From Alloyangia pacifica (lineage in GTDB: Bacteria > Pseudomonadota > Alphaproteobacteria > Rhodobacterales > Rhodobacteraceae): a stretch of DNA of 64,000 nt. Positions 1 through 64,000 of the stretch are shown here, one piece after another. A model generated the notes under the pieces. The model searched no databases. It had not been told where the DNA came from and worked only from the letters and a program-made list of their open reading frames with translations. The position numbers were made by a program, and so were the translations under genes. The DNA is taken from contig NZ_CP022189.1 of assembly GCF_003111685.1 (NCBI RefSeq), forward strand, positions 1,070,001 through 1,134,000, given 5' to 3'. Numbering within the stretch: the first letter of the stretch is position 1; each line of letters opens with the position of its first letter.

Positions 1-114
1 TATTAGCCGGAAGATTGTCTGATCGCGGGGTTTGTCGGAAAATTGCGTCACAATCGTGATGTCGGCGCATGCCGGTGAATACGCCGAGCGGCGCGCGTAT
101 ATCTTCGATATGGC

Positions 115-573
115 CTAAATAAAGTCGAAAAAGAATGAAAACGCGAAGGCGCTGGGCTCGGCTGGGGTCTCCGGAACCTCAGCGGGGGATTCCGCAAATC
201 CCGGGGATTGCGCCTTGAAGCTGATATGGGTCTCAAAGGCCTTGCCTGCCGCATCCGAGCGGAACTCTACCAGGCTCTTCAGGGTCATCTCCGGGCCGCC
301 GTCGTCTTCGGTCTCGAGCAGCAATTCTGATTGCCAACTCGCGGCCTCCTCATCGACGGAAACGTCGTAGCTTCCACTGACCGGAGAGTCTTCGTCCCAT
401 TCGGAAAAATCGAGCAGGGTTCTTGTGGTCAGCCTGCCCGAGCCGAAATCAAACGCGTCTTGGAAATCAAAGACGTCGTCATTTTGCTCGTTCGGCCATT
501 GGATCGGTGTCTGCGCTTCTGTGGTCGCCTCGGGCAAGCCCTTCGAGGCTGGAGTGGCGGTCAAATCAAGCAT
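115..573 (-). CDS. hypothetical acidic protein
   Basis: A 152-residue protein of unknown function. The start is well supported: AAGGAGGATACC lies directly before the ATG. The chain is rich in Asp, Glu, Ser and Thr, has no signal peptide, membrane segment or cysteine, and ends in a strikingly aromatic tail (FAFSFFFDFI) after a Pro/Glu-rich stretch (PAEVPETPAEPS). A hydrophobic aromatic C-terminus on a soluble acidic protein could be an interaction or targeting tag, but that is inference. The next gene on the same strand is another unrecognised protein. It is very probably a real gene, with no family assigned. Confidence 0.6.
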   Translation of the reverse strand: MLDLTATPASKGLPEATTEAQTPIQWPNEQNDDVFDFQDAFDFGSGRLTTRTLLDFSEWDEDSPVSGSYDVSVDEEAASWQSELLLETEDDGGPEMTLKSLVEFRSDAAGKAFETHISFKAQSPGFAESPAEVPETPAEPSAFAFSFFFDFI

Positions 574-950
574 GGTATCCTCCTTCGTGCGCTCACAGTT
601 TACACCTGGTCAAGTGCTGGAAGGGGTGCAATTGCGATACCTATTCGTCTGGATAAATCGGCGGATACCCGGAAATTACGAGCCTATGTGGCTGATATTC
701 GGGAACATCCGGGAAGCTGAACTCGAGCCCCAGAAGCGCGCGTTTGGACTCCTTCGGCTCGGTGCGGAGGTGACAGCGGAGCCGGCGCAACCGGGGATGC
801 ATCACCCGGCCGGCGCCACTCGTGAGCTGTTCTCGGGGGGGCCGCCGGGGGCGGGTCGGAGATGACGCCGGGCCCAAGGCCTCGGCTACACAGACGCACG
901 GGGACGCGGCAGGATAAACTCCGCCGCGTCCCGTCAGCTTGGGCGCCGTT
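574..950. other. intergenic gap, no gene seen
   Basis: Between two leftward genes. Apart from the hairpin at 901-932 I see no RNA gene, repeat or convincing reading frame; the overlapping open frames here have no ribosome site and no recognisable protein. It presumably holds the promoter of the gene at 115-573. Confidence 0.5.
901..932 (-). terminator. terminator-like hairpin
   Basis: GGGACGCGGC (901-910) pairs perfectly with GCCGCGTCCC (923-932) around a 12-nt loop, 19 nt past the stop of the leftward gene at 951. There is no T-run, so it may be a weak terminator or only a 3'-end stabiliser. Confidence 0.4.
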
Positions 951-1643
951 TCAGCCGATGGCCAGCATCGCGTCGATCGACGAACCGGAATAGGTGTCCT
1001 CGATCGCCAGCACGCCGGCGTAGACATCCGCCAGGGTGTCCTCTGCGTTGGCCTTCACGTCGAAGTCTGCCGTGGCCACGTTGCCGTCGGCCACGCTTTG
1101 GTAGCTGTTCACGGTATAGGTCGAATGAGGCGTGACCATGATAGGTCGGCCGTTGTCGAGGAAGGCGAAATCCACGGCAATGACCTTCGTCGTCGTTGTC
1201 TCCCAGTTCCGTCCGGTCGTCGTCACCGTCCGGCTGAAGACGAAGTCCGCGCCGTCCACGTCGCAATAGGCGTCCGTCAACGCAAATTCCGCCCCGCCTT
1301 CTGCCGCCGCTCTGAAGGTCGACGAGGCCACCGCGAAGGACGCATTGTCGGTGTCCGTCAGTTTGGCACGCAGGTCCGCTGAGGCGATGGTATGTTCGCC
1401 GACGGCCTCCGCGCTGCCTCCGAGTTCCATATCGATGGCCGTTTCTACCGGCCTATCATTGTCGTGATCCTGATGGTGGTGGCGATCTGAAATTCGATCG
1501 TTGCGATCAGTCAGGCGCTCTATACGGTCCGCGAGCCGATCCAGCATATCAATCGCCCGATCAATAACTCGATCAGACCAATCACTTTTGTTGAGCATTT
1601 TGCCGATGCTGGAAATCTGCGCGGAAATAAGTCTCGACAGCAT
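951..1643 (-). CDS. hypothetical protein with Asp-Arg repeat region
   Basis: A 230-residue protein of unknown function. I chose the ATG at 1643 over the longer frame because GGCGGAGG precedes it at good spacing. Residues about 18-50 carry a repeated Asp-Arg pattern (DRVIDRAIDMLDRLADRIERLTDR), spaced 3-4 residues apart, so positive and negative charges would line one face of a helix: a probable coiled coil or single alpha-helix. A His/Asp-rich patch (HHHQDHDND) follows. The remaining 180 residues are Ala/Thr/Asp-rich and look like a beta-rich globular domain. No signal peptide or membrane segment is evident. The His/Asp patch might bind metal (inference). Confidence 0.6.
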   Translation of the reverse strand: MLSRLISAQISSIGKMLNKSDWSDRVIDRAIDMLDRLADRIERLTDRNDRISDRHHHQDHDNDRPVETAIDMELGGSAEAVGEHTIASADLRAKLTDTDNASFAVASSTFRAAAEGGAEFALTDAYCDVDGADFVFSRTVTTTGRNWETTTTKVIAVDFAFLDNGRPIMVTPHSTYTVNSYQSVADGNVATADFDVKANAEDTLADVYAGVLAIEDTYSGSSIDAMLAIG

Positions 1644-2295
1644 AAGGCTACCTCCGCCGTTGGTGTCAATTTGTCTGTGGCTTATACGGGAATAGTGGCA
1701 TCTTTTCAGGAGCAATCACATACTCCCTCTGATAGAGAGTTGGTGATCCGATGGTGCGACGACAAGTATATGAATATTAGAGAGAAGTTTCTTCGGATAA
1801 TGCCTTTGCGCTGATCATGCATTTCGGTTGCCGGGCGGCTTTATCCTTTGGTGTCTCTCGGGGTCCGGAATCATGCCCCGTGGTATCGAAGGACATAGGG
1901 TACAACTCGCGCATGTCCCTTGATCCTATCTTTCGATAGAAATTTGCGCCTCCTGTGTGCCTGAATATCCTTCGCGTTCTCCAAAAGGATCAATATCACT
2001 GGAGTCGGTGCATCCACGCAATTCCGATATGTCGACTTGCGGGAAAGAGGCGAGTCCAAAGGCGTGGGCGCAGGTGATGCGGCGCAGCCGTGCCCGGTGT
2101 CTGGCGCATCTGTGCAGTCCAACGGCAGTGCCTGCGGTCTCGCCGAGCAGGCAGGCCATCCAACGCGGCCATGGGCTGGAAGCTCTGACGCAGGGGCAGC
2201 GGGCTCGCGCTCGTCATCGCCCCAGTGGCACCTATGTGTTTTGACCTGAAGTCCAACGCAGTATAATGGGTCTGCAATCCAAAGAGGCATTGCTC
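1644..2295. other. 650-nt intergenic gap, lower GC
   Basis: Separates the leftward gene starting at 1643 from rightward mrcA. It is visibly richer in A+T (especially 1690-1850) than the rest of the window. An imperfect inverted repeat lies at 1721-1739 (ACTCCCTCT / AGAGAGT arms) and could be an operator for the leftward gene. Open frames exist on both strands at 1870-2290, but none has a ribosome site or a recognisable protein, so I annotate no gene. Confidence 0.5.
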
Positions 2296-4833
2296 GTGAT
2301 CAGGTTCATCTTCTCCTTCTTCGGGGCCATCTTCAGCGTCATCACCCTCGGGCTGATGGCGATCGCGCTGTCCATCGGCGCGATCTTCTGGATCTATGGC
2401 CGCGACCTGCCGAGCCATGAGAGCCTGGCGCAATACACCCCGCCCACGATCAGCCGGATCTATTCGACCGAGGGCAAGATCATCGACGAGTTCGCGCAGG
2501 AGCGGCGGCTCTTCACCCCAGCGGACCAGATCCCCGACATGGTGAAGCAGGCCTTCATTTCGGCCGAGGACAAGAACTTCTACGAGCACCATGGCTACGA
2601 CGTCCGCGGCATCGCCGCGGCCGTGGTCGACGCGGTGCGCACTCGCGGCCGCGACGTGCGCGGCGCCTCGACCATCACCCAGCAGGTGATGAAGAACTTC
2701 CTGCTCTCGGGCGACCGAAAGATCGAGCGCAAGATCAAGGAGATTATCCTCGCCTCGCGGCTCGAGGAAACCCTGAGCAAGGACAAGATCCTCGAGCTCT
2801 ATCTGAACGAGATCTTCCTCGGCCAGAACTCCTACGGCGTGACCGCGGCGGCGCAGACCTATTTCAACAAGAGCCTGTCGGAGCTCGCCCCGCACGAGGC
2901 GGCGACGCTGGCCTCGATGCCCAAGGCGCCGTCGGATTACCACCCGGTGCGGAACATGCAGCGCCTTCTCGACCGCCGCAACTACGTGCTGCGCGAGATG
3001 CGCGAGAATGGCTATATCGACGAGGCCACCTTCGAGACCGAGGTGGCCCAGCCGCTGCGCTCGGTGCAGAACGGCGATTTCGAGCCCTACCAGCATTCGC
3101 TGCCGCCGCGCGACTATTTCACCGACGAGATCCGCCGTCAGCTGACCTCCGAGTTCGGTGAGGGCGAATTCTTCTCCGGTGGCCTGTCGGTCCGTGCGAC
3201 GCTCGATCCCGAGATGCAGGTCGAGGCGGCCAAGTCGCTGCGCGTCGCGCTCGAAGATTACGACCGTAGCCTGGGCCGCTGGCGCGGCACCGGCAAGACC
3301 ATCGCCGAAGAGCAGCTCGGCTCGGAAGCGGACTGGCGCGCGGCACTCGCGTCCGTAGCCGTGGCGCGCGACATCGATCTCGACAGCCAATGGTATCCGG
3401 CCGTGGTGCTCGAGGTGGGCGAACAGCAGATGCGGCTCGGCATCGAAGGGGTCGAGGACACTGCCGAGCGTCCGACCGTGGTGCCCCGCAATGACATCAG
3501 CTGGGCCAAGGGCAGCTTCGCCGACAACTTCGAGCGCGGCGACGTGGTGCATGTGCGTGCGATGACCGACGACAAGACCGGCGAGTTCATCCGCTGGACG
3601 CTGCGCCAGGTGCCGCGCGTGCAGGGGGCCTTCATGGCGATGGACGTGAACACCGGCCGGGTGATCGCCATGCAGGGCGGCTTCAGCTACCAGGACTCGG
3701 TGTTCAACCGCGCCACCCAGGCGCTGCGTCAGCCCGGTTCGAGCTTCAAGCCCTTCGTCTATGCGGCGGCGTTGGACTCTGGCTACTCGCCCTCCACGAT
3801 CATCATCGACGCGCCGATCGAGATCGACACGCCGCAGGGCGTCTGGCGGCCCAAGAACGCGTCCAACACCTACTATGGCCCGACGCCGCTGCGGACCGGG
3901 ATCGAACAGTCGCGCAACCTGATGACCATCCGCCTCGCGCAGGAAATCGGCATGAACACGGTCGCCGATTACGCCGAGAAGTTCGGCGTCTATGACAACA
4001 TGGGCCGGGTTCTGGCCAATGCGCTCGGCGCGGACGAGACTACGCTCTACAAGATGATTTCGGCCTATGCGATGTTTGCCAACGGCGGCGAGCGGGTCGA
4101 GCCGACGCTGGTCGACCGGGTGCAGGACCGCTACGGGCGCACGGTCTACAATCACGAGTACCAGAAGGGCAACGAGCGCAGCTGCCTCGACTGCGCCGAT
4201 CCCAACCTGCCGCCGGGCCGCGGGCCGGACATCCGCAACAACCGCGACCGGATCATGGACGCGGTGACCGCCTACCAGCTGACCTCGATGATGCAGGGCG
4301 TTGTACAGCGCGGCACCGCCTCGCGCACGGTGAACCTGCCGGTGCCCACCGCCGGCAAGACCGGCACCACCAATGACGCCAAGGATGTCTGGATGCTCGG
4401 CTTCACCTCGAACATCGTGGCGGGCTGCTACATCGGCTACGACACGCCGCGCCCGCTGGGCCGCGGCGCCTCTGGCGGCGGCATGTGCGGGCCGGTGTTC
4501 AACCGGTTCATGCTGAAAGCGGTCGAGAAATACGGCGGCGGCCAGTTCAAGGTGCCGCCCGCCTGCAACTTCCTCAAGATGGACCGCTTCACCGGCGCGC
4601 GGCTGGGGCCGGACGCTTCGGGTGAGAACGTCGTCGCCGAATGCTTCCGCTCGGGCGAGGAGCCGCTCTTCGGCATCCAGCTCGACGGCGGATGGGCGAT
4701 GTCCGGCAATTTCGACATGATCCAGCCCGACGGCTCGACCCGCCCGCGCGAGGTCACCACGTCGACCGGGCGCAAGGCGACGGTGGGTCCGAAGGCCTCC
4801 TTCGGCACGCTGAGCTCGGGCGGTCTTTACTGA
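2296..4833 (+). CDS. mrcA: penicillin-binding protein 1A (bifunctional class A PBP)
   Basis: Builds peptidoglycan in the periplasm: polymerises lipid II (glycosyltransferase GT51) and cross-links stem peptides (DD-transpeptidase). About 845 residues, normal for alphaproteobacterial PBP1A. One N-terminal membrane anchor (residues 1-33) is followed by GT51 with catalytic Glu near 91 (AEDKNF) and the GASTITQQ motif. The transpeptidase domain has SSFK (Ser near 482), SRN (near 539) and KTGTT (near 688). I chose GTG 2296 because AAAGAGG precedes it; the in-frame ATG at 2266 has no ribosome site and would add ten atypical residues. Transcribed alone; a hairpin follows. No amidase gene, a frequent upstream neighbour in relatives, is visible. 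Confidence 0.95.
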   Translation: MIRFIFSFFGAIFSVITLGLMAIALSIGAIFWIYGRDLPSHESLAQYTPPTISRIYSTEGKIIDEFAQERRLFTPADQIPDMVKQAFISAEDKNFYEHHGYDVRGIAAAVVDAVRTRGRDVRGASTITQQVMKNFLLSGDRKIERKIKEIILASRLEETLSKDKILELYLNEIFLGQNSYGVTAAAQTYFNKSLSELAPHEAATLASMPKAPSDYHPVRNMQRLLDRRNYVLREMRENGYIDEATFETEVAQPLRSVQNGDFEPYQHSLPPRDYFTDEIRRQLTSEFGEGEFFSGGLSVRATLDPEMQVEAAKSLRVALEDYDRSLGRWRGTGKTIAEEQLGSEADWRAALASVAVARDIDLDSQWYPAVVLEVGEQQMRLGIEGVEDTAERPTVVPRNDISWAKGSFADNFERGDVVHVRAMTDDKTGEFIRWTLRQVPRVQGAFMAMDVNTGRVIAMQGGFSYQDSVFNRATQALRQPGSSFKPFVYAAALDSGYSPSTIIIDAPIEIDTPQGVWRPKNASNTYYGPTPLRTGIEQSRNLMTIRLAQEIGMNTVADYAEKFGVYDNMGRVLANALGADETTLYKMISAYAMFANGGERVEPTLVDRVQDRYGRTVYNHEYQKGNERSCLDCADPNLPPGRGPDIRNNRDRIMDAVTAYQLTSMMQGVVQRGTASRTVNLPVPTAGKTGTTNDAKDVWMLGFTSNIVAGCYIGYDTPRPLGRGASGGGMCGPVFNRFMLKAVEKYGGGQFKVPPACNFLKMDRFTGARLGPDASGENVVAECFRSGEEPLFGIQLDGGWAMSGNFDMIQPDGSTRPREVTTSTGRKATVGPKASFGTLSSGGLY

Positions 4834-4843
4834 TCCGGGCAGA

Positions 4844-4872
4844 GGAGGGGGGCGCCACCGCCCCTCTCTTTG
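4844..4872 (+). terminator. intrinsic terminator of mrcA
   Basis: A GC-rich stem (AGGGGGGC against GCCCCTCT, loop about six nt) starts 10 nt after the mrcA stop and runs into CTCTTT. Good geometry with a short T-run. Confidence 0.6.
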
Positions 4873-5057
4873 CCTGCAGGCACGTCACCCGGGGAATCTG
4901 TGCCTGGAACAAGGCCCGCCTTCCGCGCGCGCTGTGGCATTGTCTCTCTTCAAATACGCAAGGCTCGGCCACTTGCCCGGCGCAGGGCAGGCGCGCGGCA
5001 TGAAAAAGGGCGGGGGCTTGCGCCTCCCGCCCTGTGCGGTTTCAGTGGATGTCTGGC

Positions 5058-6038
5058 TCAGCGGCCCCGGATGCGTGGGTCCAGAGCGTCGCGCAGCCCG
5101 TCGCCAAGGTAGTTCACCCCGAGCACGGTGAGCGAGATGGCGATGCCCGGCAGGATCACCCGCTCGGGGAAGTCTTCCATCCGCGCGACCGCGTCGGCCA
5201 GCATCTTGCCCCAGGTCGGGAAGTCCGAGGGGAAGCCCACCCCGAGGAACGACAGGGCGCTCTCGGTGATGATCGCCGTGGCGAGGCCCAGCGTTGCCGA
5301 GACCATGATCGGCGAAAGCACGTTGGGCAACAGGTGGCGCTTGATGATCTGGAACGGCTTGGTGCCGATCGAGCGCGCCGCCAGCACGAACTCGCGTTCC
5401 TTGAGTGCCAGCACGTCGCCGCGCACGATGCGCGCCGTGGGCATCCACGAGGTGATGCCGACCACGGTGACGATGAGGATGAACATGCCGCCCTCGGGTC
5501 CGAAGTTGGCGCGCAGCGGCTGGCGGAACAGCGTCACCGCGACCAGCAGCAGCGGCAGGATCGGCAGGCTCAGAAAGAGATCGGTCAGGCGCATGAGCGG
5601 CCCGTCGAGCTTCCTGAAATAGCCCGCGAGCACGCCGATGCCGGCCCCGATCACCAGCGACAGGATCATCGCCGCCCAGCCCACCGCCATCGAGGCGCGC
5701 CCGCCGGCGATCAGCTGCGAAAGGTTGTCACGGCCCAGCTGATCGCTGCCCAGCGGATGCGCCCAGCTGACCTTGGCGGTGCTGTCCCAGAGCGCGGTGT
5801 AGATCGGCCGCATGTCCTTGGCGCGGATGTCCAGCGCCTGCGGATCGAGCGTCCACAGATAGGGGCCGACCAGCACGCCGAGGGTGATGAAGATCAGGAA
5901 GAAGGCCCCGATCATCGCGCCCTTGTGCTTGCGGAACTGGGCCCAGACGTCCTTCCACTTGGAGCGCGGCGGCTTGTCGGGGCCCTTGTCGCGCAGGGCC
6001 TCGATCGGGGCGGGGGAGGCGGGAACGGGTTCAGTCAT
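5058..6038 (-). CDS. oligopeptide-type ABC transporter permease (OppC/DppC family)
   Basis: Inner-membrane permease of a peptide-type ABC importer, 326 residues. The N-terminal OppC_N segment contains the first membrane helix (about 43-62), then a periplasmic stretch with HPLGSDQLGRD, a family hallmark, then the binding-protein-dependent transport domain with five more helices. The coupling motif for the ATPase is the EFVLAARSIG region (about 210-220). Its start overlaps the end of the upstream permease by eight nt, so the two are translationally coupled. The substrate could be peptides, or opines or other small amides. Confidence 0.92.
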   Translation of the reverse strand: MTEPVPASPAPIEALRDKGPDKPPRSKWKDVWAQFRKHKGAMIGAFFLIFITLGVLVGPYLWTLDPQALDIRAKDMRPIYTALWDSTAKVSWAHPLGSDQLGRDNLSQLIAGGRASMAVGWAAMILSLVIGAGIGVLAGYFRKLDGPLMRLTDLFLSLPILPLLLVAVTLFRQPLRANFGPEGGMFILIVTVVGITSWMPTARIVRGDVLALKEREFVLAARSIGTKPFQIIKRHLLPNVLSPIMVSATLGLATAIITESALSFLGVGFPSDFPTWGKMLADAVARMEDFPERVILPGIAISLTVLGVNYLGDGLRDALDPRIRGR

Positions 6039-7068
6039 AGCGGATCCTCGGGTCGAGAAGGCCGTAGAGGATGTCGGCGATCAGGTTGAAGACAACGATC
6101 AGCACGGCGAAGATGAAGGTCAGTGTCATCACCATCGGCAGATCGTTCGCGAAGAGCGCGGTGATCAGCAGCTGGCCGATGCCGTTCACCTTGAACACGT
6201 TCTCGGTGATGATCGCCCCGCCGAAGATCGCCGGCACGCCGAGCGCGATCACGGTGATCACCGGGATCATTGAGTTGCGCAGCACGTGGATCATGACGAC
6301 CACGGCCTCCGACAGGCCCTTGGCGCGGGCGGTGCGGACGTAGTCCTGATTGAGGTTGTCGAGCATCGAGGCGCGCATGTAGCGCGAGAGCTGCGCGGTG
6401 GTCTGCAGCGCCAGCACCATCACCGGCATGATCATCTGCATCAACTGGATCTTGAAGCTCGCCCAGTCATTCACCACGTGGGTGGTGTCATAGATCGACG
6501 GGAACCAGCCCAAGTAGACCGAGAAGATCACGATCAGCAGCGGACCGGTGAAGAACGGCGGGATTGAGAAGCCGACCATGGTGATGAACGTGCCGGCCTG
6601 GTCGAAGACCGAATACTGCCGGTAGGCCGAGTAGATGCCGATGGGCAGGGCGATCAGCACGCCGACGATGTAGCTCAGGCCGACCACCCAGAGCGTCTGC
6701 GGGATGCGCTGCAGCACGATGTCCATCACCGGCGAGCGGGTCTGCCAGGAGATCACCCGCAGCTCGCCGTTGTAGAGATGCGTGTCGGGCAGCCAGCCGA
6801 GCAGGAAGCTGTCGCGGGTCAGCCAGTCGATGAAGACCTTGGGCTCGATCCAGAAGACCTGCACCAGCCATTTCCAGTATTGCACCAGCGCGGGCTCGCC
6901 GACGCCGAGCGCCTCGCGCATCTTCTGCTTCACTTCGGGCGGTACGGTCAGCGGCACCTGCGCCATGGGGTCACCCGGCGCCAGTTGCAGCAGCATGAAG
7001 ATCACGAAGCTGATGAAGAGCAGCGTCGGGATCGAAAGGACGAGGCGGCGGATTGCATAGGTCAGCAT
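6031..7068 (-). CDS. oligopeptide-type ABC transporter permease (OppB/DppB family)
   Basis: Partner permease, 345 residues from the chosen ATG at 7068, where the typical OppB start (MLTYAIRRL, first membrane helix) lies. The longer frame adds a Pro/Ala-rich stretch atypical of the family; GAGG sits about 11 nt upstream of the chosen ATG. It has six predicted helices, the LAPGDP motif at the first periplasmic turn, and the cytoplasmic coupling loop DYVRTARAKGL. It lies between the binding-protein gene and the OppC-type permease on the same strand. Confidence 0.92.
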   Translation of the reverse strand: MLTYAIRRLVLSIPTLLFISFVIFMLLQLAPGDPMAQVPLTVPPEVKQKMREALGVGEPALVQYWKWLVQVFWIEPKVFIDWLTRDSFLLGWLPDTHLYNGELRVISWQTRSPVMDIVLQRIPQTLWVVGLSYIVGVLIALPIGIYSAYRQYSVFDQAGTFITMVGFSIPPFFTGPLLIVIFSVYLGWFPSIYDTTHVVNDWASFKIQLMQMIMPVMVLALQTTAQLSRYMRASMLDNLNQDYVRTARAKGLSEAVVVMIHVLRNSMIPVITVIALGVPAIFGGAIITENVFKVNGIGQLLITALFANDLPMVMTLTFIFAVLIVVFNLIADILYGLLDPRIRYD

Positions 7069-7300
7069 GGGCGGACCTCGCGGGCGGGGGCGCTGGGGCG
7101 GCGGCGCTGCGAAAGCAGCGGCAGCGTCCGGCACCGGTCATGGATGCGGGCTGTGTGCGTCATGAATTCCGTGTCTTTGTTGTGGGGCCCGTGCGGCGGC
7201 AGCGGCTGTCGCCGTTTGGCGCAGGCGGCTGGGAAAGGGAACCGGCCGCGCGGGCCGAGGTCGGGGTTCCGGAGAGGTGAGGTCACGGGCAGACCTTCCG

Positions 7301-7338
7301 AAAAGGGGCACGCCCCCGCGCGGGGCGCGGGGGCGTGC
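7301..7338 (-). terminator. post-binding-protein hairpin (attenuator/terminator)
   Basis: A perfect 14-bp stem (GCACGCCCCCGCGC, 7308-7321, with 7325-7338) and three-nt loop begin 11 nt after the binding-protein stop. Read leftward it is followed by CCCCTTTT, so it can act as an intrinsic terminator. Placed inside the operon, it probably lets little transcription through to the permeases and shields the binding-protein mRNA from 3' exonucleases. Confidence 0.75.
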
Positions 7339-7349
7339 GTGTCACAGGG

Positions 7350-9059
7350 TCAGCCTTCGGTACGGTACCAGTCGGCCGCGTTCCACAGCTCGCTGTCCCA
7401 GGTGTTCAGGATGACACCGCCGAGCGTGTTGGAATGCGCCGAGACGCGGCCACGGTCCACGAGGGGAACGATCGTCATCGTTTCCTTGGTGATGATGTCG
7501 TTCAGCTTCTTGGCGATCTCGCCGCGCTTGCTCAGCTCGCCGGTCTTGGCTAGCTCGTCGAGGAGCGCGTCATATTCTTCGTTGCAGAAGCGGTTGATGT
7601 TCTCGCCCTGCCACTGCGAGGACGGCTTCGGCTCGTTGCCGCAGCGGTACATCTGCAGGTAGGACTGCGGGTCGGTGCCGTCGAAGTTGTTCGCGTACAT
7701 CTCGACGTCGGCGTAGAACTTCTGGAAGGTGTCGGGCGAGCCCGGGTCACCGCCGAAGAACACCGAAGAGTCGACGTTGCGCAGTTCGGTCTCGACGCCG
7801 ATCTGGCGCCACCAATCCTTGATCAGGGCCTGGAAGTCCTGACGCACGGCGTTGGTCGAGCTCTGGTAGAGCAGGCTCAGCTTCATGCCGTCCTTCTCGC
7901 GGATGCCGTCGCCGTCGCTGTCGGTCCAGCCGGCTTCCTCGAGCAGCGCCTTGGCGCCTTCGAGATCCTGGGTGAGGCACTCGGTGTTGTCCGACGCGTA
8001 GAGCTCGGGCGCGGGCACGAGGTTGCAGGTCGCGCGGCCGGCCTGGCCGTAGCCGATCTCGGTCAGCAGTTCGCGGTCGATCGCCATTGACAGGGCCTTG
8101 CGGACCTTGAAGTCAGACAGGATCGGGTGCGGATGCGCCACGGTCGAACGCTCGCCCTCGGGCAGATTCGGCGAGGGGTCGGTCATGTTCATCTCGAGCC
8201 GCTCGACCAGGGTGCCGAAGGCCGAGACCGGGGTGCCCTGGCCGCCTTCTGCCATCGAGGCGAGGACGTCGGGCGCCAGCTGCAGGTTCCAGGCGTAGTC
8301 GAACTCGCCGGTCTGCAGGACCGCGCGGGCCGCGGATTCCGCATCGCCGCCGCCTTTCAGCGTGGCGGTCGCGAAGGCGGGCTTCGCCGGGTCACGGTAG
8401 TTCGGGTTTGCCGAGAGCGAGATCACGTCGTTCGGCTTGAACTCGTCGACCACGAAGGGGCCGGTGCCGATCGGGTTGAAGTTGGCCTCGGTGCAGGTCG
8501 ATGCCGCTGCGCCTACGCAGTTCTCGAACTGCGCCTTTTGCAGGATCGGGGACTGGCCGCCCATGAAGGGGCCGTAGGGGTTCGGCATGGCCTCGTCGAA
8601 GTTCACCACGACGGTCAGATCGTCAGGGGTGTCGATCGACGCGATGTGGTCGAACTTGGCGAGCTGCGCGCAGCCGCCCTCGGGGTTCATGCAGTAGTCG
8701 GCGGTGAATTTCACGTCTGCCGAGGTCACCGGCGAGCCGTCGGACCAAACCAGGCCCTCCTTCAGCTTCCAGGTGATCGACTTCAGGTCTTCGGACACGC
8801 CGCCGTTCTCGACGGTGGGGATCTCTTCGGCGAGGAAGGGAACCAGGGCCCCGGTCTCGGTGTAGCGGCCCAGCGGTTCGAGCACGAGCGAGGAGGCTTC
8901 GATGTCCTTAGTGCCGCTCGACAGGTAGGGCGTCATGATCGACGGTGCCTGCCAGTAGATGATGTTCACGTGCCCGTCCGAGCCGCGCTCCGCCATGGCG
9001 GCGGCGGGGGCCAGCACAAAGCTGGCGGCGGCCCCGAGCAGTAGGGTCTTCGTTTTCAT
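7350..9059 (-). CDS. peptide-type ABC transporter substrate-binding protein (SBP_bac_5)
   Basis: Periplasmic solute receptor of the importer, 569 residues. A clear Sec signal peptide (MKTKTLLLGA...PAAAMA, cleavage near residue 23) precedes a family 5 extracellular solute-binding fold, with a typical VWSDGSPVTSADVKF segment near 105-120. The family binds di/oligopeptides, but also opines, nickel and sugars, so the ligand is not set by sequence. First gene of the leftward operon; a strong hairpin separates it from the permeases. The ATPase gene diverges from it. Confidence 0.92.
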   Translation of the reverse strand: MKTKTLLLGAAASFVLAPAAAMAERGSDGHVNIIYWQAPSIMTPYLSSGTKDIEASSLVLEPLGRYTETGALVPFLAEEIPTVENGGVSEDLKSITWKLKEGLVWSDGSPVTSADVKFTADYCMNPEGGCAQLAKFDHIASIDTPDDLTVVVNFDEAMPNPYGPFMGGQSPILQKAQFENCVGAAASTCTEANFNPIGTGPFVVDEFKPNDVISLSANPNYRDPAKPAFATATLKGGGDAESAARAVLQTGEFDYAWNLQLAPDVLASMAEGGQGTPVSAFGTLVERLEMNMTDPSPNLPEGERSTVAHPHPILSDFKVRKALSMAIDRELLTEIGYGQAGRATCNLVPAPELYASDNTECLTQDLEGAKALLEEAGWTDSDGDGIREKDGMKLSLLYQSSTNAVRQDFQALIKDWWRQIGVETELRNVDSSVFFGGDPGSPDTFQKFYADVEMYANNFDGTDPQSYLQMYRCGNEPKPSSQWQGENINRFCNEEYDALLDELAKTGELSKRGEIAKKLNDIITKETMTIVPLVDRGRVSAHSNTLGGVILNTWDSELWNAADWYRTEG

Positions 9060-9297
9060 AGGTCACTCCCTGTTATCGACCTAAGACCGGTTGGTCTCTT
9101 CTTTGTATCAGCGGGAAAATGAAGTCGGTGCGGCCTTTTGTGGCCGGACATTCTGATCGTTCCCATCCCGCTTGGCCGTCATCGAAGCAGAACACGCGCG
9201 AAATGCAAGCATTGCCTTAGGGTCAGCCGATGCTTGGGTTTGACAGTTTGTCGAAGCTGCCTTTAGCGTTTGCACTGACAACGACGGAGAGGCCCAA
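9060..9297. promoter_or_regulatory. divergent promoter region of the opp-type transporter
   Basis: A 238-nt region between the binding-protein gene (left) and the ATPase gene (right). An inverted repeat AGACC-GGTT-GGTCT at 9084-9097 lies 24-38 nt upstream of the binding-protein start, well placed to be an operator. A ribosome site GGAGAGG precedes the ATPase ATG. No clear -35/-10 pair stands out. Confidence 0.4.
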
Positions 9298-11118
<1,821 letters not shown>

Positions 11119-11218
11119 GGGTTGTAGTCTCGTCACGGCATTTCTCTGCCGATGACGAGAAAATTTTGGCTTGGAGGTGGATCCCGGAACGTGGGATGAT
11201 TATGCACGATGCAACGAA

Positions 11219-11238
11219 GCACAGACACGAATCTGTGC
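11219..11238. repeat. inverted repeat upstream of minC
   Basis: GCACAGA (11219-11225) and TCTGTGC (11232-11238) form perfect 7-bp arms around a six-nt spacer, 32 nt before the preferred minC start. It could be an operator or an mRNA hairpin. If the longer minC frame were used it would lie in coding sequence. Confidence 0.4.
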
Positions 11239-11269
11239 CAGGCCCGAGAGCAGAAGGCTAAGAACAAGC

Positions 11270-12094
11270 GTGCAGACAGACGTCGCCAGCGGCAACATCG
11301 ATGGTGTCGGGACGACACTGAAACCCTTCCAGTTCCGGGGGCGGTTCCTGACCGCGCTCGCCCTGCGCCTCAGCACGGCCCCGGACGCCCGCTTCTACGA
11401 GATGCTGGCCGACCGGCTGGAGAAAACTCCGAACTTCTTCACCGACGCGCCGGTCATCATCGACCTCGAACAATCCCAGGCCGAGGTGACCCCCGAGGCG
11501 CTGACCGAGCTGGTCGGCGACCTGCGCCGCCGTGAGCTTGCGGTCTTCGGGCTGCAGGGCGGAAACGAGGCGCTGCGCGCCGCCGCCGCCGGGCTGGGGC
11601 TGATCACGGTGACCGGTGGGCGCGATGCGCCTCTGCGCGGGGCGCTGCCTAGCTCGGAGCAGAAGCGCCCGAGCCGGGTGTTCCCCGAGCGGGCGCCCGC
11701 GCCCGAGACGCAGACAGCACCCGCACCGCAGCCCGAACCGGCGCCGATCCCGCAGCGCGTCGCGCCGGAGAACAAGATCGTCACCATGCCGGTGCGCTCG
11801 GGGCAGACGGTGATCGCCGACAAGGGCGATCTGACCGTGGTCGGCCCGGTGAGCTCGGGGGCCGAACTTTTCGCCGCCGGCAATATCCACGTCTATGGCC
11901 GGATGCGCGGCCGCGCCTTCGCCGGTATCGACGGCGATGAGAACGCCCGGATCTTCTGCCAGTCGCTCGACGCCGAGTTGCTGGCGATCGCCGGTCTCTA
12001 TCGGACCTCGGATAGCCTTGGCGCCGATGTCCGCCACAAGATGGTGCAGATTTACCTCGAGGACGAGCGGCTGATCGTCGCGCCGTTCGGATAA
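11270..12094 (+). CDS. minC: septum site-determining protein MinC
   Basis: Inhibitor of FtsZ ring assembly, recruited to the membrane by MinD so that division occurs at mid-cell. The N-terminal domain (FQFRGRFLTALALRL onward) is followed by a Pro-rich linker (about 128-160) and the C-terminal beta-helix, which holds GNIHVYGRMRGRAFAG, the MinC_C signature that dimerises and binds MinD. I prefer GTG 11270 (about 274 residues). The frame extends upstream to 11171, but that part is Arg/Cys-rich and unlike MinC. The ribosome site is weak (AGAAGG, rather distant). First gene of minCDE. Confidence 0.9.
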   Translation: MQTDVASGNIDGVGTTLKPFQFRGRFLTALALRLSTAPDARFYEMLADRLEKTPNFFTDAPVIIDLEQSQAEVTPEALTELVGDLRRRELAVFGLQGGNEALRAAAAGLGLITVTGGRDAPLRGALPSSEQKRPSRVFPERAPAPETQTAPAPQPEPAPIPQRVAPENKIVTMPVRSGQTVIADKGDLTVVGPVSSGAELFAAGNIHVYGRMRGRAFAGIDGDENARIFCQSLDAELLAIAGLYRTSDSLGADVRHKMVQIYLEDERLIVAPFG

Positions 12095-12119
12095 CCTCGG
12101 CATTCAACAGGAGCCGCCA

Positions 12120-12938
12120 GTGAGCAAAGTAATCGTTGTGACCTCGGGCAAGGGTGGCGTGGGCAAGACCACGTCCTCGGCTGCCATCAGCGCCGGTCTC
12201 GCATCGCGCGGGCACCGCACCGTCGTGATCGACTTCGACGTGGGTCTGCGCAACCTCGACATGATCATGGGCTGCGAGCGCCGGGTCGTGTTCGATTTCA
12301 TCAACGTGATCCAGGGCGACGCCAAGCTGAACCAGGCGCTGATCCGCGACCGCCGGCTCGACAACCTCTACGTGCTGCCGACCTCGCAGACCCGCGACAA
12401 GGACGCGCTTACGCAGGAAGGCGTCGAAAAGGTGCTGAACGAGCTCCGCGAGGAGTTCGACTACATCATCTGCGACAGCCCCGCGGGCATCGAGCGCGGC
12501 GCGCAATTGGCCATGTACTACGCCGACGAGGCCGTGGTCGTGACCAACCCCGAGGTCTCCTCGGTGCGCGACAGCGACCGGATGCTCGGCCTGCTGAGCT
12601 CGAAGACCGCCCGCGCCGAGCGCGGCGAGGAAGACCAGATCAAGAGCCACCTGCTCCTCACCCGCTTCGACCCGAAACGCTCGGGCGACGGCGAGATGAT
12701 GTCGGTCGAGGACGTGCTGGAAATCCTCGCGATTCCGCTCCTCGGCGTAATCCCGGAAAGCCCCGCGGTCCTGCGCGCCTCGAACGTCGGCGTGCCGGTG
12801 ATCCTCAACGAGAAGTCGCGCGCCGCCACCGCCTACGAGGAAGCCGTCGCGCGCCTCGACGGCGAGGACATCCCGATGAAGATCGAAGGCGAGAAGGTCC
12901 CGGGCCTGATGTCACGTCTCTTCGGGAGGAGCGCATGA
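12120..12938 (+). CDS. minD: septum site-determining ATPase MinD
   Basis: Membrane-cycling ATPase of the Min oscillator, 272 residues. It has the deviant Walker A GKGGVGKTT (Lys11 and Lys16), a FDVGLRNLD switch region, and a C-terminal amphipathic membrane-targeting helix (VPGLMSRLFGRS). The start is GTG at 12120, with AGGAG six nt upstream. It lies 25 nt after minC and overlaps minE by four nt (ATGA). Confidence 0.97.
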   Translation: MSKVIVVTSGKGGVGKTTSSAAISAGLASRGHRTVVIDFDVGLRNLDMIMGCERRVVFDFINVIQGDAKLNQALIRDRRLDNLYVLPTSQTRDKDALTQEGVEKVLNELREEFDYIICDSPAGIERGAQLAMYYADEAVVVTNPEVSSVRDSDRMLGLLSSKTARAERGEEDQIKSHLLLTRFDPKRSGDGEMMSVEDVLEILAIPLLGVIPESPAVLRASNVGVPVILNEKSRAATAYEEAVARLDGEDIPMKIEGEKVPGLMSRLFGRSA

Positions 12939-13234
12939 ATCTTTTTGGGTTCACCTTCAACCGCAAGCCCAAGTCCTCGGTCCAGGCCAAGGAGCGTCTG
13001 CAGATCCTTCTCGCACATGAGCGCGGGTCGGGTCCCAGCGCCGATTTCTTGCCGCTGCTGCAGCGCGACATCGTCGAGGCGATCAAGCGCTACGTGCAGG
13101 TGAGCGACGATGCCGTTGGAATCCGCATGGATTCCATCGGCGACGTCTCCAGTCTCGAAATCAACATCGAGCTGCCCGCTGACCAGAAAGAGGCCGCCAA
13201 GGCCTCTGACAAGAAAGCCGCGGCGAAGGGCTGA
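12935..13234 (+). CDS. minE: cell division topological specificity factor MinE
   Basis: Releases MinD from the membrane and restricts MinC action to the poles. 99 residues, with an N-terminal amphipathic membrane helix (MNLFGFTFN), the anti-MinCD segment (AKERLQILLAHER) and the topological-specificity domain. A Lys/Ala-rich tail ends the protein. Coupled to minD by the ATGA overlap. Confidence 0.96.
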   Translation: MNLFGFTFNRKPKSSVQAKERLQILLAHERGSGPSADFLPLLQRDIVEAIKRYVQVSDDAVGIRMDSIGDVSSLEINIELPADQKEAAKASDKKAAAKG

Positions 13235-13439
13235 TCCCCCTCGCCGCAAGGCCGCCGACAGCGGGCCGGTCCGTTCGTTCTCGCCGAGCGGTCCCAACGT
13301 CCCTCGGGAACGCCGCCACCATCCGCTGTGCGGCCTCCGCTAAGATTTAATTGCCCTGAAGAAGGGGCGGGCGTTTCGGCCTTGCCCCAGGTTTGCGTTT
13401 TGGGTAGCCGGGCGGCTTTCCATCCTCGGGGAGCATGTC

Positions 13440-14714
13440 ATGGCTGATGCGGACTATTCGGGCGGCGACTGCCTGGCTGTCGATTTCGGGACCTCCAACT
13501 CGGCGGCGGGGATCGTCGAGCGGGGTGCGGTGCGCCTGCTGGAGATCGAGGCCGGGGCCGAGACCCTGCCCACCGCTGTGTTCTTTCCCGAAGAGGGCGG
13601 CATGCGCATTGGCGCGGCAGCCTCGGAGGCGCTGATCGCCGGCGAGGAAGGGCGCTACATGCGCGCGCTGAAAAGCGTGCTCGGCACCTCGCTCTTTCAC
13701 GAAAAGCGACTGATCGGCGGGACTCGCCGGACGCTGGCGGATATCGTCACGGCGTTTCTTGCCGAGATGAAGGCGCGGGCCGAGGCGCAGTCCGGGCGCC
13801 GCTTCACCCGCGCGCTCTCGGGGCGGCCGGTGCATTTCCACACCAGCGATGCAGAGCGTGACGCGCGGGCCGAGCAAGACTTGCGCGGATGTTATCTCGC
13901 GGCGGGCTTCGGGAGCGTCGAGATGATGTTCGAGCCGGAGGCGGCAGCGCTGGCGAGCCGCATCGCCGAGGGCACCGGCGGTATCGGGCTCATCGTCGAC
14001 ATCGGCGGCGGCACCTCGGACTTCACCGTCTTCCGCAGCGAGGGCGACGGCATCGCCATCACCGCCAGCCATGGCATCCGCCTCGGCGGCACGGATTTTG
14101 ACCATGCGGTCTCCATGCGCCACGCCATGCCGCTGCTGGGTCTGGGGGGCGAACTGCGGCGCGACTTCGGCGAGGGGCTTCTGCCGGTGCCGAATGCGCT
14201 CTACGTGGATCTCTCGACCTGGGCGAAGATCCCCTTCCTCTACAACCGCGACACCGAACGGGCAGTGGCGGACATGCTGCGCCACGCAGTCGAGCCAAAA
14301 GCTATGAAGCGCCTGCAGACGGTGATCACCGACGAGCTTGGGCACGAGCTGGCCTTCGCCGTGGAGCGCGGCAAGATCGAGGCCAACTCCGGTGCGGCAG
14401 GCGCGCAAATCGCCATGGGAATGATCGAGCCGGGGCTCGGAGCGCGGGTCACGCCGGGCACGCTCAACGCGGCGCTTTCCGAAGCGCGAGAGGCGCTGCG
14501 CATGGCGATCTACGAGACGCTGATGCTGGCGCAGGTCTCGCCCGCGCAGGTGGACAGCGTGGTGCTCGTCGGGGGCTCGAGCCTGATGGCGCTGGTCGAG
14601 GGCGAAGCGCGGGCGGTGTGCCCGGGCGCCGCGCTGCGACGCTCCGAGGCTTTCACAGCAGTGGTCGATGGGCTGGCCTGGGCCGCCTCGGGCCGGGGTG
14701 TCGCGCGCGGCTGA
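13440..14714 (+). CDS. yegD: YegD-like Hsp70-family protein
   Basis: A 424-residue actin/Hsp70-fold ATPase matching the short YegD class: it has the nucleotide-binding domain but lacks the substrate-binding and lid domains of DnaK. Visible are phosphate loop 1 (VDFGTSNSAAG, about 14-24), phosphate loop 2 (DIGGGTSDF), the GGTDFD segment and the adenosine motif VLVGGSSLM. Its cellular role is not well established. A separate transcription unit after minCDE; a short CGGGGC/GCCCCG hairpin (14751-14766) follows. Confidence 0.88.
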   Translation: MADADYSGGDCLAVDFGTSNSAAGIVERGAVRLLEIEAGAETLPTAVFFPEEGGMRIGAAASEALIAGEEGRYMRALKSVLGTSLFHEKRLIGGTRRTLADIVTAFLAEMKARAEAQSGRRFTRALSGRPVHFHTSDAERDARAEQDLRGCYLAAGFGSVEMMFEPEAAALASRIAEGTGGIGLIVDIGGGTSDFTVFRSEGDGIAITASHGIRLGGTDFDHAVSMRHAMPLLGLGGELRRDFGEGLLPVPNALYVDLSTWAKIPFLYNRDTERAVADMLRHAVEPKAMKRLQTVITDELGHELAFAVERGKIEANSGAAGAQIAMGMIEPGLGARVTPGTLNAALSEAREALRMAIYETLMLAQVSPAQVDSVVLVGGSSLMALVEGEARAVCPGAALRRSEAFTAVVDGLAWAASGRGVARG

Positions 14715-14831
14715 GGAACGGGCAATCGCGTCTTTTCTCGGCGCGAATACCGGGGCTTGGGCCCCGCTCCCCCTTGTGATCGGAACCAAGGCGCGTTTAG
14801 GTCTGCCGCAAAGACAGACCAAGGACGCCCC

Positions 14832-15998
14832 ATGACTTCCCGGCTATCCCCGCGCGCGCTTCTCGAGAAGCTCGTTTCCTTTCCCACCGTGAGCAGCGGA
14901 ACCAACCTCGATCTGATCGACTGGACGCAGGCGTATCTTGCCAGCCACGGGATCGAGAGCCACCGCCACGCCAAGCCCTCCGAGCCCGAGCTGAAGGCGG
15001 CGCTTTTTGCCCATGTCGGCCCCGAGGCCGAGGGCGGCGTGGTGCTGTCGGGGCACACGGACGTGGTGCCGGTCGAGGGGCAGGACTGGAGCTCGGATCC
15101 GTTCACGCTCACCGAGCGGGAGGGGCGGCTTTACGGGCGCGGCTCGACGGACATGAAGGCATTCGACGCTCTGGCGATCTGGGCTTTGGTCGAGGCGCGG
15201 CACCGGGGCGTGACGCGGCCGCTGCAGTTGGCGTTCAGTTATGACGAGGAGATCGGCTGCGAGGGTGCGATCGACCTCGTCGCGGCGATGCAGGGGGTGG
15301 TGCCGAAAGCCAGCGCCGTGATCGTGGGCGAGCCGACCATGCTGAAGCCGGTGACTGGCCACAAGGGCGGCATCAGCTTCGAGGTGCATGTGCACGGCGT
15401 CGAGGTGCACAGCTCGATTCTCGAGACCGGCGTCTCGGCCATCATGTGGGGTGCCAAGCTCATCGACTGGTGCAACGCGGTCAACGCCGAGAACGCGTCT
15501 GGCGAACCGGGGTCAGTGGCGGCGCTCTTCACCCCGCCCTACACCAACGTGCACGTCGGGCAAATCCGCGGCGGCACGGCGCAGAACATCACCGCCAAGG
15601 AGTGCTGGTTCCCGCTTGGCTTCCGCGTGGTGCCGGGGGAGGACCCGGCCTATTGGAAAGGGCGGCTGCTGGACAAGGTCGCCGATCTGAATGCTGAAAT
15701 GCAGAAAGTGCGCCCCGAGGCCTGGATCGAGGTCCGCGATGCCTTCCACCTGCCGCCCTTCGCCCCGACCGCGGACAACCGCGCCGAGGAGATGGTGCGA
15801 CAGATCACCGGCGACAATGCCAAGCGCCACGTCAGCTACGGCACCGAGGCCAGCCATTTCCAGAACGGCGGCTACGACGTGGTGGTTTGCGGACCGGGCG
15901 ACATCGGCATCGCGCACCAGCCGGACGAGTACATTGAGGTCTCTCAGCTGGAGGCCGGGCAGGCCTTCATGGAGCGCCTGCTGGAGCGGTTGGCATGA
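14832..15998 (+). CDS. argE: acetylornithine deacetylase (ArgE, M20 family)
   Basis: Zinc hydrolase that removes the acetyl group from N-acetylornithine or a related N-acyl amino acid. 388 residues from the ATG at 14832 (AAGGAC upstream; the open frame begins at 14757 but its extra residues are atypical). Metal site: SGHTDVVP (His75, catalytic Asp77), GRGSTDMK (bridging Asp), SYDEEIGCEG (catalytic Glu), and a late His in GTEASHFQ. It is closest to the ArgE group. The next gene, an FAD oxidoreductase, overlaps by four nt, so the pair may deacylate then oxidise an amino acid rather than make arginine. Confidence 0.88.
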   Translation: MTSRLSPRALLEKLVSFPTVSSGTNLDLIDWTQAYLASHGIESHRHAKPSEPELKAALFAHVGPEAEGGVVLSGHTDVVPVEGQDWSSDPFTLTEREGRLYGRGSTDMKAFDALAIWALVEARHRGVTRPLQLAFSYDEEIGCEGAIDLVAAMQGVVPKASAVIVGEPTMLKPVTGHKGGISFEVHVHGVEVHSSILETGVSAIMWGAKLIDWCNAVNAENASGEPGSVAALFTPPYTNVHVGQIRGGTAQNITAKECWFPLGFRVVPGEDPAYWKGRLLDKVADLNAEMQKVRPEAWIEVRDAFHLPPFAPTADNRAEEMVRQITGDNAKRHVSYGTEASHFQNGGYDVVVCGPGDIGIAHQPDEYIEVSQLEAGQAFMERLLERLA

Positions 15999-17344
15999 GC
16001 GTGGTCTTCCCGTTCCGCGACGAAGGCCCCGTCGCCCACGAGGGCGCGCTGCCCGAGGCCGCCGATCTGGTGGTCATCGGCGGCGGTGTCATCGGCACCT
16101 GTACGGCGCTCTTTGCCAACCGTGCCGGGCTCAAGGTGGTGCTGCTGGAAAAGGGCCGCATTGCCGCCGAGCAGAGCTCGCGCAACTGGGGTTGGATCCG
16201 GGTGCAGGGCCGAGACATGGCCGAGATCCCGATTGCGCTCGAGGCGCAGGACCTCTGGCAGGAGCTTGATGCGCTCTGCGAGGGACGGCTCGGCACCCGC
16301 ACCGTGGGCGTCGGCTACCTCGCCAAGAGCCGTGCCGAGATGGAGAATTTTGCCGGCTGGCTGGAGCAGGCGAAACCGCTCGGGGTCAGCTCCGAGTTGC
16401 TGGATGCCGAGCAGACCAAAGCGCAAATCGGGGCCACGGACAGCCCTTGGGTTGGTATGTTGCACACGCCCACCGACATGAAGGGCGAGCCTTGGCAGGC
16501 GGTGCCCGAGCTGGCGCGGCTGGCGGCCTCGGAAGGGGTCATCGTGCGCGAGCGCTGCGCGGTGCGCGGGCTCGAGCGGAGCGGCGGACAGATCACCGGC
16601 GTGGTCACCGAGGCGGGGACGGTGCGCTGCGAGCAGGCGGTGCTTGCGGGTGGGGCCTGGTCGGGTCTCTTTCTCAAGCGTCACGGCGTGTCGATCCCGC
16701 AACTCTCGGTGCGCTCGACGGCCATGGCCACCGCGCCGCTGCCGCAGGTGGTCAACAAGGCGGCGGTGGATGACGTGCTGGCCTTCCGGCCGCGCGCCGA
16801 CGGCGGCTACACGCTGGCGCCTTCGGCCTTTTCCGAGCTCTTCCTCGGTCCCGACGCATTGCGCCACGCGCGCCCCTACCTCGCGCTCGCCCGCAAGGGC
16901 AGCTTCGACGTGCACTTCCGGGCCAAGGCGCCGGCGGGCTATCCGGACGCCTGGGGCACGCCGCGCAGCTGGCGCGACGACGAGCAAAGCCCCTTCGAGC
17001 GGATGCGCATCCTCTCGCCTGAACCCAACGCGGGCAAGGTTGCCGCGACCCGCGCGCAGTTTGCGCAGCACTTCCCAGAGATGGGCGAGGTGCCGCTGCA
17101 GGCGAGCTGGGCGGGGATGATCGACGTCATGCCGGACGTGGTGCCGGTCGTCGATCACGTGGCGCAGATCCCCGGGCTGATCGTGGCCACGGGAATGTGC
17201 GGCCACGGCTTCGGCATCGGGCCGGGCTTCGGGCGGGTTGTCGCGGACATGGCGCAGGGCAGGGACCCGGGCCATGACCTGACGCGCTTCCGCCTGTCGC
17301 GCTTCTCGGACGGCAGCAAGCTGGTGCCCGGGCCGAACCTCTGA
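15995..17344 (+). CDS. FAD-dependent oxidoreductase (DAO/DadA-like)
   Basis: A 449-residue flavoprotein of the D-amino-acid oxidase fold. The dinucleotide-binding motif (DLVVIGGGVIGTCTA) is at about residues 25-39. SSRNWGWIRVQGRD follows the FAD loop, and the C-terminal flavin motif is GMCGHGFGIGPGFG. It probably oxidises a secondary amine or amino acid; relatives include glycine, sarcosine and D-amino-acid dehydrogenases. ATGA overlap with argE suggests it acts on the deacetylation product (inference). Confidence 0.85.
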   Translation: MSVVFPFRDEGPVAHEGALPEAADLVVIGGGVIGTCTALFANRAGLKVVLLEKGRIAAEQSSRNWGWIRVQGRDMAEIPIALEAQDLWQELDALCEGRLGTRTVGVGYLAKSRAEMENFAGWLEQAKPLGVSSELLDAEQTKAQIGATDSPWVGMLHTPTDMKGEPWQAVPELARLAASEGVIVRERCAVRGLERSGGQITGVVTEAGTVRCEQAVLAGGAWSGLFLKRHGVSIPQLSVRSTAMATAPLPQVVNKAAVDDVLAFRPRADGGYTLAPSAFSELFLGPDALRHARPYLALARKGSFDVHFRAKAPAGYPDAWGTPRSWRDDEQSPFERMRILSPEPNAGKVAATRAQFAQHFPEMGEVPLQASWAGMIDVMPDVVPVVDHVAQIPGLIVATGMCGHGFGIGPGFGRVVADMAQGRDPGHDLTRFRLSRFSDGSKLVPGPNL

Positions 17345-17481
17345 CCGGCGGGGCGGGGCGCTGAACAAGACGGCGGCGCGCCCTGTTTTCCCTAGGTTCA
17401 CGCCCCGGCTCCGCTTGCCACGCCGCGGCGCCGGTGGCAGGCTCCGCGCGAAATATGATCAAACAACAGGGACGCACTTCG

Positions 17482-18645
17482 ATGCCCGTCAAGAACCGCT
17501 TCGCCGAGCTTCAGTCCGAGATCACCGACTGGCGCCGCGACCTCCACGAGAACCCCGAGATCCTCTTCGAGACCCACCGCACCTCGGCGCTGGTTGCCGA
17601 GAAGCTGCGCGCCTTCGGCTGCGACGAGGTGGTCGAGGGGATCGGCCGCACCGGCGTGGTGGGGGTGATCAAGGGCAAGAGCGACGCCTCGGGCAAGGTC
17701 ATCGGTCTGCGCGCCGACATGGACGCGCTGCCGATCCTCGAGGACACGGGGCTCGACTATGCCTCCAAGACCCCGGGCGCGATGCACGCCTGCGGCCACG
17801 ACGGCCACACCGCGATGCTGCTCGGCGCGGCCAAGTACCTTGCCGAGACGCGCAATTTCGACGGCACCGCCGTGGTGATCTTCCAGCCCGCCGAAGAGGG
17901 TGGCGGCGGCGGCAAGGAGATGTGCGAAGACGGCATGATGGACCGTTGGAACATCCAGGAGGTCTACGGCATGCACAACTGGCCCGGCGTGCCCGTGGGA
18001 CAGTTCGCCATCCGCCCCGGCGCTTTCTTTGCCGCGACCGACGTCTTCGAGGTCACCATCGAGGGCAAGGGTGGCCACGCCGCAAAACCGCATGAGACGA
18101 TTGACCCGACCGTTGCCTCGGCGCAGATCGTCACCGCCCTGCAGACCATTGCCGCGCGGAATGCCAACCCGGTGACCGAGATCGTCGTGTCGGTGACCAG
18201 CTTCGAGACCTCCTCGAAGGCCTTCAACGTGATCCCGCAGCGGGTCACGCTGCGCGGCACGGTGCGGACGCTGGCGCCCGAGAACCGCGATCTTGCCGAG
18301 ACCCGCATCACCGAGATCTGCACCGGCATGGCCGCGGCGCTCGGCTGCGTGGCCACGGTGGATTACACCCGCAATTACCCGGTCATGGTCAATTCCGAGG
18401 AGCAGACCGAGTTCGCCGCCGATGTGGCGCGCGCGGTCTCGGGCGATTGCGCGGATGCGCCTCTGGTCATGGGCGGCGAGGATTTCGCCTTCATGCTCGA
18501 AGAACGGCCGGGCGCCTATATCCTCGTCGGCAACGGCGACACGGCGGCGGTTCACCATCCCAAGTACAACTTCAACGACGAGGCCATCCCGGCTGGCTGC
18601 TCGTGGTGGGCGGAAATCATCGAACGGCGGATGCCGGCGGCCTGA
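17482..18645 (+). CDS. M20 amidohydrolase (hippurate hydrolase-like)
   Basis: A metal-dependent amidase of the HipO/AmaA/IAA-amino-acid hydrolase group, 387 residues from the ATG at 17482, which has AGGGAC upstream. Metal-site residues are visible in ACGHDGHT (Cys104, His106) and FQPAEEGGGGG (catalytic Glu near 139), with His pairs at YGMHNWPG and GGKGHAAKPH-like positions, and GGEDFAF near the end. The family cleaves N-acyl amino acids such as hippurate. It is the second M20 enzyme within 3 kb, 137 nt after the oxidoreductase, which suggests a local N-acyl amino acid catabolic theme. Confidence 0.88.
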   Translation: MPVKNRFAELQSEITDWRRDLHENPEILFETHRTSALVAEKLRAFGCDEVVEGIGRTGVVGVIKGKSDASGKVIGLRADMDALPILEDTGLDYASKTPGAMHACGHDGHTAMLLGAAKYLAETRNFDGTAVVIFQPAEEGGGGGKEMCEDGMMDRWNIQEVYGMHNWPGVPVGQFAIRPGAFFAATDVFEVTIEGKGGHAAKPHETIDPTVASAQIVTALQTIAARNANPVTEIVVSVTSFETSSKAFNVIPQRVTLRGTVRTLAPENRDLAETRITEICTGMAAALGCVATVDYTRNYPVMVNSEEQTEFAADVARAVSGDCADAPLVMGGEDFAFMLEERPGAYILVGNGDTAAVHHPKYNFNDEAIPAGCSWWAEIIERRMPAA

Positions 18646-18650
18646 TCGCA

Positions 18651-18678
18651 CGCGGGGGCGGTTTCGGCCGCCCCCGCG
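18651..18678 (+). terminator. terminator-like hairpin after amidohydrolase
   Basis: CGCGGGGGCGG (18651-18661) pairs perfectly with CCGCCCCCGCG (18668-18678) around TTTCGG, five nt past the stop. A second palindrome CTTGGGCCCAAG follows at once. There is no T-run. Confidence 0.55.
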
Positions 18679-18734
18679 CTTGGGCCCAAGCGCGAAGATG
18701 GGCGGGCTCCGACCCCGTCCACGGCACGGAATGT

Positions 18735-18757
18735 CCCGGGGTATTTTGGCTTGGAAG
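18735..18757 (+). repeat. short intergenic repeat, copy 1
   Basis: CCCGGGGTATTTTGGCTTGGAAG. A related sequence occurs inverted at 53646-53663 (TCCAAATATCCCGGGGGA), and a shorter one near 53572-53590 (GGGCGTATTTGGAAAGAG). All lie just past the ends of transcription units, so this looks like a dispersed short intergenic element. Confidence 0.4.
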
Positions 18758-18795
18758 AATTGGAGGCCTCGGCGCGCCCCTCGTCGGGGCGCGGC

Positions 18796-18960
18796 TCAGA
18801 GTGGCTTGCCGGTCACCGACATGCCGCGGGAGAGATAGCCGCAGGCCTCGTTGATGCCCGCCGAGCAGGCCACCGAGAGCACCTCTGCCTCGGTTGGTTG
18901 TCTCGCGGCGCAGGCCGCCAGCGCCAGCAGCGCGGCGCCGAAGATGGCATGTCGCATCAT
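18796..18960 (-). CDS. small lipoprotein
   Basis: A 54-residue protein with a lipoprotein signal peptide: MMRHAIFGAALLALAAC, lipobox LAAC with the acceptor Cys at residue 17. The mature part is about 38 residues with two more cysteines that could form a disulfide. The ATG at 18960 has AAGGACAGGG upstream; the longer frame to 19035 is not needed. Function unknown. It lies downstream of the tctDE-linked periplasmic protein on the same strand and could share its transcript. Confidence 0.6.
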   Translation of the reverse strand: MMRHAIFGAALLALAACAARQPTEAEVLSVACSAGINEACGYLSRGMSVTGKPL

Positions 18961-19024
18961 GGCCCTGTCCTTGTTTGATCCATCAAGCCCGACTGCGGGC
19001 TGCTTTGCAAGCGCCTGTGGTACC

Positions 19025-20068
19025 TCATCCCGCATCCGCCGAAAAGGCCTCGTCCCACAGCCGGAACAGCCGCTCGCGCGTGCTGCGGTCGAGCGCCAGC
19101 AGCAGCGGCGGCGAAAGCGCGATCAGGCGCCGGGCGCTTGGCAGTAGGCTGGTCTCGGAGGGATCGGTGGCGGCGACCAGCCCGAGATCGGCCAGCATTC
19201 CCTGCGCCTCGGGTGACAGCAGGAAATCGAGCAACCGCTGCGCTGCCTCGGGGTGGGGGGCGCCCTTGGGAATCATGTAGGCGCGGGACATCATCAGCGT
19301 GTAATCCTCGGGCAGGATGATGCCGACGTTGGGTGCGGCGCGGGCCTCGGCGTAGGAGCCGAGCACGTTGTAGGCGATGTAGTAGCGCCCCTCCGAGACC
19401 CCGTCGATGATCGACAGCGAGCAGCAGGTGGCGATCGCTCCGATCCGCGAGAAACCCTCGAGCATGGCGCCGAACGTGGTGGCCTCGAGGCTGTCGGCAT
19501 GGGCGAAGAGATAGCCAAGGCCGGAATCCTCGATGTCGTAGGTGGCGATGCGGCTGCGCAGCAGCTCGGGCTTCTTTCGCATCAAATCGAGCAGGGCGAA
19601 GCGGGTGCGCGGAACGTCTTCGGCCGAGAGCGCCTCGGTGTTGTAGATGATCACCGCCGGTTCCTCGGTGATCCCCCAGAGCTCGTCGCGCCAGCGCCGC
19701 TCGGCGGGCAGGTCGGTGGTGGCCGGTGAGCGGTAGGGGTGGGCGCAGGCGGCGTTGACCAGCGCGAGCATGTGGTGCGCGCCCGACGAGAGCAGCGCGT
19801 CGGCGGGGGCGGCGCGCCCGGCGCAGGCGGCGCGGCTGCCGGCGTAGAGGTTGTTCGAGCCCCATTGCTCGTAGCGCAGCGACAGGTCCGGGTTCAGCTC
19901 GGCGAAACGTGCGATCACCGGTTCGATGATGTCGATGTCGGTGGTCGAGCGCAGGGTGAGCTCGGTGGCACCTTTGCCGAAGCTCTCCACCCGCTCCTGC
20001 GCGGAGCCGGTGCAGGGCAGGGCAAGGCCGAGGGCGAGCAGCAGCGATGGCAGCAGGCGGGTCTTCAT
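19025..20068 (-). CDS. periplasmic solute-binding protein coupled to the TctDE sensor
   Basis: A 347-residue ABC-type extracellular solute-binding protein (iron/phosphoglycerate group, SBP_bac_8-like) with a Sec signal peptide (MKTRLLPSLLLALGLALPCTGSA). It has no cognate permease or ATPase nearby. Its start overlaps the sensor-kinase stop (ATGA), so it belongs to the regulatory operon. By analogy with PgtC, a periplasmic accessory of the PgtAB phosphoglycerate system, it probably presents the ligand to the sensor rather than feeding a transporter (inference). Four cysteines (C-x-G near 80, Cys near 104, CC near 215) are unusual for this fold. Confidence 0.8.
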   Translation of the reverse strand: MKTRLLPSLLLALGLALPCTGSAQERVESFGKGATELTLRSTTDIDIIEPVIARFAELNPDLSLRYEQWGSNNLYAGSRAACAGRAAPADALLSSGAHHMLALVNAACAHPYRSPATTDLPAERRWRDELWGITEEPAVIIYNTEALSAEDVPRTRFALLDLMRKKPELLRSRIATYDIEDSGLGYLFAHADSLEATTFGAMLEGFSRIGAIATCCSLSIIDGVSEGRYYIAYNVLGSYAEARAAPNVGIILPEDYTLMMSRAYMIPKGAPHPEAAQRLLDFLLSPEAQGMLADLGLVAATDPSETSLLPSARRLIALSPPLLLALDRSTRERLFRLWDEAFSADAG

Positions 20069-21534
20069 TCGGGCGCGTCCTCTTGCGGGGCGGCGGGCAG
20101 CAGAAGCGCGATGCGAAAGCCGCCGCCGGGGTATTCAAGCGCGATCCGTCCGCCGAAGGCCGCCGCCACCGAGGCGACGATGGCAAGGCCCAGCCCGGCA
20201 CTGTCCTCGTGAGAGGCGGTGCTGCGCTCGAAGCGCTGGCCGAGGCGGGCGGCAATTTCGGGCGCGGGACCGGCGCCTGCGTCCCTGACCCAGAGCGCCG
20301 CCTCGGTGCCGCGGAGCTCGGCGCCGATCGCGATGGGCGAGGCGCCGTGCTTCAGCGCGTTGACCAGCAGGTTCTTGGCGGCCTCTCCGACCGAGAAGGC
20401 ATCGGCCCGGACCATCACCGGCTCCTCGCCGATCTCGAGCCGCAGCTCGGCTTCGGGCGCCAGCAACTCGTGATCGCCACGCTCGACCACCTCCAGCGCA
20501 ACCTCGCGCAGGTCGAGCGGCGCGCGCGGGACGCTTTCGCTGCGATGGCTGACGAGGGCGCGCGACAGCAGCTGGTCGAGCAGCGATCCCAGCGAGCGGG
20601 TGCGGGTCAGCAGCCGGGTCAGCGCGCGGGCGCGCAGCGCGTCGTCGGGCTGGTCCTGCATCGCCTCGGCCTGCACCCGGATCGCCGCCACCGGGGTGCG
20701 CAGCTGGTGGGCGGCGTCCGAAATCAGGTGGCGCATGCCCTCCATCTGTCGGTCGAGACGGCCCATGAAGCGGTTCATCGCCTCAAGCATCACCGTCAGC
20801 TCGCGCGGCAGACCCTCGGTGGGCACGGGGGTCAGGTCGTAGGGGTCGCGCGCCGCAAGATCCTCGGACATCGCCTCGAGCGGGCGCAGCGCCGAGCGGG
20901 TGACCAGCCAGGACATGACCAGCAGCGCGAGCCCCGCCAGCAGCATCGGCAGCACGGTGTCGAGCGTCAGCCCGAGGGCCATCGCCTGCCGCGCGCGCAG
21001 GGTCTGCCCAATGGTGACCGAGATGCTGCCCGAGAAGTCGCGCTCGGCGAAGCGGCGGGTGACGCGGACGAAACGGGCGGGTTCGCCGTTGAGCCGGGCG
21101 TCGAAGAACTCGGGGCCGGAGCTGGCGCCGGCGCGGCGGGCGGGGGGCGCGATGTCGGTCTCGTCGAGCCCGGTGATCAGCGTGTTGCCGGGGCCGCGTA
21201 CCGCGTAGTGGATGCGGTCCTCGGGCGCCTGCGCCAAAAGCTCGAAGGCCGAGACCGGCAGGTCGACGATGGGCCGCCCGGACTGGATGCGGATCGAGCC
21301 GGCGATGTCCCGCGCCGCGCCCAGCAGGATGCGGTCGTAGGATTGCCGTGCCGCCAGCCGGCCGTTGTAGAGCGTTGCGCCCGCCACCAGCAGCCCGCCG
21401 GCCAGAAGGATCAGCAATACCGCCTTGAGCACCCGCGAGGCCAGGCTGGGCGGAAGGCTGGGTGTCTGACTGGGTGGCACCTTGGGCGGCACTCTGGGCG
21501 GGCCGCTGGCGGAGGGGCGCGCAGGTTCAGCCAT
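20065..21534 (-). CDS. tctE: tricarboxylate-type sensor histidine kinase (TctE-like)
   Basis: Membrane sensor of a two-component system, about 489 residues from the ATG at 21534. A cytoplasmic Pro-rich N-terminus, membrane helix 1 (VLKAVLLILLAGGLLVAG) and a periplasmic sensor domain of about 130 residues are followed by helix 2 (LPMLLAGLALLVMSWLV), a HAMP linker, a HisKA box with the phospho-acceptor His near 276 (DAAHQLRTP) and an HATPase_c domain (NLLVNALKHG, VRDAGAG, GLGLAIV). ATGGCTGA overlaps the regulator gene by eight nt and ATGA overlaps the downstream binding protein, so the three proteins are tightly coupled. Confidence 0.88.
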   Translation of the reverse strand: MAEPARPSASGPPRVPPKVPPSQTPSLPPSLASRVLKAVLLILLAGGLLVAGATLYNGRLAARQSYDRILLGAARDIAGSIRIQSGRPIVDLPVSAFELLAQAPEDRIHYAVRGPGNTLITGLDETDIAPPARRAGASSGPEFFDARLNGEPARFVRVTRRFAERDFSGSISVTIGQTLRARQAMALGLTLDTVLPMLLAGLALLVMSWLVTRSALRPLEAMSEDLAARDPYDLTPVPTEGLPRELTVMLEAMNRFMGRLDRQMEGMRHLISDAAHQLRTPVAAIRVQAEAMQDQPDDALRARALTRLLTRTRSLGSLLDQLLSRALVSHRSESVPRAPLDLREVALEVVERGDHELLAPEAELRLEIGEEPVMVRADAFSVGEAAKNLLVNALKHGASPIAIGAELRGTEAALWVRDAGAGPAPEIAARLGQRFERSTASHEDSAGLGLAIVASVAAAFGGRIALEYPGGGFRIALLLPAAPQEDAPE

Positions 21535-22198
21535 CAAGGTCGATCCGGTAGCCGATGCCGCGCTGGGTGGCGATGCCGACGGGGCTGCCCGCAAGTTTCT
21601 TGCGCAGCCGGGCGATGTAGAGCTCGATGGCGTTCACCCCGACGTCCGCATCGCCAAACCCGTAGAGGGAATCGTAGAGCCGCGCCTTGCTCAGGTACTG
21701 GCCCTGGTGGCGCAGGAAGACGGCAAGCAGCGCCGCCTCGCGGGCGGTCAGCTCGAGTCGCTTGCCGTCGAGGGTGGCGCTCTGCCCGGCGGGCGAGAAG
21801 GCGAGCGGGCCGAGCACGATCTCGGCGCCCTTCTGGTCGGCCTCGCGGCGGATCAGCGCCCGCAGCCGTGCCTCGAGCTCGCGCTGGTCGAAGGGCTTGC
21901 CAAGATAGTCATCGGCGCCGAGGTCGAGGGCGCTCACCCGGTCGTCCACCGACACCAGCGCGGTCAGCATCAGCACTGGCGTGCGGGCCCCCGAGGCGCG
22001 CAGCTCGCGCAGGAAGCGCAGGCCAGAGCCGTCGGGCAGGTTGATGTCGAGCACGAGCGCGTCATAGGCCTGCACCGCGAGGAAATCGCGCGCCGCCTCG
22101 AGGCAGTCTGCGACGTCGCAGACGATGCCGGACTGCGCCAGCCGCGATGCGACGCCTTCCGCCAGATCGCTCGCATCCTCGACCATCAGCACACGCAT
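21527..22198 (-). CDS. tctD: OmpR-family response regulator (TctD-like)
   Basis: 223 residues from the ATG at 22198, which has GGGAGGGAC upstream; longer frames add junk. The receiver domain has acidic residues at 8-9, phospho-acceptor Asp51 (LVLDINLPDG), switch Thr (LMLTAL) and Lys (GKPF). The winged-helix Trans_Reg_C domain ends in IATQRGIGYRI. Divergent from tctCBA, which it probably activates in response to a tricarboxylate or similar acid. Tandem 11-bp repeats in the shared promoter region fit OmpR/PhoB-family binding. Confidence 0.9.
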   Translation of the reverse strand: MRVLMVEDASDLAEGVASRLAQSGIVCDVADCLEAARDFLAVQAYDALVLDINLPDGSGLRFLRELRASGARTPVLMLTALVSVDDRVSALDLGADDYLGKPFDQRELEARLRALIRREADQKGAEIVLGPLAFSPAGQSATLDGKRLELTAREAALLAVFLRHQGQYLSKARLYDSLYGFGDADVGVNAIELYIARLRKKLAGSPVGIATQRGIGYRIDLDG

Positions 22199-22264
22199 GA
22201 GACTCGTCCCTCCCTTCGGCCCCGGGCTGGTTGACGACGCGTCCACATGCGCGGGAGGGCATCT

Positions 22265-22286
22265 GACAGGTTCGTGACAGCTTCGA
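22265..22286. promoter_or_regulatory. tandem 11-mer response-regulator site (TctD or Pho-box-like)
   Basis: TGACAGGTTCG (22265-22275) is followed without gap by TGACAGCTTCG (22276-22286), one mismatch in 11. Read on the other strand, two CTGTCA half-sites are spaced exactly as in the PhoB box. Two 11-bp direct repeats are the standard target of an OmpR/PhoB-type dimer. It lies 118 nt before tctC and 67 nt before tctD. Confidence 0.6.
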
Positions 22287-22403
22287 GGCTTAGATACACG
22301 TCTTAACCCGCAACCGGGGAGGCTGCAAAGCGCAGTCAGGTTCCGCGGGGAGAAGACGGCGCCGGCGCGTATCGGTTCGGCGGCCGACAATGAGGAGGAT
22401 ACC

Positions 22404-23393
22404 ATGTTTATCAATGCAACCCGCGGCCTGATTGCCGCGACCGTTCTCGGCGTGTCGGCTCTTGCCGCCCAGGCTCAGGACTTCACCCCCGAGAACCCCG
22501 AGTGCATCGCGCCCGCCAACCCCGGCGGCGGCTGGGACTTCACCTGCCGCCAGGTCGGCAAGGAGCTTCAGGATCTCGGGCTGATCGGCAAGACCATGCA
22601 GGTCGTCAACCTCGCCGGTGGCGGCGGCGGCGTGGCCTTTGCCGAGGTGGTCAACAAGCGCGCGGACGACAATGACCTGATCGTCGCGGCCAGCTCGGCC
22701 ACCGCGACCCGCCTGGCGCAGGGCGCCTACCCGGGCAACACCACCGACCAGGTGCGCTGGCTGGCCTCGATCGGCGCCGACTACGGCGTGATCGCTGTCT
22801 CGGCGGACAGCGAGATCGAGACGCTGCCGCAGCTGCTCGACAAGATCAAGACGGACCCGCGCTCGATCTCCGTGGCCGGCGGCTCGGCCGTGGGCGGCTG
22901 GGACCACCTGAAAGTACTGATCGCGGCCTCGGCCTATGGCATCGAGGACGTGCGCACGGTCAAATACGTCGCCTTCGACGGCGGCGGCGAGGCGGTGACC
23001 CAGCTGCTCGCGGGCTCGGTGCAGGCCTTCACAGGCGACGCCTCGGAAGCCAAGGGCTTTGTCGACTCGGGGGACATCCGGGTCATCGCCGTGCTCGCAC
23101 CCGAGCGTCTCGAAGGCGATTTCGCCGACTTCCCGACCGCCAAGGAGCAGGGCGTCGACGCCATCGGCGCGAACTGGCGCGGCTTCTACGCGCCGGGCGG
23201 CATGAGCGACGCGGCCTATGACGCCTGGGTCAAGAAGATCGGCGAGCTCTACGCGTCTGACGAGTGGAAGGAAATCATGGCCAACAACGGTCTTGCGCCG
23301 CTCGACCTGCAGGGCGCGGACTTCGAGCAGTTCGTCCAGAACAGCGTGAGCGAGATCCAGGACATCTCGCGCGAGATCGGCATCATCAAGTGA
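22404..23393 (+). CDS. tctC: tripartite tricarboxylate transporter binding protein TctC
   Basis: Periplasmic receptor of a TTT-family importer, 329 residues, with a signal peptide cleaved near AQAQD (residue 24) and GAGGAGGATACC before the ATG. The Bug/TctC fold is recognisable from the ANPGGGWDFTCR opening loop and the GGGGGVAF segment, which bind carboxylate groups. The ligand may be citrate, tricarballylate or another organic acid. First gene of tctCBA. Confidence 0.93.
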   Translation: MFINATRGLIAATVLGVSALAAQAQDFTPENPECIAPANPGGGWDFTCRQVGKELQDLGLIGKTMQVVNLAGGGGGVAFAEVVNKRADDNDLIVAASSATATRLAQGAYPGNTTDQVRWLASIGADYGVIAVSADSEIETLPQLLDKIKTDPRSISVAGGSAVGGWDHLKVLIAASAYGIEDVRTVKYVAFDGGGEAVTQLLAGSVQAFTGDASEAKGFVDSGDIRVIAVLAPERLEGDFADFPTAKEQGVDAIGANWRGFYAPGGMSDAAYDAWVKKIGELYASDEWKEIMANNGLAPLDLQGADFEQFVQNSVSEIQDISREIGIIK

Positions 23394-23411
23394 TCTGATC
23401 CCACGCGCGCA

Positions 23412-23445
23412 CCGGCGGGCCCCTGTCACTCCGGGGGCCTGCCGG
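23412..23445 (+). terminator. post-binding-protein hairpin in tctCBA
   Basis: CCGGCGGGCCCC (23412-23423) pairs with GGGGCCTGCCGG (23434-23445), 12 bp with one G-U, starting 18 nt after the tctC stop. No T-run follows, so it is more likely an mRNA stabiliser or partial attenuator than a full terminator. Confidence 0.6.
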
Positions 23446-23482
23446 ACATATCTACCCTTCCACGCAAATTTCGGGGGACACC

Positions 23483-23914
23483 ATGAGTGACCGCATCTTC
23501 GGCCTTTTCGGCCTGGCGCTCGCCATCTTCTTCGCCTGGGCCGCGCTGCAGATCGAGGAGAGCTTCCTCTCTGACGAGGTCGGACCCAAGGCCTTCCCGC
23601 TGATCATCGCCGCCATCCTCGGCTTGTCGTCGATCGTCATCGCGCTCCGGCCCGACGCAGATCCCGAGTGGCCCTCCCTGGGACGGCTCGTCGAGATCCT
23701 CGCGGCGGTCGTCGTGATGATCCTCTATGCCGAATTCCTGCCCATCGCGGGCTTCGTCACCGCCACCGCCATGGCATCGGCTTATCTCACCTGGCGCCTC
23801 GGCAGCCCGGTGCTGTCGTCGCTGCTGATCGGCGTGCTGACCTCGGTCGGCATCTATGTGGTCTTCCATCTGCTGCTGGGCCTGTCGCTTGCCCGCGGCC
23901 CGCTGGGTTTCTGA
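23483..23914 (+). CDS. tctB: tripartite tricarboxylate transporter small permease TctB
   Basis: A 143-residue inner-membrane subunit with four predicted helices (about 5-22, 38-56, 70-95 and 105-135). The size and the DEVGPKAFPLIIA loop between helices 1 and 2 are typical of TctB. It lies between tctC and tctA. Confidence 0.92.
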   Translation: MSDRIFGLFGLALAIFFAWAALQIEESFLSDEVGPKAFPLIIAAILGLSSIVIALRPDADPEWPSLGRLVEILAAVVVMILYAEFLPIAGFVTATAMASAYLTWRLGSPVLSSLLIGVLTSVGIYVVFHLLLGLSLARGPLGF

Positions 23915-23927
23915 GGAGGAGGCCGCA

Positions 23928-25466
23928 ATGGACGTTCTTGCCAATCTCGGAGACGGTTTTGCCGTCGCCCTCACCCTGCAGAACCTCGGCCTCGCGCTGC
24001 TGGGCTGCTTTCTTGGCACCATCATGGGGGCGCTGCCGGGCCTAGGCCCGTCGAACGGCGTCGCCATTCTGATCCCGCTGGCCTTCACGCTGGGCCTTGG
24101 GCCCACGCCTTCGCTGATCTTGCTGACCTCGGTCTATTACGGCGCCATGTACGGCGGGCGGATCAGCTCGATCCTGCTGGGCATTCCCGGCGACGAGCCT
24201 GCCATGATGACCGTGCTCGACGGCCACCCGATGGCCAAGAAGGGCATGGCCGGCGAGGCGCTCTCGCTTTCCGGCATCGCCTCCTTCGTCGGGGCCTTCA
24301 TCGCCACATGGGGCCTGATCCTGCTGGCGCCGCAGCTGGTGAAGATCGCGCTGCTCTTCGGCCCGGCTGAGTATTTCGCGCTCTTCGCGCTCGCCTTCGC
24401 GACGCTGGGCGGAGTCTCCTCGACAAACCAGGCGAAGTCGGCCTTTGCCGCCATGCTCGGCCTTGGCCTCGCGATGATCGGTGTCGACACCCAGACCGGC
24501 GTGCCGCGCTTCACCTTCGGCGAGGTGCATCTCTATGACGGTCTCGACTTCCTCGTCGCCATCGTCGGCCTCTTCGCGCTGTCGGAAGTGTTCATCTTCC
24601 TCGAGCACCGTCACGGCGACGCCGATGCCACCTCGGGTCAGCTGAAGGTCGGCCGTCTGACCCCGCCAATGTCGATGATCAAGCAGTGCACCCCGACCAT
24701 GCTGCGCACCTCCATCCTCGGTTTCATCGCCGGCGTGCTGCCGGGCGCGGGCGCCTCGCTGGGCTCGTTCATCTCCTACTCGATGGAGAAGCGCCTGGTC
24801 GACAAGGAGGGCACCTTCGGCAAGGGAGATCCGCGCGGCGTCGCGGCTCCCGAGGCGGGCAACAACGCCGCCGCCGGCGGTGCGCTGGTGCCGATGCTGG
24901 CGCTCGGCGTGCCCGGGTCGGGCACCACGGCGGTGCTGCTCGCGGTGCTGCTGTCGCTGAACATCACCCCGGGGCCGTTGCTCTTTGCCAACAACCCCGA
25001 CGTGGTCTGGGGCCTGATCGCGGCGCTCTTCATCGCAAACTTCATGCTGCTTGCGCTGAACATCCCGATGGTGGGCATCTTCACCCGCGTGCTGATGGTG
25101 CCGCCGCGCATCCTGATGCCGGTGGTGGCGATGGTCAGCTTCGTCGGCATCTACGGCATCTCGGGCTCGAGCTTCGATCTGCTGGTGATGATTGGCTTCG
25201 GGGTGATGGGCTGGCTGCTGCGCAAGTTCGACGTGCCGCTGGTGCCGATCATCCTCGGCACGCTGCTCGGCAACACCATGGAGAACAACCTGCGCCGCGC
25301 GATCACCATCGACAACGGCAACTGGTTCACGCTTTTCGACAGCCCGCTGTCGTTGACGCTCTGGGCGATCGCCATCATCGGCTTCGTCATGCCGCTGATC
25401 GTTGGCCGGCTGGTGCGCGCCAAGATGCACGAGCGTGGCGACGACGAAGGTTCGATCGCCGACTGA
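23928..25466 (+). CDS. tctA: tripartite tricarboxylate transporter large permease TctA
   Basis: The transport channel, 512 residues from the ATG at 23928 (GAGGAGG upstream; 13 nt after tctB). About 12 membrane helices. The two family signatures are visible: GALPGLGPSNGVA (about 33-45) and the inverted counterpart GVLPGAGASLGSF (about 268-280), with the NNAAAGGALVP segment between. A strong terminator follows. Confidence 0.95.
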   Translation: MDVLANLGDGFAVALTLQNLGLALLGCFLGTIMGALPGLGPSNGVAILIPLAFTLGLGPTPSLILLTSVYYGAMYGGRISSILLGIPGDEPAMMTVLDGHPMAKKGMAGEALSLSGIASFVGAFIATWGLILLAPQLVKIALLFGPAEYFALFALAFATLGGVSSTNQAKSAFAAMLGLGLAMIGVDTQTGVPRFTFGEVHLYDGLDFLVAIVGLFALSEVFIFLEHRHGDADATSGQLKVGRLTPPMSMIKQCTPTMLRTSILGFIAGVLPGAGASLGSFISYSMEKRLVDKEGTFGKGDPRGVAAPEAGNNAAAGGALVPMLALGVPGSGTTAVLLAVLLSLNITPGPLLFANNPDVVWGLIAALFIANFMLLALNIPMVGIFTRVLMVPPRILMPVVAMVSFVGIYGISGSSFDLLVMIGFGVMGWLLRKFDVPLVPIILGTLLGNTMENNLRRAITIDNGNWFTLFDSPLSLTLWAIAIIGFVMPLIVGRLVRAKMHERGDDEGSIAD

Positions 25467-25499
25467 GCCGCCGCACCCGAACCCTTGTTTGCCAGCTCC

Positions 25500-25530
25500 G
25501 CGCCGGCCCGTTTCCACGGGCCGGCGCTTT
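25500..25530 (+). terminator. intrinsic terminator of tctCBA
   Basis: GCGCCGGCCCGT (25500-25511) pairs perfectly with ACGGGCCGGCGC (25516-25527) around TTCC and is followed by TTTCCGTTTCC. Confidence 0.8.
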
Positions 25531-25668
25531 CCGTTTCCAAGGCGGGCGAGGCTGCGTGCCGCAGCGCAGCGTCAAATGCTGCCGCTGCAAAGGCGATGTC
25601 GAAAATGAAAATGCGGCATTGTGTCGCCACGGATCCGTGATAGCGTTGATTCCAAGGGAGGAGCTATC

Positions 25669-25845
25669 ATGGAACTTTATCTGATCGGCTTGGCCATTGG
25701 CCTTCTCATCATATCTCCGGTGATCGCGCTGATCCTGTTCGCTGGGATCGTCACTCGCAAGCAAGAGCGCCGGACACCGCCGTCGGGCGGCTCGCGGGCG
25801 CGGGTCGGCCTGCAGGGATTCGCGGCCCGCTACGCCAAACCCTGA
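25669..25845 (+). CDS. small single-helix membrane protein
   Basis: 58 residues. The ATG at 25669 is preceded by GGGAGGAGC, an excellent ribosome site, which supports a real gene. One hydrophobic helix (YLIGLAIGLLIISPVIALILF) is followed by a basic, Arg-rich C-terminal tail, so it would sit N-out/C-in in the inner membrane. No family recognised. A bidirectional terminator follows. Confidence 0.55.
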   Translation: MELYLIGLAIGLLIISPVIALILFAGIVTRKQERRTPPSGGSRARVGLQGFAARYAKP

Positions 25846-25877
25846 TCCCGGTCACGGGCGACGAGCATTGCACAGCA

Positions 25878-25909
25878 AGAGGCCGGGCGCGGCGTGGCGC
25901 CCGGCCTCT
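25878..25909. terminator. bidirectional terminator
   Basis: AGAGGCCGGGCGC (25878-25890) pairs perfectly with GCGCCCGGCCTCT (25897-25909), a 13-bp stem with six-nt loop, between convergent genes. Only short T tracts on either side. Confidence 0.65.
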
Positions 25910-25943
25910 GATCTTTGCACGGTAGCCCCTGGCAGGCCCTGTG

Positions 25944-26693
25944 TCAGTTGAGCGCCTTGTCGCTTGTGCCGGCACCGCCTTTCACCCAGTAGCCCGCGGC
26001 CTTGAGCCAGTGCGGCGGATGCTGCCGCTCGTTGAGGAAGTGCAGCTTGAGCGCACGGGCGACCTGTGCTTCGGCGGCGATCCAGACGAAGCCGTGGCCT
26101 TCCGGGAGGGTCAGCGCGCGGGCCGCGTCGAGCAGGGTCTCCGGCTCATGCGCCTGAGCAACCGGACGGTGCAGCCAGTGGGGCTTTTGGGTCGCGGCGC
26201 TCTCGAAGCGCTGCTCGTCTCCCGGCGCGGGCACCGCCGCGAGGGTGATCGCGGTGACACCCTCGGGCAACTCCTCGATGCGGCGGCCGATGGCGGGCAG
26301 GGCGGTCTCGTCCCCGATCAGCAGGTACCAGTCGAAGACCGGTGCGATCACCGCCGAGCCGCGCGGCCCGCCGATGCGCAGCGTGTCTCCGGGGGCGGCA
26401 CTCTCGGCCCAGTCCGTTGCCGGGCCGGCATCGTGGATGGCGAAGTCGAGCACCAGCGTGCCCGCCTCGGCGTCGTAGCGGCGCGGGGTATAGTCGCGCA
26501 TCTGCGGCTTGTCGGCCTCGGGGCCGGGGAAGAAAAGCTTGATGTGATCGTCCGCACCGAGGCTGGTGAAGCCGTCGAGCTCGGGCCCGTCCAGCGTGAT
26601 GCGGATCATGTGAGGGGTGAGTCGTTCGGTCTCGCGCACCCTCAGGGTGCGGCGCTTCAGCTCGTGCTTGTGGCGTGTGATGACATTTTCCAT
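25944..26693 (-). CDS. siderophore-interacting protein, NfeF/ViuB-type ferric reductase
   Basis: A 249-residue cytoplasmic FAD enzyme that reduces ferric siderophores so iron is released. The N-terminal FAD-binding barrel has MRDYTPRRYD (about 67-76), the flavin-contact motif, and PGDTLRIGGPRGS for the phosphate. The C-terminal SIP domain includes the WIAAEAQ motif. The PadR regulator immediately upstream on the same strand (15-nt gap) matches the E. coli pair YqjH (NfeF) and YqjI (NfeR), a nickel-responsive repressor that adjusts iron when nickel is high. Confidence 0.9.
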   Translation of the reverse strand: MENVITRHKHELKRRTLRVRETERLTPHMIRITLDGPELDGFTSLGADDHIKLFFPGPEADKPQMRDYTPRRYDAEAGTLVLDFAIHDAGPATDWAESAAPGDTLRIGGPRGSAVIAPVFDWYLLIGDETALPAIGRRIEELPEGVTAITLAAVPAPGDEQRFESAATQKPHWLHRPVAQAHEPETLLDAARALTLPEGHGFVWIAAEAQVARALKLHFLNERQHPPHWLKAAGYWVKGGAGTSDKALN

Positions 26694-26708
26694 GGGGAGT
26701 CCCTGCTG

Positions 26709-27230
26709 TCAGCTTTCGTCTTGGGGCGCGTCCGGCGTGTCGCCTGCGATGGCCCGGGCGGTGTCTCGTAGCTGCGCGGCAAGCGTGGCGATGAGCGTGT
26801 CGTCGGCACCCTCCGCCGCCATCCGGCGGCGCAGGGCAATCTTGATCTCGTCCATGGCGGCAACGATCTCCTTCGGCGCGTTGCCCCGGTGGAAGGCCAG
26901 GGGTTTGCGGGCCAACAGGTCGTCCGCCGCTGCGCGGTTGGCTGCGAGAAAGGCCGCGCCCTCGGCGGTCAGCCGGGCGCGCTTTCGACCGCTCTCGTCA
27001 GGCTCGACTTGCGCATAGCCCATGTCTTCCAGCCACGACAGGGTGGGGTAGATGACGCCGGGACTGGGGGTGTAGGCGCCGTCGAAGCGCGCATCGATGG
27101 CCTTGATCAACTCGTAGCCGTGGCGCGGCTGTTCGGCGATCATCGACAGGATGAGCAGGCGCAACTCGCCGTATTCGAAGAGGCGCCTGGTCCGCCTGCC
27201 GCCGCGATGTCCGTCCGTGTCCCGTCGCAT
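26709..27230 (-). CDS. PadR-family repressor, NfeR/YqjI-like
   Basis: 173 residues from the ATG at 27230, with ACAGGG upstream; a TTG-initiated frame from 27248 is less likely because it falls in a palindrome. The winged helix contains the PadR hallmark HGYELIKAI and YTPSPGVIYPTL, very close to E. coli YqjI. YqjI carries a long His-rich N-terminal metal arm; here only a short DGHRGGRR stretch is left, so metal sensing may differ. It probably represses itself and the ferric reductase downstream. Confidence 0.88.
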   Translation of the reverse strand: MRRDTDGHRGGRRTRRLFEYGELRLLILSMIAEQPRHGYELIKAIDARFDGAYTPSPGVIYPTLSWLEDMGYAQVEPDESGRKRARLTAEGAAFLAANRAAADDLLARKPLAFHRGNAPKEIVAAMDEIKIALRRRMAAEGADDTLIATLAAQLRDTARAIAGDTPDAPQDES

Positions 27231-27243
27231 GCCCTGTCTCGCG

Positions 27244-27291
27244 CCCAAATATTTGGGTTAAATTTCGATATATCGGAAGATAGGATATATC
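27244..27291. promoter_or_regulatory. palindromes upstream of the PadR gene, probable operators
   Basis: Three short perfect palindromes in an AT-rich block just upstream of the repressor: CCCAAATATTTGGG (27244-27257), CGATATATCG (27266-27275) and GATATATC (27284-27291). The last two share GATATATC, 17 bp apart, which suits two repressor dimers. Their use by the PadR protein is inferred from position. Confidence 0.5.
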
Positions 27292-27387
27292 TGGAAAAGT
27301 GCAAGATGCCGCGAGGGCTCGCTGTCGAGAGGCGCTGGAGATGCGCGTTGCGCGCGCGTGTCATGAAACTGTCACTTCCGCACTCCC

Positions 27388-27414
27388 TATAATTCATATA
27401 TTCATGAAATATGG
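27388..27414 (+). promoter_or_regulatory. ars promoter with ArsR operator
   Basis: A perfect TATAAT (27388-27393) lies about 18 nt before the ars start codon, leaving a leader of about 11 nt without a ribosome site. Repeated ATTCAT units and the palindrome TTCATGAA (27401-27408) cover the expected transcription start, a natural place for ArsR to block initiation. The -35 is not obvious. Confidence 0.5.
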
Positions 27415-28283
27415 AAAAAGAGATTCCCGACCGCCTCATGACCCTCGGCCACCCGCAGCGGCTGGCGCTGTTCCGGCTGCTCATGCGCCGCTACCCCGAC
27501 CGCCTGCCGGCCGGCGAGATCGCCGAGGTGCTGGAGGTGAAGGCCAGCACGCTTTCGACCTATCTCGCCGCGCTGATGCGTGCCGGGCTGGTGACCCAGG
27601 AACGCGCGGGCACCTCGCTGCTTTACGCGGTCGACATGAAACAGGTGCAGGACACCTTCGACTACCTGCTGCGCGACTGCTGTCGCGGGCGCCCCGAGAT
27701 CTGCTCCCCGAGCCCGCTTTTCGCACCGGAAGGAACCGCCCCGATGACCACCCAAGGTCCTGACCGCAAATATAACGTCCTGTTCATCTGCACCGGAAAT
27801 TCCGCGCGGTCGATCTTTGCCGAAACGCTGCTGCGCGAAATCGCCGGTGATCGGTTCAACGCCTATTCGGCGGGGACGAAACCCAGCTCCGAGCTGAACC
27901 CCGTTGCCGTCGAACTGCTGCGGCAGAAGGGCCACGACATTGCGGCACTGCGGGCCAAGAATGTCTCGGAATTCTCGGGCGAGGGCGCGCCGGGCCTCGA
28001 TTTTGTCTTCACCGTCTGCAACCAGGCGGCCAACGAGGACTGCCCGGCCTGGGACGGCCAGCCGATCTCGGGCCATTGGGGTATGCCTGACCCGGTGAAG
28101 GCGACCGGCACCGAGGCCGAGAAGATGCTCGCCTTCCAACAGGCCTATGGTGCGCTTAAGCACCGGATCGAGGCCTTCACCGCGCTACCCATTGACCAGC
28201 TCGACCGCATCTCGCTGCAGGCTGCTGTCGACAAGATCGCACAGTTCGCCCCGACCCAGACATCCCCGGAAAAAGACGCATGA
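27411..28283 (+). CDS. arsRC: ArsR-ArsC fusion: arsenic repressor joined to arsenate reductase
   Basis: One 290-residue chain. Residues 1-100: ArsR/SmtB winged helix, with Cys90, Cys91 and Cys98 (DCC...IC) at the end, resembling the As(III) site of Acidithiobacillus-type ArsR. Residues about 119-290: low-molecular-weight phosphatase-fold ArsC with CTGNSAR (Cys127-Arg133), then [11 protein letters not shown], the Cys pair of the thioredoxin-coupled class. It reduces arsenate to arsenite and represses its own operon. No ribosome site precedes ATG 27411; Met10 is an alternative start. ATGA overlap with the GAPDH gene. Confidence 0.92.
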
Positions 28284-29278
28284 CCACATTTGCCCTGAAG
28301 GGCCTCGGCCGCATCGGAAAACTCGCCCTGAAGCCCCTGCTCGAGAAGGGGGCGAAGATCGCCTGGATCAACGACGCCGTGGGCGACCCGGCGATGCACG
28401 CGCACCTGCTGGAGTTCGACACGGTGCACGGCCGCTGGAACGCCGAGTTCTCGCACGATGCGCAGAGCGTGACGGTGGATGGCACACGGCTTCCCTTCAT
28501 TGGCAGCCGTGATCTCTCTGCGCTGCCGCTCGACGGGGTGGACGTGGTCATCGACTGCACCGGGGTCTTCAAGTCCGAGGCGGCGCTCGCGCCCTATTTC
28601 GCGGCGGGGGTGAAGAAGGTCGTGGTCTCCGCCCCGGTCAAGGACGGGGCAACCGCCAATATCGTCTACGGCGTCAACGACGGCACCTATGATCCGGCCC
28701 GGCACAGCATCGTCACCGCGGCCTCCTGCACCACCAACTGCCTCGCGCCGGTGGTCAAGGTGATCCATGAGAACCTGGGTATAAGGCACGGCTCGATCAC
28801 GACAATCCACGACGTGACCAACACGCAGACTATCGTCGACCGGCCCGCCAAGGACCTGCGGCGCGCGCGCTCGGCGTTGAACTCGCTGATCCCCACGACC
28901 ACCGGTTCGGCCACCGCGATCACCCTGATCTACCCCGAGCTGAAAGGGCGGCTGAACGGCCACGCGGTGCGGGTGCCGCTGCTCAACGCTTCGCTGACCG
29001 ACTGTGTCTTCGAGGTGGAGCGCGCGACCAGCGCCGCGGAGGTGAACGCGCTTTTCGAGGCGGCGTCGAAGGGCGCGCTGAAGGGCATCCTCGGCTACGA
29101 AGAGCGCCCGCTGGTTTCGTCGGATTACACCAACGACACCCGCAGCGCGATCATCGACGCGCCCTCGACCATGGTGGTGAACGGCACGCAGGTGAAGGTT
29201 TACGCCTGGTACGACAACGAGATGGGCTACGCGCACAGGCTGGTGGACGTGGCGCTGATGGTCGGGGGGCGGCTGTGA
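28280..29278 (+). CDS. ArsJ-associated glyceraldehyde-3-phosphate dehydrogenase
   Basis: 332 residues. NAD-binding N-terminus ([10 protein letters not shown]), catalytic Cys150 in [10 protein letters not shown], His in TTIHDVT, and [11 protein letters not shown] near the end. In arsJ operons this GAPDH uses arsenate in place of phosphate, producing unstable 1-arseno-3-phosphoglycerate for export by ArsJ. Overlaps with arsRC (ATGA) and arsJ (GTGA) on either side argue strongly for that role rather than glycolysis. Confidence 0.92.
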
Positions 29279-30552
29279 GCGTGCAGGCCGAAGGCAGGCC
29301 CGAGGGGCTTTCGGCCTATGTCGCCGTCACCGCCGCCTACTGGGCCTTCATGCTCACCGACGGCGCGCTGCGCATGCTGGTGCTGCTGCATTTCCACAGC
29401 TTGGGCTTCAGCCCGGTGCAACTGGCCTATCTCTTCGTGCTCTACGAGATCGCCGGGATGGTCACCAACCTCTCGGCGGGCTGGATCGCGGCGCGCTTCG
29501 GGCTGACCTCGACGCTCTACGCGGGGCTCGGGTTGCAGGTGGCGGCGCTGCTGGCGCTGACGCAGCTCGACCCTTCGTGGAGCATCGGCGCCTCGGTCGT
29601 CTTCGTCATGTGCGTGCAGGGTGCCTCGGGGGTCGCCAAGGACTTGGCCAAGATGTCCTCGAAGTCGGCAGTCAAGCTGCTGGCGCCCTCGGAACGGGGC
29701 GGGCTCTTCCGTTGGGTCGCGGTGCTCACCGGCTCGAAGAACGCGGTGAAGGGGGTCGGCTTTTTGCTCGGGGCGGCGCTGCTGGCGTCGCTTGGCTTCA
29801 AATGGGCGGTGCTGGCCATGGCGCTGGTGCTTGCGGTGATCCTCATGGCGGTCTGCGTCTTCATGCCCGGCGGCTTGCCGAAGGGCCGCAAGGGAGCGAA
29901 ATTCTCCGAGGTCTTCTCGAAGTCGGCCAACGTCAACTGGCTGTCGGCGGCGCGGGTGTTCCTTTTCGGCGCGCGCGACGTGTGGTTCGTGGTCGGCATC
30001 CCGATTTATTTCTACGCGGTGCTCTCGGACGGAAGCGAAGAGGGCAACCGCGCGGCCTTTTTCATGATCGGCACCTTCATGGCAGTCTGGATCATCCTTT
30101 ACGGCGCGGTGCAGGCGGCGGCGCCGCGCATCCTGCGCGCCAAGACCCGCCCCGAGGCCGAGCTGATCCGAGCCGCGCGGGGTTGGGCGGCGGCGCTCTT
30201 CGTGGTGCCGGCTGCGCTGACCGTGGCGGTGCTGCTCTCGCCCGGGCCGCAAATGTGGCTGACGGTGGTGGTGGTCGTCGGCCTGCTGGTCTTCGGCGCG
30301 ATCTTCGCGGTGAACTCCTCGCTGCATTCCTACCTGATCCTGGCGTTCACCAAGTCCGAGCGGGTGACAATGGACGTCGGCTTTTACTACATGGCCAATG
30401 CCGGAGGGCGACTGATCGGCACGCTGCTCTCGGGACTGACCTATCAGCTCGGAGGCCTGCCGCTGGTGTTGGGCACGGCGGCGGGAATGGTGGCGCTGGC
30501 AGCGCTGGTCTCGGGGCGGCTGAGCGCCGAAGTGCATGAGGTGGCGGTCTAG
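29275..30552 (+). CDS. arsJ: organoarsenical efflux permease ArsJ (MFS)
   Basis: A 425-residue major facilitator with 11-12 helices, starting at GTG 29275 inside the GAPDH stop. The conserved [16 protein letters not shown] segment (about 119-134) and [21 protein letters not shown] are typical of ArsJ. It exports 1-arseno-3-phosphoglycerate, which decays to arsenate outside. Together with the GAPDH it forms a complete arsenate-resistance route; ArsC gives a second route, but no arsenite pump (ArsB/Acr3) is in the window. Confidence 0.93.
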
Positions 30553-30610
30553 GCGCGCGACCGGCGGCTTCGACTTGTCCCGCTCGGGTAAGGTGCTGAT
30601 CGAAATCTAC

Positions 30611-30639
30611 AAAGGCCCGGGCGCTGTGCCCGGGCCTTT
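30611..30639. terminator. bidirectional terminator between arsJ and the RND operon
   Basis: AAAGGCCCGGGC (30611-30622) pairs perfectly with GCCCGGGCCTTT (30628-30639), loop GCTGT. The A/T ends give a TTT tract in both directions, fitting the convergent genes. Confidence 0.8.
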
Positions 30640-30657
30640 CCTGATTGCCACGACGTC

Positions 30658-33600
30658 TCACACCACCGGCGGCGTCCGTCCCCGGTGGATTTTCTCGCGC
30701 AGCCCCTGGATGATCTTGAAGAACACCGGCCCGAAGATCGCCCCCAGCACCGCTGAGGCGATCGCCCCGCCGAACACCGCGAGGCCCAGCGACACCCGGC
30801 TCGCCGAGCCCGCACCCGAGGCGATGACCAGCGGGTAGACCCCGACCGCGAAGGCCAGCACCGTCATCATCACCGGGCGGAAACGCAGCCGCGCCGATTG
30901 CATCGCCGCCTCGTGCAGTTCCAGCTCCGCCGCCTCGCGCTGCTGCTTGCCGAACTCGACGATCAGGATCGCCGTCTTCGCCGCCAGCGCGATCAGCATC
31001 AGAAGGCCGATCTGCCCGTAGAGACTGAGCGGTTCACCCGCGATCCTCAGCGAGACCAAAGCCCCCAGCACCGCGAAGGGCACGGTGAGCAGCACCGCGA
31101 CTGGCGTCAGGAAGCTTTCGTAGAGCGCCGCGAGGAACAGGAAGGTGAACACGAGGCTCAGCCCCAGCGCGATCGGCACCGCGTTGCCCGAGGCGCGCTC
31201 TTCGCGCGACGAGCCGGTCCATTCGTAGCGGAACCCCTCGGGAAGGGCGGTTCCGGCGACCGTCTCGAAACTGTCCATCGCATTGCCGGTGCTGAAGCCG
31301 CCGGCGGAGTTGGGAATGCCGGTGACCGTGGCCGAGTTGTAGGTGTTGTAGCGATAGAGCACGTCCGGCCCGGTGGTGGGCACCGGGGTGATCACTGTCG
31401 AGAGCGGCACCATGCCGCCCTCGCTGTTGCGCACGTAGAGTGTGTCAAAGGCGCGCTCGTTCTGGCGGAACTCGGCGTCGGACTGGATCATCACCTTGTA
31501 GGACTGGCCAAAGACGTTGAAGTCGTTGATGTAGAGCGCCCCAAGCTGGGCCTGAAGCGTCAGGAAGATGTCAGAGATCTGCACCCCCAGCGTCTTTGCC
31601 CGCACCCGGTCGATGTCGAGGAAGAGCTGTGGCGCGTCGGCCTTGAAGGTGGAATAGGCCAGCGCGATCTCGTCGGCGCCATTGGCGGCGGCGAGGAAGC
31701 TTTGCAGCGCCGCGGTCATTTCGTCGGGCCCGCGCCCCTGCGTGTCCTCGAGCACAAAGGAAAGACCCTCGACCGCGCCGATGCCCGGCAGCGCGGGCGC
31801 ACCGAAGATGATCGTCTTTGCCTCCGGCATGTCGGCGAACTGTTGGGTGAACTTGCGCTGCAGGAAGGCTTGGCTGCTTTCCTCGGTGGTGCGCTCGCTC
31901 CACTCCTTGAGCTTGACGATGATCATCCCCGCGTTCGACTGCAGCGCCGAGTTGAGGATCGAGTAGCCATTCACCGAGAGCACGTTTTCGACCGCCTCAT
32001 CCTCTCCGAGCGCGTCGGTGAGCCGGTCCATGATCACCTCGGTGCGGTTCAAAGACGCGCCCGAGGGCAGTTGCACGTCGACCATGAAGAAGCCCTTGTC
32101 CTCGGTCGGGATGAAGCTGGTCGGCGTGGTGGTAAAGAGCGTGTACATGGCGAAGAACAGCGCCGCGACGATGGCGATCGCGATGAGTGCGTGCTTGGCG
32201 AGGAAATCGACGATGGCGCTGTAGACCCGGGTCACCCAGTCGAACCCCTTGTTGAAACCACGGATGACGAAGTTCGGATGCATCCCCGGCTTCATCAGCA
32301 CCGAAGCCAGCGCCGGGCTGAGCGTTAGCGCGTTGACCATGGAGATCAGCACCGAGACGGTGAGCGTCGCGCCGAACTGGCTGAACATGCGCCCGGTGAT
32401 GCCGGGCAGCAGCAGCGTCGGCCCGAAGACCGCCGCAAGCACCAGAGAGGTTGCGACGATCGGCCCCGTCACCTCTGCCATGGCGCGTTTGGTCGCCTCG
32501 ACCGAGCCGATCTCGGGGTGCTCGTGCAGGATGCGCTCGACGTTCTCGACGACGATGATGGCATCGTCCACCACCAGCGCGATGGCGAGGATGAGTGCAA
32601 AGAGCGTCACCGTGTTGATCGTCATGCCGAAGGCGTAGAGCACCGCCAATGTGCCGATGATCGACACTGGCACGGCGATCGTCGGGATCAGCGTCGCCCT
32701 TACCGAGCCGAGGAAGATGTAGGTCACCGCCACCACGAGCAGGATGGTGAAGATCATGGTGATCACCGTCTCTTCGAGCGAGGCCTCGATGAAAAGCGTG
32801 GTGTCATGGCCGATGACGTAATCGACCCCTTCGGGGAAGTACTGCTTCAGCTCCTCCATCTTCTCGCGCACCGCCTCGGCCACCTCGAGCGAGTTCGCCT
32901 CGCTCAGCTTGTAGACCGCCAGCAGCACGCCGGGCTGGTTGTTGAACTCGCCGTAGCCCTTGTAGGCAAAGGCCCCGAGCTCGATCCGCGACACGTCGCG
33001 CAGGCGCACCACCGAGCCCGCGTCATTGGCGGACAGGATGATATCGCCGAACTCCTCTTCGGTTTCGAGCCGGCCCTTGGTGGTCAGCACGTATTGGAAC
33101 TGGGTGTCCTCCGCGGCCGGGGCGGCGCCGAGCGAGCCGACGGCAGCCTGCACGTTCTGCTCCTTCACCGCCGCGACGATCTCGTTGACCGTAAGATTGT
33201 GGTTGGCCATCTGCACCGGGTCGAGCCAGGCCCGCATGCCGTAGTCCAGCGCGCCGATGTTCTCGGCGGCGCCGACACCGGTGATGCGCGCCAGCTCGCC
33301 CTCGACGTTGATCGAGGCGTAGTTCGACAGGAAGAGCCCGTCGAAGCGCCCGTCGGGCGAGATGATGTCGACCACCATCAGGATGTCGGGATTGCGCTTT
33401 CGCACCCGGATGCCGCGCTGGCGCACCTCTGCGGGCAGAGAGGGTTCGGCCAGCGCCACCCGGTTCTGCACGTCGACCTGCGCCAGATCGGCGTCGACGC
33501 CGGTCTCGAAGGTCACGGTCAGCGTGTAGGAGCCGTCCGAGGCGGCCTTGGATTCCATGTAGGCCATGCCCTCGGCGCCGTTCACCTCGTCCTCAATGGG

Positions 33601-33792
33601 CGCGGCGACAGCCTGCAACAGGGTTGCCGCGTCGGCGCCGGGGTAGTTCGCGCGGACCACGACCTTGGGCGAGGTGATGTCGGGATACTGGTCGATGGGC
33701 ATCACGGTCAGGGTCAGTAGACCGAACAGCGTGATGAGCATGGAAAGGACAAAGGCGAACTTGGGTCGCCTGATGAAAAATAGAGGTCCCAT
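30658..33792 (-). CDS. RND efflux transporter, HAE1/AcrB-MexF family
   Basis: Proton-driven inner-membrane multidrug pump, 1044 residues, normal for the family. Twelve helices and two large periplasmic loops. The proton-relay Asp pair is in ALVVDDAIIVVENVER (about 406), with Lys in the second half (ALAAKTAILIVEF). The start matches the family (FFIRRPKFAFVLSM). Sequence features resemble MexF/AcrB rather than heavy-metal pumps. It follows its adaptor gene; no outer-membrane factor gene is adjacent, so it must share a TolC-like channel. Confidence 0.95.
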   Translation of the reverse strand: MGPLFFIRRPKFAFVLSMLITLFGLLTLTVMPIDQYPDITSPKVVVRANYPGADAATLLQAVAAPIEDEVNGAEGMAYMESKAASDGSYTLTVTFETGVDADLAQVDVQNRVALAEPSLPAEVRQRGIRVRKRNPDILMVVDIISPDGRFDGLFLSNYASINVEGELARITGVGAAENIGALDYGMRAWLDPVQMANHNLTVNEIVAAVKEQNVQAAVGSLGAAPAAEDTQFQYVLTTKGRLETEEEFGDIILSANDAGSVVRLRDVSRIELGAFAYKGYGEFNNQPGVLLAVYKLSEANSLEVAEAVREKMEELKQYFPEGVDYVIGHDTTLFIEASLEETVITMIFTILLVVAVTYIFLGSVRATLIPTIAVPVSIIGTLAVLYAFGMTINTVTLFALILAIALVVDDAIIVVENVERILHEHPEIGSVEATKRAMAEVTGPIVATSLVLAAVFGPTLLLPGITGRMFSQFGATLTVSVLISMVNALTLSPALASVLMKPGMHPNFVIRGFNKGFDWVTRVYSAIVDFLAKHALIAIAIVAALFFAMYTLFTTTPTSFIPTEDKGFFMVDVQLPSGASLNRTEVIMDRLTDALGEDEAVENVLSVNGYSILNSALQSNAGMIIVKLKEWSERTTEESSQAFLQRKFTQQFADMPEAKTIIFGAPALPGIGAVEGLSFVLEDTQGRGPDEMTAALQSFLAAANGADEIALAYSTFKADAPQLFLDIDRVRAKTLGVQISDIFLTLQAQLGALYINDFNVFGQSYKVMIQSDAEFRQNERAFDTLYVRNSEGGMVPLSTVITPVPTTGPDVLYRYNTYNSATVTGIPNSAGGFSTGNAMDSFETVAGTALPEGFRYEWTGSSREERASGNAVPIALGLSLVFTFLFLAALYESFLTPVAVLLTVPFAVLGALVSLRIAGEPLSLYGQIGLLMLIALAAKTAILIVEFGKQQREAAELELHEAAMQSARLRFRPVMMTVLAFAVGVYPLVIASGAGSASRVSLGLAVFGGAIASAVLGAIFGPVFFKIIQGLREKIHRGRTPPVV

Positions 33793-33813
33793 GAAATTCT
33801 CCGCTGCCGGGGC

Positions 33814-34965
33814 TCAGCTGTCGTAGGGTTGCGGCGAGACTGTGAGGCCGGGACGCATGCTTTGCAGGCCTTCCACGACCACCTGCTCGCCATCCGCGAG
33901 ACCTTCGGTGATGGTCCAGTTGGCGCCGCTGCGGACGCCGACGCTGATGGTGCGGCGCTCGACGGTGTTGTCTTCGCCGACAACCCAGACGAAGTGGCCC
34001 TGCTGGTCGAGGCTCACCGCCCGCTGCGGGATCAGCGGGGCCTGGATCGGCTCGATCACCTGACCGCGGATGGTCACGTTCTGACCCGGCAGAAGCACCC
34101 CATGGGGGTTGGGAAAGAGCACGCGGGCCGCGATCGTGCCGGTGCTGGCCGCGCCGGTGTTGTCCCAGTTCTCGAAGGTGCCCTTCTCGGGATAGACCTC
34201 GCCGCCGGGCAGGATGGCCTCGAGTTCGAGCGGCGGGATCGATCCGCCAGCCTCCTGGATCTCGAGCCGCTTGGCGAGGAAGCCGAAGTAGTTCGACTGG
34301 TCGACCAGCCCGACCGCGTAGATCGGATCGAGCGAGACGATGGTCGCGATGTAGGGGGGTTGGGTCGGATCTCCCACGGTGAAGAGATCGCCGACGGAAT
34401 AGTTCGGCGCCGAGATACGGCCGCTGAAGGGCGCATAGACCTTGGTGTCCGCAAGGTCTTCCTCTGCCTGCGCGATCTGCGCGCTGGCCACGTCGACCTG
34501 GGCCTGCGCCACGTCTGCCTGAGCCTGCGCATATTCGACCTCGCGCTGCGAGACGGTGTTGCTCTGCGAGAGCTGGGTGGCTCGGTCGAGGTCGAGATCC
34601 GCCTTGATCGCCGCCGCTTCGGCCTGTTTCAGCGCGGCGTGCGCCTGCGCAAGGGCGATACGGTAATGAGTCTCGTCCATCTCCACCAGCAGATCGCCCT
34701 TTTCGACAAAGTCGCCGGCGGTGATGTGCATCGCGGTGATCTGCGCTTGCACCGTCGGGCGGACCGACGCGGTGTTGAGTGCCTCGATGCGCGCCGGATG
34801 GGTGAACGAGGGGCGAATGCTTTGCGTCTCGACCGTCTGGACGAGGACCGTGGGGCCGGGGGCCTCGGCGGTGTCCTGCGCGAGCGAAGGGGTGGCAGTC
34901 GTGGAGGCAAGAATAAACGCGCACAGAGCGACAGCCGAAAACGATTCAATCAGTCTAAAGAACAT
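33814..34965 (-). CDS. RND efflux periplasmic adaptor (MexE/AcrA-like)
   Basis: A 383-residue membrane fusion protein linking the pump to an outer-membrane channel. A Sec signal peptide ends near residue 29 (PSLAQD); no lipobox Cys. It has a lipoyl half-motif, a long Ala/Gln-rich alpha-helical hairpin (about 105-170) with DLDLDRATQL and SQREVEYAQAQ repeats, a second lipoyl half (VYAPFSGRI), and beta-barrel and membrane-proximal domains. The pump gene follows after 21 nt. Divergent from the TRAP operon. Confidence 0.92.
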   Translation of the reverse strand: MFFRLIESFSAVALCAFILASTTATPSLAQDTAEAPGPTVLVQTVETQSIRPSFTHPARIEALNTASVRPTVQAQITAMHITAGDFVEKGDLLVEMDETHYRIALAQAHAALKQAEAAAIKADLDLDRATQLSQSNTVSQREVEYAQAQADVAQAQVDVASAQIAQAEEDLADTKVYAPFSGRISAPNYSVGDLFTVGDPTQPPYIATIVSLDPIYAVGLVDQSNYFGFLAKRLEIQEAGGSIPPLELEAILPGGEVYPEKGTFENWDNTGAASTGTIAARVLFPNPHGVLLPGQNVTIRGQVIEPIQAPLIPQRAVSLDQQGHFVWVVGEDNTVERRTISVGVRSGANWTITEGLADGEQVVVEGLQSMRPGLTVSPQPYDS

Positions 34966-35157
34966 ATCAATGGTCCTTCCAAGGACGGATCTATGCCCCT
35001 GAGCTTACACGATATGAACGAAATAGCGACAACCTCTGCACCCAAGGCGCGAGCTTCCGCGCATGTCCAAGTATTCGGGATTGAATTTATACAAGGTGCT
35101 TTCTGGAGGTCGGTTTGTGTCTCGGCGCGCCCGACGCACTCTTGTCATACGAAATTA

Positions 35158-35187
35158 TTGACAGTCATCATACAACTCATTCATAAC
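35158..35187 (+). promoter_or_regulatory. TRAP-operon promoter with GntR-type operator in the spacer
   Basis: A perfect -35 TTGACA (35158-35163) and a -10-like CATAAC (35182-35187, 18-bp spacer) bracket TCATCATACAAC (35165-35176). The complement of that 12-mer, GTTGTATGATGA, recurs exactly at 49614-49625 and nearly so at 51889-51900. Further TCATACG copies lie at 35145-35151 and 35200-35206. A repressor on the 12-mer would sit between -35 and -10. GntR (50922-51698) is the likely binder. Confidence 0.65.
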
Positions 35188-35224
35188 CGCCGCGTAACGT
35201 CATACGCATCTATGGGAGGAGAGG

Positions 35225-36214
35225 ATGATGTACTTCACCAAGACCAAAACGGCCCTGGTCGCGGCGACCGCGCTGTGCGGGCTGCTGGCAGGGGCGGCAC
35301 AGGCAGAGACCTGGCGTGCCTGGGCGATCCACCCCGAGGATTATCCGAACGTGGTCGCCATGCAGCAGTTTGCAGACGAGGTGACCGAAAAGACCGAGGG
35401 TCGGATCGAGCCGACCGTCTACGCCAACGGCGTGCTAGGCGCGCAGCCCGATGCGATTGAACAGGTCCGTGCCGGCGCCATCGCGGTGGGGAACTTCAAC
35501 ATGGGCCCGATGGGCGAGATCGTCCCGGCGACCAACGTGCTGTCGCTGCCCTTCATCTTCCGCGACGTGGACCACATGCACAAGGCGATGGACGGCGAGA
35601 TCGGCCAGCGCTTCTCGGATGCGCTCTCGGAAGAGGGGCTGGTTGCCCTGTCATGGATGGATAGCGGCTCGCGCTCGTTCTACAACACCAAGCACCCGAT
35701 CGAGACACCCGCCGACATGGACGGCATGAAGTTCCGGGTGATGAGCAACGATCTTTACGTGCAGATGGTCGACCAGCTGGGCGGCAACGCAACGCCCATG
35801 GCTTATGGCGAGGTCTACCAGTCGCTGAAGACCGGCGTGATCGACGGCGCCGAGAACAACTACCCGTCGTTCGAGAGCTCGAACCACTACGAGGTGGCCA
35901 AGTACTACTCGATCACCAACCACCTGATCATCCCCGAGTGCATCTGCGTCTCGACCAAGGTCTGGGACAAGGTCTCGGACGAGGACAAGGCGATCGTCAC
36001 CGAGGCGGCGGTTTCGGCGGCGGAAACCCAGCGCGAGCTCTGGGCTGAGCGCGAGGGCGCCTCGAAGCAGAAGGTGATCGATAGCGGCGTGACTGTGAAC
36101 GAGGTCACCGACGCGGCGGCGTTCCAGGCGGCGATGGAGCCGGTCTACGCCAAGTTCATCGAGAGCAACCCGGATCTGGAAGGCCTGATCCGCGACATCC
36201 AAGCGATCGAGTGA
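35225..36214 (+). CDS. TRAP transporter substrate-binding protein (DctP), probably uronate-specific
   Basis: Periplasmic receptor, 329 residues, with a signal peptide cleaved after AAQA (residue 27) and GGAGGAGAGG before the start. DctP-fold hallmarks: the KFRVMSND segment with the conserved carboxylate-binding Arg, and QSLKTGVIDGAENN. The operon it heads encodes galacturonate oxidation, so D-galacturonate (or glucuronate) is the likely ligand. A hairpin follows the gene. Confidence 0.92.
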   Translation: MMYFTKTKTALVAATALCGLLAGAAQAETWRAWAIHPEDYPNVVAMQQFADEVTEKTEGRIEPTVYANGVLGAQPDAIEQVRAGAIAVGNFNMGPMGEIVPATNVLSLPFIFRDVDHMHKAMDGEIGQRFSDALSEEGLVALSWMDSGSRSFYNTKHPIETPADMDGMKFRVMSNDLYVQMVDQLGGNATPMAYGEVYQSLKTGVIDGAENNYPSFESSNHYEVAKYYSITNHLIIPECICVSTKVWDKVSDEDKAIVTEAAVSAAETQRELWAEREGASKQKVIDSGVTVNEVTDAAAFQAAMEPVYAKFIESNPDLEGLIRDIQAIE

Positions 36215-36229
36215 TCTGAAGCAGGCTCA

Positions 36230-36253
36230 GGCGTGTCCCCGCGGGGACACGCC
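36230..36253 (+). terminator. post-binding-protein hairpin in the TRAP operon
   Basis: GGCGTGTCCCC (36230-36240) pairs perfectly with GGGGACACGCC (36243-36253), nearly a continuous palindrome, 15 nt after the stop. No T-run follows, so it should stabilise the dctP message or reduce read-through only partly. Confidence 0.65.
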
Positions 36254-36269
36254 CATTCCGGGAGAGACC

Positions 36270-36773
36270 ATGGCACAGAGCCACGTGGCCGGGGCAGGGG
36301 CCGTCTATCGCCTGCTCGACCTGCTAGCGCGGGTCTGCGTGACGGTGGCCGGAACCGGCCTCGTCCTCCTGATCGCCATCTTCGGCTGGCTGGTCTGGGG
36401 GCGCTACATCCTGAACGACACCCCCACCTGGGTCGAGCAGCTGGCGCTGCTCCTCGTGGTCTGGATCACCTTTCTCGGGGCTGCGGCGGGCGTCTGGGGC
36501 CGCACCCACCTCTCGGTGGATTTCCTGCGCGACGCCTTTCCCGGCCCGATCGCCATGGCGATGAAATGGCTCGCGCTCGTCGGCGTGCTGATCTTCGCGC
36601 TCTGCCTCGGCTGGCAGGGCTACATCCTGGCCGAGAACACCTGGGCCCGCACCGTGCCGATGCTCGGTATCTCCGAGGGCCTGCGCGCCGTGCCGATGGC
36701 CATCTGCGGCGCTCTGAGCGCGCTTTTCACCCTCTATCAAATGGCCGAGCTGGCAAAGGGTCGCGGGTACTGA
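36270..36773 (+). CDS. TRAP transporter small permease (DctQ)
   Basis: A 167-residue four-helix membrane subunit. WVEQLALLLVVWITFLGAAAG (about 50-71) with the following HLSVDF is the DctQ signature. A ribosome site GGGAGAGACC precedes the ATG. One nt separates its stop from the start of the large permease. Confidence 0.92.
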   Translation: MAQSHVAGAGAVYRLLDLLARVCVTVAGTGLVLLIAIFGWLVWGRYILNDTPTWVEQLALLLVVWITFLGAAAGVWGRTHLSVDFLRDAFPGPIAMAMKWLALVGVLIFALCLGWQGYILAENTWARTVPMLGISEGLRAVPMAICGALSALFTLYQMAELAKGRGY

Positions 36774-36774
36774 C

Positions 36775-38052
36775 ATGGGTTTGATCATTCTTTTCGGGAC
36801 TTTCGGCTTTGGTCTCATCTGCGGCATGCCGGTGGCCTTCGCACTGGGCCTCGCTGCGGTCAGCGGCTTCGTTTACGAGGGTTTGCCGCTCTTCATCGCC
36901 TTCCAGCGGGTGCTCTCGGGCATCTCTGTCTTCTCGCTGCTGGCCATCCCCTTCTTCATCTTCGCCGGCGAGCTGATGATGCATGGCGGCATCGCCGGGC
37001 GGCTGGTGCGGCTGGCCTCTTCGGCGGTGGGCGCGATGCGCGGCGGGCTGGGCGTGGTCAACGTCGCCTCATCCATGCTCTTCGGCGGCATTTCGGGCTC
37101 GGCAGTGGCCGACACCTCGGCGCTGGGATCGATCCTCATCCCAGTGATGAAGGAAAAGGGCTATGACCCCGACTACGCGGTGAACGTCACGGTGACCTCC
37201 TCGGTGGCGGGCGTGGTGATCCCGCCGTCGCACAACATGATCCTCTTTGCCGTGGCGGCGGGCGGCGTGTCGGTCTCGAAACTGTTCATCGCAGGCGTCA
37301 TCCCCGGCATCCTGATGTGCCTCTGCCTCGGCATCGTGGCCTATGCGGTGGCCGTGCGCCGCGGTTACCCGGCTGAAACCTTTCCGGGATGGAAGGCGCT
37401 CGGCCTGTCCTTCGTTGTCGCCCTGCCGGGGCTGATGACCGCGATCATCGTGGTGGGCGGCGTGCTCTCGGGCGTCATGACGGTCACAGAGTCCGGCGCT
37501 TTCGGCGCGATCTGGGCCATCCTCGTGACCACCTTCGTCTACCGCGAGCTGAGCTGGGCGGGCTTCAAGACCGCCGTCGTCAGCTCGGTGCGCACGACGG
37601 CGCTGGTGATGCTGCTGGTGGCGACGGCCTCGGCCTTTTCCTACCTGCTGACCCTCTACCGGGTGCCCGAGCTGCTGGCGGGCGCGGTCACCGGGATTTC
37701 CGACAACCCCTTGGTGATCCTGCTGCTGCTGAACCTGATCTTGCTGGTGCTCGGGATGATCATGGACATGGCGGCGCTGATCCTGATCTGCACGCCGATC
37801 TTCCTGCCCGTCGCGGTGGGGCTCGGCATGGACCCGGTGCAATTCGGCGTGGTGATGATGATGAACCTCGGCCTTGGCCTCTGCACCCCGCCGGTGGGCG
37901 CCTGCCTCTTCGTGGGCTGCGTCGTCGGCGGCGTGCGGATCGAACAGGCGGTGAAGACGATCCTGCCATTCTACGCGGCGATCCTCGTGGCGCTGATGCT
38001 GGTGACATATGTGCCCGCCTTCTCCATGTTCCTGCCAAGCCTGATGGAGTGA
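36775..38052 (+). CDS. TRAP transporter large permease (DctM)
   Basis: The 425-residue sodium-coupled transport subunit with about 12 helices. Family features include IPFFIFAGELM, GGISGSAVADTSALG (about 103-117) and VIPPSHNMI. It forms the importer with DctP and DctQ. Confidence 0.95.
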   Translation: MGLIILFGTFGFGLICGMPVAFALGLAAVSGFVYEGLPLFIAFQRVLSGISVFSLLAIPFFIFAGELMMHGGIAGRLVRLASSAVGAMRGGLGVVNVASSMLFGGISGSAVADTSALGSILIPVMKEKGYDPDYAVNVTVTSSVAGVVIPPSHNMILFAVAAGGVSVSKLFIAGVIPGILMCLCLGIVAYAVAVRRGYPAETFPGWKALGLSFVVALPGLMTAIIVVGGVLSGVMTVTESGAFGAIWAILVTTFVYRELSWAGFKTAVVSSVRTTALVMLLVATASAFSYLLTLYRVPELLAGAVTGISDNPLVILLLLNLILLVLGMIMDMAALILICTPIFLPVAVGLGMDPVQFGVVMMMNLGLGLCTPPVGACLFVGCVVGGVRIEQAVKTILPFYAAILVALMLVTYVPAFSMFLPSLME

Positions 38053-38057
38053 GAGAC

Positions 38058-39819
<1,762 letters not shown>

Positions 39820-39834
39820 GGCAAGGACAGACCC

Positions 39835-40968
39835 ATGAAGATTACCGAGATCCGCACCCATCTTCTGGAACACAGGCTGGAGACGGCGTTTGAAAGTGCC
39901 TCCATGCGCTTCGATCGGCGGGTGCATCTGCTGGTCGAGGTGGTCTGCGACGATGGCACCACGGGCTGGGGCGAATGCCTCGGCCCGGCGGGACCGAACC
40001 GCGCCATGGTCGAGGCCTATACGCCCTGGCTCATCGGCAAGGACCCTCTGGAGACGGAGAAGCACTGGGCCGTGCTCTACAACGCGCTGCGCGATCAGGG
40101 GCAGCGGGGGATCTCGGTCTGCGCGCTTTCCGGCATCGACATCGCGCTCTGGGACATCAAGGGCAAGCACTTCGGCGTGCCGGTCTCGACCCTGCTCGGC
40201 GGTCGCTTCCGCGAGAAGGTGCGGGCCTATGCCACCGGCTCGTTCAAGCGCGACGGGGTGGATCGGGTCGCGGACAATGCCGAGGAGACCGGCCGCCACG
40301 CGGCGGACGGCTTCCACGCGGTGAAGATCAAGATCGGCTTCGACCCTGCAGAGGACCTGCAGGTGATCAAGGCGGTGCGCGAGGCCATCGGCCCGGAGAC
40401 CCGGCTGATGATCGACGGCAATCACGGCTATGACGTGATCGAGGCGGTGCGGGTCGGCAATGCCGCTGCCGAGTATGACATCGACTGGTTCGAAGAACCG
40501 GTGATCCCGGAGCAGCTGGGTGCCTATGCCGAGGTCCGCGCACGACAGCCGATCCCGGTGGCGGGGGGCGAGACATGGCACACCCGCTGGGGATTTGCCG
40601 AGCCGCTGCGGCGGCGGGTAATCGACATCGCCCAGCCCGACCTCTGCGGCGTGGGCGGCTTCACCGAGGCCAAGCGCGTGGCCGATCTTGCCACGCTGCA
40701 CGGGGTGCGCGTGGTGCCGCACGTCTGGGGCACCGCGGTCCAGATCGCCGCCGCGCTGCAGTTCATGGCGTCGATGGTGCCCGACCCGGTGCGCCGCGGT
40801 CCGATCGAGCCGATCATGGAGTTCGACCGCACCCACAACCCGTTCCGGCAGGCGGTGGTGACGCGGCCCATCGAGCATGAGAACGGCTGGGTCACCATCC
40901 CAGACGCGCCGGGACTGGGGATCGAGATCGACCGCGCTGCCCTCAAGGATTTCGCACCGAAGGGCTGA
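39835..40968 (+). CDS. gci: galactarolactone cycloisomerase
   Basis: Enolase-superfamily enzyme that opens galactarolactone to 5-keto-4-deoxyglucarate, the substrate of KdgD. 377 residues. The N-terminus (KITEIRTHLLEHRL...FESASMRFDRR) and many later stretches match my recollection of Agrobacterium Gci. Catalytic Lys166 lies in VKIKIGF; metal ligands in IDGNHGY, WFEEPV and AGGETWH; the partner His in VVPHVWGT. It lies 15 nt after kdgD. Confidence 0.94.
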   Translation: MKITEIRTHLLEHRLETAFESASMRFDRRVHLLVEVVCDDGTTGWGECLGPAGPNRAMVEAYTPWLIGKDPLETEKHWAVLYNALRDQGQRGISVCALSGIDIALWDIKGKHFGVPVSTLLGGRFREKVRAYATGSFKRDGVDRVADNAEETGRHAADGFHAVKIKIGFDPAEDLQVIKAVREAIGPETRLMIDGNHGYDVIEAVRVGNAAAEYDIDWFEEPVIPEQLGAYAEVRARQPIPVAGGETWHTRWGFAEPLRRRVIDIAQPDLCGVGGFTEAKRVADLATLHGVRVVPHVWGTAVQIAAALQFMASMVPDPVRRGPIEPIMEFDRTHNPFRQAVVTRPIEHENGWVTIPDAPGLGIEIDRAALKDFAPKG

Positions 40969-41020
40969 ACGTCCTGACGGCGTTCCGTCTCTCACCTCAT
41001 ATCGCCTCGAAGGACCGACG

Positions 41021-41881
41021 ATGATCGACCGCAAGCTCACCGGCGCAAAGCCCAGGACCCGGATGCCCAAGGGCGCCTGCGACACGCAGATGCACATGTA
41101 CCTGCCGGGCTACGGCTGGCGGGCGGATGGCAAAGGCGTGCCCGCCGAGCCTCTGCCCACGCCCGAGATGTACCGCAAGACCATGGGCTGGCTCGGCATC
41201 GACCGGGTGGTGATCACCCAGGGCAACGGGCACCAAATGGACAACGCCAGCCTGCTCGCCTGCGTCGCCGAGATGGGCGAGTGCGCGCGCGGCGTGGCGG
41301 TGATCACCGGCGAGACCTCGGAGGCGGAGATGACGCGGCTGGCCGAGAGCGGGATCGTCGGCGCGCGGATCATGGATCTGCCCGGCGGGGCGGTGGGTCT
41401 CGATCAGCTCGAGGCGGTGGATGCGCGCGCCCATGCGGCGGGATGGATGATGGCGGTGCAATTCGACGGCACCGCGCTCCAGGAGCTGGAGCCGAGGCTG
41501 GCGAAGCTGAGATCCAACTGGGTGCTCGACCATCATGGCAAGATCTTCGGCGGCATCACCCCCGAGCATGTCGCCACCATCAAGCGGCTCATCGACGGGG
41601 GCCGGTGCTGGTTCAAGTTCGCCGGCTGCTACGAGGCGACCACGATGTCGGGCCCCGACTATCCCGACATCGCCGCGCTCAGCCGCGAAATTGGGGCTCA
41701 CGCCCCCGAGCGCATCGTCTGGGGCACCAACTGGCCGCACAACGCCGCCAGCCGCACCGAGGACTATCCCGACGACGCTCATCTGCTGGATCTTGCCATG
41801 AGCTGGCTGCCGGATGACGCGCAGCACCGCGCACTGGTGGAGAACCCGCAGCAGCTCTATGGTTTTCCTCAGATAAGCTAG
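41021..41881 (+). CDS. gli: galactarolactone isomerase (amidohydrolase superfamily)
   Basis: 286 residues from the ATG at 41021, AAGGACC upstream. Amidohydrolase fold of the COG3618 group: CDTQMHMY near the N-terminus, LDHHGK, and WGTNWPHN near the end. In Agrobacterium the neighbour of Gci is a galactaro-delta-lactone isomerase converting the 1,5-lactone made by Udh into the 1,4-lactone; gene order here supports the same role. The alternative is a simple aldarolactone hydrolase. Confidence 0.85.
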   Translation: MIDRKLTGAKPRTRMPKGACDTQMHMYLPGYGWRADGKGVPAEPLPTPEMYRKTMGWLGIDRVVITQGNGHQMDNASLLACVAEMGECARGVAVITGETSEAEMTRLAESGIVGARIMDLPGGAVGLDQLEAVDARAHAAGWMMAVQFDGTALQELEPRLAKLRSNWVLDHHGKIFGGITPEHVATIKRLIDGGRCWFKFAGCYEATTMSGPDYPDIAALSREIGAHAPERIVWGTNWPHNAASRTEDYPDDAHLLDLAMSWLPDDAQHRALVENPQQLYGFPQIS

Positions 41882-41890
41882 GGAGACAGC

Positions 41891-42523
41891 ATGGCCCGGA
41901 TACTTTGCTATGGCGACAGCCTCACCTGGGGGCACGATGCCGCCAATGGCGCGCAGCGCCACGCGATTGCCGATCTCTGGCCCTCGGTGCTGGCCGAGGC
42001 GCTTCCTGGTGTCACGGTGCTGGCCGACGGGGTCGGCGGGCGCACCACCTCCTTTGACGATCATGCCGCGCCCTGTGACCGCAACGCCACGCGCACGCTG
42101 CCGGTGGCGCTGGCGGCGCATATGCCGCTCGATGCGGTGGTGATCCTTCTGGGTACGAACGATCTCAAGCCGAAGTTCGGCGGGATGGCGATCAGCGCGC
42201 AGCAGGGGATGCGCCGGCTGGTCCAGCTGGTGCGGGGCTTTCCCTACACGCCTGCCAGCGCGGTGCCCAAGGTGCTGATCGTCGCGCCGCCGCTTTGCAC
42301 CGCGCCTGCGCAGGGCGCCTCCGACAGCCCCATCCGTGCCGAGCAATCGGCGCTCTTCGCCCCGCTCTACGCGGCGCTGGCAGAAGAGATGGGCGTGGCC
42401 GTCTTCGATGCAGGAACCGTCGCGCAGGCCTCGCCGGTGGATGGCATCCACCTCGATGCGGCGAACACCCGCGCGATCGGCGCGGCATTGGCAGAGCCGG
42501 TGCGCGCGCTGCTGGCTATCTGA
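41891..42523 (+). CDS. SGNH/GDSL hydrolase
   Basis: 210 residues. Block I GDSLTWG (nucleophile Ser10), block III GTNDLK, and block V DGIHLD are all visible; the block II Gly lies in VGGRTTS. No signal peptide, so cytoplasmic. In this operon it may deacetylate imported pectic oligomers or open a lactone; sequence alone also allows a general arylesterase. Its stop is four nt from the stop of the convergent GH105 gene. Confidence 0.8.
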   Translation: MARILCYGDSLTWGHDAANGAQRHAIADLWPSVLAEALPGVTVLADGVGGRTTSFDDHAAPCDRNATRTLPVALAAHMPLDAVVILLGTNDLKPKFGGMAISAQQGMRRLVQLVRGFPYTPASAVPKVLIVAPPLCTAPAQGASDSPIRAEQSALFAPLYAALAEEMGVAVFDAGTVAQASPVDGIHLDAANTRAIGAALAEPVRALLAI

Positions 42524-42527
42524 CCCG

Positions 42528-43607
42528 TCAGGCGGGGGCGCGGGCGGTGAGCCGCTGCGCCGCCGCCATCATCAGCGGGCCGACGCCCTTGGCATCATCC
42601 TCGACAACCTCCTCGCTGAGGTAATACTCGCGCGAGCCATCGCGCATCTTGCCATCGAAGCCGCCGAGCCCCGCCACGTGGCAGATGCCGGTGAGCCGAG
42701 TCACGCCGCCCTCCGTCTCCAGCCGGGAGTCGACCAACGCATCATGGGCGCGTTGCCCGGCGTCGAACCATTCGCCCAGACCAAGTTCGGTGCCGCGCAT
42801 CAGCGCGTAGGCGAACATGGCCGAGGCCGAGCTTTCCTCGTAGTTGCCCGGCAGGTCCGGCGCGTCGAGCACCTGCGGCCAGAGACCGGATGCGGCTTGC
42901 TGGCGCACGACGGAGGTGAGCAGATCGAAGGTCTGGCGCTTCGGCGCGCGCTCGGGAGCCAGCGCAGAGATGTCGACCAGCGCCATGGCAAGCCAGCCCA
43001 CAGCGCGCGCCCAGACCGCCGCCGACTTGCCGGTCTCGGGATCGGCCCAGCCCTGCGCCCTTGCCGCGTCGTAGCCATGCACGTAAAGCCCCGCCGGGCC
43101 GCGGGTCAGCTCGAGCGCGCGCGCAAGCTGCGCCAGCGCATCCTCGACCAGCGCGGGTTGCGCCTGGCGTATCCCGTATTCGATCTGGAAGGGCAGGCCC
43201 ATGTAGAGCCCGTCGAGCCAGACCTGCTGCGGGTAGCGCTGCTTGTGCCAGTAGTTGCCTGCTGCGGTGCGCGGGTGGCGTGAGAGCTGCTCGGCGAGAT
43301 GCCCGGCGGCTGCCATGTAGCGCGGATCCCCGGTCTCGTCGGCGAGGTGGAAGAGACAGCGCCCCGCAAGGATGTGGTCGATGTTGAACTCGTCGATCCG
43401 GTAGCCCGCCAGCGTGCCGTCGCGGGCGATCTGCGCATCTGTCAGGCGTCTGAGGTGATCCCACCAGCGCGCCTCGCCGGTGGCCTCGTGCAGCAAGGCG
43501 AGGCCACGGTAGACGCAGCCGTCCTCGTAGCACCAGCTGCCGGCCTTGTAATGGCTGTAGCGGGCCGCGAAGGCGTCGAAATACTCCAGGACATCGGGAA
43601 GGGTCAT
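42528..43607 (-). CDS. GH105 unsaturated (rhamno)galacturonyl hydrolase
   Basis: A 359-residue alpha/alpha-barrel enzyme that hydrates the double bond of a 4,5-unsaturated uronic acid at the non-reducing end, releasing it from the oligomer. YteR/RhiN-type motifs are present: [11 protein letters not shown] (general acid Asp near 130), HGYD, and [10 protein letters not shown]. No signal peptide, so it acts on imported fragments. Its product feeds KdgF and KduI. Start overlaps the GH28 stop (ATGA). Confidence 0.92.
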
Positions 43608-45160
43608 GGCTGGGCGAGGCTCCGGTTGAGGACATCGTCGGTGCTGAGCGGGGCGGCGTCGGCAGACAGATCCCCGACGACCGTGGCGTGTTCGGCGCGC
43701 ACGCCCGAGTGGCGCAGGGCGCGCACGCCGTCGGCCATGAGCGGCGGCGCGGGGCGGGCGCCGGGATCAAGCGAGACCAAGGTGACCTTCGAGAGCCGGA
43801 TCGGGCCGATCGGGGCTTCTGGCAGGCCGAGGAAGGCGCCGAGCGCATGGGCAAGGCTGCGCACCTCGACGTTCTCGACGGTGATCTTGCCGATGCGCGG
43901 CGTCAGTTGGCTGACCGCGGCGGGCGCGCGGGACTGCACCCAGTCCGCATGGCCGTCGTGGTCGCAGAAGTAATGGGCGTTGGCCGAAAAGGCGGTGAGC
44001 ACCCCGTCCATGGTCACGTTGCGCATGACAATGCGGGCAATCTCGCCGCCGCGGCCGCGCCGGGTCTTCAGCCGCAGCCCGCGGTCGGTGCCGACCATCT
44101 CGCAATCGCACACGGTCACGTCGGTGACGCTGCCCGACATCTCCGAGCCGATGACGCAGCCGCCGTGGCCCCGCTCCATCAGGCAATGCTGCACGGTGAT
44201 GCGGCGGGTGGGGCGCAGGTGATCCGCCTCGCCCTTGTCGCCGCGCTTGCCCGCCTTGATCGCGATGCAGTCGTCGCCGACCGAGAAATGCGTGCCGACG
44301 ATGGTGACGTCCTCGCACATGTCGGGATCGAAGCCGTCGGTGTTGGGGCTGTCGTGCGGCGCCTGAATGGTCAGGCAGGCGGCAAAGAGATCGTGGCAGC
44401 CCTGCGGGTGGATGGTCCAGCTCGGCGCGTTGCGGATGGTGAAGCCGATGAGGCGGGTGGCCTCGGCGTCGATGAGATGCAGCCCGCGCGGGCGGCGGGC
44501 ACCCTCGCGCGTTTCCTTGGCCCAGGTCCACCAGTCGCCGCGGTCGCCGCCGCCGTCGAGCGTGCCGAGACCCTCGATGGTCAGGTTGCGCGTGCGTATG
44601 GCGTGCAGCGGTGCGCGGAAGCAGGGTTCGGGCAGCCCTTCCCAGGAGCCGAGCATCGTGCCGTCGGGGTTGCGGGCGGGCAGGATCGGCCAGCCGCTGC
44701 GGTCGGAGGAGGGGGCGAGGGTGGCGCCTTCGGAAAGGTGCAGGATCATGTCCGAGCGCAGCTCGACCGGGCCGCAGACCCAGTGGCCGGGCGGGACGAT
44801 CAGCGTGCCGCCCTTCGGCAGCGCGGCGATCGCCTGGGTAAAGGCGGCGGCGTTACCGGCGGCGGCGAGGGGCGTGTCTGCCAGGCCCGCGCGGGCACCG
44901 AAGTCGGTCACTTCCAGCGCGCCGGGGCAGGGGGCCGTGGTGAAGCCCAAGGTCTCGCCGCCGCAGTAGAAGGCGTAATCGCTGTCCGGCTCCAGTGGGC
45001 CGAGCGGCAGCACCACGCGGGACGCCATGCCCTCGGCGACGGTCTCGCCGTTGCGGCTCAGGCGCCAGGGGCGGGCCGGGTCGAGCGTGAAGCGGGCAGG
45101 CGGCGGCGCGAGGCAAAGCACGGCCATGCGCGGGGTCACCGCGGCGCAACGGAGGGTCAT
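43604..45160 (-). CDS. GH28 polygalacturonase, apparently cytoplasmic
   Basis: A 518-residue right-handed beta-helix glycosidase that hydrolyses alpha-1,4-galacturonan. The three catalytic acids are visible: Asp275 (NTDGFDP), Asp296 and Asp297 ([11 protein letters not shown]); [11 protein letters not shown] gives the His. The N-terminus carries a small beta domain typical of exo-acting bacterial enzymes (PehX type). Most such enzymes are secreted, but the start ([12 protein letters not shown]) is not a convincing signal peptide. With the ABC importer upstream it probably cuts imported oligogalacturonides, giving galacturonate to Udh. Confidence 0.92.
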
Positions 45161-45186
45161 GGGGCGGACTTTCGTCTTGGGGATGC

Positions 45187-45214
45187 GGGGCGGCCCGGAG
45201 TGGCGGGCCGCCCC
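45187..45214 (-). terminator. post-binding-protein hairpin in the oligogalacturonide operon
   Basis: GGGGCGGCCCG (45187-45197) pairs perfectly with CGGGCCGCCCC (45204-45214), loop of six. It lies 23 nt after the binding-protein stop and upstream of GH28 on the leftward strand; no T-run. Confidence 0.6.
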
Positions 45215-45237
45215 CTTGGAAGACCTCAGGTCCGAGG

Positions 45238-46515
45238 TCAGTCGAACTGGCTCAGCACGTCGTTGGCGCCTTCGATGATGTACGCGGCGGCTTCCTCGGC
45301 GCTGACCATGCCGTAGGCGAATTCCTCGAGCGTATCGACGAAGGTGGCGCGCAGCTCGGGGTGCTCGTTGAACGGCGACACGGCGGGGCCTTCGGAGGCC
45401 ATCATGATCTCATGCGCCTCGAGCAGTTCGGGCTTGATCTGGCCGGCGGCCTGCAGCCGCTCCAGCGCTACCTTCGAGGCCGGCAGGCCCCGGGTGTCGC
45501 CAAGCGCGTCGATGCCCTCGGGCTCGTTGACCAGGCAGTTGAGGATTTCGGCCGCGGCCTCGGGGTTCTTGGAGTTCTTCGACACGGCAAAGAGCATCGA
45601 CGGCTTGCGGTAGACACCTTGGGTCACCGCGTCCTCGAAGGTCACCATCGGTACGGCGGCCAGCAGTTCTCCGTCCTGCAGCGGATCGGAGAACTTGAAG
45701 TAGGTGCTGTCCCACTCGTAGGAGCCGGCGATCTTGCCCTCGGCCCAGGCGGTCTTTTCGTAGAGCTTCACGTTGCCCTCGGCGGCCTCGTCCTGGCGCG
45801 ACTGGATGGCACCGGTGTCGACCATGCGCTGATAGAAGTTGATCCCTTCGGTCAGCTCTTCGGGGGTCCATGCTACGCGGTTGGTTTCCGGGTCCACGAG
45901 GTCCTTGCCGGTCTTCTGGGTGACCGCGAGCGAGACCAGCAGCTGGGCGCTTTCCGAGACGGCGTTGAACAGGCGGTACTCCTCGCCCTCCTTGTCGCGC
46001 AGCGCCTCGGCGGCGCCGAAGAATTCTTCCCAGGTCGTCGGCGCGCTCAGCCCGGCCTCTTCAAGCGTGGTGGTGTTGAAGAAGAAGACACGGCCGGTGG
46101 TCGAGACCGGGATGCCCTGCACGTGGCCCTTGACAGTGACGCCGTCGAGATCGGTCTGCGGATATTGCGACAGCTCCACCGCGCCGAGCTCGTTCAGGTC
46201 CGCAAAGCCGGTGCCATCGCGCGAGAAGAGCGGCAACCAGGGCCAGTTCACCTGGATCAGGTCGGCCTCGGTGCCGCCGGCCATCTGGGTGGTGAGCTTC
46301 TCGAGGTAGCCCGAGAAGCCGGTGAACTCGGGGGCGATGCTGTGGCCGTGTTTTTCGCCGCAGGCCTTGAGCGCTTCCTGCGTGGCGACGTGGCGCGAGT
46401 CGCCCCCCCACCAGCTCATCCGCAGCTCGGCGGCGTTTGCCATACTGGCGGCAGATGACAGCGCACAGGGCACCAGTGCGCTTGCAAGCAGCGCCTTTTT
46501 GATCGTCGACTTCAT
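45238..46515 (-). CDS. ABC transporter sugar-binding protein, TogB-like (oligogalacturonide)
   Basis: Periplasmic receptor, 425 residues, family 1 solute-binding protein. Signal peptide [28 protein letters not shown]. The mature start [12 protein letters not shown] and the [15 protein letters not shown] segment resemble TogB of pectinolytic enterobacteria. Genes for GH28 and GH105 directly downstream support oligogalacturonides as the ligand. It follows its ATPase gene by 29 nt. Confidence 0.9.
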
Positions 46516-46544
46516 TTTGAAAACTCCTCCTCCAAGTTTTCGGA

Positions 46545-47651
46545 TCAGCCCGCGAGGGGCAGGGATACGTTCGCGCCGCTCTGGCGGTCGAAGATATGCG
46601 CGTGGGCAAGATCGGGCGTCAGGCGGATGCTCTCGTCCGAGCGGTCGAGCGCGTCATATTCCGCGGCACCGGCGACGGTGGTGATCTGCTTTCCCTCGAG
46701 CATGGCATGCAGGTAGACCTCGTGCCCCATGAACTCGGCCGAGCGCAGGCGGGCGGTCAGCCCGTTGCCCGCCGAGAGCTTCATGTGCTGCGGGCGGATG
46801 CCGAGCGCCGCCTCCTGCGGCTTCGACTGCATCCGGCTCAGCACCGCCTCGTCGAGCGAGATCACCTGCCCGCCGAGGCGAAAGTCGGTGCCCTCGATCT
46901 CGCCGTCGATCACGTTCATCTCGGGCGAGCCGATGAAGCCCGCGACGAAGAGGTTGGCGGGGCGGTCGTAAAGCTCTTTCGGGGTGGCGACCTGCATGAT
47001 GTGGCCATCCTTCATCACGCAGATGCGGTCGCCCATGGTCATCGCCTCGGTCTGGTCGTGGGTGACGTAGACCACGGTCGACGGGCGGCCCTCGGCCTTC
47101 AGCCGCTTGTGCAGGTCGGTGATCCGCACCCGCATCGAGGCGCGCAGCTTGGCGTCGAGGTTCGAGAGCGGCTCGTCGAAGAGGAACACCTCGGGCTTCT
47201 TGATAAGCGCGCGGCCCAAAGCCACGCGCTGCGCCTGTCCGCCGGAGAGCTGCTTTGGCAGCCGGTCGAGCAGCGGCTCGATCTCGAGGATGCGCGCGAC
47301 CTCCTGCACGGCGGCTTCGCGCTCGGCTTTTGGCACATGCGCGAGGCGCAGGCCGAAGGCAAGGTTGGAGCGTACCTTCATGTGCGGATAGAGCGCGTAA
47401 TTCTGGAACACCATGGCGATGCGACGCTTGCCGGGGGGCAGGGCGTTGACGATGCGATCGCCGATGCGGATCTCGCCGGAGGTCACCTCCTCGAGTCCGG
47501 CGATCATCCGCAGCGTGGTGGACTTGGCGCAGCCCGAGGGGCCGACAAGCACCATGAACTCGCCTTCTTCCACGTCGAGGTCGATGCCGTGCACTGCCTT
47601 GAACGCGCCGCCATAGACCTTTTCGAGCTTGCTGAGTTGCAGACGTGCCAT
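46545..47651 (-). CDS. ABC transporter ATPase, UgpC/MsmX type (TogA-like)
   Basis: Energises the oligogalacturonide importer, 368 residues from the ATG at 47651 (AAGGA upstream). Walker A GPSGCAKST has Ala for the usual Gly but keeps the Lys and Ser. Then FQNYALYPHM (Q-loop), LSGGQAQRVALGRAL, FLFDEPLSNLDAKLR, the H-loop, and the C-terminal TOBE/MalK regulatory domain. It lies five nt after the second permease. Confidence 0.93.
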   Translation of the reverse strand: MARLQLSKLEKVYGGAFKAVHGIDLDVEEGEFMVLVGPSGCAKSTTLRMIAGLEEVTSGEIRIGDRIVNALPPGKRRIAMVFQNYALYPHMKVRSNLAFGLRLAHVPKAEREAAVQEVARILEIEPLLDRLPKQLSGGQAQRVALGRALIKKPEVFLFDEPLSNLDAKLRASMRVRITDLHKRLKAEGRPSTVVYVTHDQTEAMTMGDRICVMKDGHIMQVATPKELYDRPANLFVAGFIGSPEMNVIDGEIEGTDFRLGGQVISLDEAVLSRMQSKPQEAALGIRPQHMKLSAGNGLTARLRSAEFMGHEVYLHAMLEGKQITTVAGAAEYDALDRSDESIRLTPDLAHAHIFDRQSGANVSLPLAG

Positions 47652-47656
47652 TGCGA

Positions 47657-48580
47657 TTATCCTTTCACCCCACCGGCCGAGAGGCCTTCGATGAAGTATT
47701 TCTGAGCCATGAAGAACACGATGAGCGCGGGCGTGATGGTGAGCACCGACATCGCCAGGATGCGGTTCCATTCGAACGCCTCGGTCGTGTCGATCGAGAG
47801 TTTCAGCGCCAGGCTGACCGGATACTTGTCGACCGAGCTGATGTAGATGAGCGGGCCGAGGAAGTCGTTCATCGTCCACATGAATTGGAAGAGGCACACC
47901 GAGATCAGCGCGGGGGCCAGCATCGGCACCACGATGAACACCAGCGTCTGCCAGCTGTTCGCGCCGTCGACCCGCGCCGCCTCTTCCATGTCGCCGGGGA
48001 TCGCGCGCAGGAACTGCACCAGCATGAAGACGAAGAAGGCGTCACCGGCAAAGGCCGAGGGCACCCAGAGCGGCAGGAAGCTGTCGAGCCAGCCCAGATC
48101 GCGGAACAGCAGGTACTGCGGGATGCGGGTGACCACGTTGGGCAGCAGCAGGATGGCGATCACCGAGCCGAAGAGCAGCTTTTTCAGCGGGAAGTCGAAA
48201 CGGGCGAAGCCGTAGGCTACCATGGTGCAGCTGATTGCCGTGCCGATCACCTTGGGGATGATGATCAAAAAGGAGTTCAGGAAGAACCGCCCGAAGGTGT
48301 AGGGGGTCGAGGTCTCCCAGCCCTTCACATAACCCTCGGCGGTGGGCTCCTGCGGGATGAAGCCGGGGTTGGCGAAGATCTCGGCGTTGGTCTTGAACGA
48401 CGCGCCGACCAGCCAGATCAGCGGGTAGAGCATCAAGAGCCCCACCCCAAAGAGGATGACATAGCGGACCGCGGCCGAGACTTTGGCGTTGCGGATCTGC
48501 CGGGCGTTGGCCGCGCGGGCTTCGGCGAGGCCATCGGCACCGGCGGAAAGGACATCGGAGGCGTGGGAGATATCGGTCAT
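47657..48580 (-). CDS. ABC sugar transporter permease 2, TogN/MalG-like
   Basis: 307 residues, from the ATG at 48580 with GGAG upstream. Six helices and the EAA coupling loop (MEEAARVDGANSWQTLVFIVVP). A hydrophilic N-terminus of about 37 residues precedes helix 1. Two nt separate it from the first permease. Confidence 0.93.
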   Translation of the reverse strand: MTDISHASDVLSAGADGLAEARAANARQIRNAKVSAAVRYVILFGVGLLMLYPLIWLVGASFKTNAEIFANPGFIPQEPTAEGYVKGWETSTPYTFGRFFLNSFLIIIPKVIGTAISCTMVAYGFARFDFPLKKLLFGSVIAILLLPNVVTRIPQYLLFRDLGWLDSFLPLWVPSAFAGDAFFVFMLVQFLRAIPGDMEEAARVDGANSWQTLVFIVVPMLAPALISVCLFQFMWTMNDFLGPLIYISSVDKYPVSLALKLSIDTTEAFEWNRILAMSVLTITPALIVFFMAQKYFIEGLSAGGVKG

Positions 48581-48582
48581 GT

Positions 48583-49464
48583 TCAGCTCCGCTTGTCGCC
48601 GGCGTAGTAGACCCACTTCTTCGAAGACCAGAAGGCCGCGAGGGTGAGCACCATGATGATCACGAAGAGCACCCAGGCGATGGCCGAGGCATAGCCCATG
48701 TCGAAGCGGCGGAAGGCCTCGTCGTAGATGTACATCGGCAGGAGGTAAGTGGACTTCAGCGGGCCGCCCTGGGTGATGATGTAGGGGCCGTTGAACTCCT
48801 GAAACGCCTGGACCATCTGCATGATCAGGTTGAAGAAAATCACCGGGGTGATCAGCGGGATGGTGATGAACAGGAAGCAATGCGCCTTGCTCGCGCCGTC
48901 GATCTCGGCGGCCTCGTAGAGCGACTTGTCGATCGACTGCAGGGCCGCGAGGAAGATCACCATCGCCGAGCCGAATTGCCAGCAGCGCAGCAGCGTGATG
49001 GTGAAGAGCGCGTTCTGCGGATCGCCGAACCAGTTCACCGCCTCGAAGCCGAGCCCGGTGAGCATCATGTTCACCAGCCCCTCGGAGGCGAAGATGTAAC
49101 GCCAGAGCACCGCGATGGCGATCGACCCGCCAAGGATCGACGGCACATAGAAGGCGGTGCGGAAGAAATTGATGAACTTCAGCTTGTAGTTGAGGATATA
49201 GGCGATGAAGAGCGCGAAGGCGAGCTTCAGTGGCACCGTGGTGAACACATAGATCAGCGTCACCGTCAGCGACCGTCTGAACGTCCGGTCCTTGGTGAAG
49301 AGATCGGTGTAATTCTCCAGTCCCGTCCATCTTGGTGCCGACATGAGGTTGTAGTCGGTGAAGCTGAGATAGAGCGAAGCCCCGAAGGGGATCATCGTGA
49401 AGACCAGAAGACCGATGATATAGGGCGCGAGGTAGCCAAGCCCCAGAGCGCGCTTGCGCGTCAT
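48583..49464 (-). CDS. ABC sugar transporter permease 1, TogM/MalF-like
   Basis: 293 residues, six helices, with the EAA loop LYEAAEIDGASKAHCFLFITIP near 190-211. First gene of the leftward operon that continues through the second permease, ATPase, binding protein, GH28 and GH105. Confidence 0.93.
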   Translation of the reverse strand: MTRKRALGLGYLAPYIIGLLVFTMIPFGASLYLSFTDYNLMSAPRWTGLENYTDLFTKDRTFRRSLTVTLIYVFTTVPLKLAFALFIAYILNYKLKFINFFRTAFYVPSILGGSIAIAVLWRYIFASEGLVNMMLTGLGFEAVNWFGDPQNALFTITLLRCWQFGSAMVIFLAALQSIDKSLYEAAEIDGASKAHCFLFITIPLITPVIFFNLIMQMVQAFQEFNGPYIITQGGPLKSTYLLPMYIYDEAFRRFDMGYASAIAWVLFVIIMVLTLAAFWSSKKWVYYAGDKRS

Positions 49465-49593
49465 GGCCGACCTCCCTCGCCCCGACCTGCCGAGACGGCG
49501 GTCAACTTCGGCAAAATAAGCATATGTCCTCCCGAACTGTGCGGAATTCGCCCGTCCCGTGACGTCAGCTTGCCCCCTCCTCGGGGCTGGCGG

Positions 49594-49625
49594 GTGACAG
49601 GCGGTCCTCTACAGTTGTATGATGA
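49594..49625 (+). promoter_or_regulatory. GntR-type operator over the -10 of the AraC-gene promoter
   Basis: GTTGTATGATGA (49614-49625), the exact complement of the site at 35165-35176. Its core TATGAT (49618-49623) is a good -10 with GTGACA (49594-49599) as -35 at an 18-bp spacing. The intergenic region is shared with the leftward transporter operon, so one site could control both directions. Confidence 0.6.
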
Positions 49626-49664
49626 ATTCATGACAGATGGCGAGCGTGGATTGAATTCACCAAG

Positions 49665-50585
49665 ATGGCGAAAAAGATGGACGAAATCGGAGGTTCAATT
49701 CTCGACCGGGTGCCCGCCTCCGCGCTGACCCTGACGCTGACCCGTTCAGCGATCCGCATGCAGCACTCGAGGCTCTGGCGGATCGAGAAGGAAAACCCGG
49801 TCGAGGACCTGGTGATCGCGCTCGAGGGGCGCGGCGAGTACATCGTGGGCAAGGAGCGCTTCCCGCTGGCGCCGGGCGAGGCGATGCTGTTGCGGCGGGG
49901 CGAAGCCTTCTGCGGCTGGAACGAGGGCGCGGGTCTCTACACCGGGCTGGCGCAGCATTTCACACTCGGCATCTACGGCGACACCGACCTCATCGCGCAG
50001 ATGGACCTGCGGCGGAAGGTGCGGCTGTCACGCTGGGCCGAGCTGGCGCCGCTCATTCGCAGCTACCGACAGAGCGCGCCGCCGAATTCGGTGACGCTGA
50101 TGCAGCACCACCTCTTCATGGTCTTTCTGATCGCCTTCATCGATGATGCCTTCCTGGGCTGGCGGCAGGGCGGGGCTGTGCCGATTGACGGGGCGGCGGC
50201 GATCGATCTGGCGGTGATGAAGGCTGCGGCGCAGATTTCGACCGCACCGCTCGATCCCGAGGTTGCGGCGCGGGCGGTCGAGGCAGCCCCCTACAACGAC
50301 GACTATTTCCATCGCGCCTTCCGCGACCGGCTCGGGCGTACGCCGCGCCAGTACCAGGAGTATTGCCGGATGGAGCGGGCCATGTCGTTGCTCGAGCGCG
50401 GCATGAGCCCGTCGCAGGTTGCCGAGGAAATCGGCTATGCCGACCCTTATTACTTCAGCCGGGCCTTCAAGCGGCAAATGGGCATCAGCCCGCGCGGCCA
50501 CCAGCAAAGGGTGAAGCGCGCGCAGGACGGGCAGGTCATGGGTATGGACGAGGCCGATCAGGCACGGGCCCTGGGGCAGGCATGA
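49665..50585 (+). CDS. AraC-family transcriptional regulator
   Basis: 306 residues. The N-terminal half is a cupin-like sensing domain (EGRGEYIVGKERFPLAPGEAMLLRRGE, about 54-80). The C-terminal pair of helix-turn-helices (about 200-290) ends with the AraC signature VAEEIGYADPYYFSRAFKRQMG. It probably activates the divergent oligogalacturonide operon. The ribosome site is weak, and Met5 is an alternative start. Its stop is nine nt from that of the convergent kdgF. Confidence 0.88.
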   Translation: MAKKMDEIGGSILDRVPASALTLTLTRSAIRMQHSRLWRIEKENPVEDLVIALEGRGEYIVGKERFPLAPGEAMLLRRGEAFCGWNEGAGLYTGLAQHFTLGIYGDTDLIAQMDLRRKVRLSRWAELAPLIRSYRQSAPPNSVTLMQHHLFMVFLIAFIDDAFLGWRQGGAVPIDGAAAIDLAVMKAAAQISTAPLDPEVAARAVEAAPYNDDYFHRAFRDRLGRTPRQYQEYCRMERAMSLLERGMSPSQVAEEIGYADPYYFSRAFKRQMGISPRGHQQRVKRAQDGQVMGMDEADQARALGQA

Positions 50586-50594
50586 GCGCCTGTT

Positions 50595-50903
50595 TCAGAG
50601 GAAATCGTCGCGGCGCGGGGTGAAGCAGTCGATCAGCCGCCCGGCGTCATGGCACTCGCAGCCGTGCTTGGCATTGGAGGGGATGACAAAGCTGTCGCCC
50701 GGCTTCACCTCGAAGCTCTCGTCGCCGAGGAAGAAGGTAAAGCGCCCGCTCTCGCAATAGGTCGACTGCACATGCGGGTGGTGATGCATCGCGCCTTTGG
50801 CTCCGGTCTCGAAGCGGAATGAGACGACCATCAGCTCGGGGCTGTCGGCCAGCACCTGCCGGGCGACGCCGGTGTCGGGAAAGACGACGGGGAAATTGCT
50901 CAT
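50595..50903 (-). CDS. kdgF: KdgF, unsaturated uronate linearising cupin
   Basis: A 102-residue single cupin that converts 4,5-unsaturated galacturonate to linear 5-keto-4-deoxyuronate (DKI). Metal ligands are visible: His40-42, His44 and Gln46 (GAMHHHPHVQ) and a later His in NAKHGCE. The C-terminus CFTPRRDDFL matches the KdgF ending. It fills the step between GH105 release and KduI. It follows the GntR gene by 18 nt. Confidence 0.92.
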   Translation of the reverse strand: MSNFPVVFPDTGVARQVLADSPELMVVSFRFETGAKGAMHHHPHVQSTYCESGRFTFFLGDESFEVKPGDSFVIPSNAKHGCECHDAGRLIDCFTPRRDDFL

Positions 50904-50921
50904 GAGAGCCTCCTGTTGGGC

Positions 50922-51698
50922 CTATTGACCGGACTTGCGCAGCAGGTTGCGGTAGCGTGACTGCGCGCCCTTGAGATGCAGGCGCATGGCCCGCCGTGCG
51001 TCGTCCTCGTCGCCGTCGATGATCGCGCTGACGATGGCCTCGTGCTCGGCGTCGATGGCCTGCAGGTAGGTCGCGGTGGCGGCATCGGTGCCGTCGCTCA
51101 GCGCGTGGCGCGGGATCAGGCTTGCCCCGATCATCGACAGGAAGTCGCGAAAGCGCGGGTTGTTGGTGGCATCGGCGATGGCGAGATGCAGCTCGAAATC
51201 CGCCGGCGCCGTCGGCTCTCCCGATGCGGCCTTGGCACGCAGCGCCGCCAGCGCCTGCAGGATCAGCTCTTCCTGCGCGGGCGAGCGGCGCAGGGCGGCG
51301 AGCCCTGCAGCCTCGACCTCGACGGCGGTGCGCAGTTCGAGCATCTCGATCATCGAGGAAATGCGTACGAAATCGATGTTCTGGAACGGCAGGTCCAGCT
51401 CAGGGCGCTGGTCGAGCACGAAGACCCCGGCGCCCTGCCGCGGCTCCACCAGCCCGTCGTAGCGCAGCGATGCCACCGCCTCGCGCACCACGGTGCGGCT
51501 GACCTCGAACTCCTCGGTCATCTTGGCCTCGCTCGGCAGGCGGCTGCCGGGGGCGTATTGCCCGCTCTCGATCTGCGCCCGCAGGCGGTCACGCACCTGC
51601 TCGACGAGGGTCTTGCCGCTGCCGCGCGAGGGGCGGGCCGTCCTGACTTTCTGCTCGGTCACGTTCTTGGTCTTCTTGTTCCTGGCTTGGTCATACAT
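50922..51698 (-). CDS. GntR-family (FadR/FCD) regulator of the pectin genes
   Basis: 258 residues. A basic N-terminal arm is followed by a winged helix (LPSEAKMTEEFEVSRTVVREAVASLRYDGLV, about 54-84), then an all-helical FCD ligand domain with the metal-binding Asp/His pattern (DFELHLAIADATNN, and HEAI, HLKG). The likely effector is a pathway intermediate such as a keto-deoxyuronate or aldarate. Its own start overlaps a partial TGTATGA site (51689-51698 region), suggesting autoregulation. Co-transcribed with kdgF. Confidence 0.9.
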   Translation of the reverse strand: MYDQARNKKTKNVTEQKVRTARPSRGSGKTLVEQVRDRLRAQIESGQYAPGSRLPSEAKMTEEFEVSRTVVREAVASLRYDGLVEPRQGAGVFVLDQRPELDLPFQNIDFVRISSMIEMLELRTAVEVEAAGLAALRRSPAQEELILQALAALRAKAASGEPTAPADFELHLAIADATNNPRFRDFLSMIGASLIPRHALSDGTDAATATYLQAIDAEHEAIVSAIIDGDEDDARRAMRLHLKGAQSRYRNLLRKSGQ

Positions 51699-51886
51699 AT
51701 AATACAGGTTTCCTCGGGGCTGTCCATGTCCGGTGGCGGGAAGATCGCCGCGCGCTCTCGATCTTCCATCCCATTGGCGAGGCGGCAGGCAGGAGTTTTC
51801 CTGTAGTTATTTCAAGAAGATGGACGGCAGTGCCTAGGCTGGCCATCCGCGAGCAAGGCGGCGCCCGGACATCTGACCGCTTCGCA

Positions 51887-51903
51887 ATGTTGTATGATAA
51901 CAT
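51887..51903 (+). promoter_or_regulatory. GntR-type operator upstream of kduI
   Basis: ATGTTGTATGATAACAT: 5-bp inverted arms ATGTT/AACAT around GTATGAT, the usual form of an FCD-GntR operator. It shares GTTGTATGAT with the sites at 35165-35176 and 49614-49625, and lies 87 nt before kduI and 189 nt before the divergent GntR gene. Confidence 0.65.
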
Positions 51904-51990
51904 CTTGAAGGCGAGGGCCATCCGTGGTTCCTTGGCCGCGACAGCCTGACCGGCCCCGGCCGCGCAGGCAGAGATTCTGGGAGAGAGCAC

Positions 51991-52815
51991 ATGCTGACCG
52001 TCGAAACCCGCCACGCCATCCACCCGACCCAGGCCCGCGACATGTGGACCGAGGAGCTGCGCGAGCACTTCCTTACCCAGGGCATGTTCCGCGAGGGCGA
52101 GATCCGGCTCGTCTACACCCATTACGACCGTTTCGTCATGGGCGGCGCGGTGCCCGGCGCCGGCACGCTGACGCTCGACGTGGTGGACGAGACCCGGACC
52201 CCGAGCTTTCTTGATCGCCGCGAGATGGGCATCGTCAACATCGGCGAGGCGGGCACTGTGGAGGCCGGGGGCGAGACCTACGAGATGGGCCGGGGCGATG
52301 TGCTTTACCTCGGAATGGGCACGGGGGTGGTGTCCTTCTCCGGCGCGGGGCGCTTCTACATCACGTCCTGCCCGGCGCATAAGAGCTACCCGTCGAAGCT
52401 GATCACCCTGGCCGATTGCGTCGAGGTGACCATGGGCGCGCCAGAGACCTCGAACAAGCGCACCATCAAGCAGTTCATCCATCCGCAGGTGATGGAGAGC
52501 TGCCAGCTGATCCTCGGCTATACCTCGCTGGAGGAAGGCTCGGTCTGGAACACCATCCCCAGCCACATCCATGACCGCCGTATGGAGGCATATCTCTACT
52601 GGGGCATGGACGAGGAGAGCCGCGTGCTGCATCTGATGGGCGAGCCCGACGAGACCCGGCACCTCTTCGTCGCCAACGAGGAAGGCGTCGTCAGCCCGAG
52701 TTGGTCGATCCACTCCGGCGCGGGCATCGGCAAGTATACCTTCATCTGGGCGATGGCTGGCGACAACGTCGATTACACCGACATGGACTTCATCCAGCCC
52801 AAGGACCTGCGCTGA
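51991..52815 (+). CDS. kduI: 5-dehydro-4-deoxy-D-glucuronate isomerase
   Basis: Isomerises DKI to 2,5-diketo-3-deoxygluconate. 274 residues, two cupin-like halves. Zinc site in PSHIHDRRMEAY (His, His and Glu), with a further His near LHLMGEP/ETRHLF. GGGAGAGA precedes the ATG. Overlaps kduD by one nt (TGATG). Confidence 0.95.
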   Translation: MLTVETRHAIHPTQARDMWTEELREHFLTQGMFREGEIRLVYTHYDRFVMGGAVPGAGTLTLDVVDETRTPSFLDRREMGIVNIGEAGTVEAGGETYEMGRGDVLYLGMGTGVVSFSGAGRFYITSCPAHKSYPSKLITLADCVEVTMGAPETSNKRTIKQFIHPQVMESCQLILGYTSLEEGSVWNTIPSHIHDRRMEAYLYWGMDEESRVLHLMGEPDETRHLFVANEEGVVSPSWSIHSGAGIGKYTFIWAMAGDNVDYTDMDFIQPKDLR

Positions 52816-53558
52816 TGTCCGGGCTCTTCTCGCTCGAGGGAAAGCGCGCGCTTGTCACAGGTGCCAACACCGGCATCGGCCAGGCCATCGCCGTGGCGCT
52901 TGCCGGGCAGGGGGCCTCGGTCACCTGCGCCGGGCGCCGCGCCTGCGACGAGACGGTGGGGATCATCGAGGCGGCGGGCGGCAAGGCGGAGAGCCTGCTG
53001 CTCGATTTCGCCGACCCGATGGCGGCCAAGGAGGTGTTCAAGGGCGCGGGCTATTCGCTGCTGGTCAACAATGCGGGGATCATCCGGCGCGCCGACAGCA
53101 TCGAGTATTCCGAGGAAGACTGGGACGCGGTGACCGACGTCAACATGAAGGCGCTCTTCTTCACCTGCCAGGCGTTCGGCCGCGAGCTGATCGCGACAGG
53201 ACAGGAGGGCGCAGTGGTCAACATCGCCTCGCTGCTGTCCTTCCAAGGCGGCATCCGGGTGCCAGCCTACACCGCGTCCAAACATGGCGTGGCGGGGATC
53301 ACCAAGATCCTCGCCAATGAATGGGCCCCGCATGGCATCACCGTCAATGCCATCGCCCCGGGCTATATCGCCACCAACAACACCGAGGCGCTGCGCGCGG
53401 ATGCGGAACGCTCCAAGGCCATTCTCGAGCGCATCCCCGCCGGGCGCTGGGGCGATCCAGAGGACATCGGCGGCACCGCCGCTTACCTCTGCTCCCGCGC
53501 GGCGCGCTACGTGACGGGCGCGGTGCTCAACGTCGACGGCGGCTGGCTCGCGCGCTGA
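52815..53558 (+). CDS. kduD: 2-dehydro-3-deoxy-D-gluconate 5-dehydrogenase
   Basis: NAD(H)-dependent SDR that reduces 2,5-diketo-3-deoxygluconate to KDG. 247 residues: TGANTGIG (nucleotide loop), NNAGI, Ser in NIASLLS, and YTASK (Tyr/Lys catalytic pair near 152-156). KDG kinase and aldolase, the next steps, are not in the window. Confidence 0.95.
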   Translation: MSGLFSLEGKRALVTGANTGIGQAIAVALAGQGASVTCAGRRACDETVGIIEAAGGKAESLLLDFADPMAAKEVFKGAGYSLLVNNAGIIRRADSIEYSEEDWDAVTDVNMKALFFTCQAFGRELIATGQEGAVVNIASLLSFQGGIRVPAYTASKHGVAGITKILANEWAPHGITVNAIAPGYIATNNTEALRADAERSKAILERIPAGRWGDPEDIGGTAAYLCSRAARYVTGAVLNVDGGWLAR

Positions 53559-53589
53559 GGCCGGGCTCCGGCGGGCGTATTTGGAAAGA

Positions 53590-53618
53590 GAAGGGGGAGG
53601 GCATCGCTCTCCCCTTCG
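53590..53618 (+). terminator. terminator-like hairpin after kduD
   Basis: GAAGGGGGAGGGC pairs with GCTCTCCCCTTC with one or two bulged G residues around ATC, 32 nt past the stop. Moderate stem, no T-run. Confidence 0.4.
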
Positions 53619-53645
53619 GCGTTTGCGCCCGCCCTGTCTTTTGGG

Positions 53646-53663
53646 TCCAAATATCCCGGGGGA
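53646..53663 (-). repeat. short intergenic repeat, copy 2 (inverted)
   Basis: TCCAAATATCCCGGGGGA, close to the inverse of the element at 18735-18757. A partial third copy with GTATTTGGAAAGAG lies at 53577-53590. All sit outside genes. Confidence 0.4.
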
Positions 53664-53720
53664 GAGCCGCGCAGTGGCATGGGCGGAGCCCCCTTTTGCC
53701 CGACGGGACGCCTAGTCCGC

Positions 53721-55679
53721 CTAGTCGGCCGAGGGCGGCGGCATCAGGTCCATCTCCTCGCCGGTCAGCTCGCGGCGCATCATCTGCAGCGTCATATTGT
53801 CGGGGGTCTTCTCCAGCGCCTCGTTCAGCAGCGCACGGCCTCGGGTCTCGTCGCCCGAGGCAAAGGCGATGCGGACCTGCATGATCCAGGCGTCAGAGAG
53901 CTGCGGGTCGAGCCGGGTCGCCTCGGCAAAGGCATTGGCGGCGGCGGGCAGGTTGCGCATCACCAGGGCCATGCCGCCCATCTGCAAGTGGGTTTCCGGG
54001 AAATCGAGACGGCTGGCCATCGAGGCCTGCCATTCGTCAAAGGCGCCGCGCAGCGCCTGTTCGTAGCGGTCGGGCATATGGGCAATCTGCGCGTCGAGCA
54101 TCGATTGCGCCGCGGCCATGCGCACCGAGCGCGAGGGGTCCGAGAGCGATTGCATGATCCGCGGCGCGCGCTCCATGGCCTGGGCGGAGCGCTGCAGCCG
54201 GACGGCGGCGCTGCGCACCAGCGGGTCAGGGTCCCTGAGCAGCGACTCCAGCGCCGCGGCCTCGGCGGGATCGCCCGCCTGCTCGAGCAGGTAGATCGCC
54301 GTGGCGCGCACGATGCCGGCCATGTCGCTGTCCTGCGAGAGGCTGCGCAGCTCGGGCGCGGCGCGGGCGGGGTCGCGGCGGCCATGGGCGAGCACCTCGC
54401 CGAAATGCGGGCCGCGGTGGGTGCTTTCGGGGAACCACTCCTCGAGCTTGGCGGCGGCCCATTCGGGGCTCTGGTCCTCGTGGCAGGTGGTGCAGGCATC
54501 GGGGGCGCCGGTCTCGGCGTTCAGATCGGGGCGCGGGATGCGGAAGGAATGGTCCGCCCGCCAGTCGTTGCCCATGTAGACGCGCTCGACCATGTGGCAG
54601 TTCTTGCACTCCGCGCCCGCCGAGCCCTCGGGATGGTGCGTGTGCTCGGGTCCGTCGAAGACCTTGAGCGGCAGCGAGGGGAACTCGGGGTTGCCCGCCG
54701 GGCTGTGGCACTGGGCGCAGACGGCATTGCCCTCGGCGATCAGCTCGGCCTCATGCGGCAGGTGGCAGTTCGAGCAGCTGACCCCCTTGGCATACATCTT
54801 CGACTGCAGGAAGGAGCCATAGACGTAGACCTCGTCGAGGATCTGCCCGTCGGCCTCATAGGCGCCCTCGCGGAGCAGCGAAAGATTGTAGGTGTCGTGG
54901 TAGGGCGTGCCGGGCACCGGGTTGCCGTCGAGATAGGGCTCGCGCCGGGAATGACACGAGGCGCACTGTTCGATCATCTGCGCGGGCTGCGACATGTCGA
55001 CAGTGAACCCATGTGCGGGGGGCGGCGCCTCCTGCGTGGTCTCGTAGGTTTCCGCCCAGTTCACATGTGCCGAACCGGGGCCGTGGCAGGCCTCGCAGCC
55101 GACGCCGATCTCGACCTGCGTCGAGGCGAAACTGCGGGCCTGCGGGTCGTAATTGGCCTCGAAGCCCGTCGCATGGCAGGCGGCACAGCGGCTGTTCCAG
55201 GTTTTGTAGGGGCCGGTCCAGTGCAGCCCGTCGCCCGGGGCGTAGTTCTGCTGCGGGTAGAGGTGGAACCAACCGCCCTTTTCGGTGTCCCAGACCACGT
55301 CGAAACTCTGCAGGCGGCCCGGCTCGGTCTCGAGGATGTATTGCTGCAGCGGCTCGACACCGATCACCGAATGCACGTCGTATTCGGTGGTCACCCCGTC
55401 GCGCTCGGTGACGCTGACATGGGGCGTGCCGTCCGCCTTGAGACTGAAGCGCGCCTGCATGTCGCCGAGCGTGAACTGGGTGCCGTCGAAATTCGCGCGG
55501 ATGGTGTCCGCGGTCGGTTCGGTCCAGGCGAGCGCATGGTGCGAGCCCTCCCAAGCTGCCCCGGCGGCCTCGTGGCAGGTGATGCAGCGCTCGGAGCCGA
55601 GGTAGTCCTGGGCGAGAGAGGACGACGCGCCCAGGGCCAGCGCGAGAGCCATCAGAAGGCGAGCGAGTCGGTGCAGCAT
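53721..55679 (-). CDS. octaheme c-type cytochrome fused to HEAT and TPR repeats
   Basis: 652 residues with a Sec signal peptide (MLHRLARLLMALALALGASSSLAQD). Eight CxxCH haem sites are visible: CITCH, CAACH, CEACH, CASCH, CSNCH, CAQCH, CKNCH and CTTCH, all in the first 400 residues. The next 120 residues form HEAT-like repeats (IVRATAIYLLEQ, LVRSAAVRLQ, SVRMAAAQSM), and the last 100 are TPR-like (AANAFAEATRLDPQLSDAW). Periplasmic electron-transfer or oxidoreductase protein of the cytochrome c554-like type; redox partner and substrate are unknown. No quinol dehydrogenase or terminal reductase is adjacent. Confidence 0.85.
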   Translation of the reverse strand: MLHRLARLLMALALALGASSSLAQDYLGSERCITCHEAAGAAWEGSHHALAWTEPTADTIRANFDGTQFTLGDMQARFSLKADGTPHVSVTERDGVTTEYDVHSVIGVEPLQQYILETEPGRLQSFDVVWDTEKGGWFHLYPQQNYAPGDGLHWTGPYKTWNSRCAACHATGFEANYDPQARSFASTQVEIGVGCEACHGPGSAHVNWAETYETTQEAPPPAHGFTVDMSQPAQMIEQCASCHSRREPYLDGNPVPGTPYHDTYNLSLLREGAYEADGQILDEVYVYGSFLQSKMYAKGVSCSNCHLPHEAELIAEGNAVCAQCHSPAGNPEFPSLPLKVFDGPEHTHHPEGSAGAECKNCHMVERVYMGNDWRADHSFRIPRPDLNAETGAPDACTTCHEDQSPEWAAAKLEEWFPESTHRGPHFGEVLAHGRRDPARAAPELRSLSQDSDMAGIVRATAIYLLEQAGDPAEAAALESLLRDPDPLVRSAAVRLQRSAQAMERAPRIMQSLSDPSRSVRMAAAQSMLDAQIAHMPDRYEQALRGAFDEWQASMASRLDFPETHLQMGGMALVMRNLPAAANAFAEATRLDPQLSDAWIMQVRIAFASGDETRGRALLNEALEKTPDNMTLQMMRRELTGEEMDLMPPPSAD

Positions 55680-55806
55680 GCAATTGGATCCGGAGTAAAA
55701 ATTTAAGGCGGAAAAACGACTTGGCGCGCGCGGGCACGTCAGGCCCGATCCTTTCCGAGGGAGGTCGCTGCGTCAACCCTCGGCGAGGGCCTCACGGCGG
55801 CGTGGG

Positions 55807-56427
55807 TCAGTCGAGGCTGATCAGGAGCTGCCAGTCGCCGCCTGCGCCGCTGCGGTCGGCGAGGCGGATCAGAAGGTCCCCGCCCTCGGGCAGGACCAAG
55901 GTGATCGGGGCTGCGGCGTCGCCGCGGGCGAGCAGCGTGGCGGGACGCACGAAGGCGGCAAAGCCGATGTTGCCGGGCGCTTCGAGCGAGAGCGTCACCG
56001 CCTGGTCCGCTGGCGCGCTGGTGATCAGATCGAGAATGCCGCCCGCGGCCATGGTGCCGTAGGTGAGACCGCCGCGAAATTCGAGCTGCGCGGTTTCGGT
56101 CGCGGGCACGGCGGGGCTGCTCAGCGCCGCCGGGTCAGCCCCGGCGAAGGGCGCGAGATAACCCGCCGCGACCCAGCCTGCGTGGGCGCCGTCGAGGCTC
56201 TGCAGCTGGCACCAGGGTTGGGGGTCCTCGACGCACCCGAGGTTGCGCAGGAGCGCGCCGGGGTCGAGCTCGGTGATCACCGGCGCCTCGGTCGAGGGGG
56301 CGCCGCGCATCCGCAGGCTGCCGTCGCTGGTGACATAGACGAAGGCACTCTGCGGCGGCGGGGTGGACTGTGCCTGCAGCGGCGCGGCCAGTGGCAGGAC
56401 GACAAGCAGGGCGCGGGGGAGGCTCAT
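55807..56427 (-). CDS. exported SH3-like domain protein
   Basis: 206 residues with a signal peptide (MSLPRALLVVLPLAAPLQAQ). Residues about 28-90 resemble a bacterial SH3 module (DGSLRMRGAPSTEAPVITELDPG ... WCQL...AGWVAAGYL), a fold that commonly binds peptidoglycan peptides. The C-terminal 100 residues look like a beta-sandwich. Its start overlaps the end of the L,D-transpeptidase gene (ATGA), so both probably work on the cell wall. Confidence 0.75.
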   Translation of the reverse strand: MSLPRALLVVLPLAAPLQAQSTPPPQSAFVYVTSDGSLRMRGAPSTEAPVITELDPGALLRNLGCVEDPQPWCQLQSLDGAHAGWVAAGYLAPFAGADPAALSSPAVPATETAQLEFRGGLTYGTMAAGGILDLITSAPADQAVTLSLEAPGNIGFAAFVRPATLLARGDAAAPITLVLPEGGDLLIRLADRSGAGGDWQLLISLD

Positions 56428-57449
56428 GGTCGTGGGGCTTCCTCTGGGTCCGGCGAGCGCAGCAGCCCGCTCTGCATAATGACGAAGCCGCGCTCAGAGC
56501 GGCGGTCGGGGGTGGCGGCGATGTCGGAGATCACCAGCGTTAGGCCGGGGTGGGCATAGCTCAGCAATCGCTCGCGGGTGACCGAGGTCAGCACGAGCCG
56601 ATCAAGAATGCTCGTTTCCGGCTGCAGTGGGCGCTCCGGGTCGGGCTGGTGGGTGACGCCGAGCCAACGCAGCCGGCCCTGCTCGGCGGCGCTCAATACC
56701 AGCACGTGCTCGCCAAGCGGTCGCTCGTCCTCGAGCAGGAAGCTCTCGGTCAGCACCTCGCGTCCGTCGCGCAGAAGGGTGATGCGCCGGTCGGGCGAGG
56801 TGACCAGTGCGGTGGTGATCGGGTAGGGATCAGACGGGTCCCACTCCTCTGGCCAATCCGCAGGGCGGCGGCGCACCTCGAGCTCGCGCACCGCGCTGTC
56901 GAGCTCGGCCTCGCTCAGTCGCGCCAGCACGAAGCCGGGGTGGATCAGCTCCCACGGATCGCTGCTGTGGCCCGAGACGATGACCGGCGTGCCGAGATGG
57001 GTGATCTCGAAAAGCCGCCTCGAGAAGTCTTCCGGCAGGCGCACGCAGCCATGCGAGGCCGGGTAGCCCGGCAGGTTGCCTGCATGCAGCGCGATACCGT
57101 CCCAGGTGAGCCGCTGCATGTTGGGCATGGGCGCGTCATTGTAGAGCGAGGAGCGGTGGTCGACATCCTTTTGCAGGATGGTGAAGACGCCGGTCGGGGT
57201 TTCGTGCCCCTGCATGCCCGAGGTGCAGGTCGACACGGCGATGCGCAGCCCGTTGCGATAGACGTGTACCCGCTGCTCGGGCAGCGAGACGATCACCGCC
57301 ACCGGGCCTCGCGGGGCGCGTTCGGGGTGCCAGGTGAACTCGCCGGGAAGCATGCGGTCGATCGCCAGCGGCAGCTCCTGCGCCCGGGCCGCAGGGGCGA
57401 GCGCAAGCGCCGCGCCCCCGGCGCGCAGCAGGCTGCGGCGGGTCAGCAT
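56424..57449 (-). CDS. L,D-transpeptidase (YkuD domain)
   Basis: 341 residues. Signal peptide with a twin-Arg start (TRRSLLRAGGAALALAPAARAQ), possibly Tat-exported. The YkuD domain spans about 48-160, with His122 (LHAGN) and the catalytic motif SHGCVRLP (His133, Cys135). It makes or edits 3-3 peptidoglycan cross-links, or anchors proteins. A further 180 residues of unknown fold follow and are longer than in most family members. Coupled to the SH3-like protein. Confidence 0.9.
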   Translation of the reverse strand: MLTRRSLLRAGGAALALAPAARAQELPLAIDRMLPGEFTWHPERAPRGPVAVIVSLPEQRVHVYRNGLRIAVSTCTSGMQGHETPTGVFTILQKDVDHRSSLYNDAPMPNMQRLTWDGIALHAGNLPGYPASHGCVRLPEDFSRRLFEITHLGTPVIVSGHSSDPWELIHPGFVLARLSEAELDSAVRELEVRRRPADWPEEWDPSDPYPITTALVTSPDRRITLLRDGREVLTESFLLEDERPLGEHVLVLSAAEQGRLRWLGVTHQPDPERPLQPETSILDRLVLTSVTRERLLSYAHPGLTLVISDIAATPDRRSERGFVIMQSGLLRSPDPEEAPRP

Positions 57450-57542
57450 GGGGGAACTCGGCGGGGCGTCGGAGGAGGCGGGGAGGGCGTCGGGCGGTAT
57501 GACATCAATCGGCTGGGGACTCGTAGGGGGCGGATGGGGGTG

Positions 57543-57809
57543 TCAGCGGGATCGGGAGAGCCCGCGGCGCAGCAGCGCCACGAGCAGGATGTTGAGAAGC
57601 GGCGCAAGGGCCGCGAGCCAGGGCCAGGACGTCTCGGGGAAGACATCGATCATCCGGTTCCATGGCAAGCCGAGCGGAATGAGGAAGACGCCGGCGAGCG
57701 GGTCCTTCGGGGTTCCGAAGAGGCCGAACTGGCCGAGCAGGTAGCCCCCGAGGGCCACCACGTACGCCAGCACCAGGGCCCAGAAGAGACCGCTCGTTAG
57801 CGCCCGCAT
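57543..57809 (-). CDS. small two-helix membrane protein
   Basis: 88 residues, two hydrophobic helices (about 8-28 and 60-80) with a loop containing GTPKDPLAG and a basic C-terminus (RRGLSRSR). No family recognised. Lies 93 nt upstream of the L,D-transpeptidase on the same strand. Confidence 0.6.
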   Translation of the reverse strand: MRALTSGLFWALVLAYVVALGGYLLGQFGLFGTPKDPLAGVFLIPLGLPWNRMIDVFPETSWPWLAALAPLLNILLVALLRRGLSRSR

Positions 57810-57850
57810 CGCTCAGTTCTCCGGCTGCGATTGTCTCGGCTGGCGCCGGG

Positions 57851-58162
57851 TCAGCCCTCGGTCATATGTGGTTCGGCCATGATCTCGCCGGTCGTGCCAT
57901 CGGGGTAGGCGATGCAGTCCCAATGCGTGCGGTCGTCGCCGACGCGGGCCTTCACCATGGTGCCGGTCTCGGAGCTCTCGGAGCTGATCAGCGCGATGTC
58001 CGTGGTTCCGGCAGCCTTGGCAATGTCGCGCAGGCAGGCGGACTCGGCCTCGGTGGCCGGGCGCATGCCAGCCGTAGGCTCTTCCGAGCCGCCGCAGGCG
58101 CCGAGCGCCGCGAGAACGGCAAGACCGAAGGTGGCCCTGGCAAATCTGTCGAGGTTGATCAT
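57851..58162 (-). CDS. small lipoprotein
   Basis: 103 residues from the ATG at 58162. Lipoprotein signal: AVLAALGACGG, lipobox LGAC. The mature domain has a conserved-looking KARVGDDRTHWDCIAYPDGTTGEIM ending and three cysteines in all. Unknown function. It is separated by 41 nt from the small membrane protein gene. Confidence 0.65.
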   Translation of the reverse strand: MINLDRFARATFGLAVLAALGACGGSEEPTAGMRPATEAESACLRDIAKAAGTTDIALISSESSETGTMVKARVGDDRTHWDCIAYPDGTTGEIMAEPHMTEG

Positions 58163-58268
58163 TTCGGTCAGTCTCCCATTGTGTCGAAGAACCCGCCTCT
58201 GCCGCCAAGGCCGAGGCTTGGGCGTGCTGCCCTCCCGCCCGCGCACGGCGGGCGGGAGACCTCTGGTC

Positions 58269-58634
58269 TCACCGCGCTGCGCCGCGGATCAGGCGCACGA
58301 TGAGAATGAGGATGATCGCGCCGATCACCGCGGCGATGATCGAGGGGATAAGCCCGGCGCCGAAGGAGACACCGATCATCGGGAACAGCCAGCCGGCGAG
58401 GAGCGCGCCGCCAATGCCGAGGATGATGTCCATCACCAGGCCCGATCCGCCGCCCTTCATGATGACGCTGGCGAGCCAGCCGACGATGGCGCCGATGATC
58501 AGGGTGATGATCAGCCCGACCAGCGCGTTGCCGCCGCTGGCCATGGCGTCTCCGGTCGTAGTGCCGGTGGTCTCCTGCGCCCAGGCAGGCGGCGCGGCCA
58601 GCGCGGCGGCGGCGAGGAAGTGGAATTTTCTCAT
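58269..58634 (-). CDS. GlsB/YeaQ/YmgE family membrane protein with signal peptide
   Basis: 121 residues from the ATG at 58634 (AAGGAGACG upstream). An N-terminal signal-like segment ending PAWAQ precedes a 75-residue transglycosylase-associated (GlsB/YeaQ) domain: three glycine-rich helices including GAIVGWLASVIMKGGG and GIGGALLAGWLF. Family members are stress-induced membrane proteins. The added leader is less usual for the family. Confidence 0.82.
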   Translation of the reverse strand: MRKFHFLAAAALAAPPAWAQETTGTTTGDAMASGGNALVGLIITLIIGAIVGWLASVIMKGGGSGLVMDIILGIGGALLAGWLFPMIGVSFGAGLIPSIIAAVIGAIILILIVRLIRGAAR

Positions 58635-59147
58635 GATGTCGTCTCCTTGCGTGAAAGCGCGCGGGCTGCGCGGGGGCTGCCTTGGGGGCCGGTCGCAGCG
58701 CGGCGAACCCCGGCGGGGCGAAAGTCTTGGAGAGGAGCGAAAGGAGGGAAGCCCGGCTGCGTGCCGGGTGGGGCGGCTGCCGGGGCGGGCGACACTCCTG
58801 CCGGCGCGGAACGGGTCGCCCGGGCGGCGCAGGACAGGTCGGATCGGGCTGCAGTCAACATAGTCCACCCTTGAAATCTTGCACCCTTGAAGCGGTCCCG
58901 GAGCGGCGCGCTGATACGGCTGGATCGGAGACGGACGAGGGGCGCTGCGGCAACGGGCAACTGGGTAAAACGTTTGATTCGAAAGAAATTCGCACGGGAT
59001 AACGGCATCAGGTTACCGGAAATACCCGGAATGATATCATACATTCGAGAAATATCTTTTTCCGGCGGAACTCTGCCGGACGATTGGCTCGGAACCCGGG
59101 CGGCGTGCTTCAGGTTGGAAGGTCAGCCAGGCCGCACGGAGCACACG
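58635..59147. other. intergenic region, divergent promoters
   Basis: 513 nt between the leftward GlsB-like gene and the rightward DUF2252 gene. A perfect 10-bp palindrome ATGATATCAT lies at 59031-59040, preceded by a direct repeat CCGGAA-ATAC-CCGGAA (59017-59032). This AT-richer block (58970-59060) is the best candidate for the DUF2252 promoter. The reading frame continues upstream to 58887, but without family similarity. Confidence 0.45.
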
Positions 59148-60605
59148 ATGAGCACGACGCCGAAGACCAAGCCGCAGGAGCCCGCGAAGGCGCGCAAGAA
59201 GACCTCGTCGGAGGAGGCCGCGACGTCGGGCGCGGCTGAGCCGGTCGGCGAGATGCGCCACCGCACCGAGGCCTACGCCCGGCTCGCGCGCCGGGCCGAT
59301 GCAGAGGCCGCGGTGTTCCGCCCTCGCGATCTGACCGGGCAGGCACGGCGGCTGCACGTGCGCAGCACGATCATCGAGGACCACATGGTGCGGATCGACC
59401 AGAAGGCGGCGGGGGCTGACGAGAAGTTCCGCGTATTGTCGACGTCCTTTTTCTCGTTTTTCCGCGGCACCTCGCTGCTCTTTCACCGCGACATGGCGGG
59501 GGAGGATGCGCGGATGCCGACCGTGCTCTGCCTCGGCGATGTACACCCCGGCAACTTTGGCATCATGCCCAATGCGGACAATGTGCCGATTTTCGGGGTG
59601 AATGATTTCGACGACGTGATCTACGGTCCCTTCGTCTGGGATCTCAAGCGGGGTGCCGCAGGGTTCATGATCGCCGCCGAGGTCGAGGGTGGGCTCAGCC
59701 GCAAGAAGCAACGCAAGATCGCTCGCCACTTCCTCAAGGGCTACCGCTCAGGGATGGCCTTTTTTGCCGAGCACAACACCGAACTCCATGTCGAGATGCG
59801 CGAGGACAATTGCCCCGAGATCATCCGCCCGCTCTTCGGCAAGGCCGCGCGTTCGCGCGAACACTGGCTCGGCAAGCGCTACCTTGAAGAGACCGGCCGC
59901 GGCTTCCGAGCCAACGCGGAACTGACCCCGGTGAGCAGCCGCATCAATGAGTTCCAGAAGCTGGTCAAGGCCCTCGCCGGTCAGAACGGCATTGAGGCGG
60001 GCGGGCGGCACGGCCCGCTCAAGGTCAAGGACGTGGCGATGCGGCATGGACAGGGCACGGCCTCGCTGGGGTTGCCACGCTATTACGTGCTGCTCGAAGG
60101 GCCCTCCGGGGATGCCCGAGACGACATCATCATCGAGTTCAAGAAGGCACGACGCTCGGCGCTCGAGGGGCTGGTGCCAGCGCATGATTTCGACGCCGGG
60201 GATCAGGGCGACCGGATCGCCCACGGCCAGTCGGTGCATCTCGCGCAGGGCGACGTCTTCTACGGCAATGTCGAGATCGAGGGCGAGAGCTTCATGTCGC
60301 GCGAGCGCGCGCCCTTCCGCAACGACGCGGATCTGGATGATCTGTCGAAGAAGGCGTGGAAGCGCTACGCCTATGCCTGCGGGCGGGCACTGGCGCAGGC
60401 CCACGCGCGGTCTGACGATCTTGGCCAGCTCGACTACGACATCGAGCCGGCGATCCTGCAGGCGATGGAACCGGCGAAACTCTTCATCGACGACATCCTG
60501 TGCTTTGCCGAGGAAGCCGTGGAACGGCTGCGCCGCGACCACGAGATGTTCCGGCGGGATCTGGCGCTTGGGGCCTTTGAAGTGACCGAAAAGCGTTACC
60601 GCTGA
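59148..60605 (+). CDS. DUF2252 family protein
   Basis: 485 residues from the ATG at 59148 (GGAG six nt upstream). A Lys/Pro-rich N-terminus of about 35 residues precedes the DUF2252 domain. Conserved blocks are GDVHPGNFGIM and VNDFDDVIYGPFVWDLKRG, which resemble the catalytic HxxN and DFD motifs of aminoglycoside-phosphotransferase-like kinases. Biochemical function unestablished; a small-molecule kinase is a reasonable guess. Convergent with the CofD-like gene. Confidence 0.88.
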   Translation: MSTTPKTKPQEPAKARKKTSSEEAATSGAAEPVGEMRHRTEAYARLARRADAEAAVFRPRDLTGQARRLHVRSTIIEDHMVRIDQKAAGADEKFRVLSTSFFSFFRGTSLLFHRDMAGEDARMPTVLCLGDVHPGNFGIMPNADNVPIFGVNDFDDVIYGPFVWDLKRGAAGFMIAAEVEGGLSRKKQRKIARHFLKGYRSGMAFFAEHNTELHVEMREDNCPEIIRPLFGKAARSREHWLGKRYLEETGRGFRANAELTPVSSRINEFQKLVKALAGQNGIEAGGRHGPLKVKDVAMRHGQGTASLGLPRYYVLLEGPSGDARDDIIIEFKKARRSALEGLVPAHDFDAGDQGDRIAHGQSVHLAQGDVFYGNVEIEGESFMSRERAPFRNDADLDDLSKKAWKRYAYACGRALAQAHARSDDLGQLDYDIEPAILQAMEPAKLFIDDILCFAEEAVERLRRDHEMFRRDLALGAFEVTEKRYR

Positions 60606-60617
60606 GCCCGCCTTCCC

Positions 60618-61799
60618 TCAGACCATCGACACCAGCGCGGCGCACATCAATTCGCGATCGTAGCGCTCGGGCTCGTCGGTGACCAGCGGCAGACGGTGGC
60701 AGGGGATGCCATGGCGCGCGGTGACCTCGGCGCAGGCCGCGGGGTCCTCGGAGGCGTCGCAGAGCACATGGGTCATAAGGCGCGTGCTGGGCACATCCAT
60801 GCCAGCATCGGCGCGCAGCGGCGCGAGGATCGCGGCCACCCGCTCCGCCAGGCCCAGCCGCAGCGCCTCGGGGTCGGTGCCGAGGCTGGGGACATAGACC
60901 TTGGGCACCTCGCAGCGCGCGATGGTCCGACCCACGCCCGCGGGCAGCAGGTTGGCGATCACCGAGGAGAAAAGGCTCCCGGGCGGGTAGCAGATGAGAT
61001 CTGCCTGCCGGATCAGCTTGCGATTGCGCTTGGGCAGGGGCACCGAGCCAGACAGAACCTCCTTGCCGTGCGCGCTCAGAAACAGCCGCACGATGGGGCT
61101 GTCGATCGGCGGTGCCTCCTTGCCGCTGATCTGGCGCTGGCCGTGGATTTGCCGCCCGTCGGCCAGTTCAACGCCGAGCTGCAGGTTGCAATCGACCACG
61201 CCGCGCACGGTGCCGCGCACATCGACCATCTTCGACATCAGAAACAGCACCGGCTCCAGCAGCCGCCCGTGCGCGAGATAGCCTCCGGCGAGGATGAGGT
61301 TGCCGATGCTGGCATTGCGGAAGTCGAAATCCATCGGCGCCGCGACGAGGAAGGCGCGCAGGAAGTCGCGGATCAGCAGGCCGATGGGGCTGGAGACCGC
61401 CTTGACCAGCGGGTGGCTGCCGGCGACCATCGCCTCGACCTCGGCGCGCAGCGGGGCGTTCGGCACCGCCTTGGGCATCCTGTGGCTGAAAAGCGCGTAG
61501 ATGTCCGGCTGGCCAAGCTCGCTCTCGTCGGCCAGCGCCATGAGGCGGCTGCGCAGATCGCCCACTGCGGGCATGTCGAAGGCCTCACGCAGGACCTGGC
61601 TGCTGCCGCCGCTGTCGAAGGGAGTGATCAGATGGGCCGAATTGTAGGTGTAGCGCTTCAACGCACGCGAGATCTTGTTGAGTGCGCTGCCGCCGCTGAA
61701 GAACAGCAGCCGCGGGCCGAGGTGCGGTGCGCTGAGCGAGCGCGCGACGCGCAGGTCGTCGGGCAGCTCAGCGCTGCGCTGGAGGGTGATCTTGGTCAT
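60618..61799 (-). CDS. CofD-like protein (UPF0052/YvcK-related)
   Basis: 393 residues from the ATG at 61799. 2-phospho-L-lactate-transferase-like Rossmann fold with LLFFSGGSALNKISRAL (about 31-47), TPFDSGGSS, the GN-L-L-GGYLA segment and YPPGSLFSSVIANLL. It resembles the 'GAK system' CofD-like group. The GAK partners I recall (HprK-like kinase, ATP-grasp enzyme) are not in the window. F420 biosynthesis is unlikely here; a YvcK-like metabolic role is possible. The ribosome site is weak. Confidence 0.82.
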   Translation of the reverse strand: MTKITLQRSAELPDDLRVARSLSAPHLGPRLLFFSGGSALNKISRALKRYTYNSAHLITPFDSGGSSQVLREAFDMPAVGDLRSRLMALADESELGQPDIYALFSHRMPKAVPNAPLRAEVEAMVAGSHPLVKAVSSPIGLLIRDFLRAFLVAAPMDFDFRNASIGNLILAGGYLAHGRLLEPVLFLMSKMVDVRGTVRGVVDCNLQLGVELADGRQIHGQRQISGKEAPPIDSPIVRLFLSAHGKEVLSGSVPLPKRNRKLIRQADLICYPPGSLFSSVIANLLPAGVGRTIARCEVPKVYVPSLGTDPEALRLGLAERVAAILAPLRADAGMDVPSTRLMTHVLCDASEDPAACAEVTARHGIPCHRLPLVTDEPERYDRELMCAALVSMV

Positions 61800-61935
61800 C
61801 CGGCCACTCGCTCTGGTCTCCGCCCTGTTGCGGGTCGCCGCGAACCTTGCCAGAGGCGGAGGCCGCTGCGAAGGCCTCCTGCGGGCTGCAGCGGATTTTT
61901 TCCTGTCCATTGGGCTGTTTGCGGGGTGGGTATTA

Positions 61936-62274
61936 TCAGCTTTCGGGGTCGTACATGAATTCGCGCAGCTCCTGCGGGCAGCGGCATGCCTGCGCGATCC
62001 GGCGCGCCCAGTCCAGCGCCTCCAGCCGCGTCGGCACCTCGAGCACGGTAAAGCCGCCGTTCAGGAAGCTGCCCTGATAGATCTCGGCTGACACGCTGCC
62101 ATCGCCCGAGACCAGCACCGGGGCTACGCTCTCATCGAGCCCACCGCCGAAGACGTAGACGCCAGCGGCCTTGGCCTCCTCGATCACCGCATGCGAGGCC
62201 GCGACCACCTCGGGGAATTCCCCGTCGGTGACCTGCATGGCTTCGGCCGGGAAAGAGATGAGAAATTTGGTCAT
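61936..62274 (-). CDS. YCII-related protein
   Basis: 112 residues from the ATG at 62274. The dimeric ferredoxin-like YCII fold is suggested by the start (MTKFLISFPAEA), GGGLDES, and GFTVLEVPTRLEALDWARRIA. The His/Asp pair typical of YCII active sites may be the ASHAVIEEAKAAG His. Function unknown. A separate unit after a terminator. Confidence 0.75.
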   Translation of the reverse strand: MTKFLISFPAEAMQVTDGEFPEVVAASHAVIEEAKAAGVYVFGGGLDESVAPVLVSGDGSVSAEIYQGSFLNGGFTVLEVPTRLEALDWARRIAQACRCPQELREFMYDPES

Positions 62275-62355
62275 GAGGCAGGGTGCCTTGCCGCCTGGTT
62301 TGAAACAAGTGGTCAGAGGCTGCCCGGGCGGGCGAAAAACCTTCCATACGCAAAA

Positions 62356-62374
62356 GGCCGCCCATGGGGCGGCC
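62356..62374 (-). terminator. intrinsic terminator of the sulfur operon
   Basis: GGCCGCCC (62356-62363) pairs with GGGCGGCC (62367-62374). Read leftward it is followed by TTTTGCG, 24 nt past the stop of the TIGR01244 gene. Confidence 0.75.
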
Positions 62375-62397
62375 CTTCGGGTCATATCGGCTCGAGG

Positions 62398-62826
62398 TCA
62401 GCCGCGCTCGGCGATGGCGTCCAGCGTCGGGCGCATCCCGTCGAGCGCGTAGCCCGCCTTGGCGGTGGACAGCAGGATGTCGTCGGTCGGCATCTTGCCC
62501 GCCTGGCCCATGGCCCAGACCGTGGCGCAGCGGGTGCCCGAACGGCAGTAGGCGAAAACCGGGCCGGGGGCGTTCTCGATCAGCGCGGCCTGCTCGGCCA
62601 CGAGGTCGAGCGTCAGCCCGTCGTGGGTCACCGGCAGCACGGCGAACTCCATGCCGGCGGCGCGCACGGCGGCGCCGATGGTCTTTGCCTGCAGTTCGGG
62701 CGGGACTTCGCCGTCGGGCCGGTTGCAGATGACCAGTGTGAAGCCGGCCTCGGCGAGCGCGGGAACATCCTCCACCGCAATCTGCGGCGAGACGGTGTAG
62801 CGGGGGGTGATGTGGTTCAGATCCAT
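62398..62826 (-). CDS. TIGR01244 family phosphatase/sulfurtransferase-like protein
   Basis: 142 residues from the ATG at 62826. Dual-specificity-phosphatase fold with P-loop CRSGTR (Cys94-Arg99). This domain occurs alone or fused to a metallo-beta-lactamase domain in Blh proteins of BigR operons, which detoxify sulfide and persulfide. Here the two parts are separate genes of one cluster. It lies 10 nt after the YeeE/YedE pair. Confidence 0.87.
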   Translation of the reverse strand: MDLNHITPRYTVSPQIAVEDVPALAEAGFTLVICNRPDGEVPPELQAKTIGAAVRAAGMEFAVLPVTHDGLTLDLVAEQAALIENAPGPVFAYCRSGTRCATVWAMGQAGKMPTDDILLSTAKAGYALDGMRPTLDAIAERG

Positions 62827-62836
62827 GGCCAAACGG

Positions 62837-63289
62837 TTATTCCGCCGCCACGGGGTTGTCGAGTCTCCTGCGCAGGGCAGGGGCTACGGCCATGCCGGTG
62901 AGCATCGCCGCGACGAAGACATAGAGCCCGGTGCCGCCGTAGCTCAGCGAGGCGATGGACGGGCCGGGGCAGAGCCCGGCGAGACCCCAGCCGATGCCGA
63001 AAAGCACCGAGCCGATCACCAGCTTGCGGTCGATCCGCGTGCCGGGCTGCGGCGGCAGCGGCGTGCCAAGCGCGGTGCGGGTCCGGCCACGGGCGACGAG
63101 CCAGGCCATTGCCATGGGGATCATCGCGCCGCCCATGACGAAGGCCAGCGTCGGATCCCAGGCGCCGAAGACGTCGAGCCAGCCCTGCACCTTGGCGGTG
63201 TCGGTCATGCCCGACAGGAAAAGGCCAGCGCCGAAGAGACCGCCGGCGACGAGGGCGAAGAACAGGCGGGCCGGAGAGGAATTGCCCAT
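62837..63289 (-). CDS. YeeE/YedE family membrane protein, second half (DUF6691-like)
   Basis: 150 residues with four helices. FGAGLFLSGMTD and GIGWGLAGLCPGPSIASL (with the conserved Cys near 110) are the family signatures. Together with the adjacent gene it equals one full YeeE/YedE permease, a transporter of thiosulfate or other sulfur species. One nt separates the two genes. Confidence 0.88.
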   Translation of the reverse strand: MGNSSPARLFFALVAGGLFGAGLFLSGMTDTAKVQGWLDVFGAWDPTLAFVMGGAMIPMAMAWLVARGRTRTALGTPLPPQPGTRIDRKLVIGSVLFGIGWGLAGLCPGPSIASLSYGGTGLYVFVAAMLTGMAVAPALRRRLDNPVAAE

Positions 63290-63290
63290 T

Positions 63291-63719
63291 TCAGATCACT
63301 CCCAGCAGGTGACGGAAGATAACCACGCCGACACCGCCGGCGAGAATGTAGCAGCAGGTTGCGACGAAGCCGCGCAGCGACAGGCGGGACATGCCGCAGA
63401 CGCCGTGGCCCGAGGTGCAGCCATTTGCCAGCCGCGTTCCGACGCCGACCAGTAGGCCGGCGGCGACAAGCACGGGAATGTTGTCAGTGATGTGGGTGTC
63501 AACCGCGCCGCCATAGAACGGCAGCAGCAGGATCGGCAGAAGGATCACCCCCGCAAGGAAGCTCAGACGCTCCCACTTGCTGTCGCTAGCCGAGCCGTCG
63601 ACCAAGGCGCCGATGATGCCCGACGCGCCCATGATGCGTCCGTTGATGAGCAGATAGACCGCCCCGCCGGTGCCGATCAGCAAGCCGCCGATCAGGCCCC
63701 AAATCCAGTCGAGTGGCAT
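63291..63719 (-). CDS. YeeE/YedE family membrane protein, first half
   Basis: 142 residues from the ATG at 63719, which has AAGGAA seven nt upstream; the GTG-initiated frame at 63737 is less likely. Four helices; GRIMGASGIIG and LANGCTSGHGVCGMSRLS (conserved Cys pair near 102 and 108) are typical. First of the split pair that forms the sulfur transporter. A hairpin (CGGCGGCC/GGCCGCCG, 63739-63763) lies just upstream. Confidence 0.88.
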   Translation of the reverse strand: MPLDWIWGLIGGLLIGTGGAVYLLINGRIMGASGIIGALVDGSASDSKWERLSFLAGVILLPILLLPFYGGAVDTHITDNIPVLVAAGLLVGVGTRLANGCTSGHGVCGMSRLSLRGFVATCCYILAGGVGVVIFRHLLGVI

Positions 63720-63835
63720 TCGCAGTTCCTTTGTCACGCGGCGGCCCCGGGAGGTGGCCGCCGTTCTTTATGAGGGGAACGCGCCCCGTCTGAAGGCGGA
63801 ACGCGCAGGTATCCATGGGTGGCCGTCTTGCGACG

Positions 63836-64000
63836 TCAGAGCTTGTTGACCGGGACCTTGAGGAAGACATCGCCCTTTTCGTCGGGCGGCGGCATCCGGC
63901 CGGCGCGCATGTTCACCTGCAACGACGGGATGATCAGCTTGGGCATCGCAAGGGTCGCGTCGCGCGCGTCGCGCATCTTGACGAACTCCTCGGCGGACTT
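63836..64000 (-). CDS. metallo-beta-lactamase-fold hydrolase, C-terminal fragment (Blh-like)
   Basis: Partial: the last 54 residues before a TGA at 63836; the gene runs off the window. The tail (RDARDATLAMPKLIIPSLQ ... PPDEKGDVFLKVPVNKL) resembles the end of MBL-fold persulfide-dioxygenase-like proteins of the Blh type, which accompany YeeE/YedE pairs and TIGR01244 proteins. The zinc-site motifs would be upstream, out of view, so the call rests on the tail and context. Confidence 0.65.
   Translation of the reverse strand, partial: KSAEEFVKMRDARDATLAMPKLIIPSLQVNMRAGRMPPPDEKGDVFLKVPVNKL

Follow-up and report, generated by a model that had tools for sequence, protein, structure and literature searches.

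A pectin locus of Alloyangia pacifica raises the question of why one short sequence, GTTGTATGATGA, stands in front of several of its transcription units, and which protein would read it there. The DNA analysed is a stretch of 64,000 nt from NZ_CP022189.1 (the window; genome size 5.17 Mb). The 12-mer occurs exactly at 49614-49625 on the forward strand and at 35165-35176 on the reverse strand, while GTTGTATGATAAC is found at 51889-51901 on the forward strand, within the palindrome ATGTTGTATGATAACAT (51887-51903). A sequence-only reading had proposed these positions, which are correct to the base, and all three sites do precede pectin genes as it had claimed: the TRAP/udh operon, the divergence between araC and the ABC/GH28/GH105 genes, and kduID. 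We consider, with a probability of roughly 85%, that they are predicted operators of a GaaR-type GntR/FCD repressor encoded at 50922-51698. The regulon so predicted is clearly a known type of switch, in a new instance with an extended target set, and a literature search with most subscription journals outside its scope brought up no paper recognised as describing it. It would provide a precise and testable pectin regulon for Rhodobacteraceae related to Salipiger and Alloyangia, defined by its operator, the protein that probably binds it, four target units and a promoter geometry. The features are as follows.

35142-35152, reverse strand: weaker second copy resembling the operator, TCGTATGACAA, its centre 23 bp upstream of that of operator A
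35158-35163, forward strand: proposed -35 of dctP, TTGACA, the same in the window and the four nearest relatives
35165-35176, reverse strand: operator A, GTTGTATGATGA, which takes up the spacer between -35 and -10 of dctP, the promoter of the TRAP/udh operon
35182-35187, forward strand: proposed -10 of dctP, CATAAC
35225-38052, forward strand: dctP, dctQ and dctM, a TRAP transporter by Pfam, nearest solved chain 4p1l
38055-41881, forward strand: udh, kdgD (DHDPS family), gci (enolase superfamily) and a gli-like amidohydrolase, oxidative galacturonate pathway
41891-42523, forward strand: GDSL-type hydrolase, last in the TRAP/udh operon
42528-49464, reverse strand: ABC sugar transporter, GH28 polygalacturonase (PglA equivalog) and GH88/105-family hydrolase
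49614-49625, forward strand: operator B, GTTGTATGATGA, with the core beginning 50 bp upstream of araC and a -10-like TATGAT included
49665-50585, forward strand: AraC-family regulator gene
50922-51698, reverse strand: gntR, GntR/FCD regulator, the proposed binder
51697-51707, reverse strand: operator D, core CTGTATTATAT, covering the gntR -10, TATTAT
51887-51903, forward strand: operator C, palindrome ATGTTGTATGATAACAT, upstream of kduI in the gntR/kduI divergent gap
51991-53558, forward strand: kduI and kduD, NCBIfam equivalogs over cut-off

Specificity and layout of the core

Frequent copies elsewhere, which would have counted against the sequence-only reading, were not found in the genome itself: the exact core TTGTATGAYRA stands at three places, which are the three sites (about one expected; reversed control, one). 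The exact 12-mer has two places in the whole genome, both in the locus, with an expected count between 0.08 (order-1) and 0.12 (order-2 Markov model, window composition). At one mismatch it has six places versus none for the reversed control pattern, comprising both exact copies, the site at kduI, and L003, L005 and L006, the first in a coding frame that we take to be elongation factor G. With up to two mismatches GTTGTATGATAAC reaches eight places versus four for the control, so that this looser form is not specific and was dropped as a search form; no pectin gene that could be a further target was recognised among the frames of the 3-kb loci around the one- and two-mismatch places.

The core has the layout of FCD half-sites, TTGT-N3-AYRA, and in some relatives (L137, L114) it reads TTGTATGACAA, a full consensus match. 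PMC4494728 gives the operator consensus of the FadR subfamily as TKGT/ACMA, GT and AC being 3 nt apart, and describes weaker extra boxes near the main sites, 7-12 nt from the site centre. The window shares the left TTGT (operators A, B and C all match TKGT) and the 3-nt spacing after GT, whereas the right half, ACMA in that consensus, is AYRA here (ATGA or ATAA), with ACAA in L137 and L114; the extra copy at dctP, 23 bp from operator A, lies beyond the 7-12 nt range.

A matrix built from relatives, with the window's genome and the four nearest genomes excluded, ranks the sites A, B and C first to third in the window and the gntR promoter site (operator D) fourth, all four above the largest of 20 shuffles. 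Its training sites were chosen by eye for core likeness, some of them from the same-genus-labelled G088, and one training 17-mer equals operator B, which partly predetermines rank 1; operators A, C and D are absent from the training 17-mers. The copy at 35142-35152 comes fifth at 14.0, within the shuffle range (largest 14.7 of 20), and a similar sequence, with changes, occupies the same place in the four nearest relatives.

Proposed promoter geometry and mode of action

At dctP, the coordinates confirm the earlier placement of the site between a perfect TTGACA and CATAAC, the 18-bp spacer containing the entire site. A promoter scanner, whose rule calls for a T in position 6, omitted this pair and gave a different one. 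At araC, the TATGAT that had been read as a -10 is present inside operator B (49618-49623) and is possibly the -10 of that gene. The gntR gene is preceded by the promoter-like TGGACA-16-TATTAT, and at operator D AACCTGTAWTAT is retained in the four nearest relatives. An earlier claim of a partial site over the start of the regulator stands as to the site but not as to the start, since the ATG that the site touches is probably not the true one, which is probably the GTG at 51660-51662. The fourth rank of this site makes autoregulation likely, with gntR as a likely fourth target.

The 12-mer might instead be mainly a promoter element, an extended -10 (TGTATGAT) common to three promoters, as the sequence-only reading had also considered; TATGAT at araC and TATTAT at gntR, plausible -10 hexamers, keep that idea alive for these two genes. 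At dctP, however, the site is inverted and lies within the spacer of another promoter, a position that rules out a plain promoter element there, and both the 11-bp length of the conserved core, greater than a hexamer, and its occurrence at only three genome places are unlike such an element, which leaves this explanation very improbable. The GntR protein could also be an activator, or act in a mixed manner, rather than being a simple repressor: operator C lies 90 bp upstream of kduI, with no clear position relative to a promoter. The position of A between the proposed -35 and -10, and of D over a -10, would nevertheless be those of occlusion, and we hold activation or mixed action to be very improbable.

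If the sites are operators of a GaaR-type repressor, a GntR dimer bound to TTGT-N3-AYRA would, without inducer, block RNA polymerase: at dctP from between the -35 and -10, at araC and gntR from on or beside the -10, and at kduI from further upstream. Repression by GaaR is reportedly relieved by galacturonate, and here galacturonate or a close acid derivative in the FCD domain would release the repressor. Its targets would be the TRAP/udh operon, whose dctPQM transporter presumably takes up hexuronate, together with kduID, araC and gntR itself. The ABC/GH28/GH105 operon would be reached through AraC or directly; the constant distance between site and araC suggests that control may pass through AraC. 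More speculatively, and with less than even confidence, a two-tier pectin circuit may be envisaged in which the GaaR-type repressor is the master, holding down monomer uptake and oxidation, kduID, its own gene and AraC, and in which AraC, an activator once freed, would drive the polymer-level genes (ABC, GH28, GH105). In such a circuit an intracellular monomer acid would license attack on the polymer.

Recurrence in relatives and the candidate binders

The core recurs upstream of dctP, kduI and araC in relatives, including other genera. Within 300 bp upstream and at no more than one mismatch it was found in 18 of 39 dctP rows (0.5 expected from shuffles) and 12 of 19 kduI rows (0.2 expected), the relatives being non-independent draws. 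The 39-row set omits three duplicates and five paralogue rows from GntR-carrying genomes (L145-L149, 40-49% identical), which had no site when scored; 17 further dctP places scored separately gave 0/17 at the same limit, so that the site is present in 18/61 dctP rows overall. Since G303 equals G042 and G307 equals G088, one of each was retained in the dctP and kduI scoring, and from these pairs G303 and G307 alone entered the listing of exact cores in relatives. Among the AraC relatives, GTTGTATGATGA is upstream of 10/15 and TTGTATGATAA of one more. Sites are lacking upstream of some orthologous dctP genes (G299, 81% identical, and others), of kduI in G300, G301, G039 and G226, and of araC in G299, G094, G226 and, within 300 bp, G039, where the core lies 312 bp upstream.

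Genomes were taken as GntR-absent if they had no match at E<=1e-30, and as AraC-absent if they had none at E<=1e-40. The core is upstream of dctP in 0/27 GntR-absent genomes of the family that have a dctP relative and in 18/29 dctP genes of GntR-carrying genomes (Fisher p 1.6e-7, with neither kinship nor the lower dctP identity in the GntR-absent group corrected for). The locus-confined core, its recurrence before the same genes and this co-occurrence support the earlier proposal as to one regulator with at least three target units. Of 68 exact core matches in genomes with GntR, 31 lie away from the tracked genes, and a search of 12 GntR-negative genomes gave 31 matches, none near dctP (reversed control, 15); the core thus has other uses there.

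The AraC-family protein (49665), as binder of the 12-mer as an activator site, is suggested by the adjacency of its gene to one site and by the fact that AraC proteins often bind asymmetric sequences. The core, however, has the symmetry of FCD half-sites, and seven AraC-absent genomes keep the site, at dctP in G192, G128 and G017 (exact) and G092 (one mismatch), and at kduI in G308 (exact) and G097 and G121 (one mismatch). Nine rhizobial loci (L061, L063-L070) likewise carry it without an AraC match within 20 kb. On these AraC-absent genomes AraC was rejected as the binder, a reading with hardly any probability left, and in these comparisons the site goes with the GntR/FCD protein, not with AraC.

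The window protein belongs to the GntR/FadR-FCD subfamily, with an N-terminal winged helix and a C-terminal FCD domain (PF00392, 72.7 bits, cut-off 27; PF07729, 86.8 bits, cut-off 24.3). The FCD metal site consists of one Asp and three His, and this protein has candidate residues for it in D-x3-H at H171 and further His at 198, 219 and 241. UxuR and ExuR of enterobacteria are FCD GntR proteins over hexuronate genes, but at 88 and 79 bits the window protein falls far short of the NCBIfam cut-offs (442 and 396) and is not assigned as their equivalog.

Another FCD regulator might bind the sites, or several might share them. In the genome there are 33 matches to the FCD domain, one of them with an internal stop, and two relatives (L081, L100) have the same 19 bp upstream of an unrelated TRAP operon that neighbours a different FCD gene, whose product has a recognition segment close to that of the window protein, so that another FCD protein could use the core. 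Against this, in its own genome the locus GntR was the only protein to match the query at E<=1e-30 (9 of 57 first-look candidates scored), and its orthologue accompanies galacturonate genes and the site in both Rhodobacteraceae and rhizobia; we regard a different or shared binder as unlikely.

The locus GntR protein is an orthologue of the regulator, presumably of GaaR type, next to the rhizobial udh-kdgD-gci-gli-TRAP genes. GaaR of Agrobacterium tumefaciens is reportedly, after Zhao and Binns in 2016, a GntR protein that represses gaaPQM, the TRAP genes for galacturonate. PMC6683767 places gaaPQM at atu3135-3137 and the pathway at atu3138-3143. In both systems a GntR/FCD gene neighbours udh, kdgD, gci, gli and TRAP genes, as compared through rhizobial loci other than C58, and Agrobacterium proteins at 60% identity were found (P0057, P0058); the targets in the window differ in extending to kduID and araC/ABC/GH28/GH105. 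PMC5507952 describes GntR-family control over Udh, Gli, Gci and a hexuronate TRAP transporter, by the galactarate/glucarate regulator GguR of a Halomonas strain.

At least one galacturonate/pectin gene of the window is carried by 24 of 27 orthologous-regulator loci, some of them strains of one species (exceptions L050, L051 and L071). In rhizobia the same operator type lies upstream of udh and kdgD beside these orthologues, and the udh/gntR and gntR/kdgD gaps share it in 9/9 loci with that gene order. This link makes the proposed hexuronate operator/sensor pair comparable across groups. A Rhodobacteraceae matrix run on the rhizobial loci scores the udh/gntR gap best in 8/9 and second in the ninth, while a rhizobia-only matrix run on the window puts the gntR site at the top, B next and C in fourth place, with A outside the top 8, so that the operators of the two groups differ somewhat; the left half-site is TTGT in the window and mostly CTGT at the rhizobial sites seen.

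Genes and sites of the pectin locus

The three sites of a shared motif that the sequence-only reading had placed before pectin genes were each found exactly where it put them, and a fourth overlaps the -10 element of the gntR promoter:

35165-35176, minus strand: site at dctP (TRAP/udh operon)
49614-49625, plus strand: site at araC
51887-51903: site at kduI
51697-51707, minus strand: site over the gntR promoter
50922-51698, minus strand: gntR, encoding a GntR/FCD protein

By exact search of the whole genome, the 12-mer common to the dctP and araC sites occurs twice, both times inside the window. The core TTGTATGAYRA has three copies in the 5,165,968 bases, namely these three sites only; its reversed pattern occurs once, and the chance expectation for the core anywhere in the genome is 0.8 to 1.1 (window composition).

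Genes were assigned from Pfam, NCBIfam and solved structures. They comprise the TRAP transporter dctPQM, a uronate dehydrogenase (solved relative 3rft), a keto-deoxy-galactarate dehydratase (4ur7) and two further enzymes. One belongs to the enolase superfamily, with 4ggb/4hpn as its best solved relative; 4hpn is the galactarolactone cycloisomerase of Agrobacterium. The other is an amidohydrolase close to 4mup, itself a lactonase relative. On the strand opposite to the TRAP/udh operon lie an ABC transporter, a GH28 protein above the PglA cut-off and a GH88-family protein (Pfam), for which GH105 was the finer name in the sequence-only reading. KduI and KduD are equivalogs above cut-off. The regulator has GntR and FCD domains, and fell below the cut-off for each of the 25 NCBIfam families listed. 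The gene adjoining kduD (53721-55679, minus strand), which stays close to it in the four nearest relatives, encodes a multihaem cytochrome of 652 aa that contains HEAT and TPR repeats.

Recurrence of the core in the family

GntR relatives (E<=1e-30) are found in 38 of 295 Rhodobacteraceae genomes, and 24 of the 27 named GntR loci include galacturonate or pectin genes of types also present in the window. The 300 bp before each gene were scored against 30 shuffles of each sequence. Before dctP relatives the core is exact in 14/39 and within one mismatch in 18/39 (shuffle sums 0.0 and 0.5); 17 further dctP places and five paralogue rows have no site, giving 18/61 dctP rows in total. For kduI relatives the figures are 7/19 and 12/19 (0.0 and 0.2). 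GTTGTATGATGA precedes araC in ten of 15 loci and TTGTATGATAA in one, and the remaining four have neither within 300 bp, among them G039, with a core 312 bp before araC.

In GntR-carrying genomes 37 of 68 exact cores adjoin tracked genes, and the reversed control gave 29 matches (hand-summed, as is the next), so that the unassigned cores are about at chance level. In 12 GntR-negative genomes none of 31 lies near dctP, the sole gene tracked there; the reversed control of 15 leaves an excess that the window's regulator cannot explain. Nine of these cores are in G127 and six in G146, none before dctP, and in these two genomes the core may serve a different regulator. Separately, an exact GTTGTATGATGA stands at position 1501 of L076 (Rhizobium sp. 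FKL33), directly before a gene read as a sugar-binding protein.

Promoter geometry and the start of gntR

At dctP, a second copy of the site, TTGACAG, the putative operator and CATAA are conserved through to the start codon across five genomes, the window's own and the four closest to it, while sequence farther upstream has diverged; conservation in these five is thus not limited to the operator. The operator fills the 18-bp spacer, and the weaker copy is centred 23 bp upstream (in all five genomes, with changes). G306, G088, G305 and G301 share the TTGACAG-operator-CATA arrangement. At araC, the core begins 50-56 bp before the protein-match start in the ten GTTGTATGATGA loci, whereas the araC and ABC matches are separated by anything from 192 to 227 bp. 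In the gntR gap, TGGACA-16-TATTAT is the sole promoter-like match (10/12), and AACCTGTAWTAT at this promoter is retained in all five genomes.

The listed gntR ATG, opening the stretch 51660-51698 (minus strand), is kept among the four relatives in L045 only; L046 has an in-frame stop, L047 no ATG and L048 an extra base. Since GTGACCGAGCAG follows this stretch in all five genomes, with GTG at codon 13 conserved, the true start is probably GTG 51660-51662 and the listed ATG wrong.

Agrobacterium GaaR is a known regulator, used here as the model for the mechanism. From its example and the positions of the sites, we infer that a dimer of the GntR/FCD protein would repress by steric block at the promoters, and that galacturonate or a product would relieve repression. 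This kind of regulatory system is already known; a literature search whose scope took in few subscription journals gave no paper recognised as describing the proposed operator, its wider set of putative targets or the probable site of gntR autoregulation.

Candidate binding proteins

A site precedes 18/29 dctP relatives in GntR-carrying family genomes and 0/27 in those without a GntR match (Fisher p 1.6e-7). This value is uncorrected for relatedness and for the fact that dctP identity is lower in the GntR-negative group, and some GntR matches are distant (37-51%). With the first 12 GntR-negative genomes alone against 18/27, p is 7.5e-5. The site persists in seven genomes that lack an AraC match, and in four of these it is exact.

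In rhizobia, a Rhodobacteraceae matrix built in part from two sites of the window itself scored the udh|gntR gap top in eight of nine loci and second in the ninth (L067 and L068 being near-identical), and the gntR|kdgD gap first or second in eight and third in L065. The best site lies directly before udh in L055, where gene order differs, and by no tracked gene in L051.

The TTGT-ATG-AYRA layout fits the FadR-subfamily consensus (PMC4494728), and TTGTATGACAA, a full match, precedes dctP of G039 and kduI of G308. FCD-domain matches number 33 in the window's genome, and one of them contains an internal stop. A one-mismatch site GTTGGATGATGA lies at C7 70828-70839 of the same genome (L006), about 120 bp past the FCD domain of another FCD gene (C7 70348-70704). 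In Alloyangia mangrovi and Salipiger mangrovisoli (L081 and L100), the 19-bp TTGACAGTCATCATACAAC, identical to the window's dctP promoter-operator, lies at about 1490-1515, upstream of a second TRAP operon. The FCD regulator next to that operon shares 42% identity with the window's GntR protein, and cross-binding of the core by another FCD protein is therefore possible.
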